A DNA stretch of 64,000 nt. Source: Panorpa germanica (Eukaryota > Arthropoda > Insecta > Mecoptera > Panorpidae). The DNA lies in contig OY783219.1 of assembly GCA_963678705.1 (NCBI GenBank), forward strand, positions 3,224,001 through 3,288,000, read 5' to 3'. Positions 1 through 64,000 of this stretch are shown piece by piece (positions within the stretch are counted from its first letter, which is position 1; every line of letters begins with the position of its first letter). A program made the position numbers and the translations under genes. The notes under the pieces are model-generated. The model saw nothing but the letters and a program-made list of their open reading frames with translations. It made no database searches and was not told the DNA's origin.

Positions 1-2749
1 ATTATGAACTCACAGTTGAAATGCTCTGTGAGTTATGAGGATGCAATACTGCAACATAGATCGTGAAGCATGGAGAGGAGAGGGGTGACACAATGGGAGT
101 AGAATGAGATAAATGCTGGATGTGGAGGAATTCACCTCGTTGCACTGGAGGAAACTATTCTCTAAAATAATAAACCCTGTAATTAGCATAAATATTATTG
201 TTGTTGTGGCTGTATTTGTAGGTTATAAACTTGTTTGATTCAAAAGGACCACTGTACTGTCATGTTTCATGTTTTAAGTTTTAACAAAGTTGAAGAATGC
301 ATACTTATGAAACTGAAAAATGAAATTTCAAGCAAAACAGTAGGTGTGAAAGATACTTTAGCTCATCAACCGTTAAAAGTAACACGTAAAGAGAATTGAA
401 TCAATAGAAACGACAGCAAACATTTCTTAGCATATAAGGACAATTAACTTTGCATATAAACCCTTACAGGATACCCTAGTGTGTGTGTGTGTAACAATAT
501 TTTTTGAAATAAGGACAAAGATATAACTGAGAAAGACTTTTTACCTTAAAATATAGCAATGTCTTATTTCTCAGCTATCTAAAAAATTAAAAAATAAAAA
601 ATACAAAATAACTTTTAAACAAAAAGAAAAAGAAAACGAAGAAGAGAAAAAGCCATCTCATGTGACACATAATACGAATAATATTAACATAATAGTAAAA
701 TTTACAGAATCATGTAAAAAAATATATATCCCTGTCAGAAGCAGATCGCAGTCCGCAATATTCCTGCTACTGCTCCTGCTCCTGCGTTCCCATTCTTCCT
801 GTTTCAAATGGTCTATGGCTCGGTGTATAGCCCTGCGTTTCCCTGACACATTATAGCAGTGGCGTGCAATAAAAAATAAACCAATTTTGTCGTACTTTAG
901 TTTTTCTATTGATTTAAAATGATCGCTCTTGTTGGAACATCCTTAAAACAACCGCTCTTGTTGAAGGACCATATAGATCTCCTAATTACTTTCTTCAATG
1001 TATTAAGAAAGCATCAATTATCTTGATAACCTTTTTGGACTTAATCGTATTAGTTTTTGAATGAGTCATATGATGGTAGTGTATATTTTGCTTTGCCAAT
1101 AATGCAGAATTTTTGTCTTTTCCAGGGATATCAATTGATGGTCTAAAATTCCACCGTCAATGTATTTCACCGCGTTGAAAGAGGTGTACCAGTAAAAGAA
1201 TGGGTAATAGTCATGATGACGAGAGACGTGGAGGAAGGGGGAGGGTTTCCCACCCATCCCAACGAATAACGAGTGGTGCAATATCTCACAAAATTAAACC
1301 ACCGTAAAAACTTTTATATTTACACTGAGTTAAAAAAATATCTCTATAACTATAACCATGGGAATATGCAGAACAGATAATACAAATTCTTTGGTAGACA
1401 TTGATAAAGGGCAGGCCAAGAAAACGTGCTGGCCGGGGGAAGGGGGAGGGGGTTGGGATCAGAGGGTATTATGGACAAATACCCAGGTCCGGTTCAACGG
1501 ATACGGGGATGTGTTTGCGGTCATATACTCATAAGTTTAAACTTAGATTGTTTGCATAGCTAGATAGCTCGGAGACTCGGGTGGTGACACACAACGAAGC
1601 GTACTTATAGTCTATTTATTTATTATTTCATTTAATTAAGTCTTGAGGCACCCTCCTTTTCAGTCTACTGAAGGTAGTCCTGTCTTCCTTTAGGTTAGTT
1701 ACTAATATATTTGGATGGTTCACAACTCGGTCTGTTCGAGTTCTAATTTCAGTTAAGATACTATAAGGATTTCCTTGGATGCCAACCACTGTAAGTTGAT
1801 CCAGCCCTGCGAGAACTATCGTCGACAAATAGTGTAGAAGCGCATGGATGAAAAGATACAGACTAGAGCAGACCAGCGCGGCGGTCCGTTGGATAATATG
1901 CTTTAAGGATTATCCAGACTGGTCACGCTGAAATTACAAATGATGAACTAGCAGGAGGAGTGGGAAGAGGATCGTAGGGCATGATATACAGATACTGATA
2001 TTAATATACGGGTGAATGCCGGAAAGAAATGGATCTAATCAATATGGATAAGCATAGAGAATTGCCTCAGGGATGCTACATCGATTCATTTTAGAGTAGG
2101 AATATTTATACAAGTAAATTGGTCAACATCAATAGTCTTTCATGCAAGAAAAATGAAATAATATACAAAAGTTAGAAATTAAATTAGATTCTCTAGATGC
2201 AAGCGTCTGTAAATTCGCATTTGATTATCGAATGGATCATAAAAGGAAAAGGAAACGAGAGAGGGAATGGTCTACTATATGGAGATGCAGTTTCTGCTTA
2301 AAAGTAGTTGGTTCCACTACGAGAGAGACCATACCCTCTACATTTTTATGTAGGCCTCCATAACTCACAACAAAAACACATTTCCGCTAAACGCGCTCGA
2401 CTTCCGTCCATCGCCTGCCGTGCGCCGTGACGCCTCCTTGAATTTTATACAAAACATTTAAGCATCAAATCTGTAGCTCTGATTTATTTTATAGGGTTTT
2501 ATTGCTATTGCTATAAATATTACGCTTAATAGTTTTATTTATTGTTTTATAGAATTGAAAAAGATGTATGAGTATTGCGAATTTGCTTTAGCTAGAATAG
2601 AATACAGAGACGGACGGGTCAGTCGGTCGTCAAGAGCCCCTCCTAGCTTAAAATAACCCTGGCAGAGACTGTTATGTATTTCACAGTGTCCTCGTTGTTA
2701 TGTCTTCGTCAATTTTATTATTAATTGAAGATCAAATCAGTACAAAAAT
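1..2749. other. Non-coding stretch without a recognised gene
   Basis: I see no supported gene. The longest open frames are about 60-70 codons, low in complexity, and without splice or family evidence. Contents: a short hairpin at the very start (CTCACAG with CTGTGAG, 10-base loop); a (GT)n run near 479-492; an A-rich, then purine-rich stretch at 583-655; an imperfect CTGCTC run near 767-785; and a G-rich run at 1435-1457, listed separately. Confidence 0.6.
1435..1457 (+). other. G-quadruplex-type motif
   Basis: Four G-runs (5, 5, 5 and 3 bases) are separated by loops of only one or two bases. This satisfies the usual intramolecular G-quadruplex pattern on the + strand. The flanks are AT-rich, so the run stands out. 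Whether it folds or acts in the cell cannot be seen here. Confidence 0.5.
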
Positions 2750-3362
2750 AGCATATTTTAGGTAATGTTTTTTGACGACACAGATAATAAATAATTATTT
2801 CTATAATTACTACATGATAAAATAATATTTAAAGAATATTTTGTGAAATTTTCATAATTAAATACGAACAAATAAGTTAATGGCAGCGAATCTCCGCATA
2901 CGTTACAAAAAGAAGTAACATTGCGGTGTCACTCATAACTCATCACTGGATTGTCTGAAATCGAAACACCAAAATGATTTTATTAGTTGATAAGTTTCTG
3001 CAGGTAACACTGTCTTTTATTGATTTCTCAATATTTTCCAGCATTTAGAAGTCAAAATACCGATCAGAAACTTTGTTATTTTAAAATACGTTAAAATTAA
3101 ATAAAAAAGAAAAACTCGACAGCGTTACCTCGGCATTTATGTAAAGAAAGAGTGTGCAAAATGTCTAAAGGATCGGTGTAGTAGATTTTGAGCTAGAGAG
3201 AATACCGACTCTGGAAAGGCTAAGTGTGAGAAAACGCGTTTAAAAGTTTCAAAGAAAGACGAAACCAGACCAGAGTCCGGAAGACTTAAAACTCTATATC
3301 TCCGACAGTTTTACTCCAATCGACTTCAAATTTTCACACAATAAACTTAATATAAATAAATA
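2750..3362 (-). repeat. Dispersed repeat, inverted copy 1
   Basis: This segment is the reverse complement of 5999-6624 along nearly its whole length, with small indels. Shared landmarks include the complement of GTCGATTGGAGTAAAACTG near 3310-3328 and the block around 2881-2955 containing the CGAATCTCCGCATACGTTAC-type sequence. The strand label only marks orientation relative to copy 2. No coding potential or transposase motif is visible. It is probably a fragment of a non-autonomous mobile element. Confidence 0.8.
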
Positions 3363-3379
3363 GCTAACCCAAAAAATTA

Positions 3380-3650
3380 AATAAAAGTTTATAATATTGT
3401 ATACGCCAAAGTGTAAGTCGCCAGTGCTTTCGCTCGTTTCGCTAGATAGCTGTGGCACGCAATGAGCCAGTAATAATCCGATGGTCTGAAGCTCCACCGC
3501 GGGGTCAGGGGTCAGGGATGCTGGTGCGGTTGCAGCATCATGTTTCGGGGCGCATTTAACACTACGTCGTTCCAAAAACCGGGTGCCGACCCATCGGGTC
3601 GGCCATGCAACGGAATACGTCGGACATTTTTGTACTTTTTGTGGGTACAT
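3380..3650. other. GC-richer island with an unassigned minus-strand open frame
   Basis: About 3420-3650 is clearly richer in GC than its surroundings. On the minus strand, 3650-3294 stays open for 118 codons from an ATG. The first ~90 residues are mixed and polar; the rest runs into copy 1 of the inverted repeat and becomes hydrophobic AT-rich translation. I recognise no domain. A perfect 8-bp hairpin (GCCGACCC, loop ATC, GGGTCGGC) lies at 3585-3603. It may be a remnant of a mobile element or an isolated exon; nothing decides between them. Confidence 0.25.
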
Positions 3651-5998
3651 AAAATGTTATAGCTATTTGTTATACAAAACATATTTGAGTTATGGCGAAT
3701 AACAGGTTATAGTTGTAAATATGTGTAATAAATATTAACAGAGTGTTTAAAAATATAACAACCTCAGCTGTTAACACAGCAGACATATAGCTTAGCTCCG
3801 TACCACACAAAAAACAGAAATATTAAAGGATTTAACTTTTCGAGTAGATAACAATATTTTCGGGGCACCCAGTTATCTATTTAACCACAACTTTTTCCAC
3901 ATGAATTATATTTTACAGTTCCATCCGTATCCGCCAGAGCGCTGGCAATGCGTTCACCAGTAATAGCTATTTTCGTCGTTGTTACCATCGCCGTCAGTTT
4001 ATCATCCTTTCGGCTTACACAATGAAATTACATCGTTTTTCTTTTTTTGTTTTTAAACACATGGCTAAACTTTTTCTGAGAATTATTACATTCACCAAAA
4101 CTACTGTTTGTTAGTGTTTTTTTGTTTGTTATGTTGTTATACTTTGTTTTGTACATTGTTTGGTTGGTAACAACTAAACATTCCGCTCCGCTCTATTATT
4201 TCTGATGATACACGCGATTATTATTGTTTTTTGCTGCTTTCATGAATTTAATAAACTAATGTTATATTCAGTACTGCAGTGTTTATTTGATTAAGAGCTT
4301 TGTATAAATAAGACTATAAATCAAAATGACATGACGTCATTAAAATGGCGGCGAAGCGGGATGCGGAATGGTGTAGAGGCGGTATACTTGATTCGCGCAT
4401 TAATCTTGTAATTTGTTTGTTGTTTGTTGGTTGGAATATCCACGAAATATGTATTTTAGTCGTTTTAGTTTAAACGTAATATACTCCGTTTCACATCAGA
4501 TTCCGATTCAGACGAACTGTCCGTTTATCGTATGTGTAACTACTAAAATCTGACGGAGACGGAGATCTGATTGCTCTGATGGCATGCAAAATGTATATGT
4601 ATAGTTCAAATTACGAGAGTTCGGCGGCGACTCATACTTAAAACAAGTTGTGGGGTATAAACTAAAAAGCACTGACTCACTTATTTTTCTATAATGTATA
4701 TAGAAACGAATAAGATGCAATTCATTATCTTATTATAGATTTATACCGCTCTTATAAGCCCTTCTAAGTATAAGTCACCGCCGAACTATCGTGATTTGGA
4801 CTATATCTACATTTTACAACTAATAATAATATCTGATAAGTAAACAAACGCGCCGATAGGTTAAGCCGGCTCCAAACGATGCTATGAACACGTTCTAACA
4901 TTGGACGCATCGTTGGTCTATGCTGGAACTAGGTGTGTCCAACGTTCCCACCCCATCACACACTTGAACCACATGCCATGTACTGGTGCACGAATCGTCC
5001 AACAAAGGAAGGTTTTATACTTGAAAGTTTCTCTATTTACTTGAAAGTTTTTCTTAAACAGTGTCAGTGTCAATAATATCAACAAATTAATAAAATAAAT
5101 AAATCATTCGGATCAAACATTCGTTCTACACGGTGGAACGGTGGTAGGAAACTTGGCGTGTCAATCTTTCAATATTTAATGCAAACATTTAAATAAAGAA
5201 GTTATATAAATATTTAATGTATATATAGAACAAACGTCGCTTTTCGACGGGGTAAATGTTAGTTATTTTGTATAAAGTAGAGTGCGTGGTTTCTTCTTAC
5301 TCTTTCACACAAATTTATCACCCATCCTAAAAGTAATTAACGTAATAGATTACTTGTTAAAATCTCTAATCAAAAGTCATTCACAACCCCATTTCGATAA
5401 CTTTAGCAACAAAGTTGTCAGCCACAAGAACTGCATTCAACCAGACTTCCAGAATGAACATTTGTGGCAACACACACACACACAAACACATACATGACCT
5501 TACCAAAATTTCTAGTTACGAAAATATCTACGTATTAGCTTATACCCCTGAAACATATGCAGAGATTCTAACACAAACAGACCAGCAAACACACATAATA
5601 CATCAACTTGTAATGTCTGAAGTTTGGAACAGTTACAAGGTTTAAAGGTTTAGTGAGGGAGAGAGAGAGAAAGAGGTATATACCACTACAGAATGCCATT
5701 GAGGTAAAAACCTTGTTTCTTGATGAGTTATTGCCTCTTTGTATTTTATTTAGCGCTGCAGTGTAGCAAGCAGCGAACCTGGGCTTCTCTTAAATGCAGC
5801 CTGAGTTGAATTGCATTCATATTATGATAAAAATGTTACTGCAATGTGTACAACAGATTTAAACGATATTTCACTGAAGATAAGCGTACACTATACCGCA
5901 CTACACGCAGTGTGCAGGTTTACTTTTTTTCTTGAATTCCACTTTAATTGTTTAAGGGGAGGGTAAGATTTCAATTTAAAAAAAAAAGAATTTTTTTT
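3651..5998. other. Non-coding stretch between the two inverted repeats
   Basis: No supported gene. It holds a palindromic TGACGTCA at 4332-4339; an inverted repeat at 4872-4882 and 4907-4916 (CCAAACGATGC against GCATCGTTGG); a CA-rich microsatellite near 5468-5495; and a GA-rich run near 5655-5675. The short open frames over the CA run are low-complexity artefacts. Confidence 0.55.
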
Positions 5999-6624
5999 AT
6001 TTATTTATATTAATGTACAACATATTAAGTTTATTGCGTAAAAATTTGAAGTCGATTGGAGTAAAACTGTCGGAGATATAGAGTTTTAAGTCTTCACCTC
6101 TCTGGTTTGTTTTCGTGTTACGTTGAAACTTGAAAATGCGGATTCTCTAGCTCAAAATCTACTGGACCGATTCTTTTGAAATTTTGTACACTCTTTATTT
6201 ACATAATTGCCGAGGAAACGCTGTTGAGTTTCTTTTAATTTTTTAATTTTAACATATTTTAAAATAACAAAGTTTTTAATTTTTTTCATGAAAAATCGGT
6301 ATTTTGACTTCTAAGTGCTGTAAAAAATTGAAAAATCAATAAAAAAAAGAAAAACTCCACAGCGTTACCTGAAGAAACTAATTAACTAATGAAATCATTT
6401 TGATCTTTTGAATTCAGATAATCCAGTGATGAGTTATGAGTGGCACCGCAATGTTACTTTTCTTTTTGTGACGTCTGCGGAGATTCGCTGTCAATGCCTC
6501 ATTTCTTGATATTTATTTATGAAAATTTCACAAAGTATTCTTCAAATGTCGTTTTATCATGTAGTAATTATAGAAATAATTATATATTAATTGTGGCGTC
6601 AAAAAACATTAACGAAAATATGCT
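5999..6624 (+). repeat. Dispersed repeat, inverted copy 2
   Basis: This is the partner of 2750-3362 in opposite orientation. It has an internal fold-back: an AAACGCTGTTGAGTTTCTTTT-like arm near 6217-6237 is complementary to a GAAAAACTCCACAGCGTT-type arm near 6349-6366. The element may therefore have been built from two facing halves. The spacing of about 2.6 kb between copies would let the region form a large hairpin in single-stranded form. No open frame of note. Confidence 0.8.
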
Positions 6625-8732
6625 TATTTTTTAACGTTTTTACCATACCCCTCTCCCTAAATGGCATTGTACATTTAGGGATGCGCCCCACAGTGATTAA
6701 TTATGTTAAATAAACCTTAAATTAGCGAAAAGATACAACAGAAATATGTAGATGAAAAGTTCTTCATCGAAATAATTAAATTACAATATTCTCTGTAATA
6801 TCTACATCGGCATTAACCTGTCAATTGTAATTTTAGAGCGCTGTGTTTTGTTTTCAACGTTTTTGAAGGATAGGGATGTATATTTATATCGAAACAAACC
6901 CCCTGGGCACCCCCCTTGCACCCTTCATCCCTTGCTACTGCCACTTGTTTCAATATTTGAATTTTAAATGAAATTAAATTGATTGCTACGTAATAATGAT
7001 TTATTTGTTTAACTAATATTATTAACGGACTAAACAATAATTCGTGTTAAAACAAATGAACTTACCGGAGGAGAGGGAGGAGAAAGAGGGGAAGGAGCCA
7101 TGGAATGGTAACTAAATCGAATTTCTAGCAGTTTTATTATATATCACATTCTAAGGAAGTTCGCAACCTTAGAGAGAGATAACTGCTGAAAGTCATCTGT
7201 GTCTCTTTCTAGTTGAGCACTGCGTCTGCTTGCTTGCTTACCCCCTACCTCACCGCCTATAAACCAAGCCAGCACCAGCGGTTCGCCTAGAAAGAAACAG
7301 ATTTGACACTCGGCAGCTATCTCTCTCTTCGATGAAAACCTATCGCTTGTTCGTACGATACAATGTAAAATAATACCAAAGTCCTTTTGATAAAAGCTAA
7401 TACACCGCTAACACAGTTCTGTGTTAGTTACAAGTGAATACAGCAGACATTCAAACTGCAAAACTAAAATAAAACTATAAAACTTTTAGTTACAAATGAA
7501 TTTAATTCATAAAACCACAAAATATCACAGATCCAAATAAAATAAAAATCAAATTTACGAAGCTATTTCACATTCAAACTGTGAAACCTGTAAAATAATT
7601 TCATTATAAAATTAATTTAAACTAAAACTTTTATTACTTTTGCATATTGCATCTCTCCATCTCTCCTACACCCCTCTCTCTCTCGTATACTATAGCTACC
7701 CTTCTCTTTCCATTTTGATAATCATCTAGTTAGTGTTATTAGATAAGTACAGATTGCGTGGTATCAAATTATTAACTATGCTTTACAAAAAAATAAATTA
7801 TATTTAAAAGTTTTAAAGTAGGTTGTCACAACAGGGTGATTCTGAAGTTTTTCTCTTTTAAATCTGAAGCACGTTTTACATTTAGTTTTGTGACGTCATA
7901 AGTAATCTAAAATATTAAACCTATTAATAAGTACCACACCGACTTAAACATTATTTAAGTAAACTGTTTGTTTGTTTGTTGAATGCTACCTGTCACCCCA
8001 AACTGAGTGACCCTAAGATAAAGACCAGGTACGGGATAGAAACTTGTTGTGAAATACCAAATTGTTTTGGTATTAATTTCCAAAACGTGAACAAGGCTAA
8101 TAGTATTTATTCGAACGTCCGAAGGCACTCGTAAAAACCCGAATCGAATGTTCGGGTGTAGAATATTTGCTATATTTAAAAACATGTGTAAACAAGTAAC
8201 ACTTTTATTTAGATGGTGACTCTAAATTGCACTAGGTTCAGATGTTGTTGTCAGAAATAAGTTAAAAGGTTACCTCAAAAAATAGTAAATAAATAATTGA
8301 TTCAAGTCCACTCCTTGTATAAAAAAAATTACATTCATTTCACATTGAAAAAGCGAAATTACTTTCTTGCCAATCGAAAATTTATTGTTTTGCTAGCGCT
8401 AGAAATACTTTAATACATATTTAATCTCGTATGTGAAGCAATGAACAAATTGTATGTAGGGGAGGGATGGGGGATTAATTCATTTATGATAATTAATTCG
8501 CCGGTCGGTTAATTCGGCACGGATTGAATGGAATGGACCTCATGCTATTTGTTAACCTAATTAAATAATAACACTGAAAATATTTATTATAATGATTTAA
8601 ACATTAAGCCCAAAGCGATTATGCGCGTATAGGAATTATCAGTTCTTTATTATTTTTGGTGTTAAAATCCAGGGATGGTCAACGAAATATTACTATTCGT
8701 TGACCACTTACTTAAATAAACATATTCCTATG
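6625..8732. other. Non-coding stretch without a recognised gene
   Basis: No supported gene. Features seen: a C-rich stretch near 6899-6920; purine-rich sequence at 7066-7098; a more GC-balanced stretch at about 7180-7350 containing CCTATAAACC near 7256, which could be a TATA-type promoter but has no gene behind it; TGACGTCA at 7891-7898; and three G-runs at 8459-8473. Confidence 0.5.
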
Positions 8733-9320
8733 TTTTAATTTCTATAAAAGTGTACTATATATTGATAAAGTGGGTTACTAGAACCTCAAATGTTCAATTA
8801 TTTTTTAATAATTCCTTATATATTAAGAGATATTAACAATTAAAAAAGTCATTTTGTCTCTTTAATTATTAAAGAGATTCAACGTTGTACACATTCCAAG
8901 TGCATGTGACATCACAATCCTTGTGTAAGGTTACCAACCTTACAGCTCTTAAATTTCTGCTATATGTATTTATATTTCAAGGAACAATCAAATTTCAATA
9001 TTATGTTTGCCGTAACAGGGTTAAATAAAATAAAAACTTATTATTCTTTGACTTGACTTGATTATTTCGACTACAAACAGCTACAAAACATTACCACAGC
9101 ACTGACCTACTCAACAAATAACTGACGTTAAAATGCATTTCACGTCATACAAATATGGCCGACCATTTCTAGCGCTAAAACTACAATTCAAACTTTTAAT
9201 TGTTATATCTCCGTCAATATTTAGATATTTAATAAAATAGACACACCAATACACATTTATTAACATCAATTTCAATCAACAATAGAAAAATCAACCACTA
9301 AAAAATGAGTACACAAGCCC
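8733..9320. repeat. Diverged direct repeat, copy 1 of 3
   Basis: Two blocks recur in the same order at 9884-10280. The first contains TTAACAATTAAA...TTTAATTATTAAAG...CAACGTT. The second begins TAGCGCTAAAACTACAATTC and ends near AAAAATGAG. The 5' part (AATTTCTATAAAA, then TGTACTAT) recurs at ~10710. A perfect hairpin GTAAGGTT-ACC-AACCTTAC lies at 8925-8943. Similarity is interrupted and moderate, which suggests an old dispersed element. Confidence 0.7.
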
Positions 9321-9883
9321 ATTATATCTGTGGGACCATGGGAAGACAAATTGGAAGTCTACGTAGGCTGCAATATCACTTGGCTGCACAGGATTTAAAG
9401 TAGTGCAAGTCTGACAATTTATACACATCAAAAACAACGTTCTAGGTGGGGGAACCAACGCAGTGTAGAAACCAGACACTCGGCGATGATATGTATAATT
9501 CGGTATCATCTCAAAGAGACCGTACCTTAAGTAAAATATATTACATTAAACATACATCACTTTACATTTTGCATTTGTCGAGTGTATTTCTTTATTTTTG
9601 CATTTGCGGAAAAGTTCATAAAAATTACCGTGATTTTTACACATCAAAACTGTTGTCAACGCCTGCCTCCACTATACAGGGTTATTGAAATACCCGGATT
9701 ATGGAATATTAATTAGCAGCTAGCAGATTATGTTGTTGTAAATGCAACTGCAATGCTTCTGACCGGGACGACGTAACGATAACAAATCGTTATCAGTAAT
9801 AGTTTGCATGTTGTTATCAATAGCATGATGATACTATCAGTTTTCACTAAAAAACTATCTGCCAAACAGAATTATGTCTCTGG
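9321..9883. other. Spacer between repeat copies 1 and 2
   Basis: The open frames of 72 and 80 codons overlap each other on opposite strands around 9446-9509. Neither shows a recognisable motif. The piece near 9775-9840 has several ATCGTTATCA-like words. No gene is supported. Confidence 0.5.
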
Positions 9884-10280
9884 GTTTGTGACCCATATCT
9901 TAATGACCAATTATTTTTAAATAACTCCTTATATTTTAGGAGAAATTAACAATTAAAATTGTCATGTTTTTCTTTAATTATTAAAGGGATCCAACGTTAT
10001 AGAAAATTCCAATACATGTAGCGTTACGTCCGCTAAGTTGTTATCTCTTTATACTACAGAGAATACTTAACACAGAACTGACCGTCGTCCGCTATCTGAC
10101 TGACCGACATCCGTAGCGCTAAAACTACAATTCAATTTTTTAATTGCTATATCTCCGTCAACATTTAGATATTTAATAAAATAAAAATGCCTATACACAT
10201 TTATTAACACCAATTTCAATCAACAATTGGAAAAGCAACCTCTGAAAAATGAGGACACAAGTCCATTCTGTAGAAAGGTT
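9884..10280. repeat. Diverged direct repeat, copy 2 of 3
   Basis: It shares the TTTAATTATTAAAGGGATC block near 9973 and the TAGCGCTAAAACTACAATTC block near 10114 with copy 1. It is followed, as in copy 1, by the ATATCTCCGTCAA and CAATTTCAATCAACAAT words. The gap between the two blocks is shorter here (about 90 bases against about 220). An open frame starting at 10249 begins inside this repeat and is not regarded as a gene. Confidence 0.7.
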
Positions 10281-10707
10281 AATGGAGCACATTATTTTAG
10301 TTTGTAAAAGCAGAAAAATTCAGGCAAGTCAATTACTATTTCATTTTGCACTAAAATTAAACTTAAAACTATTAAATTTAGAAATTAAAGAACAGCATAC
10401 ATTTCTAAGATCCTACAGACACCGTAGAACCCCCCTCTCTCCCCCCCACACGATCACACACCGTCGTATTTCACAGCGCCAACATTGCACACAATGCACA
10501 ATGCGATATTTGCCGCGCTCCATTACGTCATCAATATTGTTACATATTGTTCAATATAAAACATAAATTTATTATTAATACATATAGATAATCCACTATA
10601 AAATATTGAAATACTTTTAATTGCTCTATCTGCTGGTTGGACAGAACTGTGCTTGTGCATTTTTATTTGGAAATCATCAATATGGTAATTGCGTCCTGCA
10701 CCATGCT
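10281..10707. other. Spacer between repeat copies 2 and 3
   Basis: It contains a C-rich tract near 10430-10448 and no supported gene. An open frame from 10249 to 10566 (105 codons) crosses from the repeat into this spacer. It shows no recognisable domain or splice context. Confidence 0.45.
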
Positions 10708-10960
10708 TTAATTTCTATAAAACTGTACTATGTATTGATAGAATTTACTATCAGGACCTCAAATGTCAAATTATGTTTAATATACCTCAATATTATAGGA
10801 TATATCATCTAAAGCATTAATTATTAAAGGGATCAAAAGTTATAAGTAGTCTCGTGACGTCACGTTCGAATCCTACCCTCTTTTCTGGTATGAACTGCCC
10901 TCTCTTTTATATAAAAAGTGTTACTAATATGTCAGTTGCTACATACAGCTACATACAGTG
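10708..10960. repeat. Diverged direct repeat, partial copy 3 of 3
   Basis: It begins with TTTAATTTCTATAAAACTGT, matching the start of copy 1, and continues to the TAATTATTAAAGGGATC block near 10820. It then leaves the family after about 250 bases. A palindromic TGACGTCA sits at 10855-10862, followed by a GTTCGAATCC word that resembles a tRNA T-arm, but no tRNA can be folded around it. Confidence 0.6.
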
Positions 10961-11945
10961 CTTCTTATATCCAACTACTACTTCCAAAAGCAAACATAAA
11001 AATAAAAACAAAACATATAAATTTAAACCTCTACTGCTTCACTCTTCCTGCTACTCTCCCTTCTGCTTCTACTAAGTCATTCCTTCTCTTTCCTCGCTTC
11101 TTTTCCATATCTCCGTCATTCACCTCTTCCCTTCACTACCACCCTTTAATAACTGCACAATATTCTTTTCGCTTTTTATCTTTTTGCACACCCTGCACAT
11201 CCTTTCCTCTCTATTTGCACAGTATCTGCTTCCTTTCTCTTCGTTGTATATTAAAATACGAATTATAGGAATAATTCGACATTATATTGAACTTCTACAT
11301 ATTCAAATAATATTATATTTAGAATTGAATCATTTTGTCTATCCCAGTTTTACTTTTTTCCAGGTTTTCCTGTCTTCCAGTTTTTCCCATACATATATCA
11401 CACATTTAGGGCATAAGTGGGTTGACACGTTAAATAAATGGACTCCATATAAATCAATGATTGGAGCGTTTGGGCTTACAGGACCCTTTTTTGTTACTCC
11501 TTTTTTAAGTTTGTGGCCGCCCTGTATAGCCACTGGTCACCCTCTCATAGTTACCGCGATCATGGACATCTACGACGATCCTACCCTTCATATTTTAACC
11601 CTTTAAGATCTTAGAAATAGAAATAAATAAGAAATATTGAAGCAAATGTTGTTACCCACGATAAATTATGGGGATAAGAAAATATTGTCGGAGTTATTGA
11701 TATCGCGGAGGGGGGAGGGAGGAAGGTAGGGGGTTACAGATCATGATCGCGAGAACCACGTTTTATGAAGTATTAATATTTGTTTTTATTTTATTTATAT
11801 TTGATTTATTCAAGTATGTTTACAGTTAAATGATTTTTGTACAGGGCCGGATTCACGCTATGTGTAAAAGTCGTTTGGTACTAAAGCGAATTGTGTTCAA
11901 TTGTGTAAATTTTATCATGAGATGTAATTTTTACTTTATTTATTT
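10961..11945. other. Pyrimidine-rich non-coding stretch
   Basis: From 11020 to 11240 the + strand is strongly C/T-rich, which opens long but low-complexity frames, among them a 140-codon one at 11184-11606 rich in L, I, F, H and S. No domain is recognisable. A G-rich segment at 11708-11733 has at least three GGG runs. CAGGGCCGGATTCACG at 11842 looks like a transposon end, but no partner was found. Confidence 0.45.
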
Positions 11946-12986
11946 ATTTGCCTTGACTTTTATTTGTCATAGCCACCATCAAACATTTTTTATACATATT
12001 TAACATTTTATAATTTTATTTTACAACTTTCTAAATATTTAAAAAATGATTTTTACTTTAATGTTTATCAATGCACTAGTTCTAATCCACAGTTCAAGCT
12101 TATTTTCTAACCATACTTCTCTTTTCTTTATTATATGATTTCTAACCAGGTTCGAATACCTGCTAGAACCATATAAATGGACGTATTAAATACATACATT
12201 CAGATAAAAAATTAATCTCATGGTAAAATATGTTAAACTTTAATCGAAAAATCACAAATCGCAAAAAATCACAAAAAAATGGTTGCAGTGTGAATATAAA
12301 TTACATATGTACAGATATTACAAAATACAAAATTCAAAAGGGCACACACTGTTGACAATTCGGCTCTGTGTAAACTGAAATCTTAAAGGTATCACACTTA
12401 AAACAATAATTTTAATTTTACTTGCCAAAATATCAAAATATTTTACTATATTCCAAAAGAAAATACACATATAAAATTAATAATACGACGCCATATGATC
12501 AAATAAAATCCATAGTTTAAAATTCAAATATAAAAACACGACTAAAGTCCGCCTAAATACATAAAGTTAAAAAAATAATCCACTGCAATTAATTTTTTGC
12601 TATTCTTTCATCGATGCGTTGTACTTGCTGCGTATCTCATTCTTATCTAATGCATGCAGTCGAGTTGATTAAACTATTAATGGAGGCCGAAGCCTAATGA
12701 GTTATTTCCACAAATATATTAATAAAAAATTAAAATGACTGGTATGTATTCTAGAAATTAGTTAAAAGTATTAAATCCATAATTGTCAACTTATTATTAC
12801 TGTAATTTTTATTAAAGATCATAATTTTTATCAAGTTAGTATTTCACTACTTGTAAACGTGTTTTAACCTGTTTTAACACCATGCGGATTTTTTCTATTG
12901 TTCAGATATGTGTGTTTAATTTTTGTTAACTTGTAATAATTTCACTTCCATATATTATAAATCATTCTTTTTATGTATTATTACAG

Positions 12987-13054
12987 TTTCTACTTTATAT
13001 ATCAACTCCTGGAGGATCGTACAGTTGCTAGTGCATATGACGATGTTCTAAATT
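12987..13054 (+). ncRNA. Predicted exon I-A1
   Basis: The exon is bounded by a TTATTACAG acceptor and an ATTGTAAGC donor. The same pair bounds 15549-15625 in copy B, which has a 9-base insertion. The frame is not conserved between copies, so it is taken as non-coding. The ~150 bases around the acceptor also occur near 17810-17965 and 20518-20668. Confidence 0.45.
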
Positions 13055-13126
13055 GTAAGCAATTTTATTACAATCATGAAATGTTTTTTTTAACAACATC
13101 TCATCTTAAAAATATTTCATTTACAG

Positions 13127-13258
13127 TAGACGCAGTGCTTACTATCTGGAAGTCCAGCGAAGGCAAACTCCATGTCCTGTTGCACTCTAGTTAGCCTGGA
13201 ATGTACACGGTGCTTCAGCTCCATACCAGACTTCTACTCAGCCTACAATTTGTAAATT
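13127..13258 (+). ncRNA. Predicted exon I-A2
   Basis: Acceptor TTTACAG at 13120-13126 and donor GTAAGTG at 13259. It contains ACTATCTGGAAGTCCAGCGA, in which CTGGA and TCCAG can pair. The exon is 132 bases here and 107 in copy B; the difference of 25 is not a multiple of three, so a conserved protein frame is unlikely. Confidence 0.45.
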
Positions 13259-13347
13259 GTAAGTGTATTGTTTTTCTATTTAGACATACGCACATACTGT
13301 TTGCCTTTATGTTTTTCATAAAAGAATGTTGTTTACATTTGTTACAG

Positions 13348-13423
13348 TTGGGGCTTGTTGTTGATCTGCAGGTAGGACTTCATACGGCTGGTACGGACAC
13401 GCTTGCGTTTTGATTTGGGCAAG
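13348..13423 (+). ncRNA. Predicted exon I-A3
   Basis: Acceptor TTGTTACAG. The best downstream donor is AAGGTGAGC at 13424. In copy B that donor is destroyed, and an earlier CAGGTAGGA (also present here at 13371) is the likeliest alternative. This exon is less certain than its neighbours. Confidence 0.35.
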
Positions 13424-14338
13424 GTGAGCGGGGGGAGTTTTTTCAGCAAAGTATATGTATGTATTTATTTTTAAATCATGCATTTAAAATTTCATTTAAA
13501 ATTTTCTAACTTGAATTATATTCATATTTATAAATGACCGCTACTCTAGCTGCTTTAGGAACATTTGTTGTTTCTGTTGATACCTTCTAAAAGGGGGGTA
13601 CTTAAATTGACTTACTCCACTTTATTTTTAATCTCAGAACTTTCCAATTTCTAAACTAATGATCATTTTAGTGTCGTACTTTGAACAGACAACATTTAAT
13701 TCTAAATTGAACATATTATTCTAAATTAAATAAATACAAAATAGAAACATTCTAAACCATATTCCTTTGAAGAAGGAGGAACCTAAAGTTACTCAAGTCG
13801 CCTTTATTATAAAAAGATCCGTAACTCTAAGTACACTGTTAAAAATGTTCTTAAATTTAATAGACAAATGCATATTAAAATTAAGAACCAGGTATATTAA
13901 TTATTTATAAGATGCATTATTTAGAATTTTTGTTTTTTACAATTAAATTTTACAAATCAATTCTTTTAAAATGCACTGGTATGTTATAAAAATTAATATA
14001 CGGTGTCTGAATTATTTTGCAATACACTGGTATTAAAATAAGCTTCAGAAATGTTATGAAAATATTTTTAAGAGTGTATTTTCATGTTTTCATTCGTAGA
14101 AATATTTTAATATTGAAATGAATAATAAATACTATTTAAAATATTGTAAAATTTATTCAAGTTTTCAATTTTTATAAATTCTTACAATCAAAATACTTTA
14201 AAATTTATTAGGTTTTTGATTTTTTTAATTATATATATAGGTTTTTAGTTTTTTTTGTATGTGTTATATTTTTCTTCTTATTTAATTTATATAACTGAGT
14301 CCTATCACTAACGACCTGCTGCGTGTGGTTTATTGCAG

Positions 14339-14488
14339 GTGTCGCGGTCCAAACTTTGATAGCCATCAATCACCGAGAATATACAGCTTGTCCAGGGATC
14401 CAACTCAAAGACATAGAAGTCTGGAACCAACCCTAAATGCTCTTGGCCGTCTGTACTGTCAAATACATTACATTTCAACATTTAAATT
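14339..14488 (+). ncRNA. Predicted exon I-A4
   Basis: Acceptor TTTATTGCAG and donor ATTGTAAGTGC give exactly 150 bases. Copy B has the same length and the same sites. Stops occur in all frames, so it is considered untranslated. The intron upstream is about 900 bases and very AT-rich. Confidence 0.5.
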
Positions 14489-15548
14489 GTAAGTGCTCTT
14501 TAGAATATTTCAAAATTTATTGCCTTGACTTTTATTCGTCATAGCCACCATCAAATATTTTTCTTACATATTTAACATTTTATAATTTTATTTTACAAAT
14601 TTCTAAATAATTAAATAATAATTTTTACTTTAATGTTTATCAATGCACTAGTTCTAATCCACAGTTCATGCTTATTTTCTAACCATACTTCTCTTTTCTT
14701 TATTATATGATTTTTAACCAGGTTCGAATATCAGCTAGAACCATATAAATGGACGTATTAAATACATACATTCAAATAAAAAATTAATCTCATGGTAAAA
14801 TATGCTAAAAATTTAATCAAAAAATCACAAATCGCAAAAAATCGGTTGCAGTGTGAGTAAAAATTACGTATGTACAGATAATACGAAATACAAAATACAA
14901 AGGGCACTCACTGTTGACAATACGGCTCTGTTTAAAATGAAATCTTAAAGGTATCACAAGTAAAACACTAATTTTAATTTTACTTGCCAAAATTTCAAAA
15001 TATTTAACTATATTATAAAAGAAAATACACATATAAAATTAATAGTACTACGCCATATGATCAAATAAAATCCATAGTTTAAAATTCAAAAATAAAAACA
15101 CGACTAAAGTCCGCCTAAATACATAGAGTTAAAAAAATAATCCACTGCAATTAATTTTTCGCCGTTGTTTCATCGATGCGTTGTACTGACTGCGCATCTC
15201 ATTCTTATCTAATGCATTCACTCGAGTTGATTAAACTATTAATGGTGGCCAAAGTCTAATGAGGTATTTCCACAAAAATATTAATAAAAAATTAAAGTGA
15301 GTGGTATGTATTCTAGAAATTAGTTAAAAGTATTAAATCCATAATTGTCTAGTTATTATTACTGTAATTTTACTTAGAAATCATAATTTTTATCGAGTTA
15401 GTATTTCACTACTTGAAAACGTGTTTTAACCTGTTTTAACACCATGTGATTTTTTTCTACTGTTCACATATTTGTGTTTCATTTTTGTTAACTTGTAATA
15501 ATTTCATTTACATATATTATAAATCATTCTTTTTATGTATTATTACAG

Positions 15549-15625
15549 TTTCTACTTTATTTATCAACTCCTGGAGGATAATACAGTGTTCAAAGTTGCT
15601 TGTGCATATGACGATGTTCTAAATT
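15549..15625 (+). ncRNA. Predicted exon I-B1
   Basis: Counterpart of 12987-13054, with the same ATTACAG acceptor and ATTGTAAGC donor. The 9-base insertion TGTTCAAAG lies near 15586-15594. Confidence 0.45.
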
Positions 15626-15695
15626 GTAAGCAATTTTATTATAACCATGAAATGCCTTTTTTAAGAACATCTCATATTAAATATTTCATTTACAG

Positions 15696-15802
15696 GGGGT
15701 GCAGTGTTTACTATCTGGAAGTCCAGCGACGGAAAACTTCATGTCCTGCTGCACTCTAGTTCTGCCGTACCAGACTTCTACTCAGCCTACAATTTGTAAA
15801 TT
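15696..15802 (+). ncRNA. Predicted exon I-B2
   Basis: Counterpart of 13127-13258, bounded by TTTACAG and GTAAGTG. The central part containing GGAATGTACACGGTGCTTC in copy A is missing here. No open frame spans it in a way shared with copy A. Confidence 0.45.
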
Positions 15803-15891
15803 GTAAGTGAATTGTTTTTCTAAATAAACATACGCACATATTCTTTGCCTTTATGTTTTTCATAACAGAATGTTGTTTACATTTGTTACAG

Positions 15892-15942
15892 TTGCCCCAA
15901 CTTGTTGTTTTTATGAATTCCTAGTGCTACGTCGATCTGCAG
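15892..15942 (+). ncRNA. Predicted exon I-B3
   Basis: Acceptor TTGTTACAG. The donor used in copy A is replaced by GGGCAGCGG, so the earlier CAGGTAGGA at 15941-15949 is the candidate donor. About 28 extra bases lie inside the exon relative to copy A. Confidence 0.3.
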
Positions 15943-16940
15943 GTAGGAGTTCATACGGCTGGTACGGACACGCTTCCGTTTTGATTTAGTGTTGGGCAGC
16001 GGGGGGCATTTTTTTAACCAAGTATATGTATGTATTTATTTTTAATTCATGCATTTAAAATTTTATTTAAAATTTTCTAACTTGAATTATATCTATATTT
16101 ATAAATGACCGCTACTCTAGCTGCTTTAGGAACATTTGTTGTTTCTGTTGATACCTTCTAAAAGGGGGGTACTTAAATTGACTTACTCCACTTTATTTTT
16201 AATCTCAGAACTTTCCAATTTCTAAACTAATGATCATTTTAGTGTCGTACTTTGAACAGACAACATTTAATTCTAAATTGAACATATTATTCTAAATTAA
16301 ATAAATACAAAATAGAAACATTCTAAACCATATTCCTTTGAAGAAGGAGGAACCTAAAGCTACTCAAGTCGCCTTTATTATAAAAAGATCCGTAACTCTA
16401 AGTACACTGTTAAAAATGTTCTTAAATTTAATAGACAAATGCATATTAAAATTAAGAACCAGGTATATTAATTATTTATAAGATGCATTATTTAGAATTT
16501 TTGTTTTTTAAAATTAAATTTTACAAATCAATTCTTTTAAGATGCACTGGTATGTTATAAAAATTAATATACGGTGTCTGAATTATTTTGCAATACACTG
16601 ATATTAAAATAAGCTTCAGAAATGTTATGAAAATATTTTTAAGAGTGTATTTTCATGTTTTCATTGTTGGAAATATTTTAAAATTGAAATGAATAATAAA
16701 TACTATTTAAAATATTGTAAAATTTATTCAAGTTTTCAATTTTTATAAATTCTTACAATATTTCCAAATTGAATTTGCAACTACTATTCAAAATACTTTA
16801 AAATTTATTAGGTTTTTTGATTTTTCTAATTATATATATAGGTTTTTAGTTTTTATATGTATGTGTTATATTTTTCTACTTATTTAATTTATATAACTGA
16901 GTCCTATCACTAACAACCTGCTGCGTGTGGTTTATTGCAG

Positions 16941-17090
16941 GTGTCGCCGTCCAAACTTTGATGGCAATTAATCACAGACAATATACAGCTTGTCCAGGGA
17001 TCCAACTCAAAGACATAGAAGTCTGGCACCAACCCTAAATGCTCTTGGCCGTCTGTACTGTCAAATACATTACATTTCAACATTTAAATT
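16941..17090 (+). ncRNA. Predicted exon I-B4
   Basis: Counterpart of 14339-14488, again 150 bases, with TTTATTGCAG and ATTGTAAGTGC preserved. Exact preservation of both sites and of length across a diverged duplication is the best single argument that these are real exons. Confidence 0.5.
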
Positions 17091-17210
17091 GTAAGTGCTC
17101 TTTAGAATATTTTAAAATTGATTTGGTTCTTTCAATTTATGTACTTATGTATACCATATAAGTTGAAATTATAAATTCATTTTTAATTGTTTTAAATGTT
17201 TTGATTCCAG

Positions 17211-17711
17211 CACACATAGAAATATTATGGACTTAATCGCATTGACTTCTGAACCGCTCAAAATTATGGTAACACTTTTCTACTAATTCTATGGACTGCC
17301 GAAAAAATGTATCTCTGGTAACACAGTGAGTATCGATAGTATCGATATATCGGGTAGAACAACAAAATTAATTAAACATCAGGCAACGCAATAAAATTAA
17401 TTTAACAGCAGCAACACTAATTTTTCAGCTATAAAAGTAAAATGGCGGCAATAAAAATAAAATGACGAATGGGTTATGTAATTTTTTTTGTAAACCTTTA
17501 TAAAAAAATTACAGGTGAATTAAGTGCATTGTTTAAACAAATTATTAAGTGACAAATAACAATATGTGATTTAAGTTATGTGAAAGTGGATTAGTGTCTG
17601 TGTGTTTGGGCATGTCGATGCCTTATGTATTGGACAGTGTGTGTCCGGCATTAACTTCTGGCTGTACTTCAACGATGCTTTGACCTTGACGTGAAGGATT
17701 GTGTTTATATT
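17211..17711 (+). ncRNA. Predicted exon linking duplications I and II
   Basis: A good acceptor (TTTTGATTCCAG) ends at 17210. Donors follow at 17326 (CAGTGAGT) and 17712 (TTGTAAGTAC). The sequence up to ~17595 has no second copy in the window. It includes ATCGATAGTATCGATATATCG, a self-complementary stretch near 17333. From 17596 onward it enters duplication II. Which donor is used cannot be told from sequence, and no frame runs through it. Confidence 0.3.
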
Positions 17712-18014
17712 GTAAGTACTTTCTATTGTTTTATTTTTTAACACATTTTGCTATTAATGCTTTTCTTTTAAAATAATTATTTTTAATTAATTTATCATTT
17801 CAAACGTTAAAACGTGTTCTAACCTGTTTTAGGACCATACAGTTTTTTCTGTGGTTTAGATATGTGTGTTACATTTTTGTTAACTTGTAATAATTTCACT
17901 TCTATATATTACAAATCATTCTTTTTATGAATTTATTACAGTTTCTACTTTACATATCATTTTGGATGTGGATTTTTTTTTATTATGAAACTAATTCATT
18001 TTTTTTTCTTCTAG

Positions 18015-18175
18015 TAAAATTATATCCTCATCTGCTTTCAATGCTAAACATAAGTAGTAATTGTTAGTAGTTGTAAGTATGGGACAATGTGTGTCCAGCA
18101 TTAACTTCTGGTCGTGCACCTGTGATGGATTGACCTTGACGCGGAGGACCATAGGACTTTGATTCTGTTTATATT
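18015..18175 (+). ncRNA. Predicted exon II-1b
   Basis: Acceptor TTCTTCTAG and donor ATTGTAAGTAC. An alternative acceptor (TTTATTACAG) ends at 17941, which would lengthen the exon. A GTAAGTATG word at 18073 could split it, but copy 2 lacks that word. It contains the second copy of the GTGTGTCCAGCATTAACTTC motif. Confidence 0.4.
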
Positions 18176-18442
18176 GTAAGTACTTTGTTTTGTTTATTTA
18201 TTAAGACCTTTTGCTAAGAATATTTTTCTTTTAAAATAATATTTTTATTTCATTTATCGTTTTGAATATGAATTTATTTCTTGTAGTAAAATTATATGCT
18301 CATTTATTTCCATCGCATACTTTTTAAATTATCTTTTTTCAATAATTGAATTAATTTTATAACTTTTTAGATTTTAATTTCTTTCTCAATATTTTGAAAT
18401 TATAGTTTACAATAAATTTAAAATATTTTTGAATTCTTACAG

Positions 18443-18528
18443 GATATCGACAAGACTGCTACAAGTAAGACTTCTTTGGCGCTGTGATGGCATCTATTTG
18501 CTGTATAATTAATAGCTGAGTTCAGACC
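18443..18528 (+). ncRNA. Predicted exon II-2
   Basis: Acceptor ATTCTTACAG and donor ACCGTGAGTTT give 86 bases; copy 2 (21144-21229) has the same length. An internal GTAAGA at 18465 could act as an early donor leaving a 22-base exon. The exon is nearly identical between copies and contains stops. Confidence 0.45.
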
Positions 18529-18746
18529 GTGAGTTTTTTTACATTTATTTGGTGGTGGTATTGTAACAAGTGTCGGCTAATTCATTAAAAACTATTTCCA
18601 ATTAATTTAGAAAAACATTTAATATGTTTTAGAAATTTCTAACTTTATTTTAAATTAGAAAAAATAATTTTTAATGAATTAGTTAAATATTTTTGAGATG
18701 TATGTTTTTTTCCCTACAGCTTTCGTTCGTTCGTTCGTTTCGCGAT

Positions 18747-18770
18747 GTAGCTTCGTGCGCGATAAGCTAC
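18747..18770 (+). other. Stem-loop 1, copy 1
   Basis: GTAGCTT pairs perfectly with AAGCTAC around a 10-base loop CGTGCGCGAT. Confidence 0.6.
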
Positions 18771-18855
18771 TAATTTCGTTATAAATTAATAATAATTAAA
18801 CAATATACAGATTCTACATAAAATTTATAAATAAATCGGTTCGGTTCGGTTCGGG

Positions 18856-18887
18856 TCGTTCTAGTTGAGCTTCGTGCGGGATAAGCT
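18856..18887 (+). other. Stem-loop 2, copy 1
   Basis: CTAG-TT-GAGCTT pairs with AAGCTC-CTAG around the loop CGTGCGGGAT. The two unpaired T bases form a bulge. It is preceded by a GGTTC run. Confidence 0.6.
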
Positions 18888-18968
18888 CCTAGAAATTTAA
18901 AATTTAATTATTAATTAATAACAATCAAATTTTTTTAAATAAATCGGTTCGGTTCGGTTCGGTTCGTT

Positions 18969-19000
18969 CTAGTTGAGCTTAGTGCGGGATAAGCTCCTAG
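18969..19000 (+). other. Stem-loop 3, copy 1
   Basis: The stem is the same as stem-loop 2; the loop is AGTGCGGGAT (first base changed). It is preceded by four GGTTC units. Confidence 0.6.
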
Positions 19001-19212
19001 ATATTTTAAACTAAAGTGAAAAGACAATAAACATTAAATGTGACATTGTTTTAAACAATTTTTTTAAAATAAGTGCAACGGGGAAGCAGAGGCTGGGGGC
19101 CTTCGTGCGCTGGACTTCCAGAAGGAAGGTAATTCAAGAGTTCAATGTCGATTTTATATTAATATTTAATATTGATAATTATTTTCTAACCAATGCTTTT
19201 CCGTTGTTACAG

Positions 19213-19281
19213 ATGGACTACAGGACCTTCGTACCCCACTGCCTGCATGATTTATAACCGGTCTTTGGTTTTAGTTAAAAA
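19213..19281 (+). ncRNA. Predicted exon II-4 with a 14-codon open frame
   Basis: Acceptor GTTGTTACAG and donor AAAAAGTAAGT, 69 bases, with the same sites and length in copy 2. The exon opens with ATG as its first codon and reads 14 codons (MDYRTFVPHCLHDL) to TAA. The same frame is identical in copy 2. It could be a short upstream frame that tunes translation of the later MSS frame, or chance in a recent duplicate. Confidence 0.45.
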
Positions 19282-19376
19282 GTAAGTAAACAAAATCATT
19301 TATATGAACATATTAATAATATATATTTGGTAAACATTTTTATAAAATAATTATTTTTGTTGCAGTTTTTTTTCAG

Positions 19377-19462
19377 CTTGTAGTTTGTAGCAGTTTGTAG
19401 GAGTTTGTAGCAGTTCATCTTTAGCGGCAGGAGCCATTTTGCATTAGGATGTTATAAAATAG
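19377..19462 (+). ncRNA. Predicted exon II-5
   Basis: Acceptor TTTTTTTCAG (an earlier TTGCAG ends at 19365) and donor ATAGGTAATT. It begins with tandem GTTTGTAGCA/GTTTGTAGGA words; copy 2 has fewer of them. No open frame. Confidence 0.4.
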
Positions 19463-19570
19463 GTAATTATCAAACTATTTATACTATACATATATTCTAA
19501 TTTGTTTTAAATATTTATCTAATACATTTTCTTTAATTACAGCTCACTTCATGGTTCAAAAGCAGTGACA

Positions 19571-20393
19571 ATGAGCTCTGGTGAGTGCTTTTTAATTATT
19601 ACAGTAGTTTCCAAACTTGACTTAACTACAAATAAAAGTAGTAACGCCCTCCTCCCCCCCACTCTGTCTATTTTATTCCCTTTTTTTCGGGGTTTTAGTT
19701 AAATATAGGTGTTAGGTAGGGAATTAGGTTTTCGGGTTTTTAGTTAAATATAGGTGTTAGGTAGGAAATTAGGTATATTAATATCGATATTCCCGTGCAC
19801 CTTAAGTGCCTTGTCCCACAGTTTGGAAACTACTGCTTTTTTGGTGTTGGGATGAAAATATTTGTGCATGCTTGACACTTGTTGCAATTTTTATTATGAA
19901 TTGTTGTGTTTTAGTGTTCAGTGATTAAAAGTGAAAAGTGATAAGTGAGAGTGCCGCGAATATGTTACTTATAATAGATACATAATTTATTAATTTAAAT
20001 TATGAAAATTATTTGTGCATATTCGCTTGTGAAAAAAGTGATGATTATATGTATATTTTTAATTTTTTTATTAAATTTTTTTTTTTTAATTTTTAAAATT
20101 TTTTTTTTTTAAATTATTGTTTTATTTCATTTTTTTCTTTAACGTTATTATTATTTCTTATTAATTTTTCTTTTGTTTCATTTTTTGAAAAAAAATTTTC
20201 TTTTTTTTTTTAAATTTTTTTTTTAAATTTTTTCTTTCTTCTTTCTTCTTGATCTACAGGAAACCAATTTTATCTAGTCACAATTGGACTATATTTGGAG
20301 GGAGCGTCTGTGGGTTTGTCTATCTCGATGCCTTGCGTATTTGACAGTGTGTGTCCCGCATTATCTTCTGGCTGTACACCGGTGATGGATTGA
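19571..20393 (+). CDS. Small spliced reading frame, copy 1, fused terminal exon
   Basis: The frame starts at ATG 19571 in exon 19543-19580 (acceptor TTAATTACAG, donor GGTGAGTGC). It is joined in phase to an exon starting at 20260 (acceptor GATCTACAG). The product begins MSSG-NQFYLVTIGLYLEGA. At about 20306 the duplication junction replaces the native exon end with the first exon of copy 2, so the frame reads another 28 unrelated residues to TGA at 20391-20393, 47 residues in all. The fused exon could run on to the donor at 20422. The native part differs from copy 2 mainly at silent sites (AAC/AAT, CTA/CTG), consistent with past protein constraint. Function unknown; the tail is probably an accident of duplication. 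Confidence 0.35.
20055..20250 (+). repeat. T-rich low-complexity tract, copy 1
   Basis: Long T runs broken by A and occasional C sit directly before the GATCTACAG acceptor of the terminal exon. It would serve as an unusually long polypyrimidine region. The counterpart in copy 2 is 22795-23035. Confidence 0.7.
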
Positions 20394-20421
20394 CCTTGAC
20401 GTGAAGGATTGTTTTTATATT
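20260..20421 (+). ncRNA. Fusion exon across the duplication II junction
   Basis: The acceptor belongs to the copy 1 terminal exon; the donor (TTGTAAGTACC at 20422) belongs to the copy 2 first exon. If both are used, this 162-base exon splices copy 1 to copy 2, giving one serial transcript. It contains the stop of the copy 1 small frame. Confidence 0.35.
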
Positions 20422-20726
20422 GTAAGTACCTTTCTATTGTTCTATTTATTAACACATTTTGCTATTAATGCTTTTCTTTTAAATTAATTATTTTTAATTA
20501 ATTTATCATTTCAAACGTTAAAACGTGTTCTAACCTGTTTTAGGACCGTGCAGTTTTTTCTGTGGTTTAGATATGTGTGTTACATTTTTGTTAACTTGTA
20601 ATAATTTTACTTCTATATATTATAGATGATTCTTTTTTATGAATTATTACAGTTTCTACTTTACATATCATTTTGGATGTGGATTTTTTTTTTATTATGA
20701 AACTAATTCATTTTCTTTTCTTCTAG

Positions 20727-20877
20727 TAAAATTATATCCTCATCTGCTTTCAATGCTAAACATAAGTAGTAATTGTGATCATGGGACAGTGTGTGTCCAG
20801 CATTAACTTCTGGCCGTGCACCTGTGATGGATTGACTTTGACGCGGAGGACCATAGGACTTTGATTCTGTTTATATT
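20727..20877 (+). ncRNA. Predicted exon II-1b, copy 2
   Basis: Counterpart of 18015-18175, with TTCTTCTAG and ATTGTAAGTAC preserved. It is ten bases shorter around the GTAGTTGTAAGT word of copy 1. Confidence 0.4.
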
Positions 20878-21143
20878 GTAAGTACTTTGTTTTGCTTATT
20901 ATTAACATATTTTGCTAAGAATATTTTTCTTTTAAAATAAAATTTTTATTTCATTTTTCGTTTTGAATATGAATTTATTTCTTGTAGTAAAATTATATGC
21001 TCATTTATTTCCATCGCATACTTTTTAAATTATCTTTTTTCAATAATTGAATTAATTTTATAACTTTTTAGATTTTAATTTTTTTCTCAATATTTTGAAA
21101 TTATAGTTTACAATAAATTTTAAATATTTTTGAATTCTTACAG

Positions 21144-21229
21144 GATATCGACAAGACTGCTGCAAGTAAGACTTCTTTGGCGCTGTGATGGCATCTATTT
21201 GCTGTATAATTAATAGCTGAGTTCAGACC
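21144..21229 (+). ncRNA. Predicted exon II-2, copy 2
   Basis: It has 86 bases like its counterpart, with ATTCTTACAG and ACCGTGAGT preserved. Confidence 0.45.
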
Positions 21230-21449
21230 GTGAGTTTTTTACATTTATTTGGTGGTGGTATTGTAACAAGTGTCGGCTAATTCATTAAAAATTAATTCCA
21301 ATTAATTTTAATAAAACATTTAATATGTTTTAGAAATTTTTAACTTTTTTGAATTGGAAAAAATAATTTTTAATGGATTAGTTAAATATTTTTGAAATGT
21401 ATGTTTGTTTTTTTCCCTACAGCTTTCGTTCGTTCGTTCGTTTCGCGAT

Positions 21450-21473
21450 GTAGCTTCGTGCGCGATAAGCTAC
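21450..21473 (+). other. Stem-loop 1, copy 2
   Basis: Identical to stem-loop 1 of copy 1: GTAGCTT / AAGCTAC around CGTGCGCGAT. Confidence 0.6.
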
Positions 21474-21563
21474 TAATTTCGTTATAAATGAATAATAATT
21501 AAACAATATACAGATTCTACTTAAAATTTATAAATAAATCGGTTCGGTTCGGTTCGGTTCGTT

Positions 21564-21595
21564 CTAGTTGAGCTTCGTGCGGGATAAGCTCCTAG
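21564..21595 (+). other. Stem-loop 2, copy 2
   Basis: Arms CTAG-TT-GAGCTT and AAGCTC-CTAG; loop CGTGCGGGAT. Preceded by a GGTTC run. Confidence 0.6.
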
Positions 21596-21670
21596 AAATT
21601 TGAAATTTAATTATTAATTAATAACAATCAATTTTTTTAAATAAATCGGTTCGGTTCGGTTCGGTTCGTT

Positions 21671-21702
21671 CTAGTTGAGCTTCGTGCGGGATAAGCTCCT
21701 AG
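21671..21702 (+). other. Stem-loop 3, copy 2 (extra unit)
   Basis: Same stem and loop as stem-loop 2. The surrounding ~105 bases repeat the previous unit almost exactly. Confidence 0.6.
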
Positions 21703-21772
21703 AAATTTGAAATTTAATTATTAATTAATAACAATCAATTTTTTTAAATAAATCGGTTCGGTTCGGTTCGTG

Positions 21773-21804
21773 CTAGTTGAGCTTAGTGCGGGATAAGCTC
21801 CTAG
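21773..21804 (+). other. Stem-loop 4, copy 2
   Basis: It has the AGTGCGGGAT loop variant, so it corresponds to stem-loop 3 of copy 1. Confidence 0.6.
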
Positions 21805-22017
21805 ATATTTTAAACTAAAGTGAAAAGACAATAAACATTAAATGTGACAGTACTTTAAACAATTTTTTTTAAAATAAGTGCAACGGGGAAGCAGAGGCTG
21901 GGAGCCTTCGTGCGCTGGACTTTTAGACGGAAGGTATTATCAGATTTCAACGTCGATATCTTATTAATATTTAAAATTGATAATTATTTTCTAACCAATG
22001 CTTTTCCGTTGTTACAG

Positions 22018-22086
22018 ATGGACTACAGGACCTTCGTACCCCACTGCCTGCATGATTTATAACCGGTCTTTGGTTTTAGTTAAAAA
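22018..22086 (+). ncRNA. Predicted exon II-4, copy 2, with the same 14-codon frame
   Basis: It has 69 bases with both splice sites preserved. The 14-codon frame starting at the first exon base is unchanged from copy 1. Confidence 0.45.
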
Positions 22087-22176
22087 GTAAGTAAACCATT
22101 TATATGAACATATTAATAATATATATTTGGTAAATATTTTTATAAAATAATTATTTTTGTTGCAGTTTTTTTTCAG

Positions 22177-22252
22177 CTTGCAGTTTGTAGCAGTTTGTAG
22201 GAGTTCATCTTTAGCGGCAGGAGCCGTCTTGCATTAGGATATTATAAAATAG
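22177..22252 (+). ncRNA. Predicted exon II-5, copy 2
   Basis: Acceptor TTTTTTTCAG and donor ATAGGTAATT. It is ten bases shorter than its counterpart because one GTTTGTAGCA word is missing. Confidence 0.4.
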
Positions 22253-22360
22253 GTAATTATCAAACTATTTATACTATACATATATTCTAATTTGTTTTAA
22301 ATATTTATCTAATCAATTTTCTTTAATTTCAGCTCACTTCATGGTCCAAAAGCAGTGACA

Positions 22361-23229
22361 ATGAGCTCCGGTAAGTGCTTTTTAATTATTACAGTAGTTT
22401 CCAAACTTGACTTAACTACAAATATAAGTAGTAACGCCCTCCTCCCCACTCTGTCTGTTTTATTCCTTTTTTTTCGGGTTTTTAGTTAAATATAGGTGTT
22501 AGGTAGGGAATTAGGTTTACTGATATCGATATTCCCGTGCACCTTAAGTGCCATACCCCACAGTTTGGAAACTACTGTTCTTTTGGTGTTGGGATGAAAA
22601 TATTTGTGCATGCTTGACACTTGTTGCAATTTTTATTATGAATTGTTGTGTTTTAGTGTTCAGTGATTAAAAGTGAAAAGTGATAAGTGAGAGTGCCGCG
22701 AATATGTTACTTATAATAGATACATAATTTATTAATTTAAATTATGAAAATTATTTGTGCATATTCGCTTGTGAAAAAAGTGATGATGAAATATATATTT
22801 TTAATTTTTTTTATTAAATTTTTTTTTTCAAATTTTTTTAAAATTTTTTTTTAAATTATTGTTTTATTTCATTTTTTTCTTTAACGTTATTATTATTTTT
22901 TATTTATTTTTCTTTTGTTTCATTTTTTTTCTTTAACGTTATTATCAATAAAATTAATAAAATATAATTTTCTTTTGTTTCATTTTTTTTCTATAATGTT
23001 ATTTTTTATTTTCTTATTTTTACTTTCTTCTTGATCTACGAGAAATCAATTTTATCTGGTCGCAATTGGACTATATTTGGAGGGAGCCAAAGACTCTTTA
23101 TGGCTTAATACGGACATGAATACCAAAGTCGCTTGGCACCAGAAGCCAATCATTTCTTCGGTGCCCAGACCAGTAATGCACGAAGTAAACAAAGGATACT
23201 ACAAAGAGAAGATTGAAAAACGCGACTAA
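22361..23229 (+). pseudogene. Small spliced reading frame, copy 2, acceptor shifted by one base
   Basis: ATG 22361 lies in exon 22333-22370 (donor CCGGTAAGT), encoding MSS plus one base. The terminal exon frame matching copy 1 runs from 23044 to TAA at 23227-23229, 61 codons, giving 65 residues if joined as in copy 1. It is basic and polar toward its end (KEKIEKRD). However, the acceptor reads CTACGAG where copy 1 has CTACAGG, so the AG moves one base downstream. Canonical splicing then gives MSSE plus 24 unrelated residues, ending at TGA 23117-23119. It may be a true lesion, an assembly or sequence error, or evidence that the 61-codon frame is used from another start (internal ATG at 23116). 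No family recognised. Confidence 0.35.
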
Positions 23230-26200
23230 TTCTAAATAACTGCACCTTTGTTGGAATACCAGCTATCTTGTCGTATCCTGGAGTTTTCTATACATTGAAT
23301 TCTTTCTTTTTTGAAAGAAACATCCATCTGTAACGATGAGTTGAAACTTTACAACTTCCTCGTTTACATCTGTTGTGGTTTTAGATGATTATGGTTGGAA
23401 TGTCTTCTTTAGATGCCGTTGTTTTGATTGGCAGCATATTTATTTGTTACTGTTCGCTTTTACTTCTGCGATGTTGACGGCATTGGATACCTTATTTATG
23501 TTTAGTGCTAGTTTCTTTTAAAATGTTACTCCTTGCACATTATTGTGCAAGTTCAGTATAGTTAGAAATTCGTAGTAGGAAATCGTTTTTGGTCCAAGCA
23601 AGTAACCAACACTAATGGCGGTGATAATGTTGAAACGGAGAAAGAAATTATAAACAAAATTTGTAAACAACTTACCTATAGTGAATGTCTATCTTTACTA
23701 CGTTCCATATACCAAGGCGGGAAGACGAGCTGCTGAAAAGTCCGTGTACTCTGCTCTGAAAGAAAGAAAAGATCGATCACATTTAAAATTGCAGATATAA
23801 TCAAAATCAATCGTATCATCTACAAATTCCTTCCTTTCAAAATCGATGACCCAATTTCTTTAAACACTTTTTCAATGTTGCTACTAATTTCAAGAATTCT
23901 GCACTGGTCACAATTGCGAAATTTACAAAATATCTTCGCGAATAAAAACGAGAAATACATGTTTTTTACAAAGAAGTTAAAAAGAAGGAAGATGGAAAAT
24001 TGTTCTACGGATAATGGCCATTAAAAATAAAACGAAAAATAATAGATCTAGAATTTCATGTTATTTAACTTATATCATAAATCGGGGTACAATTCTAATA
24101 ATACCATAAGAGTATTAACCAAGCCTACATCTCCACCCTTCCATTCGCACCTCAACTCACCCCAGGCAACCTGCTAATACTGTTTAAAATAATAACCGTT
24201 TAAGCACATAATGCCTTTGTAATGTTAATATACCACAAAAGCTAAATATTTATATACGAGTAGTATGTATATAAGTGTTAATACTAGAAAATTCTAGAAC
24301 AAACAAAACGAAGAACAAACATGTTATGAGATTTTGACAGGGGTGGACAAGACGTACATTGTGGGCACCGAAATTATATATGGAAATATATATAATAAAT
24401 TACCCTCACAAAATAAAATACCCTCACAAAATAAATTTTGTGGATGGGTCATCTGTTGGTGTCTTTTTGAAATCGCTATTCAAACTACACCGCTAAGTAT
24501 TTTCAAATGATTTCTACTTGATTCAAGAGAGTAATATCTTCGGATTAACGAAAAGCAATTATAATCTTTAGCAGATTTTCTACACAAAAGTTGTGCATAA
24601 AAATGCAGTATGCGAAAATTGAGAGTGAAAAGTAAAAACAAATAGGAGAAATCGGCAGAGCGTCTTAGAAACTTCTGGAAATAAAACTCAGAGGGTAAAA
24701 AGAAGCAAAGAAGATTTAACGAAAAGTCTTAACAAGGGTCCGTGCTTTAAGTACGGTAAGTGCAACATGATCTTTTGATTATTTATGGAACACAATTTCA
24801 CTTGGTTTGGTAGTAGACCCTCATCTTCACCCAATTATCGATTGTTTGTGACTTGTTGGACATATATTTCCGTTCAGTTCGTTCTTTGTTCGTGGGTTAT
24901 TCAAGAAACAACATTCCTTAATATTTTCTCATAAAAGTTGTCTAACGGCAAGCAAACCAAGCAAAACGAAGAAGCCGTAATCTTAAATGAAATCTGTATT
25001 GTAAAAAGAGAAGTGTCTACAACTTCGTTGCAAAGTATATCGAATTATTTCGAAACAGTATATTGTTATCCGCGTTGGTGCATTGTTTGTTTTAGTCGGT
25101 AGTTGGATTTAGGGCATATCAAAGAAGCCCTTACCTTGTAAAATTGTGACCACCTCTGCTATAGACCTACAGTAGGTGTATGGTATATCAAAGTATCAAC
25201 AACACCATATACACGAAGATTAACGCTGTTAGTACTGAGATTTTCCGCCGTAAGGCGCTGTCTATTGTTACTCTAACATTAGCACAAGCCTCCAGGGCCC
25301 TTAACTATACAGGCAACACACACACACGCAGACTAGCGCCGCGACAGTACAAGACGCTAGTCTTAACACAATTAGCCGCAATGATGGATGTTCTTCTGTA
25401 TCAATCTTGACGCCGAGTCTACAAGAGTACAAGAGATTCCGATAGTGATGGAAAACGAGTAGCAAACATCGATATTTTGTTATAAAACTTTTTTTAAACC
25501 ATCGATATTCGACGTTCTTTAGATTACAAATTCATTTCCTAAAGAAATTATTCAGAAAAATTAATTCTGATCTATAGCTTGTAGCAAGCTAGTAAGTTTG
25601 AAACGCTTCTGATATTAAGTTGTCCGCATTCTTTGTTGGTCATCATTCTTTTTGTCTTTTACATTGTCTTTCTATTTCTATTTGTTTCAATACTCATTAG
25701 AGTAACGTCGTTGTCTAAAAATTATAGACTTTCAATTCCTTGACTCTTGTTCTGTCTTGGAATTTAGCACGCGTTTCATAATAAACTGCGTGAGGCACTA
25801 AAAGTGTTTTTGTTGCCAATTTGTGAAGTTCGAAGTGATTGTCAGCCCTAATTTAATATCCCATTTCGTGTAACACACTACTTTATAACAAGATTCGGTA
25901 TTGTTGCATACTTCAGACATTCCTGGCAGTGGGTGTGGGTATGACGCAAGGTGTATGGGTAATTGAATAAAGGGGTTCACATATACTATATTGTACGTAA
26001 AATATGAACCAGGAACTAGAATTCTGGATCCAAGATTCGCAAACCAGGAACAGGGATCCGTTGTTATTAATATATTAAGTCCCAAAGAGTAGAGACATCA
26101 TAAATTTAAATCTTATCAACTAAACGTTGTTGACAGGCGAAACATTCAGCCAATTCTTAAGTGCTTTTATCGATTATTTAAAAAAAAATCATGTTTCAAC

Positions 26201-27799
26201 ATGTTGTGATGTCTAACGCAAAAGGATCCACGAGTTTGGATTGTTACAAAGGATATCACCATCTAATTATCCTGAAAAAGACATCCTTAGGACAATTGAT
26301 TCCACGACCAGACACTGGCGAGGCGTTAAAACATCCGTCTATTTCAATAGGCGTGAAGTTAGCCTTATCCAATTGAATAACCCAGGCCATTATTCCATGT
26401 GTTCACATGGGGTAGGTACTGTGGGGTTCGCCATGCGTTGTAGAGGGTTGCTAACCCTCTGACACACTTCACACACCTTAGCTTTGTGCCACAAAGAGGA
26501 AGGGGCGACACACTATACTCGTACACCCCTACAATATAACGCTTTGCTGTTGTTTAGTTTTGTTTTTGTTTTTGTTTCGATGTTTTCTTCTCTTCAGTGG
26601 TTCTTTCCTGAATAGCTCCTCATCCCTTTATCCCGGTTATCCTGTTCGTTCCCGTGTTAGGAACTTTGTCCGAAGCAACAGAGCGTTAACGTCGGTATTA
26701 AAGTTGTAACCGAGAGTACGGAACCTTAAGAGGGCGGATTAAATTGTGACAGAAGGGTAGAAAGGTGAAGGGGTGGTCTATGTATACCAGGGGGGTTGGT
26801 TGTAATAGCTACTTGTGTGAGATAATGTAGAAACGACAAATGAAAAACAAATTAATATAAGAAAAAACGAAAAAATAAAAATATAAAATAAAAATACCTA
26901 TCTTCTGAGTTCCCACGGAATTCTCCAAGGCAGATACACCCCCTCCGACCTCCCCACTCTTCCTCATACCACTGACACCAGCGGTACCAATGTACATCTG
27001 TACACGAAAACTCCTCCAGTGTAGGAATTTAATTTTATCTTTGTTTTCCAATTGGAAAATTATTTTTTTGACAGTAAGCTGTAAGGGTAGATTTATTGGA
27101 ACTATTTTTCTTTCAAAATGATGATTTGTGGCTAACTCCATTAAACCAGGATCCGTCAAGTGATTAGTAATGTTTTTATATAAAAGAGATTTTTGAACAG
27201 CCCTAGGAGTATGTCTAACACACATGCTTCTCTTCGTTTCGCTTAACGCACAACACAAAGCTCTTCAGCGTCTTAAAACATTTAATTCCTCCTCAGAAAT
27301 TCAACTTTATAATTTATACATCATATAAATAATAAACACATAAATATATTCCAAACACATAAGTATTAAGTATACACAAGATGATTGTACAACGCCCCCC
27401 GCACCCCCTACTCCGTATCCAGTGCAGTTCAAAAACACTTTACTTTTATTAAGGATAGAGAAGAAAACGAATTACTCACAAAGTTCACTACAAAGTTTAA
27501 GAGGAGATATTCTTGAAGAAGAACAAGTGACTTAAGGCGCCTGAAGACATTTAGAGAGATATGTACTTTGTAAAAGAGGAGGAGGAGTATAAGGAAGGGT
27601 GATTTGCAGAGAAAGCAACTGATGGTAGAGTACAGGATACCGATACTCTGTATTATGAACCAATTATTATAATATTTGTCTTCGATATATTACCAGCGCT
27701 CAACTTACAAGTACTTTAACAATTTTACTGAAGAATTCAAATATCATCGTCTACGATACGGTCTAAATAATGTGAATTAAAAACTTCGAAAGTAACGAG
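23230..27799. other. Single-copy stretch without a recognised gene
   Basis: The first part may be the 3' untranslated region of the small spliced frame; AATAAA signals occur at 23941 and 24026. A perfect hairpin CTTGCACA-TTAT-TGTGCAAG lies at 23532-23551. Two adjacent short hairpins lie at 26395-26410 (CCATGT / ACATGG) and 26442-26460 (AGAGGGTT / AACCCTCT). Open frames of 61-95 codons on both strands show no motif. Confidence 0.5.
26809..27258 (-). other. Longest isolated open frame, unassigned
   Basis: A 149-codon minus-strand frame from ATG at 27258. Roughly the first 110 residues are mixed and basic, with no recognised domain. The last ~35 are almost all F, I, Y, L and S, the translation of an AT-rich run, and end near 26812. 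No signal peptide at the start, no splice context and no second copy. It may be chance, or an exon of a gene otherwise outside view. Confidence 0.15.
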
Positions 27800-27911
27800 C
27801 CGCAATACATAGACCTGTAAATAAAATATGATGTCAATCATAAATCGTCAATAACAAAATGATATCGCAGGTGAATCTATCGCACATCCAACAATCGGCT
27901 TTAAACTGACA
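27800..27911 (+). repeat. Degraded left edge of the satellite array
   Basis: Words such as ATAGACCTGTAAATAAAATA near 27810 align loosely with the GAGACCTATAAAATACG part of the monomer. Similarity rises toward AAACTGACAATTTTAAATAAAC at ~27903. Such decayed edges are usual for satellite arrays, where homogenisation fails at the borders. Confidence 0.4.
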
Positions 27912-30861
27912 ATTTTAAATAAACAACGCTTAAAGTATATAAGCAATTGGTCTATCTTCATGCAAGTGAAAATAAGTTATGATTGCATAAATTGCAACCC
28001 TCTTTACAAGTGGTCTATAAAGACTAGACAGGTACAGAACACCGATGTCTTGGTCTATATTTTTGTGTGTAGTGTTTAGGTTAAGGTTTTAGGTTAAGGT
28101 TTATAATGGCTAGACATTTAAAGGACAACAACGATTTAGTCTAGCACACACAGAGACCTATAAAATACGAAAACTGTTTCCCTCTTTAGAACAGTTCATC
28201 TCTCTGAAGACCAATGTGTACAGCATTTCAACGACAGTGGCAATTTTTAATAAACAACGCTTAAAGTATATAAGCAATTGGTCTATCTTCATGCAAGTGA
28301 AAATAAGTTATGATTGCATAAATTGCAACCCTCTTTACAAGTGGTCTATAAAGACTAGACAGGTACAGAACACCGATGTCTTGGTCTATATTTTTGTGTG
28401 TAGTGTTTAGGTTAAGGTTTTAGGTTAAGGTTTATAATGGCTAGACATTTAAAGGACAACAACGATTTAGTCTAGCACACAGAGAGACCTATAAAATACG
28501 AAAACTGTTTCCCTCTTTAGAACAGTTCATCTCTCTGAAGACCAATGTGTACAGCATTTCAACGACAGTGGCAATTTTTAATAAACAACGCTTAAAGTAT
28601 ATAAGCAATTGGTCTATCTTCATGCAAGTGAAAATAAGTTATGATTGCATAAATTGCAACCCTCTTTACAAGTGGTCTATAAAGACTAGACAGGTACAGA
28701 ACACCGATGTCTTGGTCTATATTTTTGTGTGTAGTGTTTAGGTTAAGGTTTTAGGTTAAGGTTTATAATGGCTAGACATTTAAAGGACAACAACGATTTA
28801 GTCTAGCACACAGAGAGACCTATAAAATACGAAAACTGTTTCCCTCTTTAGAACAGTTCATCTCTCTGAAGACCAATGTGTACAGCATTTCAACGACAGT
28901 GGCAATTTTTAATAAACAACGCTTAAAGTATATAAGCAATTGGTCTATCTTCATGCAAGTGAAAATAAGTTATGATTGCATAAATTGCAACCCTCTTTAC
29001 AAGTGGTCTATAAAGACTAGACAGGTACAGAACACCGATGTCTTGGTCTATATTTTTGTGTGTAGTGTTTAGGTTAAGGTTTTAGGTTAAGGTTTATAAT
29101 GGCTAGACATTTAAAGGACAACAACGATTTAGTCTAGCACACACAGAGACCTATAAAATACGAAAACTGTTTCCCTCTTTAGAACAGTTCATCTCTCTGA
29201 AGACCAATGTGTACAGCATTTCAACGACAGTGGCAATTTTTAATAAACAACGCTTAAAGTATATAAGCAATTGGTCTATCTTCATGCAAGTGAAAATAAG
29301 TTATGATTGCATAAATTGAAACCCTCTTTACAAGTGGTCTATAAAGACTAGACAGGTACAGAACACCGATGTCTTGGTCTATATTTTTGTGTGTAGTGTT
29401 TAGCTTAAGGTTTTAGGTTAAGGTTTATAATGGCTAGACATTTAAAGGACAACAACGATTTAGTCTAGCACACAGAGAGACCTATAAAATACGAAAACTG
29501 TTTCCCTCTTTAGAACAGTTCATCTCTCTGAAGACCAATGTGTACAGCATTTCAACGACAGTGGCAATTTTTAATAAACAACGCTTAAAGTATATAAGCA
29601 ATTGGTCTATCTTCATGCAAGTGAAAATAAGTTATGATTGCATAAATTGCAACCCTCTTTACAAGTGGTCTATAAAGACTAGACAGGTACAGAACACCGA
29701 TGTCTTGGTCTATATTTTTGTGTGTAGTGTTTAGGTTAAGGTTTTAGGTTAAGGTTTATAATGGCTAGACATTTAAAGGACAACAACGATTTAGTCTAGC
29801 ACACAGAGAGATCTATAAAATACGAAAACTATTCTCTCTTTAGAACAGTTCATCTCTCTAAAGACCAATGTGTACAGCATTTCAACGACAGTGACAATTT
29901 TTAATAAACAACGCTTAAAGTATATAAGCAATTGGTCTATCTTCATGCAAGTGAAAATAAGTTATGATTGCATAAATTGCAACCCTCTTTACAAGTGGTC
30001 TATAAAGACTAGACAGGTACAGAACACCGATGTCTTGGTCTATATTTTTGTGTGTAGTGTTTAGGTTAAGGTTTTAGGTTAAGGTTTATAATGGCTAGAC
30101 ATTTAAAGGACAACAACGATTTAGTCTAGCACACAGAGAGACCTATAAAATACGAAAACTTTTCTCTCTTTAGAACAGTTCATCTATCTGAAGACCAATG
30201 TGTCCAGCATTTCAACGACAGTGACAATTTTTAATAAACAACGCTTAAAGTATATAAGCAATTGGTCTATCTTCATGCAAGTGAAAATAAGTTATGATTG
30301 CATAAATTGCAACCCTCTTTACAAGTGGTCTATAAAGACTAGACAGGTACAGAACACCGATGTCTTGGTCTATATTTTTGTGTGTAGTGTTTTTTGTGTA
30401 GTGTTTAGGTTAAGGTTTATAATGGCTAGACATTTAAAGGACAACAACGATTTAGTCTAGCACACAGAGAGACCTATAAAATACGAAAACTTTTCTCTCT
30501 TTAGAACAGTTCATCTATCTGAAGACCAATGTGTCCAGCATTTCAACGACAGTGACAATTTTTAATAAACAACGCTTAAAGTATATAAGCAATTGGTCTA
30601 TCTTCATGCAAGTGAAAATAAGTTATGATTGCATAAATTGCAACCCTCTTTACAAGTGGTCTATAAAGACTAGACAGGTACAGAACACCGATGTCTTGGT
30701 CTATATTTTTGTGTGTAGTGTTTAGGTTAAGGTTTTAGGTTAAGGTTTATAATGGCTAGACATTTAAAGGACAACAACGATTTAGTCTAGCACACAGAGA
30801 GACCTATAAAATACGAAAACTGTTTCCCTCTTTAGAACAGTTCATCTCTCTGAAGACCAAT

Positions 30862-33800
30862 GTGTACAGCATTTCAACGACAGTGGCAATTTTTAATAAA
30901 CAACGCTTAAAGTATATAAGCAATTGGTCTATCTTCATGCAAGTGAAAATAAGTTATGATTGCATAAATTGCAACCCTCTTTACAAGTGGTCTATAAAGA
31001 CTAGACAGGTACAGAACACCGATGTCTTGGTCTATATTTTTGTGTGTAGTGTTTAGGTTAAGGTTTTAGGTTAAGGTTTATAATGGCTAGACATTTAAAG
31101 GACAACAACGATTTAGTCTAGCACACAGAGAGACCTATAAAATACGAAAACTGTTTCCCTCTTTAGAACAGTTCATCTCTCTGAAGACCAATGTGTACAG
31201 CATTTCAACGACAGTGGCAATTTTTAATAAACAACGCTTAAAGTATATAAGCAATTGGTCTATCTTCATGCAAGTGAAAATAAGTTATGATTGCATAAAT
31301 TGCAACCCTCTTTACAAGTGGTCTATAAAGACTAGACAGGTACAGAACACCGATGTCTTGGTCTATATTTTTGTGTGTAGTGTTTAGGTTAAGGTTTTAG
31401 GTTAAGGTTTATAATGGCTAGACATTTAAAGGACAACAACGATTTAGTCTAGCACACACAGAGACCTATAAAATACGAAAACTGTTTCCCTCTTTAGAAC
31501 AGTTCATCTCTCTGAAGACCAATGTGTACAGCATTTCAACGACAGTGGCAATTTTTAATAAACAACGCTTAAAGTATATAAGCAATTGGTCTATCTTCAT
31601 GCAAGTGAAAATAAGTTATGATTGCATAAATTGAAACCCTCTTTACAAGTGGTCTATAAAGACTAGACAGGTACAGAACACCGATGTCTTGGTCTATATT
31701 TTTGTGTGTAGTGTTTAGCTTAAGGTTTTAGGTTAAGGTTTATAATGGCTAGACATTTAAAGGACAACAACGATTTAGTCTAGCACACAGAGAGACCTAT
31801 AAAATACGAAAACTGTTTCCCTCTTTAGAACAGTTCATCTCTCTGAAGACCAATGTGTACAGCATTTCAACGACAGTGGCAATTTTTAATAAACAACGCT
31901 TAAAGTATATAAGCAATTGGTCTATCTTCATGCAAGTGAAAATAAGTTATGATTGCATAAATTGCAACCCTCTTTACAAGTGGTCTATAAAGACTAGACA
32001 GGTACAGAACACCGATGTCTTGGTCTATATTTTTGTGTGTAGTGTTTAGGTTAAGGTTTTAGGTTAAGGTTTATAATGGCTAGACATTTAAAGGACAACA
32101 ACGATTTAGTCTAGCACACAGAGAGATCTATAAAATACGAAAACTATTCTCTCTTTAGAACAGTTCATCTCTCTAAAGACCAATGTGTACAGCATTTCAA
32201 CGACAGTGACAATTTTTAATAAACAACGCTTAAAGTATATAAGCAATTGGTCTATCTTCATGCAAGTGAAAATAAGTTATGATTGCATAAATTGCAACCC
32301 TCTTTACAAGTGGTCTATAAAGACTAGACAGGTACAGAACACCGATGTCTTGGTCTATATTTTTGTGTGTAGTGTTTAGGTTAAGGTTTTAGGTTAAGGT
32401 TTATAATGGCTAGACATTTAAAGGACAACAACGATTTAGTCTAGCACACAGAGAGACCTATAAAATACGAAAACTGTTTCCCTCTTTAGAACAGTTCATC
32501 TCTCTGAAGACCAATGTGTCCAGCATTTCAACGACAGTGACAATTTTTAATAAACAACGCTTAAAGTATATAAGCAATTGGTCTATCTTCATGCAAGTGA
32601 AAATAAGTTAAAATTGCATAAATTCCAACCCTCTTTACAAGTGGTCTATAAAGACTAGACAGGTACAGAACACCGATGTCTTGGTCTATATTTTTGTGTG
32701 TAGTGTTTAGGTTAAGGTTTTAGGTTAAGGTTTATAATGGCTAGACATTAAAAGGACAACAACGATTTAGTCTAGCACACAGAGAGACCTATAAAATACG
32801 AAAACTGTTCTCTCTTTAAATAGTTCATCTCTCTGAAGACCAATGTGTCCAGCATTTCAACGACAGTGACAATTTTTAATAAACAACGCTTAAAGTATAT
32901 AAGCAATTGGTCTATCTTCATGCAAGTGAAAATAAGTTAAAATTGCATAAATTCCAACCCTCTTTACAAGTGGTCTATAAAGACTAGACAGGTACAGAAC
33001 ACCGATGTCTTGGTCTATATTTTTGTGTGTAGTGTTTAAGTTAAGGTTTTAGGTTAAGGTTTATAATGGCTAGACATTTAAAGGACAACAACGATTTAGT
33101 CTAGCACACAGAGAGACCTATAAAATACGAAAACTGTTTCCCTCTTTAGAACAGTTCATCTCTCTGAAGACCAATGTGTCCAGCATTTCAACGACAGTGA
33201 CAATTTTTAATAAACAACGCTTAAAGTATATAAGCAATTGGTCTATCTTCATGCAAGTGAAAATAAGTTAAAATTGCATAAATTCCAACCCTCTTTACAA
33301 GTGGTCTATAAAGACTAGACAGGTACAGAACACCGATGTCTTGGTCTATATTTTTGTGTGTAGTGTTTAAGTTAAGGTTTTAGGTTAAGGTTTATAATGG
33401 CTAGACATTTAAAGGACAACAACGATTTAGTCTAGCACACAGAGAGACCTATAAAATACGAAAACTGTTTCCCTCTTTAGAACAGTTCATCTCTCTGAAG
33501 ACCAATGTGTACAGCATTTCAACGACAGTGGCAATTTTTAATAAACAACGCTTAAAGTATATAAGCAATTGGTCTATCTTCATGCAAGTGAAAATAAGTT
33601 ATGATTGCATAAATTGCAACCCTCTTTACAAGTGGTCTATAAAGACTAGACAGGTACAGAACACCGATGTCTTGGTCTATATTTTTGTGTGTAGTGTTTA
33701 GGTTAAGGTTTTAGGTTAAGGTTTATAATGGCTAGACATTTAAAGGACAACAACGATTTAGTCTAGCACACAGAGAGACCTATAAAATACGAAAACTGTT

Positions 33801-36151
33801 TCCCTCTTTAGAACAGTTCATCTCTCTGAAGACCAATGTGTACAGCATTTCAACGACAGTGGCAATTTTTAATAAACAACGCTTAAAGTATATAAGCAAT
33901 TGGTCTATCTTCATGCAAGTGAAAATAAGTTATGATTGCATAAATTGCAACCCTCTTTACAAGTGGTCTATAAAGACTAGACAGGTACAGAACACCGATG
34001 TCTTGGTCTATATTTTTGTGTGTAGTGTTTAGGTTAAGGTTTTAGGTTAAGGTTTATAATGGCTAGACATTTAAAGGACAACAACGATTTAGTCTAGCAC
34101 ACACAGAGACCTATAAAATACGAAAACTGTTTCCCTCTTTAGAACAGTTCATCTCTCTGAAGACCAATGTGTACAGCATTTCAACGACAGTGGCAATTTT
34201 TAATAAACAACGCTTAAAGTATATAAGCAATTGGTCTATCTTCATGCAAGTGAAAATAAGTTATGATTGCATAAATTGAAACCCTCTTTACAAGTGGTCT
34301 ATAAAGACTAGACAGGTACAGAACACCGATGTCTTGGTCTATATTTTTGTGTGTAGTGTTTAGCTTAAGGTTTTAGGTTAAGGTTTATAATGGCTAGACA
34401 TTTAAAGGACAACAACGATTTAGTCTAGCACACAGAGAGACCTATAAAATACGAAAACTGTTTCCCTCTTTAGAACAGTTCATCTCTCTGAAGACCAATG
34501 TGTACAGCATTTCAACGACAGTGGCAATTTTTAATAAACAACGCTTAAAGTATATAAGCAATTGGTCTATCTTCATGCAAGTGAAAATAAGTTATGATTG
34601 CATAAATTGCAACCCTCTTTACAAGTGGTCTATAAAGACTAGACAGGTACAGAACACCGATGTCTTGGTCTATATTTTTGTGTGTAGTGTTTAGGTTAAG
34701 GTTTTAGGTTAAGGTTTATAATGGCTAGACATTTAAAGGACAACAACGATTTAGTCTAGCACACAGAGAGATCTATAAAATACGAAAACTATTCTCTCTT
34801 TAGAACAGTTCATCTCTCTAAAGACCAATGTGTACAGCATTTCAACGACAGTGACAATTTTTAATAAACAACGCTTAAAGTATATAAGCAATTGGTCTAT
34901 CTTCATGCAAGTGAAAATAAGTTATGATTGCATAAATTGCAACCCTCTTTACAAGTGGTCTATAAAGACTAGACAGGTACAGAACACCGATGTCTTGGTC
35001 TATATTTTTGTGTGTAGTGTTTAGGTTAAGGTTTTAGGTTAAGGTTTATAATGGCTAGACATTTAAAGGACAACAACGATTTAGTCTAGCACACAGAGAG
35101 ACCTATAAAATACGAAAACTGTTTCCCTCTTTAGAACAGTTCATCTCTCTGAAGACCAATGTGTCCAGCATTTCAACGACAGTGACAATTTTTAATAAAC
35201 AACGCTTAAAGTATATAAGCAATTGGTCTATCTTCATGCAAGTGAAAATAAGTTAAAATTGCATAAATTCCAACCCTCTTTACAAGTGGTCTATAAAGAC
35301 TAGACAGGTACAGAACACCGATGTCTTGGTCTATATTTTTGTGTGTAGTGTTTAGGTTAAGGTTTTAGGTTAAGGTTTATAATGGCTAGACATTAAAAGG
35401 ACAACAACGATTTAGTCTAGCACACAGAGAGACCTATAAAATACGAAAACTGTTCTCTCTTTAAATAGTTCATCTCTCTGAAGACCAATGTGTCCAGCAT
35501 TTCAACGACAGTGACAATTTTTAATAAACAACGCTTAAAGTATATAAGCAATTGGTCTATCTTCATGCAAGTGAAAATAAGTTAAAATTGCATAAATTCC
35601 AACCCTCTTTACAAGTGGTCTATAAAGACTAGACAGGTACAGAACACCGATGTCTTGGTCTATATTTTTGTGTGTAGTGTTTAAGTTAAGGTTTTAGGTT
35701 AAGGTTTATAATGGCTAGACATTTAAAGGACAACAACGATTTAGTCTAGCACACAGAGAGACCTATAAAATACGAAAACTGTTTCCCTCTTTAGAACAGT
35801 TCATCTCTCTGAAGACCAATGTGTCCAGCATTTCAACGACAGTGACAATTTTTAATAAACAACGCTTAAAGTATATAAGCAATTGGTCTATCTTCATGCA
35901 AGTGAAAATAAGTTAAAATTGCATAAATTCCAACCCTCTTTACAAGTGGTCTATAAAGACTAGACAGGTACAGAACACCGATGTCTTGGTCTATATTTTT
36001 GTGTGTAGTGTTTAAGTTAAGGTTTTAGGTTAAGGTTTATAATGGCTAGACATTTAAAGGACAACAACGATTTAGTCTAGCACACAGAGAGACCTATAAA
36101 ATACGAAAACTGTTTCCCTCTTTAGAACAGTTCATCTCTCTGAAGACCAAT
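30862..36151 (+). repeat. Two tandem 8-monomer blocks (2645 bp each)
   Basis: Monomers starting 30862-33176 and 33507-35821 follow the same order of variants, including the monomer with AAATTGAAACC and TTTAGCTTAAGG (31524, 34169) and three with GTTAAAATTGCATAAATTCC. The block seems to have been duplicated inside a 12-monomer unit. Confidence 0.85.
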
Positions 36152-36811
36152 GTGTACAGCATTTCAACGACAGTGGCAATTTTTAATAAACAACGCTTAA
36201 AGTATATAAGCAATTGGTCTATCTTCATGCAAGTGAAAATAAGTTATGATTGCATAAATTGCAACCCTCTTTACAAGTGGTCTATAAAGACTAGACAGGT
36301 ACAGAACACCGATGTCTTGGTCTATATTTTTGTGTGTAGTGTTTAGGTTAAGGTTTTAGGTTAAGGTTTATAATGGCTAGACATTTAAAGGACAACAACG
36401 ATTTAGTCTAGCACACAGAGAGATCTATAAAATACGAAAACTATTCTCTCTTTAGAACAGTTCATCTCTCTAAAGACCAATGTGTACAGCATTTCAACGA
36501 CAGTGACAATTTTTAATAAACAACGCTTAAAGTATATAAGCAATTGGTCTATCTTCATGCAAGTGAAAATAAGTTATGATTGCATAAATTGCAACCCTCT
36601 TTACAAGTGGTCTATAAAGACTAGACAGGTACAGAACACCGATGTCTTGGTCTATATTTTTGTGTGTAGTGTTTAGGTTAAGGTTTTAGGTTAAGGTTTA
36701 TAATGGCTAGACATTTAAAGGACAACAACGATTTAGTCTAGCACACAGAGAGACCTATAAAATACGAAAACTTTTCTCTCTTTAGAACAGTTCATCTATC
36801 TGAAGACCAAT

Positions 36812-39800
36812 GTGTCCAGCATTTCAACGACAGTGACAATTTTTAATAAACAACGCTTAAAGTATATAAGCAATTGGTCTATCTTCATGCAAGTGAAAAT
36901 AAGTTATGATTGCATAAATTGCAACCCTCTTTACAAGTGGTCTATAAAGACTAGACAGGTACAGAACACCGATGTCTTGGTCTATATTTTTGTGTGTAGT
37001 GTTTTTTGTGTAGTGTTTAGGTTAAGGTTTATAATGGCTAGACATTTAAAGGACAACAACGATTTAGTCTAGCACACAGAGAGACCTATAAAATACGAAA
37101 ACTTTTCTCTCTTTAGAACAGTTCATCTATCTGAAGACCAATGTGTCCAGCATTTCAACGACAGTGACAATTTTTAATAAACAACGCTTAAAGTATATAA
37201 GCAATTGGTCTATCTTCATGCAAGTGAAAATAAGTTATGATTGCATAAATTGCAACCCTCTTTACAAGTGGTCTATAAAGACTAGACAGGTACAGAACAC
37301 CGATGTCTTGGTCTATATTTTTGTGTGTAGTGTTTAGGTTAAGGTTTTAGGTTAAGGTTTATAATGGCTAGACATTTAAAGGACAACAACGATTTAGTCT
37401 AGCACACAGAGAGACCTATAAAATACGAAAACTGTTTCCCTCTTTAGAACAGTTCATCTCTCTGAAGACCAATGTGTACAGCATTTCAACGACAGTGGCA
37501 ATTTTTAATAAACAACGCTTAAAGTATATAAGCAATTGGTCTATCTTCATGCAAGTGAAAATAAGTTATGATTGCATAAATTGCAACCCTCTTTACAAGT
37601 GGTCTATAAAGACTAGACAGGTACAGAACACCGATGTCTTGGTCTATATTTTTGTGTGTAGTGTTTAGGTTAAGGTTTTAGGTTAAGGTTTATAATGGCT
37701 AGACATTTAAAGGACAACAACGATTTAGTCTAGCACACAGAGAGATCTATAAAATACGAAAACTATTCTCTCTTTAGAACAGTTCATCTCTCTAAAGACC
37801 AATGTGTACAGCATTTCAACGACAGTGGCAATTTTTAATAAACAACGCTTAAAGTATATAAGCAATTGGTCTATCTTCATGCAAGTGAAAATAAGTTATG
37901 ATTGCATAAATTGCAACCCTCTTTACAAGTGGTCTATAAAGACTAGACAGGTACAGAACACCGATGTCTTGGTCTATATTTTTGTGTGTAGTGTTTAGGT
38001 TAAGGTTTTAGGTTAAGGTTTATAATGGCTAGACATTTAAAGGACAACAACGATTTAGTCTAGCACACACAGAGACCTATAAAATACGAAAACTGTTTCC
38101 CTCTTTAGAACAGTTCATCTCTCTGAAGACCAATGTGTACAGCATTTCAACGACAGTGGCAATTTTTAATAAACAACGCTTAAAGTATATAAGCAATTGG
38201 TCTATCTTCATGCAAGTGAAAATAAGTTATGATTGCATAAATTGAAACCCTCTTTACAAGTGGTCTATAAAGACTAGACAGGTACAGAACACCGATGTCT
38301 TGGTCTATATTTTTGTGTGTAGTGTTTAGCTTAAGGTTTTAGGTTAAGGTTTATAATGGCTAGACATTTAAAGGACAACAACGATTTAGTCTAGCACACA
38401 GAGAGACCTATAAAATACGAAAACTGTTTCCCTCTTTAGAACAGTTCATCTCTCTGAAGACCAATGTGTACAGCATTTCAACGACAGTGGCAATTTTTAA
38501 TAAACAACGCTTAAAGTATATAAGCAATTGGTCTATCTTCATGCAAGTGAAAATAAGTTATGATTGCATAAATTGCAACCCTCTTTACAAGTGGTCTATA
38601 AAGACTAGACAGGTACAGAACACCGATGTCTTGGTCTATATTTTTGTGTGTAGTGTTTAGGTTAAGGTTTTAGGTTAAGGTTTATAATGGCTAGACATTT
38701 AAAGGACAACAACGATTTAGTCTAGCACACAGAGAGATCTATAAAATACGAAAACTATTCTCTCTTTAGAACAGTTCATCTCTCTAAAGACCAATGTGTA
38801 CAGCATTTCAACGACAGTGACAATTTTTAATAAACAACGCTTAAAGTATATAAGCAATTGGTCTATCTTCATGCAAGTGAAAATAAGTTATGATTGCATA
38901 AATTGCAACCCTCTTTACAAGTGGTCTATAAAGACTAGACAGGTACAGAACACCGATGTCTTGGTCTATATTTTTGTGTGTAGTGTTTAGGTTAAGGTTT
39001 TAGGTTAAGGTTTATAATGGCTAGACATTTAAAGGACAACAACGATTTAGTCTAGCACACAGAGAGACCTATAAAATACGAAAACTGTTTCCCTCTTTAG
39101 AACAGTTCATCTCTCTGAAGACCAATGTGTCCAGCATTTCAACGACAGTGACAATTTTTAATAAACAACGCTTAAAGTATATAAGCAATTGGTCTATCTT
39201 CATGCAAGTGAAAATAAGTTAAAATTGCATAAATTCCAACCCTCTTTACAAGTGGTCTATAAAGACTAGACAGGTACAGAACACCGATGTCTTGGTCTAT
39301 ATTTTTGTGTGTAGTGTTTAGGTTAAGGTTTTAGGTTAAGGTTTATAATGGCTAGACATTAAAAGGACAACAACGATTTAGTCTAGCACACAGAGAGACC
39401 TATAAAATACGAAAACTGTTCTCTCTTTAAATAGTTCATCTCTCTGAAGACCAATGTGTCCAGCATTTCAACGACAGTGACAATTTTTAATAAACAACGC
39501 TTAAAGTATATAAGCAATTGGTCTATCTTCATGCAAGTGAAAATAAGTTAAAATTGCATAAATTCCAACCCTCTTTACAAGTGGTCTATAAAGACTAGAC
39601 AGGTACAGAACACCGATGTCTTGGTCTATATTTTTGTGTGTAGTGTTTAAGTTAAGGTTTTAGGTTAAGGTTTATAATGGCTAGACATTTAAAGGACAAC
39701 AACGATTTAGTCTAGCACACAGAGAGACCTATAAAATACGAAAACTGTTTCCCTCTTTAGAACAGTTCATCTCTCTGAAGACCAATGTGTCCAGCATTTC

Positions 39801-40777
39801 AACGACAGTGACAATTTTTAATAAACAACGCTTAAAGTATATAAGCAATTGGTCTATCTTCATGCAAGTGAAAATAAGTTAAAATTGCATAAATTCCAAC
39901 CCTCTTTACAAGTGGTCTATAAAGACTAGACAGGTACAGAACACCGATGTCTTGGTCTATATTTTTGTGTGTAGTGTTTAAGTTAAGGTTTTAGGTTAAG
40001 GTTTATAATGGCTAGACATTTAAAGGACAACAACGATTTAGTCTAGCACACAGAGAGACCTATAAAATACGAAAACTGTTTCCCTCTTTAGAACAGTTCA
40101 TCTCTCTGAAGACCAATGTGTACAGCATTTCAACGACAGTGGCAATTTTTAATAAACAACGCTTAAAGTATATAAGCAATTGGTCTATCTTCATGCAAGT
40201 GAAAATAAGTTATGATTGCATAAATTGCAACCCTCTTTACAAGTGGTCTATAAAGACTAGACAGGTACAGAACACCGATGTCTTGGTCTATATTTTTGTG
40301 TGTAGTGTTTAGGTTAAGGTTTTAGGTTAAGGTTTATAATGGCTAGACATTTAAAGGACAACAACGATTTAGTCTAGCACACAGAGAGATCTATAAAATA
40401 CGAAAACTATTCTCTCTTTAGAACAGTTCATCTCTCTAAAGACCAATGTGTACAGCATTTCAACGACAGTGACAATTTTTAATAAACAACGCTTAAAGTA
40501 TATAAGCAATTGGTCTATCTTCATGCAAGTGAAAATAAGTTATGATTGCATAAATTGCAACCCTCTTTACAAGTGGTCTATAAAGACTAGACAGGTACAG
40601 AACACCGATGTCTTGGTCTATATTTTTGTGTGTAGTGTTTAGGTTAAGGTTTTAGGTTAAGGTTTATAATGGCTAGACATTTAAAGGACAACAACGATTT
40701 AGTCTAGCACACAGAGAGACCTATAAAATACGAAAACTTTTCTCTCTTTAGAACAGTTCATCTATCTGAAGACCAAT
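36812..40777 (+). repeat. 12-monomer higher-order unit, complete copy (3966 bp)
   Basis: It starts with the monomer bearing the extra TTTTTTGTGTAGTGTTT and only one telomere-like unit (86-codon frame). The next such monomer is at 40778, exactly 3966 bases later, with the ten monomers after it in the same order of variants. The earlier marker monomer at 30200 is 6612 bases upstream, which equals 12 + 8 monomers. Confidence 0.85.
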
Positions 40778-43700
40778 GTGTCCAGCATTTCAACGACAGT
40801 GACAATTTTTAATAAACAACGCTTAAAGTATATAAGCAATTGGTCTATCTTCATGCAAGTGAAAATAAGTTATGATTGCATAAATTGCAACCCTCTTTAC
40901 AAGTGGTCTATAAAGACTAGACAGGTACAGAACACCGATGTCTTGGTCTATATTTTTGTGTGTAGTGTTTTTTGTGTAGTGTTTAGGTTAAGGTTTATAA
41001 TGGCTAGACATTTAAAGGACAACAACGATTTAGTCTAGCACACAGAGAGACCTATAAAATACGAAAACTTTTCTCTCTTTAGAACAGTTCATCTATCTGA
41101 AGACCAATGTGTCCAGCATTTCAACGACAGTGACAATTTTTAATAAACAACGCTTAAAGTATATAAGCAATTGGTCTATCTTCATGCAAGTGAAAATAAG
41201 TTATGATTGCATAAATTGCAACCCTCTTTACAAGTGGTCTATAAAAACTAGACAGGTACAGAACACCGATGTCTTGGTCTATATTTTTGTGTGTAGTGTT
41301 TAGGTTAAGGTTTTAGGTTAAGGTTTATAATGGCTAGACATTTAAAGGACAACAACGATTTAGTCTAGCACACAGAGAGACCTATAAAATACGAAAACTG
41401 TTTCCCTCTTTAGAACAGTTCATCTCTCTGAAGACCAATGTGTACAGCATTTCAACGACAGTGGCAATTTTTAATAAACAACGCTTAAAGTATATAAGCA
41501 ATTGGTCTATCTTCATGCAAGTGAAAATAAGTTATGATTGCATAAATTGCAACCCTCTTTACAAGTGGTCTATAAAGACTAGACAGGTACAGAACACCGA
41601 TGTCTTGGTCTATATTTTTGTGTGTAGTGTTTAGGTTAAGGTTTTAGGTTAAGGTTTATAATGGCTAGACATTTAAAGGACAACAACGATTTAGTCTAGC
41701 ACACAGAGAGACCTATAAAATACGAAAACTGTTTCCCTCTTTAGAACAGTTCATCTCTCTGAAGACCAATGTGTACAGCATTTCAACGACAGTGGCAATT
41801 TTTAATAAACAACGCTTAAAGTATATAAGCAATTGGTCTATCTTCATGCAAGTGAAAATAAGTTATGATTGCATAAATTGCAACCCTCTTTACAAGTGGT
41901 CTATAAAGACTAGACAGGTACAGAACACCGATGTCTTGGTCTATATTTTTGTGTGTAGTGTTTAGGTTAAGGTTTTAGGTTAAGGTTTATAATGGCTAGA
42001 CATTTAAAGGACAACAACGATTTAGTCTAGCACACACAGAGACCTATAAAATACGAAAACTGTTTCCCTCTTTAGAACAGTTCATCTCTCTGAAGACCAA
42101 TGTGTACAGCATTTCAACGACAGTGGCAATTTTTAATAAACAACGCTTAAAGTATATAAGCAATTGGTCTATCTTCATGCAAGTGAAAATAAGTTATGAT
42201 TGCATAAATTGAAACCCTCTTTACAAGTGGTCTATAAAGACTAGACAGGTACAGAACACCGATGTCTTGGTCTATATTTTTGTGTGTAGTGTTTAGCTTA
42301 AGGTTTTAGGTTAAGGTTTATAATGGCTAGACATTTAAAGGACAACAACGATTTAGTCTAGCACACAGAGAGACCTATAAAATACGAAAACTGTTTCCCT
42401 CTTTAGAACAGTTCATCTCTCTGAAGACCAATGTGTACAGCATTTCAACGACAGTGGCAATTTTTAATAAACAACGCTTAAAGTATATAAGCAATTGGTC
42501 TATCTTCATGCAAGTGAAAATAAGTTATGATTGCATAAATTGCAACCCTCTTTACAAGTGGTCTATAAAGACTAGACAGGTACAGAACACCGATGTCTTG
42601 GTCTATATTTTTGTGTGTAGTGTTTAGGTTAAGGTTTTAGGTTAAGGTTTATAATGGCTAGACATTTAAAGGACAACAACGATTTAGTCTAGCACACAGA
42701 GAGATCTATAAAATACGAAAACTATTCTCTCTTTAGAACAGTTCATCTCTCTAAAGACCAATGTGTACAGCATTTCAACGACAGTGACAATTTTTAATAA
42801 ACAACGCTTAAAGTATATAAGCAATTGGTCTATCTTCATGCAAGTGAAAATAAGTTATGATTGCATAAATTGCAACCCTCTTTACAAGTGGTCTATAAAG
42901 ACTAGACAGGTACAGAACACCGATGTCTTGGTCTATATTTTTGTGTGTAGTGTTTAGGTTAAGGTTTTAGGTTAAGGTTTATAATGGCTAGACATTTAAA
43001 GGACAACAACGATTTAGTCTAGCACACAGAGAGACCTATAAAATACGAAAACTGTTTCCCTCTTTAGAACAGTTCATCTCTCTGAAGACCAATGTGTCCA
43101 GCATTTCAACGACAGTGACAATTTTTAATAAACAACGCTTAAAGTATATAAGCAATTGGTCTATCTTCATGCAAGTGAAAATAAGTTAAAATTGCATAAA
43201 TTCCAACCCTCTTTACAAGTGGTCTATAAAGACTAGACAGGTACAGAACACCGATGTCTTGGTCTATATTTTTGTGTGTAGTGTTTAGGTTAAGGTTTTA
43301 GGTTAAGGTTTATAATGGCTAGACATTAAAAGGACAACAACGATTTAGTCTAGCACACAGAGAGACCTATAAAATACGAAAACTGTTCTCTCTTTAAATA
43401 GTTCATCTCTCTGAAGACCAATGTGTCCAGCATTTCAACGACAGTGACAATTTTTAATAAACAACGCTTAAAGTATATAAGCAATTGGTCTATCTTCATG
43501 CAAGTGAAAATAAGTTAAAATTGCATAAATTCCAACCCTCTTTACAAGTGGTCTATAAAGACTAGACAGGTACAGAACACCGATGTCTTGGTCTATATTT
43601 TTGTGTGTAGTGTTTAAGTTAAGGTTTTAGGTTAAGGTTTATAATGGCTAGACATTTAAAGGACAACAACGATTTAGTCTAGCACACAGAGAGACCTATA

Positions 43701-44083
43701 AAATACGAAAACTGTTTCCCTCTTTAGAACAGTTCATCTCTCTGAAGACCAATGTCTCCAGCATTTCAACGACAGTGACAATTTTTAATAAACAACGCTT
43801 AAAGTATATAAGCAATTGGTCTATCTTCATGCAAGTGAAAATAAGTTAAAATTGCATAAATTCCAACCCTCTTTACAAGTGGTCTATAAAGACTAGACAG
43901 GTACAGAACACCGATGTCTTGGTCTATATTTTTGTGTGTAGTGTTTAAGTTAAGGTTTTAGGTTAAGGTTTATAATGGCTAGACATTTAAAGGACAACAA
44001 CGATTTAGTCTAGCACACAGAGAGACCTATAAAATACGAAAAGTGTTCTCTCTTTAGAACAGGTCATCTCTCTGAAGACCAAT
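40778..44083 (+). repeat. 12-monomer higher-order unit, second copy, truncated to ten monomers
   Basis: It repeats the first ten monomers of 36812-40777 with very few base changes, for example CTATAAAAACTAG at ~41240. After it the array passes to the second domain, where monomers carry GTGTCCAGC in place of GTGTACAGC. Confidence 0.8.
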
Positions 44084-47000
44084 GTGTCCAGCATTTCAAC
44101 GACAGTGACAATTTTTAATAAACAACGCTTAAAGTATATAAGCAATTGGTCTATCTTCATGCAAGTGAAAATAAGTTATGATTGCATAAATTGCAACCCT
44201 CTTTACAAGTGGTCTATAAAGACTAGACAGGTACAGAACACCGATGTCTTGGTCTATATTTTTGTGTGTAGTGTTTAAGTTAAGGTTTTAGGTTAAGGTT
44301 TATAATGGCTAGACATTTAAAGGACAACAACGATTTAGTCTAGCACACAGAGAGACCTATAAAATACGAAAACTGTTCTCTCTTTAGAACAGTTCATCTC
44401 TCTGAAGACCAATGTGTCCAGCATTTCAACGACAGTGACAATTTTTAATAAACAACGCTTAAAGTATATAAGCAATTGGTCTATCTTCATGCAAGTGAAA
44501 ATAAGTTATGATTGCATAAATTGCAACCCTCTTTACAAGTGGTCTATAAAGGCTAGACAGGTACAGAACACCGATGTCTTGGTCTATATTTTTGTGTGTA
44601 GTGTTTAGGTTAAGGTTTAAGGTTAAGGTTTATAATGGCTAGACATTTAAAGGACAACAACGATTTAGTCTAGCACACAGAGAGACCTATAAAATACGAA
44701 AACTGTTTCCCTCTTTAGAACAGTTCATCTCTCTGAAGACCAATGTGTCCAGCATTTCAACGACAGTGACAATTTTTAATAAACAACGCTTAAAGTATAT
44801 AAGCAATTGGTCTATCTTCATGCAAGTAAAAATAAGTTAAAATTGCATAAATTCCAACCCTCTTTACAAGTGGTCTATAAAGACTAGACAGGTACAGAAC
44901 ACCGATGTCTTGGTCTATATTTTTGTGTGTAGTGTTTAGGTTAAGGTTTTAGGTTAAGGTTTATAATGGCTAGACATTTAAAGGACAACAACGATTTAGT
45001 CTAGCACACAGAGAGGCCTATAAAATACGAAAACTGTTCTCTCTTTAGAACAGTTCATCTCTCTGAAGACCAATGTGTCCAGCATTTCAACGACAGTGAC
45101 AATTTTTAATAAACAACGCTTAAAGTATATAAGCAATTGGTCTATCTTCATGCAAGTGAAAATAAGTTATGATTGCATAAATTGCAACCCTCTTTACAAG
45201 TGGTCTATAAAGACTAGACAGGTACAGAACACCGATGTCTTGGTCTATATTTTTGTGTGTAGTGTTTAAGTTAAGGTTTTAGGTTAAGGTTTATAATGGC
45301 TAGACATTTAAAGGACAACAACGATTTAGTCTAGCACACAGAGAGACCTATAAAATACGAAAACTGTTTCCCTCTTTAGAACAGTTCATCTCTCTGAAGA
45401 CCAATGTGTCCAGCATTTCAACGACAGTGACAATTTTTAATAAACAACGCTTAAAGTATATAAGCAATTGGTCTATCTTCATGCAAGTGAAAATAAGTTA
45501 TGATTGCATAAATTGCAACCCTCTTTACAAGTGGTCTATAAAGACTATATAGGTACAGAACACCGATGTCTTGGTCTATATTTTTGTGTGTAGTGTTTAG
45601 GTTAAGGTTTTAGGTTAAGGTTTATCATGGCTAGACATTTAAAGGACAACAACGATTTAGTCTAGCACACAGAGAGACCTATAAAATACGAAAACTGTTT
45701 CCCTCTTTAGAACAGTTCATCTCTCTGAAGACCAATGTGTCCAGCATTTCAACGACAGTGACAATTTTTAATAAACAACGCTTAAAGTATATAAGCAATT
45801 GGTCTATCTTCATGCAAGTGAAAATAAGTTATGATTGCATAAATTGCAACCCTCTTTACAAGTGGTCTATAAAGACTAGACAGGTACAGAACACCGATGT
45901 CTTGGTCTATATTTTTGTGTGTAGTGTTTAGGTTAAGGTTTTAGGTTAAGGTTTATAATGGCTAGAGATTTAAAGGACAACAACGATTTAGTCTAGCACA
46001 CAGAGAGGCCTATAAAATACGAAAACTGTTCTCTCTTTAGAACAGTTCATCTCTCTGAAGACCAATGTGTCCAGCATTTCAACGACAGTGACAATTTTTA
46101 ATAAACAACGCTTAAAGTATATAAGCAATTGGTCTATCTTCATGCAAGTGAAAATAAGTTATGATTGCATAAATTGCAACCCTCTTTACAAGTGGTCTAT
46201 AAAGACTAGACAGGTACAGAACACCGATGTCTTGGTCTATATTTTTGTGTGTAGTGTTTTTGTGTGTAGTGTTTAGGTTAAGGTTTTAGGTTAAGGTTTA
46301 TAATGGCTAGACATTTAAAGGACAACAACGATTTAGTCTAGCACACAGAGAGACCTATAAAATACGAAAACTGTTTCCCTCTTTAGAACAGTTCATCTCT
46401 CTGAAGACCAATGTGTCCAGCATTTCAACGACAGTGACAATTTTTAATAAACAACGCTTAAAGTATATAAGCAATTGGTCTATCTTCATGCAAGTGAAAA
46501 TAAGTTATGATTGCATAAATTGCAACCCTCTTTACAAGTGGTCTATAAAGACTAGACAGGTACAGAACACCGATGTCTTGGTCTATATTTTTGTGTGTAG
46601 TGTTTAGGTTAAGGTTTATAATGGCTAGACATTTAAAGGACAACAACGATTTAGTCTAGCACACAGAGAGACCTATAAAATACGAAAACTGTTCTCTCTT
46701 TAAAACAGTTCATCTCTCTGAAGACCAATGTGTCCAGCATTTCAACGACAGTGACAATTTTTAATAAACAACGCTTAAAGTATATAAGCAATTGGTCTAT
46801 CTTCATGCAAGTGAAAATAAGTTATGATTGCATAAATTGCAACCCTCTTTACAAGTGGTCTATAAAGACTAGACAGGTACAGAACACCGATGTCTTGGTC
46901 TATATTTTTGTGTGTAGTGTTTAGGTTAAGGTTTTAGGTTAAGGTTTATAATGGCTAGACATTTAAAGGACAACAACGATTTAGTCTAGCACACAGAGAG

Positions 47001-50000
47001 ACCTATAAAATACGAAAACTGTTCTCTCTTTAGAACAGTTCATCTCTCTGAAGACCAATGTGTCCAGCATTTCAACGACAGTGACAATTTTTAATAAACA
47101 ACGCTTAAAGTATATAAGCAATTGGTCTATCTTCATGCAAGTGAAAATAAGTTAAGATTGCATAAATTCCAACCCTCTTTACAAGTGGTCTATAAAGACT
47201 AGACAGGTACAGAACACCGATGTCTTGGTCTATATTTTTGTGTGTAGTGTTTAGGTTAAGGTTTTAGGTTAAGGTTTATAATGGCTAGACATTTAAAGGA
47301 CAACAACGACTTAGTCTAGCACACAGAGAGACCTATAAAATACGAAAACTGTTTCCCTCTTTAGAACAGTTCATCTCTCTGAAGACCAATGTGTCCAGCA
47401 TTTCAACGACAGTGACAATTTTTAATAAACAACGCTTAAAGTATATAAGCAATTGGTCTATCTTCATGCAAGTGAAAATAAGTTATGATTGCATAAATTG
47501 CAACCCTCTTTACAAGTGGTCTATAAAGACAAGACAGGTACAGAACACCGATGTCTTGGTCTATATTTTTGTGTGTAGTGTTTAGGTTAAGGTTTTAGGT
47601 TAAGGTTTATAATGGCTAGACATTTAAAGGACAACAACGATTTAGTCTAGCACACAGAGAGACCTATAAAATACGAAAACTGTTCTTTTTTTAAAACAGT
47701 TCATCTCTCTGAAGACCAATGTGTCCAGCATTTCAACGACAGTGACAATTTTTAATAAACAACGCTTAAAGTATATAAGCAATTGGTCTATCTTCATGCA
47801 AGTGAAAATAAGTTAAAATTGCATAAATTCCAACCCTCTTTACAAGTGGTCTATAAAGACTAGACAGGTACAGAACACCGATGTCTTGGTCTATATTTTT
47901 GTGTGTAGTGTTTAAGTTAAGGTTTTAGGTTAAGGTTTATAATGGCTAGCCATTTAAAGGACAACAACGATTTAGTCTAGCACACAGAGAGACCTATAAA
48001 ATACGAAAACTGTTTCCCTTTTTAGAACAGTTCATCTCTCTGAAGACCAATGTCTCCAGCATTTCAACGACAGTGACAATTTTTAATAAACAACGCTTAA
48101 AGTATATAAGCAATTGGTCTATCTTCATGCAAGTGAAAATAAGTTAAAATTGCATAAATTCCAACCCTCTTTACAAGTGGTCTATAAAGACTAGACAGGT
48201 ACAGAACACCGATGTCTTGGTCTATATTTTTGTGTGTAGTGTTTAAGTTAAGGTTTTAGGTTAAGGTTTATAATGGCTAGACATTTAAAGGACAACAACG
48301 ATTTAGTCTAGCACACAGAGAGACCTATAAAATACGAAAAGTGTTCTCTCTTTAGAACAGGTCATCTCTCTGAAGACCAATGTGTCCAGCATTTCAACGA
48401 CAGTGACAATTTTTAATAAACAACGCTTAAAGTATATAAGCAATTGGTCTATCTTCATGCAAGTGAAAATAAGTTATGATTGCATAAATTGCAACCCTCT
48501 TTACAAGTGGTCTATAAAGACTAGACAGGTACAGAACACCGATGTCTTGGTCTATATTTTTGTGTGTAGTGTTTAAGTTAAGGTTTTAGGTTAAGGTTTA
48601 TAATGGCTAGACATTTAAAGGACAACAACGATTTAGTCTAGCACACAGAGAGACCTATAAAATACGAAAACTGTTCTCTCTTTAGAACAGTTCATCTCTC
48701 TGAAGACCAATGTGTCCAGCATTTCAACGACAGTGACAATTTTTAATAAACAACGCTTAAAGTATATAAGCAATTGGTCTATCTTCATGCAAGTGAAAAT
48801 AAGTTATGATTGCATAAATTGCAACCCTCTTTACAAGTGGTCTATAAAGACTAGACAGGTACAGAACACCGATGTCTTGGTCTATATTTTTGTGTGTAGT
48901 GTTTAGGTTAAGGTTTTAGGTTAAGGTTTATAATGGCTAGACATTTAAAGGACAACAACGATTTAGTCTAGCACACAGAGAGACCTATAAAATACGAAAA
49001 CTGTTTCCCTCTTTAGAACAGTTCATCTCTCTGAAGACCAATGTGTCCAGCATTTCAACGACAGTGACAATTTTTAATAAACAACGCTTAAAGTATATAA
49101 GCAATTGGTCTATCTTCATGCAAGTGAAAATAAGTTAAAATTGCATAAATTCCAACCCTCTTTACAAGTGGTGTATAAAGACTAGACAGGTACAGAACAC
49201 CGATGTCTTGGTCTATATTTTTGTGTGTAGTGTTTAGGTTAAGGTTTTAGGTTAAGGTTTATAATGGCTAGACATTTAAAGGACAACAACGATTTAGTCT
49301 AGCACACAGAGAGACCTATAAAATACGAAAACTGTTTCCCTCTTTAGAACAGTTCATCTCTCTGAAGACCAATGTGTCCAGCATTTCAACGACAGTGACA
49401 ATTTTTAATAAACAACGCTTAAAGTATATAAGCAATTGGTCTATCTTCATGCAAGTGAAAATAAGTTATGATTGCATAAATTGCAACCCTCTTTACAAGT
49501 GGTCTATAAAGACTATATAGGTACAGAACACCGATGTCTTGGTCTATATTTTTGTGTGTAGTGTTTAGGTTAAGGTTTTAGGTTAAGGTTTATCATGGCT
49601 AGACATTTAAAGGACAACAACGATTTAGTCTAGCACACAGAGAGACCTATAAAATACGAAAACTGTTTCCCTCTTTAGAACAGTTCATCTCTCTGAAGAC
49701 CAATGTGTCCAGCATTTCAACGACAGTGACAATTTTTAATAAACAACGCTTAAAGTATATAAGCAATTGGTCTATCTTCATGCAAGTGAAAATAAGTTAT
49801 GATTGCATAAATTGCAACCCTCTTTACAAGTGGTCTATAAAGACTAGACAGGTACAGAACACCGATGTCTTGGTCTATATTTTTGTGTGTAGTGTTTAGG
49901 TTAAGGTTTTAGGTTAAGGTTTATAATGGCTAGAGATTTAAAGGACAACAACGATTTAGTCTAGCACACAGAGAGACCTATAAAATACGAAAACTGTTTC

Positions 50001-52828
50001 CCTCTTTAGAACAGTTCATCTCTCTGAAGACCAATGTGTCCAGCATTTCAACGACAGTGACAATTTTTAATAAACAACGCTTAAAGTATATAAGCAATTG
50101 GTCTATCTTCATGCAAGTGAAAATAAGTTAAAATTGCATAAATTGCAACCCTCTTTACAAGTGGTCTATAAAGACTAGACAGGTACAGAACACCGATGTC
50201 TTGGTCTATATTTTTGTGTGTAGTGTTTAGGTTAAGGTTTTAGGTTAAGGTTTATAATGGCTAGAGATTTAAAGGACAACAACGATTTAGTCTAGCACAC
50301 AGAGAGGCCTATAAAATACGAAAACTGTTCTCTCTTTAGAACAGTTCATCTCTCTGAAGACCAATGTGTCCAGCATTTCAACGACAGTGACAATTTTTAA
50401 TAAACAACGCTTAAAGTATATAAGCAATTGGTCTATCTTCATGCAAGTGAAAATAAGTTATGATTGCATAAATTGCAACCCTCTTTACAAGTGGTCTATA
50501 AAGACTAGACAGGTACAGAACACCGATGTCTTGGTCTATATTTTTGTGTGTAGTGTTTAGGTTAAGGTTTATAATGGCTAGACATTTAAAGGACAACAAC
50601 GATTTAGTCTAGCACACAGAGAGACCTATAAAATACGAAAACTGTTCTCTCTTTAAAACAGTTCATCTCTCTGAAGACCAATGTGTCCAGCATTTCAACG
50701 ACAGTGACAATTTTTAATAAACAACGCTTAAAGTATATAAGCAATTGGTCTATCTTCATGCAAGTGAAAATAAGTTATGATTGCATAAATTGCAACCCTG
50801 TTTACAAGTGGTCTATAAAGACTAGACAGGTACAGAACACCGATGTCTTGGTCTATATTTTTGTGTGTAGTGTTTAGGTTAAGGTTTTAGGTTAAGGTTT
50901 ATAATGGCTAGACATTTAAAGGACAACAACGATTTAGTCTAGCACACAGAGAGACCTATAAAATACGAAAACTGTTCTCTCTTTAAAACAGTTCATCTCT
51001 CTGAAGACCAATGTGTCCAGCATTTCAACGACAGTGACAATTTTTAATAAACAACGCTTAAAGTATATAAGCAATTGGTCTATCTTCATGCAAGTGAAAA
51101 TAAGTTAAAATTGCATAAATTCCAACCCTCTTTACAAGTGGTCTATAAAGACTAGACAGGTACAGAACACCGATGTCTTGGTCTATATTTTTGTGTGTAG
51201 TGTTTAGGTTAAGGTTTTAGGTTAAGGTTTATAATGGCTAGACATTTAAAGGACAACAACGATTTAGTCTAGCACACAGAGAGACCTATAAAATACGAAA
51301 ACTGTTCTTTTTTTAAAACAGTTCATCTCTCTGAAGACCAATGTGTCCAGCATTTCAACGACAGTGACAATTTTTAATAAACAACGCTTAAAGTATATAA
51401 GCAATTGGTCTATCTTCATGCAAGTGAAAATAAGTTAAAATTGCATAAATTCCAACCCTCTTTACAAGTGGTCTATAAAGACTAGACAGGTACAGAACAC
51501 CGATGTCTTGGTCTATATTTTTGTGTGTAGTGTTTAGGTTAAGGTTTTAGGTTAAGGTTTATAATGGCTAGACATTTAAAGGACAACAACGATTTAGTCT
51601 AGCACACAGAGAGACCTATAAAATACGAAAACTGTTCTTTTTTTAAAACAGTTCATCTCTCTGAAGACCAATGTGTCCAGCATTTCAACGACAGTGACAA
51701 TTTTTAATAAACAACGCTTAAAGTATATAAGCAATTGGTCTATCTTCATGCAAGTGAAAATAAGTTAAAATTGCATAAATTGCAACCCTCTTTACAAGTG
51801 GTCTATAAAGACTAGACAGGTACAGAACACCGATGTCTTGGTCTATATTTTTGTGTGTAGTGTTTAGGTTAAGGTTTTAGGTTAAGGTTTATAATGGCTA
51901 GAGATTTAAAGGACAACAACGATTTAGTCTAGCACACAGAGAGGCCTATAAAATACGAAAACTGTTCTCTCTTTAGAACAGTTCATCTCTCTGAAGACCA
52001 ATGTGTCCAGCATTTCAACGACAGTGACAATTTTTAATAAACAACGCTTAAAGTATATAAGCAATTGGTCTATCTTCATGCAAGTGAAAATAAGTTATGA
52101 TTGCATAAATTGCAACCCTCTTTACAAGTGGTCTATAAAGACTAGACAGGTACAGAACACCGATGTCTTGGTCTATATTTTTGTGTGTAGTGTTTAGGTT
52201 AAGGTTTATAATGGCTAGACATTTAAAGGACAACAACGATTTAGTCTAGCACACAGAGAGACCTATAAAATACGAAAACTGTTCTTTTTTTAAAACAGTT
52301 CATCTCTCTGAAGACCAATGTGTCCAGCATTTCAACGACAGTGACAATTTTTAATAAACAACGCTTAAAGTATATAAGCAATTGGTCTATCTTCATGCAA
52401 GTGAAAATAAGTTAAAATTGCATAAATTCCAACCCTCTTTACAAGTGGTCTATAAAGACTAGACAGGTACAGAACACCGATGTCTTGGTCTATATTTTTG
52501 TGTGTAGTGTTTAGGTTAAGGTTTTAGGTTAAGGTTTATAATGGCTAGACATTTAAAGGACAACAACGATTTAGTCTAGCACACAGAGAGACCTATAAAA
52601 TACGAAAAGTGTTCTCTCTTTAGAACAGTTCATCTCTCTGAAGACCAATGTGTCCAGCATTTCAACGACAGTGACAATTTTTAATAAACAACGCTTAAAG
52701 TATATAAGCAATTGGTCTATCTTCATGCAAGTGAAAATAAGTTAAAATTGCATAAATTCCAACCCTCTTTACAAGTGGTCTATAAAGACTAGACAGGTAC
52801 AGAACACCGATGTCTTGGTCTATATTTT
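44084..52828 (+). repeat. Second satellite domain with a looser ~4-4.3-kb higher-order repeat
   Basis: Private variants recur as pairs: AATGTCTCCAGC (43750 and 48051), ACTATATAGGTAC (45544 and 49513), GGTTTATCATGGC (45620 and 49590), and the 13-base-shorter monomers (46413, 50366, 52003). The spacings are ~4.30 kb on the left and ~3.97 kb on the right, so one monomer was lost in the second block. A five-monomer piece then recurs (50366 and 52003). Confidence 0.75.
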
Positions 52829-52837
52829 CTAGACAGT

Positions 52838-53571
52838 CTATGGTTTCTTCGTATTTATAAATACAATGTGCTCCGAAATTATCGATATAATGTCTGTGTG
52901 TCCATCTTTAAGTGAACGTAAAAATCGTGGCACTAATAGAGTGATGGGAGAGGAGAGGGGGATGGTTTCTTTGCACAAATAGAGTGATTGGGAGAGGAGA
53001 GGGGGATGGTTTCTTCATATTTATAAATAAAATGTGCACCGAAATGATCAATATAATGTCTGTGTGTCCATCTTCAAGTGGACGTAAAAATCGTGGTACA
53101 AATAGAGTGTTGGGAGAGGAGAGGGGGATGGTTTCTTCGTATTTATAAATAAAATGTGCACCGAAATGATCGATATAATGTCTGTGTGTCCATCTTCAAG
53201 TGGACGTAAAAATCGTGGTACAAATAGAGTGTTGGGAGAGGAGAGGGGGATGGTTTCTTCGTATTTATAAATAAAATGTGCACCGAAATGATCGATATAA
53301 TGTCTGTGTGTCCATCTTTAAGTGGACGTAAAAATCGTGGTACAAATAGAGTGTTGGGAGAGGAGAGGGGGATGGTTTCTTCGTATTTATAAATAAAATG
53401 TGCACCGAAAGGATCGATATAATGTCTGTGTGTCCATCTTCAAGTGGACGTAAAAATCGTGGTACAAATAGAGTGTTGGGAGAGGAGAGGGGGATGGTTT
53501 CTTCGTATTTATAAATAAAATGTGCACCGAAATGATCGATATAATGTCTGTGTGTCCATCTTTAAGTGTAC
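52838..53571 (+). repeat. 122-bp minisatellite, about six copies
   Basis: GGTTTCTTC starts at 52842, 53008, 53130, 53252, 53374 and 53496, a 122-base period. Between 52963 and 53007 is an extra partial unit repeating AGAGTG..GGGAGAGGAGAGGGGG. Each unit holds a G-rich segment and TGTGCACCGAAATGATCGAT. The array directly follows the truncated end of the 331-bp satellite. Outer units are the most diverged. Confidence 0.92.
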
Positions 53572-54566
53572 GTAAATATCTCGTTTTTGAAAGTGACTCG
53601 CTGAATGAAAAATCCGCTGATATGCTTTTACAAAAGAATGTATTTATTACACGAGTTGGAAATAAGATAGAATGCTACACAAAACATCATTTTATAGCTA
53701 ATAAATACGTACATAAAAATTGATTATTTTACCTTAAATTAAAGGTTTTGTTAACGTCAGAAAATGTGAATTTATCTTGCAAGAAAATTTAGGGTTGAAG
53801 ATTGAAAAATTAAAAAATGATACATACTCGTATTCGCCCACATAACCAAGAGTTATAAACAATTAAAATAAAGATATTAATGCACACCCTTTACTTATTC
53901 TTCTAACTTAAACATAAGACCTGTCGATTTGAATTAAGTTTACGCTTAAACAATTTTTGATATGAACTTAATTTATATTAAAAGTATAATGAAAAATAAG
54001 GGGATGAGCACAGAGGAGCTCTCCTAAAAAATAAACCGAATGTTAAAGTCGTTCCGTGGGGTAAGAGGGAGGACGGGTGGTGTCGTAGAGGGTAGCATGA
54101 TGGTAGAGAAGGTGGATGTAGGTTGAACCAGCAGTGGCAGAGACTCTGTTAAGAGTTCAAGAAGAAGAGAACAATAAGAAAAAAACAAAAACAAATGGCC
54201 GTTGTAGGAACTGTTGGACATCTTCTATTAATATCAAATTACAGCAATAAAATATCGTATTTGTGGAAGTACCAGTAGTGCTACAGTATACATACACACT
54301 CGAAAGTACAAGTAGATAACTATCTATAGTTCCATTTATGACGGATCAGGTGTGACACACTTACAAAAGTTAATCTGTGTAAAAAACTACGATGCAATAA
54401 GTATCTATAATATTTTATAGTTCAATTACGAGAGATCTGCATCGACTCATGTTTTAGGTGAACTCTCTTTTTTATTCGCTTGTTAAAAAAAGTGTGTTTC
54501 TACGATGTTGAAGACATGCCGTAGTCTTTGTTAGTTTCCTTAATCCAGCTCCGGATTAAATCTATC
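53572..54566. other. Spacer between minisatellite and detached satellite fragment
   Basis: A 67-codon frame starts in the last minisatellite unit (53520) and ends at 53723; its later part has mixed composition but no recognised motif. A minus-strand 65-codon frame near 54024-54221 is low in complexity. No gene is supported. Confidence 0.5.
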
Positions 54567-54993
54567 TAAAGACCAACGTATCTAGTTTCTTCACGATACT
54601 GACAAATTATAAAAAACTATGCTTCAAGTATATAGTGGTCTATTTACAAACAAGTGAAAATAAGTTTTGATTGCATAAATTGCAACCCTCTTTACAAGTG
54701 GCCTATAAAGACTAGACAGGTACAGAACACCGATGTCTTGGTCTATATTTTTGTGTGTAGTGTTTTTGTGTGTAGTGTTTAGGTTAAGGTTTTAGGTTAA
54801 GGTTTATAATGGCTAGACAGGTAAAGAACAACAACGATTTAGTCTAGCACACAGAGAGACCTATAAAATACGAAAACTGTTTCCCTTTTTAAAACAGTTC
54901 ATCTCTCTGAAGACCAATGTGTCCAGCATTTCAACGACAGAGAATATTTAAAATGAACAACGCTTAAAGTATATAAGCTATTGGTCTATTTCC
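54567..54993 (+). repeat. Detached fragment of the 331-bp satellite
   Basis: About 1.3 monomers. The centre (~54660-54930) is close to the array consensus and has the GTGTTTTTGTGTGTAGTG insertion also present in the array monomer at 46067. Both ends decay (AAGACCAACGTATCTAG on the left, GAGAATATTTAAAATGAAC on the right). It lies 1.7 kb beyond the array end, separated by the minisatellite. Confidence 0.9.
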
Positions 54994-57900
54994 AATATTC
55001 AACTAATATATAATCTGAGTGAACTCTTTTTTTTGGCGACTCAAACGCGGGGCTATTATAAATTACGTCCAATAAACTTCCTGAAATCCTGAACCGCTCC
55101 CACTCCCCTCTCTTTCTTACATACTGCGTTTAGTACGCTTGTTTAAAAACAAAAATTATAAATTTAGCCACTCGCGAAAATTTAGAAGATTTTATATTTT
55201 TATAGAAAATTAGCTCTGTTTTTAACTATACCTTTATACAAAAAAAAAGTTATATATTTTATGCTACATGTGACGTAATAACGCTTCAGACGCTTATAAA
55301 TAGAAGTATATTACCTATTTAGGTGTTCTTTATATCCCTTTTAGGGGCCATAGTACATGTCGACTTTTAACGAGGTCTGGTCGTGGTGTAAATGATCAGG
55401 CTGCCGATTTTTATAGTAGTTTTTAGTAATCTTGCATTGGCAAGATACATAACATCAATATTTTTCTGTGTTTTTGTCATTTTTGACAGATCCGCTTCTT
55501 AGTGGTTGACTTATTCTCATAAGTCACGTTCCTTCGTTGCCAGGACCTGTGTACAGGACCTTATTTCGACCATATTAATTAATATTGGTTATACGAGTCT
55601 GTTCTAACTCTAAACTTTTCTCATTATACTAAAGCAAGAGATAAATTCAACAGGAGATCATCAAATTATCAAATAAAACTTTTGATATATCTTGCTTTAA
55701 TTAAACACTTCATTCTTTGTGTTGTCCCTCACTCCCCTTCCCAGTCTGTGGAGGGAGTGGCTGCGATATTAATACAACTTCATCAAGGATTAACCCAATC
55801 TTAAAACCGTGTTATTAAACCTGCTTTCCCTGTCCTTTCCAATTTTCAGTTGCCTCTTCCCTCTCCCCTTTCCCTTCTCATCACGGCAACAAAGCAGACA
55901 CTGACACAGAGCTTTTCTTTATAATTCACAATAATATAAACATTAATTTGTATATTCATAACTTCACAAAATTTCTATACATTCGTAAAAGTTTTGTGTA
56001 AATCATGTCTTTCTTTACCCTAAGGCTTGCAGCACCAAATAACCCTAAGGAAATCTACTCTACTTCCCCGTTTTCCCCGCTCAAGCCTAACCTCAACCCT
56101 ACCTGTGTATAATACAGAACAAATCATCTAAGAGTTAATTATCTTCAGGCACCAGGTCGGGTCCGACAGCGGATGGAAACAGTGAATAATAGACTTTAAC
56201 TAAAAATTGTGTTGCAGATTTGTTTTTTATTAATTTGTTTATTTTGTAAGATTTTAGTGAAATAGCATAACTAGGTGAAGCAGTCAAAAAATCAATTTGA
56301 AACAATTTGACCTACGAAAAAGAAACGGTCAGAAAATATTATTTTAGTAAAGATAAAATTCCATATTAATTTCACCGAAGTACCATAGAAAAAGAAACAA
56401 GATATATCTGTCTCTGTTACACTTTAATAGTTTATTTACAACTTCATTCAATACTGGTACGGTAGTGAGGCCAGGTGAAGTGATTTTGTTATTTGTAGTT
56501 CGTATTTCAGACATTCGCTTGAACGAGTGTTATTAAATTGAATTGTTTCATGACAAAAAATCATACGCATCTTCAATATGATAACAAAGTGACTCCAAAA
56601 TGTTTACTGGGACCGTAAAGTTGTTTTTAGCGGGAACTATCGAATATATTTCCAAGTAATTTAGGACAATAGTTGTTTTAAGACAATCGTGTCTGCAGTT
56701 GTTGGTTTCTATAACAAGCTCAAAGGGTTCACCACCCCTGTCTAGAGACTATAGCGTACAGGTTAGGAGATCAGGCTTCGTTTCGGTTCGTTCCGTTTGA
56801 TGTTACGTTGTCAAATGAATATAATTTACATAATTGCATTTATTTATTTTGTTTACATTATCGTCTCGCCCTTTCACAACATATAATATTACAAGTGGGT
56901 TATTTTTAGGGGTGGTTAAAGGGTTGGAGGGGTTTATGTTGGCTTAGAAAGTTTTGAGATTACACTTCACGCCCACCCTGTCCACCTGCTCTCTACTGTT
57001 AACATTTTAATATACATGCTAATTTTAATTTAACACTTGGACTTTGCAAGGTATGTACGTTGCGGTGAAACTACTTTGCAATTCAATTACTTAACTTTAC
57101 TAAGTTCTTTTAATGAATGCGTTTTATTAGAAATAGCTGATACGTCCTCACCAGCACGTATTATTAATTCAATTTAAATTGTTAAATTACCCGCTCATCG
57201 AAGAGTCCTTTTGAATCCCTGTTTAAGTAATTATGTATATGGATATGCATTTAAAAATATAGAGTTGTTCTAATAACCGTAGCTGAAGACGTAGCACCGT
57301 CTACATTCTATTTGTCCACTTTATACTTAACTTGTTGTTTCTGCAAATGAATTTTATTACGTCGTAGTAAACAAAAGGCGTGGGAGAGAAGAGTGGAGTG
57401 AGAGGGGTGCATGCGTAAGCGTATGTATACGTACCTACATTAATTAAGCACATAGCACGGTTTAATATAAATCATAATTCCACGTCAACATACACAGTAT
57501 TACCACTACATCATGGCAGGCGTAGAACATCGTAGCTTATCGCAGCGCATAGCCTAAAGCAGTACTTCACGAATTCCTGGTGTCGTAGCAACTCGTAGCT
57601 CTCAAACCACTGCGCTATGTCGTACAAAGACGGGGGTACTCAGTTCGCGCAGACACTGCATAACGAAACTAATTAGCCGCATAGCTGATTAACGCGGGCT
57701 AACTAATTAAACCTAACGCCCCCGCCCCCCTACGCCCCTCACCTCATTATGCGTTATTGTAAATGTGTGAATATACTCATTAAATGTGAAATCAGATGAA
57801 AACTTTTTAAATGAAAAGTTTATTTTAAAATTAATTGCCCTCTAGCCTTCAGTAGTTGTTAAACTTTGATATTTATGTGGGGTGGTAGTGTTTTAAGCAG

Positions 57901-58720
57901 TGGTAAGCGTCCACAGGTCGGCATAGATCGCATCAAACGTATTGATCTTATCGTATGATATATATGTATAGATTTCTTGGTGTTACTAACTACGGCATAT
58001 GATTAGAATAAGAAACTTTAAATTATTATAAGAACTACATTCTTGAAACTAATTTCTTTCGACCTTCATGTGGGGTCTTCTTTCGGTGTACAAACTATAT
58101 ATTGCCTACTATTACTATTAGTATACTATTACTTATTATTATTACTATTACTATTCCTTTATTAATATTGGCCATCATATTATAAACCTAATAACAAAAT
58201 ATAAAAAACTGACTTTCGTTACAGTGATAAACTAACTACAATAACTATTTGAGAACCATTGGGTTGTAGCTAATCTACTAAAGTTTAATGTGGCTGTAAT
58301 ATACTCTCCTAACTTTTAGAACAGTTTTTATACTATTTTTTTATTTTCGAGGGTGGTGCTATCCAATCCCCTGCTACCCTGCAACAGTGCAACACAAACA
58401 AGCCTCTACGTGAGGTCATGGGGGGTAGTTTTTTTTATTATATCAATAATTGCACTTCTCATTAGCTGTTATCCGAAACTTTAAAAGCACGGATATGCCA
58501 CTTTGAAAGTACTAGCTTGGATGTTAAAGCTCACAAGCTTGAAAGCTCAGAAGCTCGTTGAAATAAAACAAATAGAGATACTCAAGTTACGAGAGTGTAA
58601 AATGTCCAATAAGAACACTAGATTTATTTTGTAAATTAAACACATTATTTATTTGAAAGTGATGGTAGCTTTATGTCTAATTGTTAAGTACAGTAATTGC
58701 CAAATAGAACATCAAACTAT

Positions 58721-58741
58721 CCACGTGGTAATGCCACGTGG
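58721..58741. promoter_or_regulatory. Paired CCACGTGG palindromes
   Basis: Two perfect CCACGTGG octamers start 13 bases apart, separated by TAATG. Each holds the CACGTG core bound by bHLH factors in animals. There is no adjacent gene, so a regulatory role is only a possibility. Confidence 0.3.
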
Positions 58742-61263
58742 GTCTGGTTCTGCTGCAAGTCTCTTGCTTCTTTTTGTATTGTATTCCTTTCTTGTTGCTG
58801 TATAAGCACCTGCGCCTCCTTCTCCTCCTCTCTTAGCCTTTATGTTTCTTCCACTACAATCCCTCTTCCTTTTTAAGAACCTCATATTTCCTGATTCTTC
58901 TTTTGGAGAGTGAAAATTTCTTCATCTTACAAATATTGAATCTCTAGTTGAATTTAGGAGTTTTATAGTCCGTTGACAACAATGAAAGTTATTTTTTATT
59001 TTCCACCTTCAAAGTTTCTGAAGTTTTTGAAAATAAAACAAACAACAAACAAACAAGAAATGCATAAAACTTTTTGTATAACGGTATTATATGATTATTT
59101 ATTTTATTTGGTGCTTTGCATTTATTCTAGGTCGCCTATAGACCATGTGTCTTTATCTGTCAGTAGCGGCGCGTTCTCTTTTCTTTATTGATATTCAAAT
59201 GTTTTACGCTAATTTAAATCATGATTATTATAACCTAAAAATAAACACCTTTTACAAAACGTTAAGTAATAAATAATACAAGAGTTTACGCTTTTTGTTT
59301 ACTGGGAAGTTCTTTTCAATCTACCAAACTGTGTGCATGTACCGCTACTGATTTATATGCATATTTCCATGTCCTTCCAATTCCGAGGAATGGACCGAGA
59401 CAAAGAAAGAAACGTGTATGTATTGGGGATACCATTTGCTTGAGAAAGAAGTTTGTTTCTTCAATAATTTGATTTCTTTTCAATAAAAGGACATTCTCTG
59501 AAATCCCGATTCGCTGTAATACACTTAACCTTTTTTTTTTGGTTGTTTCTCCTCTTTTTTTCAATATTATTTGAATGGTTACGTGAATTTTATAACCAGA
59601 TATAGATATAACCATATAAATATATATGTATGACATAATAAAAAGTATTCTATGTAGATGAAAGTATTGAATGAGTCGTCTATTTAATGTATTGATGTCT
59701 CCAGAGAGAAGATCCTGAATTGTTCAAATTGGAATTGACCATTTAGATAAAAAATTTGAGTATTATGTTTATTTATGAAGGGTTTTCAGTTTGTAGAAGT
59801 TTGAGGGAGTACATTTGCTCAAGATTAAAATATGTAGTCAGCTACGGAACCTTCTAGTAACTGCAGTGTATATATATACTAGATAGAAGTATTAGATGAT
59901 AAGTATGTACCACAATTGAAATGCATGCAGAAAATGCATCAGTGTTATCAGTTTTTCTTGTTTATCTTGAAAACTATACGTTCCACAAAAATTTTGCAGA
60001 AAGCTTTTTTGTAGATGATACCATTATCTACAACTTTTATTAATGACTTTTTGTTGTTACTTTTCTAATAAAGAAGCTATAATCAAAAATAAACCTAAAA
60101 TTCAGTAGTGTAGTATAACCTATTTACAAGATGGGGTGGTCTCCACTATGTAAATTCAAATTTGAATCCAGTTTTGACTCCTTTACTTAATGAGAAAATA
60201 AAATTGCTGCCTTCGATTACAGATTTCGCCAAATATATGTTTTCTTTGTGATATTAATTAAGTAGTTTGCCAAGTAAAAGGTCTATTTATTTATTTATTG
60301 CATCAAACAATCACGTGAAAAAGGTGGTACACACCTGTTACTACGATACGAAACACTCTATCATTCTATTTTTAAAATATATTTAATGAATTTATAGGTG
60401 AAGTGCATTTCTGTCATAAATTAATTAATTTATTTTCAGTGTATTTTTTTTTAAAGTTGGTTAACGTGAGTATGTAGTTAAAGCAGAAATTTATATCTAT
60501 TTTAAACAAAACAATAACTACCTACGTATTATACTATATGTAGTTTGTATCCCCCACTCTACCTACCATCTACGAGCGCTACGTTGTATATCCCCCACAA
60601 CTATAGTTAGTATAGTTATAGTTACCCCCACCAGTATTATGAAGTTGATAGAGTTATGAGCTGGATCTAGATTTTGTTTTATTAATATATGTATCATATT
60701 TTAGTAGCTCGTAATAAAAATATTTAAATATAGTAAAATGGGATGTGAGTTTTACTGTCAATAAAATATTAGCAATATATTACGAATGAATTATTTATAT
60801 TTCAATATAAAGATTTGTTATTATCTCTTTTGGAATATTTCAAAATAGTTCTTTTAATCTGCATATACCGCAGATTACTGTAACTGCTTTTTTTGGGATT
60901 TATACAATGCAACATTAATAACAGAGTAACTACAATAAATAATCAATGATTTTGTAGTAAAAATCATTAAAAAAATGTATAAATAAATGCGACAGTTCAT
61001 CGTCCATCACTGTAACCCAAACTATGATCCTTCTCAATAAGTATCAATACAGTGTTACAAGGTTTTTCCATTGTTTTTACTGTTTTCCTCACTTTTATAT
61101 CTTTCCCTAGATGTCAGGGAAAAAGAATTGAATAAATGCACGCGTCTTAGAACCGGGAAACCGGAACATATCCTGGATAATGCATAAATCTTTAAACATT
61201 ATTCTGGATTCAGTATTGTTGAGAGACTCTATGTAATTCGATATATGGATGCTACATGACATA

Positions 61264-61344
61264 TGACGTCATCGTGTCACGTAGCGTCGCGTCGAGTGTG
61301 TCAAAGTTCAAAGAACATGGAAATTGTAACGATATGTGACGTCA
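61264..61344. promoter_or_regulatory. Two TGACGTCA palindromes
   Basis: Full CRE-type octamers at 61264-61271 and 61337-61344, both next to ATATG-like words. TGACGTCA is the consensus for CREB/ATF-type factors. The intervening CACGTAGCGTCGCGTCGAG is CpG-rich compared with the surroundings. No gene follows within the visible sequence. Confidence 0.3.
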
Positions 61345-62234
61345 TCATATACACGACAAAAACCTTCACGTTTGCACTTCAGTTGCGAAATAATTTATCG
61401 AAATTTGGACAGGACAACATCTGTCGTGTCAGCTAGTTAAAAATAAAAAAATTGGTGTAACTGCACGTTAAATATATTTTTCTCTCTTTCACTCTCATTA
61501 CGTAAATGATTCGAACTTTGATTGGGTTTTTCTCGATCCCGAAACGGCCAATCAACGTTAAATTTTCAGGTTAGTTACATCCTTTATAATTGCACAAACT
61601 GTACTTTGTAGTTATAGTAACTACTTAACTACTTTGCTTTATTTTCTGTAAAAACAAATCTTATACCACTGTGGCATGTTTGAACATGTTCTACAGCCAT
61701 CTTTGTCTGTCTCGCTCTATCTCTATATGGTTAGATTCGTTCTTTTTTCTAATCCACCGTGTAACCTCTGCGTTTTAAAACTTTATCATGCATTTGAATT
61801 GAATAATACATTTCATTATTTCTATAAAACTACTGGTTAAGTTTGTATGTGTATATTTTAAAGGCGTATATATATGGTATACTTAAATTTTTATAGTATG
61901 CAAACAATACACAAGCAAGATGTGCTGCTCCACTCAAGATGCCTTGTATATAACTATGTAGTCTATGAAAACTCCTCGAGGTAGGCAACAGCTTTAACTC
62001 CAGTACCACTACCAGGTATTCAATTGAGTTCTTCTAAGAGAATTTAGAATTTACATTTATCAGGATTGTTTCTTTTTAAGCTTTTGTCTTTTTTATTCTT
62101 TATTATTGTTGTCTCTTTTTATTTTATCTTGTATTGTACTTTTTGTTTTGTATCCTTCTTTTGTTTTATCATGTGAAGACATCACTAGCAGAACATTGTG
62201 CTCTCAGGCAAATATTCACAATACATAAATATAC

Positions 62235-62265
<31 letters not shown>

Positions 62266-62266
62266 T
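62235..62266. repeat. (ATACAT)n microsatellite
   Basis: At least five hexanucleotide units in a row. Confidence 0.85.
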
Positions 62267-62920
62267 TGTATTTTTACCGTGGAGAAATCTTTATAAGTGT
62301 ATGAATAGATGATCTGTAACAGTTGTTGACAAGGATTGGTCCACTGCTTTTATTGTATAGTATCAGTGTCGAATTATAATCATAATTAAATATTGTTGAT
62401 TCTGCTAACTGATTCATTAACCACATTCGAACGTACTTAAGTGTAAGGTAACATCGATGTTTTGTGTTTTACCTTAGTTAATAGAAAAAATAACTAAGTT
62501 AAAATAATAATTAATAATAGATAAAATAAATAGAAACGTCAGCGATTCATTCCGTACGAATAGTGCGAGAATTTACCGCACCGTGCGCTGTTAGTCACTT
62601 TCCTACTATGTACTTACAGTTAAGTATCTTTTAAATTAAATTCAACTTTGAACTATGTATAAGACAACGTCATCATACCAATACATACCATCATTCTATT
62701 AGAAAATGTGCGCCAAAAGTACACAAAGATTGAAAACTAATCATTGTCGATCCTTTCCACGTGACCTGTCACCTTCATTCTCAGTGTAATACCGTTACAA
62801 TATTTTATTATAAATTTCAAGAATTTTCCTGAGATTTTTCACGGACTGAGTTGAATTATAATGAAGTTCTTTGTCGAGTTAATCAATAAATTTTAATCTA
62901 AAGCTACGTACAGCGTAAGG

Positions 62921-62960
62921 CACGTAGCGCACGTGGTGGTCACGTAGAGCACGTGGGGCG
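62921..62960. repeat. 20-base direct repeat with CACGTG cores
   Basis: CACGTAGCGCACGTGGTGGT is followed at once by CACGTAGAGCACGTGGGGCG, 17 of 20 bases identical. Each unit holds one CACGTG. Confidence 0.6.
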
Positions 62961-63342
62961 TAGAGGTGGATGTAGCATTACAATGTACAGAGTCGGAGCT
63001 TATTATTTTTGTTGTTAGAGTAAACTAATTTCACATTATCTTCAATTGACAGTGATTATGTTTAAAGCTAATAATTCAGAACGTGTTTTAACATGTATTT
63101 GTTTATAAGCAAAATCCAACAAGCAGAAAGGTTCTCTGCTGTTAACTATGTAAAAATCTACTTCTTCGACCGTTTAAGATAAGTTTTATGCGGTTGTCCT
63201 ATGCCTTTATAGATAATAAATACCTCAACGCATATTTAGCAACACTGGCAACATCGCTTTTACTAAACAATATCATTTGCTATCAAATATTTGTCAATTT
63301 TATAACGTTACATATCATAACGCTTAACTACATAAGGCCTGT

Positions 63343-64000
63343 CTCAGTATGGGACCGTATTTAAGCGAATTTCTGCCGGACGTATACGGGCTACTACGCT
63401 TTACCTATCCGAACCCTGTAAATGTAATGAGATCGCTCTGGAGCTCTCAGACTGCACGCTACAAAGCAGTCCGAATACGGGCGGCACTACCTCGCACATT
63501 AGAAGCGTATAAAGGCGAATATTATCCAAGCGTTACCACAACTACAACGATACCCTATATGAACCTTTGTAAATGCAAAAAGCCGCATCAGACTGGAGGG
63601 GATACCTAAGATCGCTTGTTGTTACGCTGCAATACGCGGTCAAATGAAATCTATCGGCGACATGGGTATGTTCTGCATGCAATTTATGTTTGTATTTCAG
63701 TGAATCATGGGCACGGATGCCCATACCAATAGGATAGAACTAAATTTAAATTCACGCCCACCAGAACTCAGATATATAATAAATGCTAAAGTCCCTTTAA
63801 TACCAGTAGTGTATCGATAAAAATTAAAGTTAAAGTTTGCTCTCATGATAAATTATATAAGTGTTAAAGAACTCCAATACACCCTCTAATACACGACTAC
63901 AGACATCTGTGACACACATAGGGCGGTTTGCTTTGTAGCTCATTCAAACCGCCGATTTACGTCCGAATACGCCGTCGCTTAAATACGGTCCCATACTGAG
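63343..64000. mobile_element. Short DNA transposon-like element with perfect 25-bp terminal inverted repeats
   Basis: The first 25 bases (63343-63367, starting CTCAGTATGGGACC) are the exact reverse complement of the last 25 (63976-64000). The inner flanks keep partial complementarity around CGGACGTA. The element is 658 bases, too short for a transposase. An 86-codon frame from 63349 begins inside the inverted repeat and shows no transposase motif. Motifs of the CCGAATAC/CGTATTCGG type recur inside near both ends. The right flank is outside the window, so the target-site duplication and hence the superfamily cannot be read. A non-autonomous MITE is the best description. Confidence 0.8.

Follow-up and report, generated by a model that had tools for sequence, protein, structure and literature searches.

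A 64,000-nucleotide stretch of the Panorpa germanica genome (the window) carries, in two tandem copies, a putative exon in which short stem-loops with a near-constant loop recur. Do these stem-loops represent a structured RNA motif multiplied within a spliced transcript, and if so, what kind of gene would carry them?

Seven stem-loops in a duplicated exon

All features described here lie on the plus strand. Comparison of the copies delimits two tandem copies of a multi-exon unit, U3 (17593..20302), whose inferred exons A to H also draw on family copies elsewhere, and U4 (20303..23086), the duplication being about 2.7 kb long. The upstream part of the unit (12522..17500), recognized from internal similarity and from homologous stretches at a number of other family loci, is itself duplicated (about 12.5–15.1 and 15.1–17.5 kb, with the longest blocks 94% identical). 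In copy 1, exon C (18443..18528) is matched by similar sequence, splice sites included, in most of 20 loci that were compared. It is followed by exon D (18720..19128), the hairpin exon, with acceptor CCCTACAG and a GT donor that is retained in 43 of 44 copies. Exon E (19213..19281) evolves at intron-like speed in a 44-copy alignment, and exon F (19366..19462) is constrained, as judged from changes over copies. Exon G (19543..19580), delimited by locus comparison and by changes over copies, ends in ATGAGCTCTG before GTGAGT; it changes most slowly among the four exons measured and retains its donor in all 44 copies. Exon D recurs in copy 2 at 21423..21933, as seen from sequence and copy comparison, and the interval 18720–21933 opens with the first base of this exon in copy 1 and closes with its last base in copy 2.

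The pattern GCTTCGTGCGCGATAAGC, allowing up to three mismatches, matches exactly seven sites in the window, all on the plus strand (18750, 18869 and 18977 in copy 1; 21453, 21572, 21679 and 21781 in copy 2), versus none in 100 dinucleotide shuffles. A covariance model recovers the same seven hairpins with 49–61 bits, the next best hit reaching 14.3 bits. The original prediction of three plus four stem-loops in a duplicated exon is thus borne out, as are its two stem types and the GGTTC and CGTT runs that can be seen to precede the hairpins. In copy 1, where pattern scan, folding and covariance model all identify the hairpins, the type 1 hairpin (18747..18770) reads GTAGCTT-CGTGCGCGAT-AAGCTAC and has an intact inner stem. 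Of the two type 2 hairpins, one (18861..18892) has an outer CTAG/CTAG stem and a G.G mismatch in the inner stem, and the other (18969..19000) has the loop AGTGCGGGAT and has lost the inner stem. Copy 2, on the evidence of pattern scan and covariance model, has a type 1 hairpin at 21450..21473 and type 2 hairpins at 21564..21595, 21671..21702 and 21773..21804, the last again with the AGTGCGGGAT loop. The hairpin that copy 2 has in addition to those of copy 1, the one at 21671..21702, stems from one 107-bp tandem duplication, as copy comparison shows.

The 10-base loop occurs in the forms originally described, but a better reading than a plain loop is a YGCG tetraloop closed by a 3-bp stem, with a UA bulge beneath this stem. 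RNAalifold chooses this inner stem and bulge unprompted, and in the type 2 hairpins of the window the inner stem and tetraloop are wholly or partly lost. Both the inner stem with its tetraloop and the dispersed family of copies described below had escaped the original prediction. Since copy 2 duplicates copy 1, the seven hairpins of the window are not independent. Between type 1 and type 2 there is a single compensated pair (T-A versus G-C) beside fixed AGCTT/AAGCT arms, and the outer pairs also differ. Folding energy is ordinary for the whole of exon D, with z-scores of -0.71 in copy 1 (21 of 100 shuffles as good) and +0.32 in copy 2 (60 of 100), and five of the window hairpins folded singly gave z-scores from +0.31 to -2.00.

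A dispersed family under constraint

The exon D family has 46 or more copies, spread over 16 contigs of the 464-Mb genome; the number is a lower bound because 40 of 208 similarity candidates were scored. The pattern CTTMGTGCGSGATAAG has 66 matches in the genome and none for the reversed control, and other parts of the multi-exon unit are present at all 31 of the used loci with such a match, window included. Two of the 46 copies were removed as near-identical before tree construction, and loci that duplicate longer stretches (L003–L010, L016, L024, L025, L028 and L030) are excluded from the counts. The 44 loci used comprise these 31, found by the exact-loop pattern, which favours apparent loop conservation, and 13 found by DNA similarity. 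Unit number varies, as had been noticed in the two window copies: exon segments hold 0–5 hairpins, with 1–5 in 36 of 38. In 34 of the 35 segments measured, the first stem begins 15–32 nt past the splice acceptor. Four tandem copies on contig C16 are spaced merely 3.2–3.7 kb apart.

Between copies, the hairpin is 94–96% identical, versus 66–83% for the flanks (30 non-redundant copies, after removal of five of 35). Over 33 copies, hairpin positions underwent on average 1.0–1.3 changes each, compared with 2.3 for introns of the same copies; flank positions gave 5.5–6.2 in an ungapped comparison that overstates flank change, so the introns are the fair yardstick. Among the 57 hairpins not needed for locus discovery, a count that drops the last matching hairpin of each copy, 55 are ungapped. 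The hairpin dropped in the C16/C20 group is of the AGTGCGGGAT type, and this variant (7 of 87 ungapped units) is therefore absent from the 57. Loop positions 1, 2, 4, 6, 9 and 10 are invariant in these 55 hairpins, position 3 is T or C, and 54 have a YGCG tetraloop; the tetraloop of L041 is UUCG.

Compensatory changes are present but few. Whereas the window offers one compensated pair in support of the compensation originally proposed, pairing-preserving changes occur in several other copies (T-A to A-T in L049, G-C to T-A in L042 and C-G to T-A in L048), and the better evidence for compensation comes from other loci. Several G-U changes also preserve pairing, three one-base deletions can be placed in the UA bulge, and unlike outer stems (CTAG/CTAG, UAACG/CGUUA and GCGC/GCGC) all pair. 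The observed pairing and covariation score was matched by none of 500 shuffles, and two of five covariation measures did not stand out from the shuffles (53 and 102 of 500). One of the 26 unique 24-mers, from L048, was at first set aside as being out of register and later added in register with three gapped units. Stems mutating without pairing being kept, the outcome originally named as counting against the motif, is not what the paralogs show overall. Yet broken stems occur, and nine of the 44 loci (L050–L058, all among the 13 found by similarity) lack the hairpin while keeping exons E–G, so that some copies can do without it. Where it is present, the constraint on its sequence exceeds that on pairing alone.

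In the 44-copy tree, of which terminal branches make up 65% of the length, a single change falls on the 14 splice-dinucleotide sites, versus 3.0 changes per site in introns. Because of this difference, the family copies appear to be selected for splicing, in agreement with the proposal that the hairpins lie in an exon of a spliced unit. Conservation over copies decided the splice-site call, generic scoring having given mixed results. Donor scoring at the lowest threshold found 17 sites on the plus strand (shuffle mean 6.9, largest 15) versus 5 on the minus strand; numbers were within the shuffle range at higher thresholds, a control stretch gave 16, and acceptor scoring gave 11 versus 8.8 in shuffles. 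Conserved splice sites, as expected of lncRNA genes, are thus found in the family copies.

Coding capacity and known RNA families

The family unit is apparently non-coding, as judged from frames over exons D–G. No open reading frame of at least 150 aa is present in the window, and ten frames tested against Pfam gave no match up to an E-value of 1. In exons D–G of 44 copies, eight of which lack the 5' part of exon D, the median length of the longest frame with an ATG is 31 aa. A frame through exons E–F recurs in unrelated copies; it is not taken as coding because an upstream ATG is rare (4 of 44 copies) and changes show no third-position excess (30, 15 and 21 at codon positions 1, 2 and 3). Exons D–G therefore display the absence of conserved coding capacity that is expected of an lncRNA gene. 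Two further frames were rejected: 23035–23229, with weak PDB matches alone (E-values 0.056 and 0.094) and no clear relative at other loci, and 14299–14433 in the upstream part of the unit, part of which is an antisense SINE-like piece.

As originally suspected, no described RNA family was recognized: Rfam 15 has no match in the window at the gathering threshold, and up to an E-value of 5 there is one sub-threshold viral pseudoknot model (E-value 4), outside the hairpin exons. Among the papers listed on repeats in insect lncRNAs, on lncRNA families of many copies and on lncRNAs with tetraloops, nothing was recognized as this family; the loop strings turn up in work on vertebrate Pax6 loci. A relaxed pattern matched two viral contigs, in the same phage region and with one motif copy, and was dismissed because this is about the number estimated by chance for 18 fixed bases.

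Two known hairpin arrays invite comparison. The roX RNAs are bound by MLE/MSL proteins and coat the male X, and their stem-loops carry the roX box, GTTNTACG, which matches the window five times versus 7.0 expected by chance and is absent from 12.5–23.1 kb; by this mark, the window copies of the unit do not belong to roX. Work on roX describes repeated short stem-loops in Drosophila non-coding RNA, in domain D3 of roX1 and exon 3 of roX2, with a motif that outlasts the remaining sequence and a unit number that varies among species and affects function (PMC4719309). Short stem-loops repeated within one stretch of apparently non-coding RNA are common to both, but roX consists of one or two genes, whereas here at least 46 copies lie on 16 contigs and the hairpin is different. 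In placental mammals, the Xist A-repeat is portrayed as 7.5–8.5 units of a 26-mer with an AUCG tetraloop in one gene, parted by U-rich linkers and proposed to be a protein-binding platform (PMC5742192). The likeness lies in short tetraloop hairpin units with linkers, U-rich in Xist and AU-rich here; the Panorpa unit differs in having a YGCG tetraloop in a 24-nt core, and 1–5 units in each of many genes. With YGCG in place of AUCG, the family does not belong to the Xist A-repeat. Hairpins with YNMG/UNCG tetraloops are usually closed by C-G. Both YGCG and the UUCG of L041 fit the YNMG pattern, but the closing pair is G-C or G-U.

Interpretation and alternatives

That the hairpin exists, is repeated and is conserved among copies, and that splice sites are under selection, can be read from the DNA. 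As an explanation, we give about an even chance to a family of RNA genes that are spliced and apparently non-coding, most of them with a repeated hairpin that would dock a protein. The unit would be transcribed and spliced. One exon of most copies carries one to five units of 5'-GUAGCU-UCG-YGCG-YGA-UA-AGCUAC-3', each predicted to fold in the RNA into a 6-bp stem and a 3-bp inner stem, with UA bulged out between them on the 3' side and YGCG as the tetraloop. A protein may recognize tetraloop, bulge and stem, and several hairpins per transcript, separated by AU-rich linkers, could then provide a multivalent docking platform. On the best reading, the transcripts would work like the roX or Xist A-repeat arrays.

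Dispersal over 16 contigs, with flanks mostly unmatched between loci, would also be expected of a selfish DNA element or transposon, about 5 kb long and spliced by chance, whose spread the hairpin aids or of which it is a remnant. Inverted pairs, SINE-like pieces inside the unit and the lack of a convincing ORF point the same way. We consider such an element unlikely: no common termini were seen, the edges differing among the copies examined as far as these were followed, and copies on long terminal branches retain splice sites that neutral element copies would not. A TIR element, to which pairs of hairpins in inverted orientation some 5 kb apart had pointed, is not favoured: the arms are whole-unit inverted duplications, and no common ends were seen in the copies examined. 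Mere relics of neutral duplication, alike through recent copying, would suit the window copies, which are close duplicates, but are hardly credible given the contrast in identity between hairpin and flanks and the conservation of splice sites.

The slow change of exon G, its universally kept donor and the near-fixed spacing from the first hairpin to the splice acceptor could also be accommodated if the exons formed a 5' leader, ending in a start codon in exon G (ATGAGC..G) and spliced to various downstream coding exons, with the hairpin controlling splicing or translation. This is distinctly improbable, since the other loci searched have no common downstream coding exon, the tandem C16 copies lie just 3.2–3.7 kb apart, and exon G shows a one-base length difference, a variable last codon and, in some copies, an altered second ATG. 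Conservation of the motif beyond the needs of pairing, with AGCTT...AAGCT forming an inverted repeat, might instead mean that a factor recognizes the motif, whose core is an imperfect palindrome, as DNA. Against this very unlikely reading stand the G-U changes, the unrelated outer stems that still pair, and the near-fixed distance of the first motif from the splice acceptor.

For hairpin-array lncRNAs with a common docking motif, a few single genes such as roX and Xist are the known examples. If the family does consist of spliced non-coding RNA genes, it would clearly exemplify a large non-coding gene family that selection maintains in an insect. More tentatively, and with rather less confidence, dozens of dispersed non-coding genes would each be selected for splicing, most of them would display a single hairpin code made of stem, UA bulge and YGCG tetraloop, and one reader protein would act on transcripts from most chromosomes. 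Such a system could mark many loci with one ribonucleoprotein, for example, or could be an RNA-level selfish or counter-selfish system. The dozens of natural variants, in which the inner stem ranges from intact to broken and the number of units from zero to five, would allow the roles of loop, bulge, stem and copy number to be dissected, and the family could point to a new RNA-binding protein.

The hairpins and their predicted fold

All seven hairpins of the original prediction were borne out by a pattern scan of the window (C16:3224001-3288000, in a 464-Mb assembly of 249 contigs; no site in any of 100 shuffles), and searching with a covariance model recovers the identical seven. They lie in two copies of exon D, the hairpin exon of a multi-exon unit (copy 1, 18720-19128; copy 2, 21423-21933), both inside a tandemly duplicated stretch of roughly 2.7 kb. 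The copies do differ in hairpin number, the fourth hairpin of copy 2 stemming from one duplicated 107-bp unit. By folding energy alone, both the whole exon D copies (z of -0.71 and +0.32) and the single window hairpins (z of +0.31 to -2.00) are unremarkable. Within the 64-kb window, no ORF of at least 150 aa, no tRNA and no Rfam match at threshold was found. Directly downstream of the hairpin unit stands a satellite array (27907-52828; a 331-bp unit with TTTAGGTTAAGG repeats, present about 75 times at 97% matches), and a GGGAGAGGAGAGGG-rich 122-bp unit is repeated five times in tandem at 52975-53580.

The sequence (C/A)GTGCG(C/G)GAT had been described as a 10-base loop. The element is real, but in the common form it is not predicted to be wholly unpaired: RNAfold folds the common hairpin form further, into GUAGCU-UCG-YGCG-YGA-UA-AGCUAC, and RNAalifold, unprompted, picks the inner part of the same fold from 15 diverse copies. 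This inner pairing would offer a reason for the near-invariant loop positions outside the tetraloop. The claim that stems vary with pairing kept holds in part. Among family loci elsewhere in the genome, pairs are swapped from T-A to A-T (L049), G-C to T-A (L042) and C-G to T-A (L048), G-U changes retain pairing in L018, L036, L038 and L040, and three one-base deletions (one in L041, two in L048) are compatible with a shorter bulge and intact stems. The outer stems include three of unrelated sequence, all paired (CTAG/CTAG, UAACG/CGUUA and GCGC/GCGC). Across the 29 distinct cores, pairing holds in 88.8% of cells; none of 500 shuffles matches the observed pairing or covariation score, and one matches the number of cells altered on both sides, but two other covariation measures are matched by 53 and 102 of the 500. 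Unpaired cells are found mainly at the outer two pairs (12/29 and 6/29) and the innermost two (5/29 and 4/29), with one each at two others, and type 2 hairpins (outer CTAG/CTAG stem) of the C16/C20 lineage, window included, have a damaged inner stem.

A dispersed family with a variable number of hairpins

The core hairpin pattern occurs 66 times genome-wide, against 0 for a reversed control. All 20 fetched loci match the window over long exon and intron stretches beyond the hairpins, the longer matches at 64-92% identity with variable unit coverage. Searching the genome for DNA similarity to the 2.7-kb unit gave at least 98 matches, located on 14 contigs, with 40 of the 208 candidates scored; together with core-pattern hits, the family is spread over 16 contigs, and at least 46 copies hold both the exon D end and exon G. 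Judged from these matches, the hairpin exon belongs to a gene family rather than a single locus. Four other copies form a tandem array on C16, spaced 3.2-3.7 kb. Inverted, outward-pointing pairs form head-to-head palindromes at L011, L013 and L012 (252-3844 / 5246-8851); in L012 the arms, up to 3.6 kb long, are 98.7% identical, probably as a result of recent duplication or gene conversion. At two hairpin loci (L039, L044) no exon D end was recognised in the sequence fetched, and both match the family in other parts. A reading frame (ACLSMGPYLSEFLPDVYGLLRFTYPN...) common to 63328-63606 and L019 points to an uncharacterised dispersed repeat. The genome also contains 97 matches to PBP_GOBP, an odorant-binding family typical of insects (0 matches in 14 control genomes), which identifies it as an insect genome; most are near full length in one unbroken frame, although insect genes for odorant-binding proteins commonly have introns.

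Hairpins were counted in the 38 exon D segments with both ends (8 further copies lack exon C in the fetched stretch). They are present in 36: one in 3 segments, two in 19, three in 9, four in 4 and five in 1. In 34 of 35 segments measured, the first stem starts 15-32 nt past the splice acceptor; the sole exception, L045, has a degenerate hairpin near the expected place. Stem and loop show 94-96% pairwise identity against 66-83% for the flanks (30 non-redundant copies). On the intron tree, hairpin positions in 33 copies changed 1.0-1.3 times each on average, against 2.3 for the introns of those copies; the 5.5-6.2 of the 17-nt flanks is overstated by the ungapped comparison. Eight of ten loop changes are T-C alternations at a single position, in a set where 31 of 44 loci were recruited through the exact-loop pattern and the bias-corrected count omits the AGTGCGGGAT variant. 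The hairpin is absent from 9 of the 44 loci, all among the 13 recruited by DNA similarity alone (L050 on C18, L051-L054 on C19, L055-L058 at C16:2300-2312 kb); exons E-G are kept in these nine, and exon C was not found in the fetched stretch of seven.

Splice sites and coding capacity

Aligned from the end of exon D to intron G, 44 copies (pairwise identities with a median of 83% and a minimum of 65%) are consistent with the original placement of the hairpins in an exon of a spliced unit. Donor D is GT in 43/44 copies, acceptor E is AG in 41/41 and donor E is GT in 42/42 with letters there, and all 44 copies keep acceptor F, donor F, acceptor G and donor G. The intron tree has 1 change over the 14 splice-dinucleotide sites and 1073 over the 357 intron sites (3.0 per site). 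Since terminal branches hold most of the tree (3.39 of 5.19 substitutions per site) and splice sites stay almost unchanged, selection on splicing seems to act on single copies, not merely on ancestors. Whole-exon and intron identities are similar (0.76-0.92 vs 0.78-0.84); exons F and G are constrained (1.49 and 1.11 changes per site), and exon E and the exon D end are not (3.67 and 3.20).

The F-G block may harbour a regulatory element. Exon F (19366-19462 in the window) has GGAGCCATCTTG exactly in 32/44 copies, though in neither window copy; it contains GCCATCTTG, which we take to be a YY1/Pho-type motif. At the start of intron G (19602-19837 and equivalent places), an inverted repeat, CAGTAGTTTCCAAAC...GTTTGGAAACTACTG, with small changes among six loci displayed, is presumably an old hAT-type MITE. 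In the duplicated upstream region of the unit, an inferred exon (14339-14430 and 16941-17030) carries a SINE-like antisense piece that recurs at other loci; its GGGATCGAACCCGAAGAC presumably reflects an antisense tRNA-like SINE (cf. B box). By eye, the reverse complement of 13146-13170, in another upstream exon, resembles the exon D end at 19100-19125 (GCCTTCG..CTGGACTTCCAG), and the two could pair.

The longest ATG frames over exons D-G have a median length of 31 aa (44 copies, 8 without the exon D 5' part). A frame across exons E-F (19213-19462; ...SLFIIKKFLSACSCSSSSLVAGAILH...) recurs in many unrelated copies with an inconsistent start codon: an ATG precedes it in only 4/44, and several have early stops. 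Its core in exon F has 30, 15 and 21 changes at codon positions 1, 2 and 3, a pattern not expected of a selected protein.

Alternative readings and possible mode of action

The dispersal of the family makes a selfish DNA element possible, but the copies examined revealed no ends in common, and the history of the splice sites favours selection acting on individual copies. The unit could also be a 5' leader joined to differing coding exons, given that exon G ends in ATG with a conserved donor; no coding exon common to the loci searched was found. A DNA-binding site is possible as well, because sequence constraint exceeds pairing constraint.

In the mechanism we consider likeliest, the unit would be transcribed into a spliced non-coding RNA whose hairpin would be recognised by a protein reading tetraloop, bulge and stem. 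The nearest systems in mode of action would be the roX stem-loops (PMC4719309) and the Xist A-repeat (PMC5742192). Membership in roX RNA was rejected on the motif tested in the window copies, and in the Xist A-repeat on loop sequence. One to five hairpins per exon would give graded avidity, and since the first of them lies at a near-fixed distance from the acceptor, they may also act in splicing of the hairpin exon itself.
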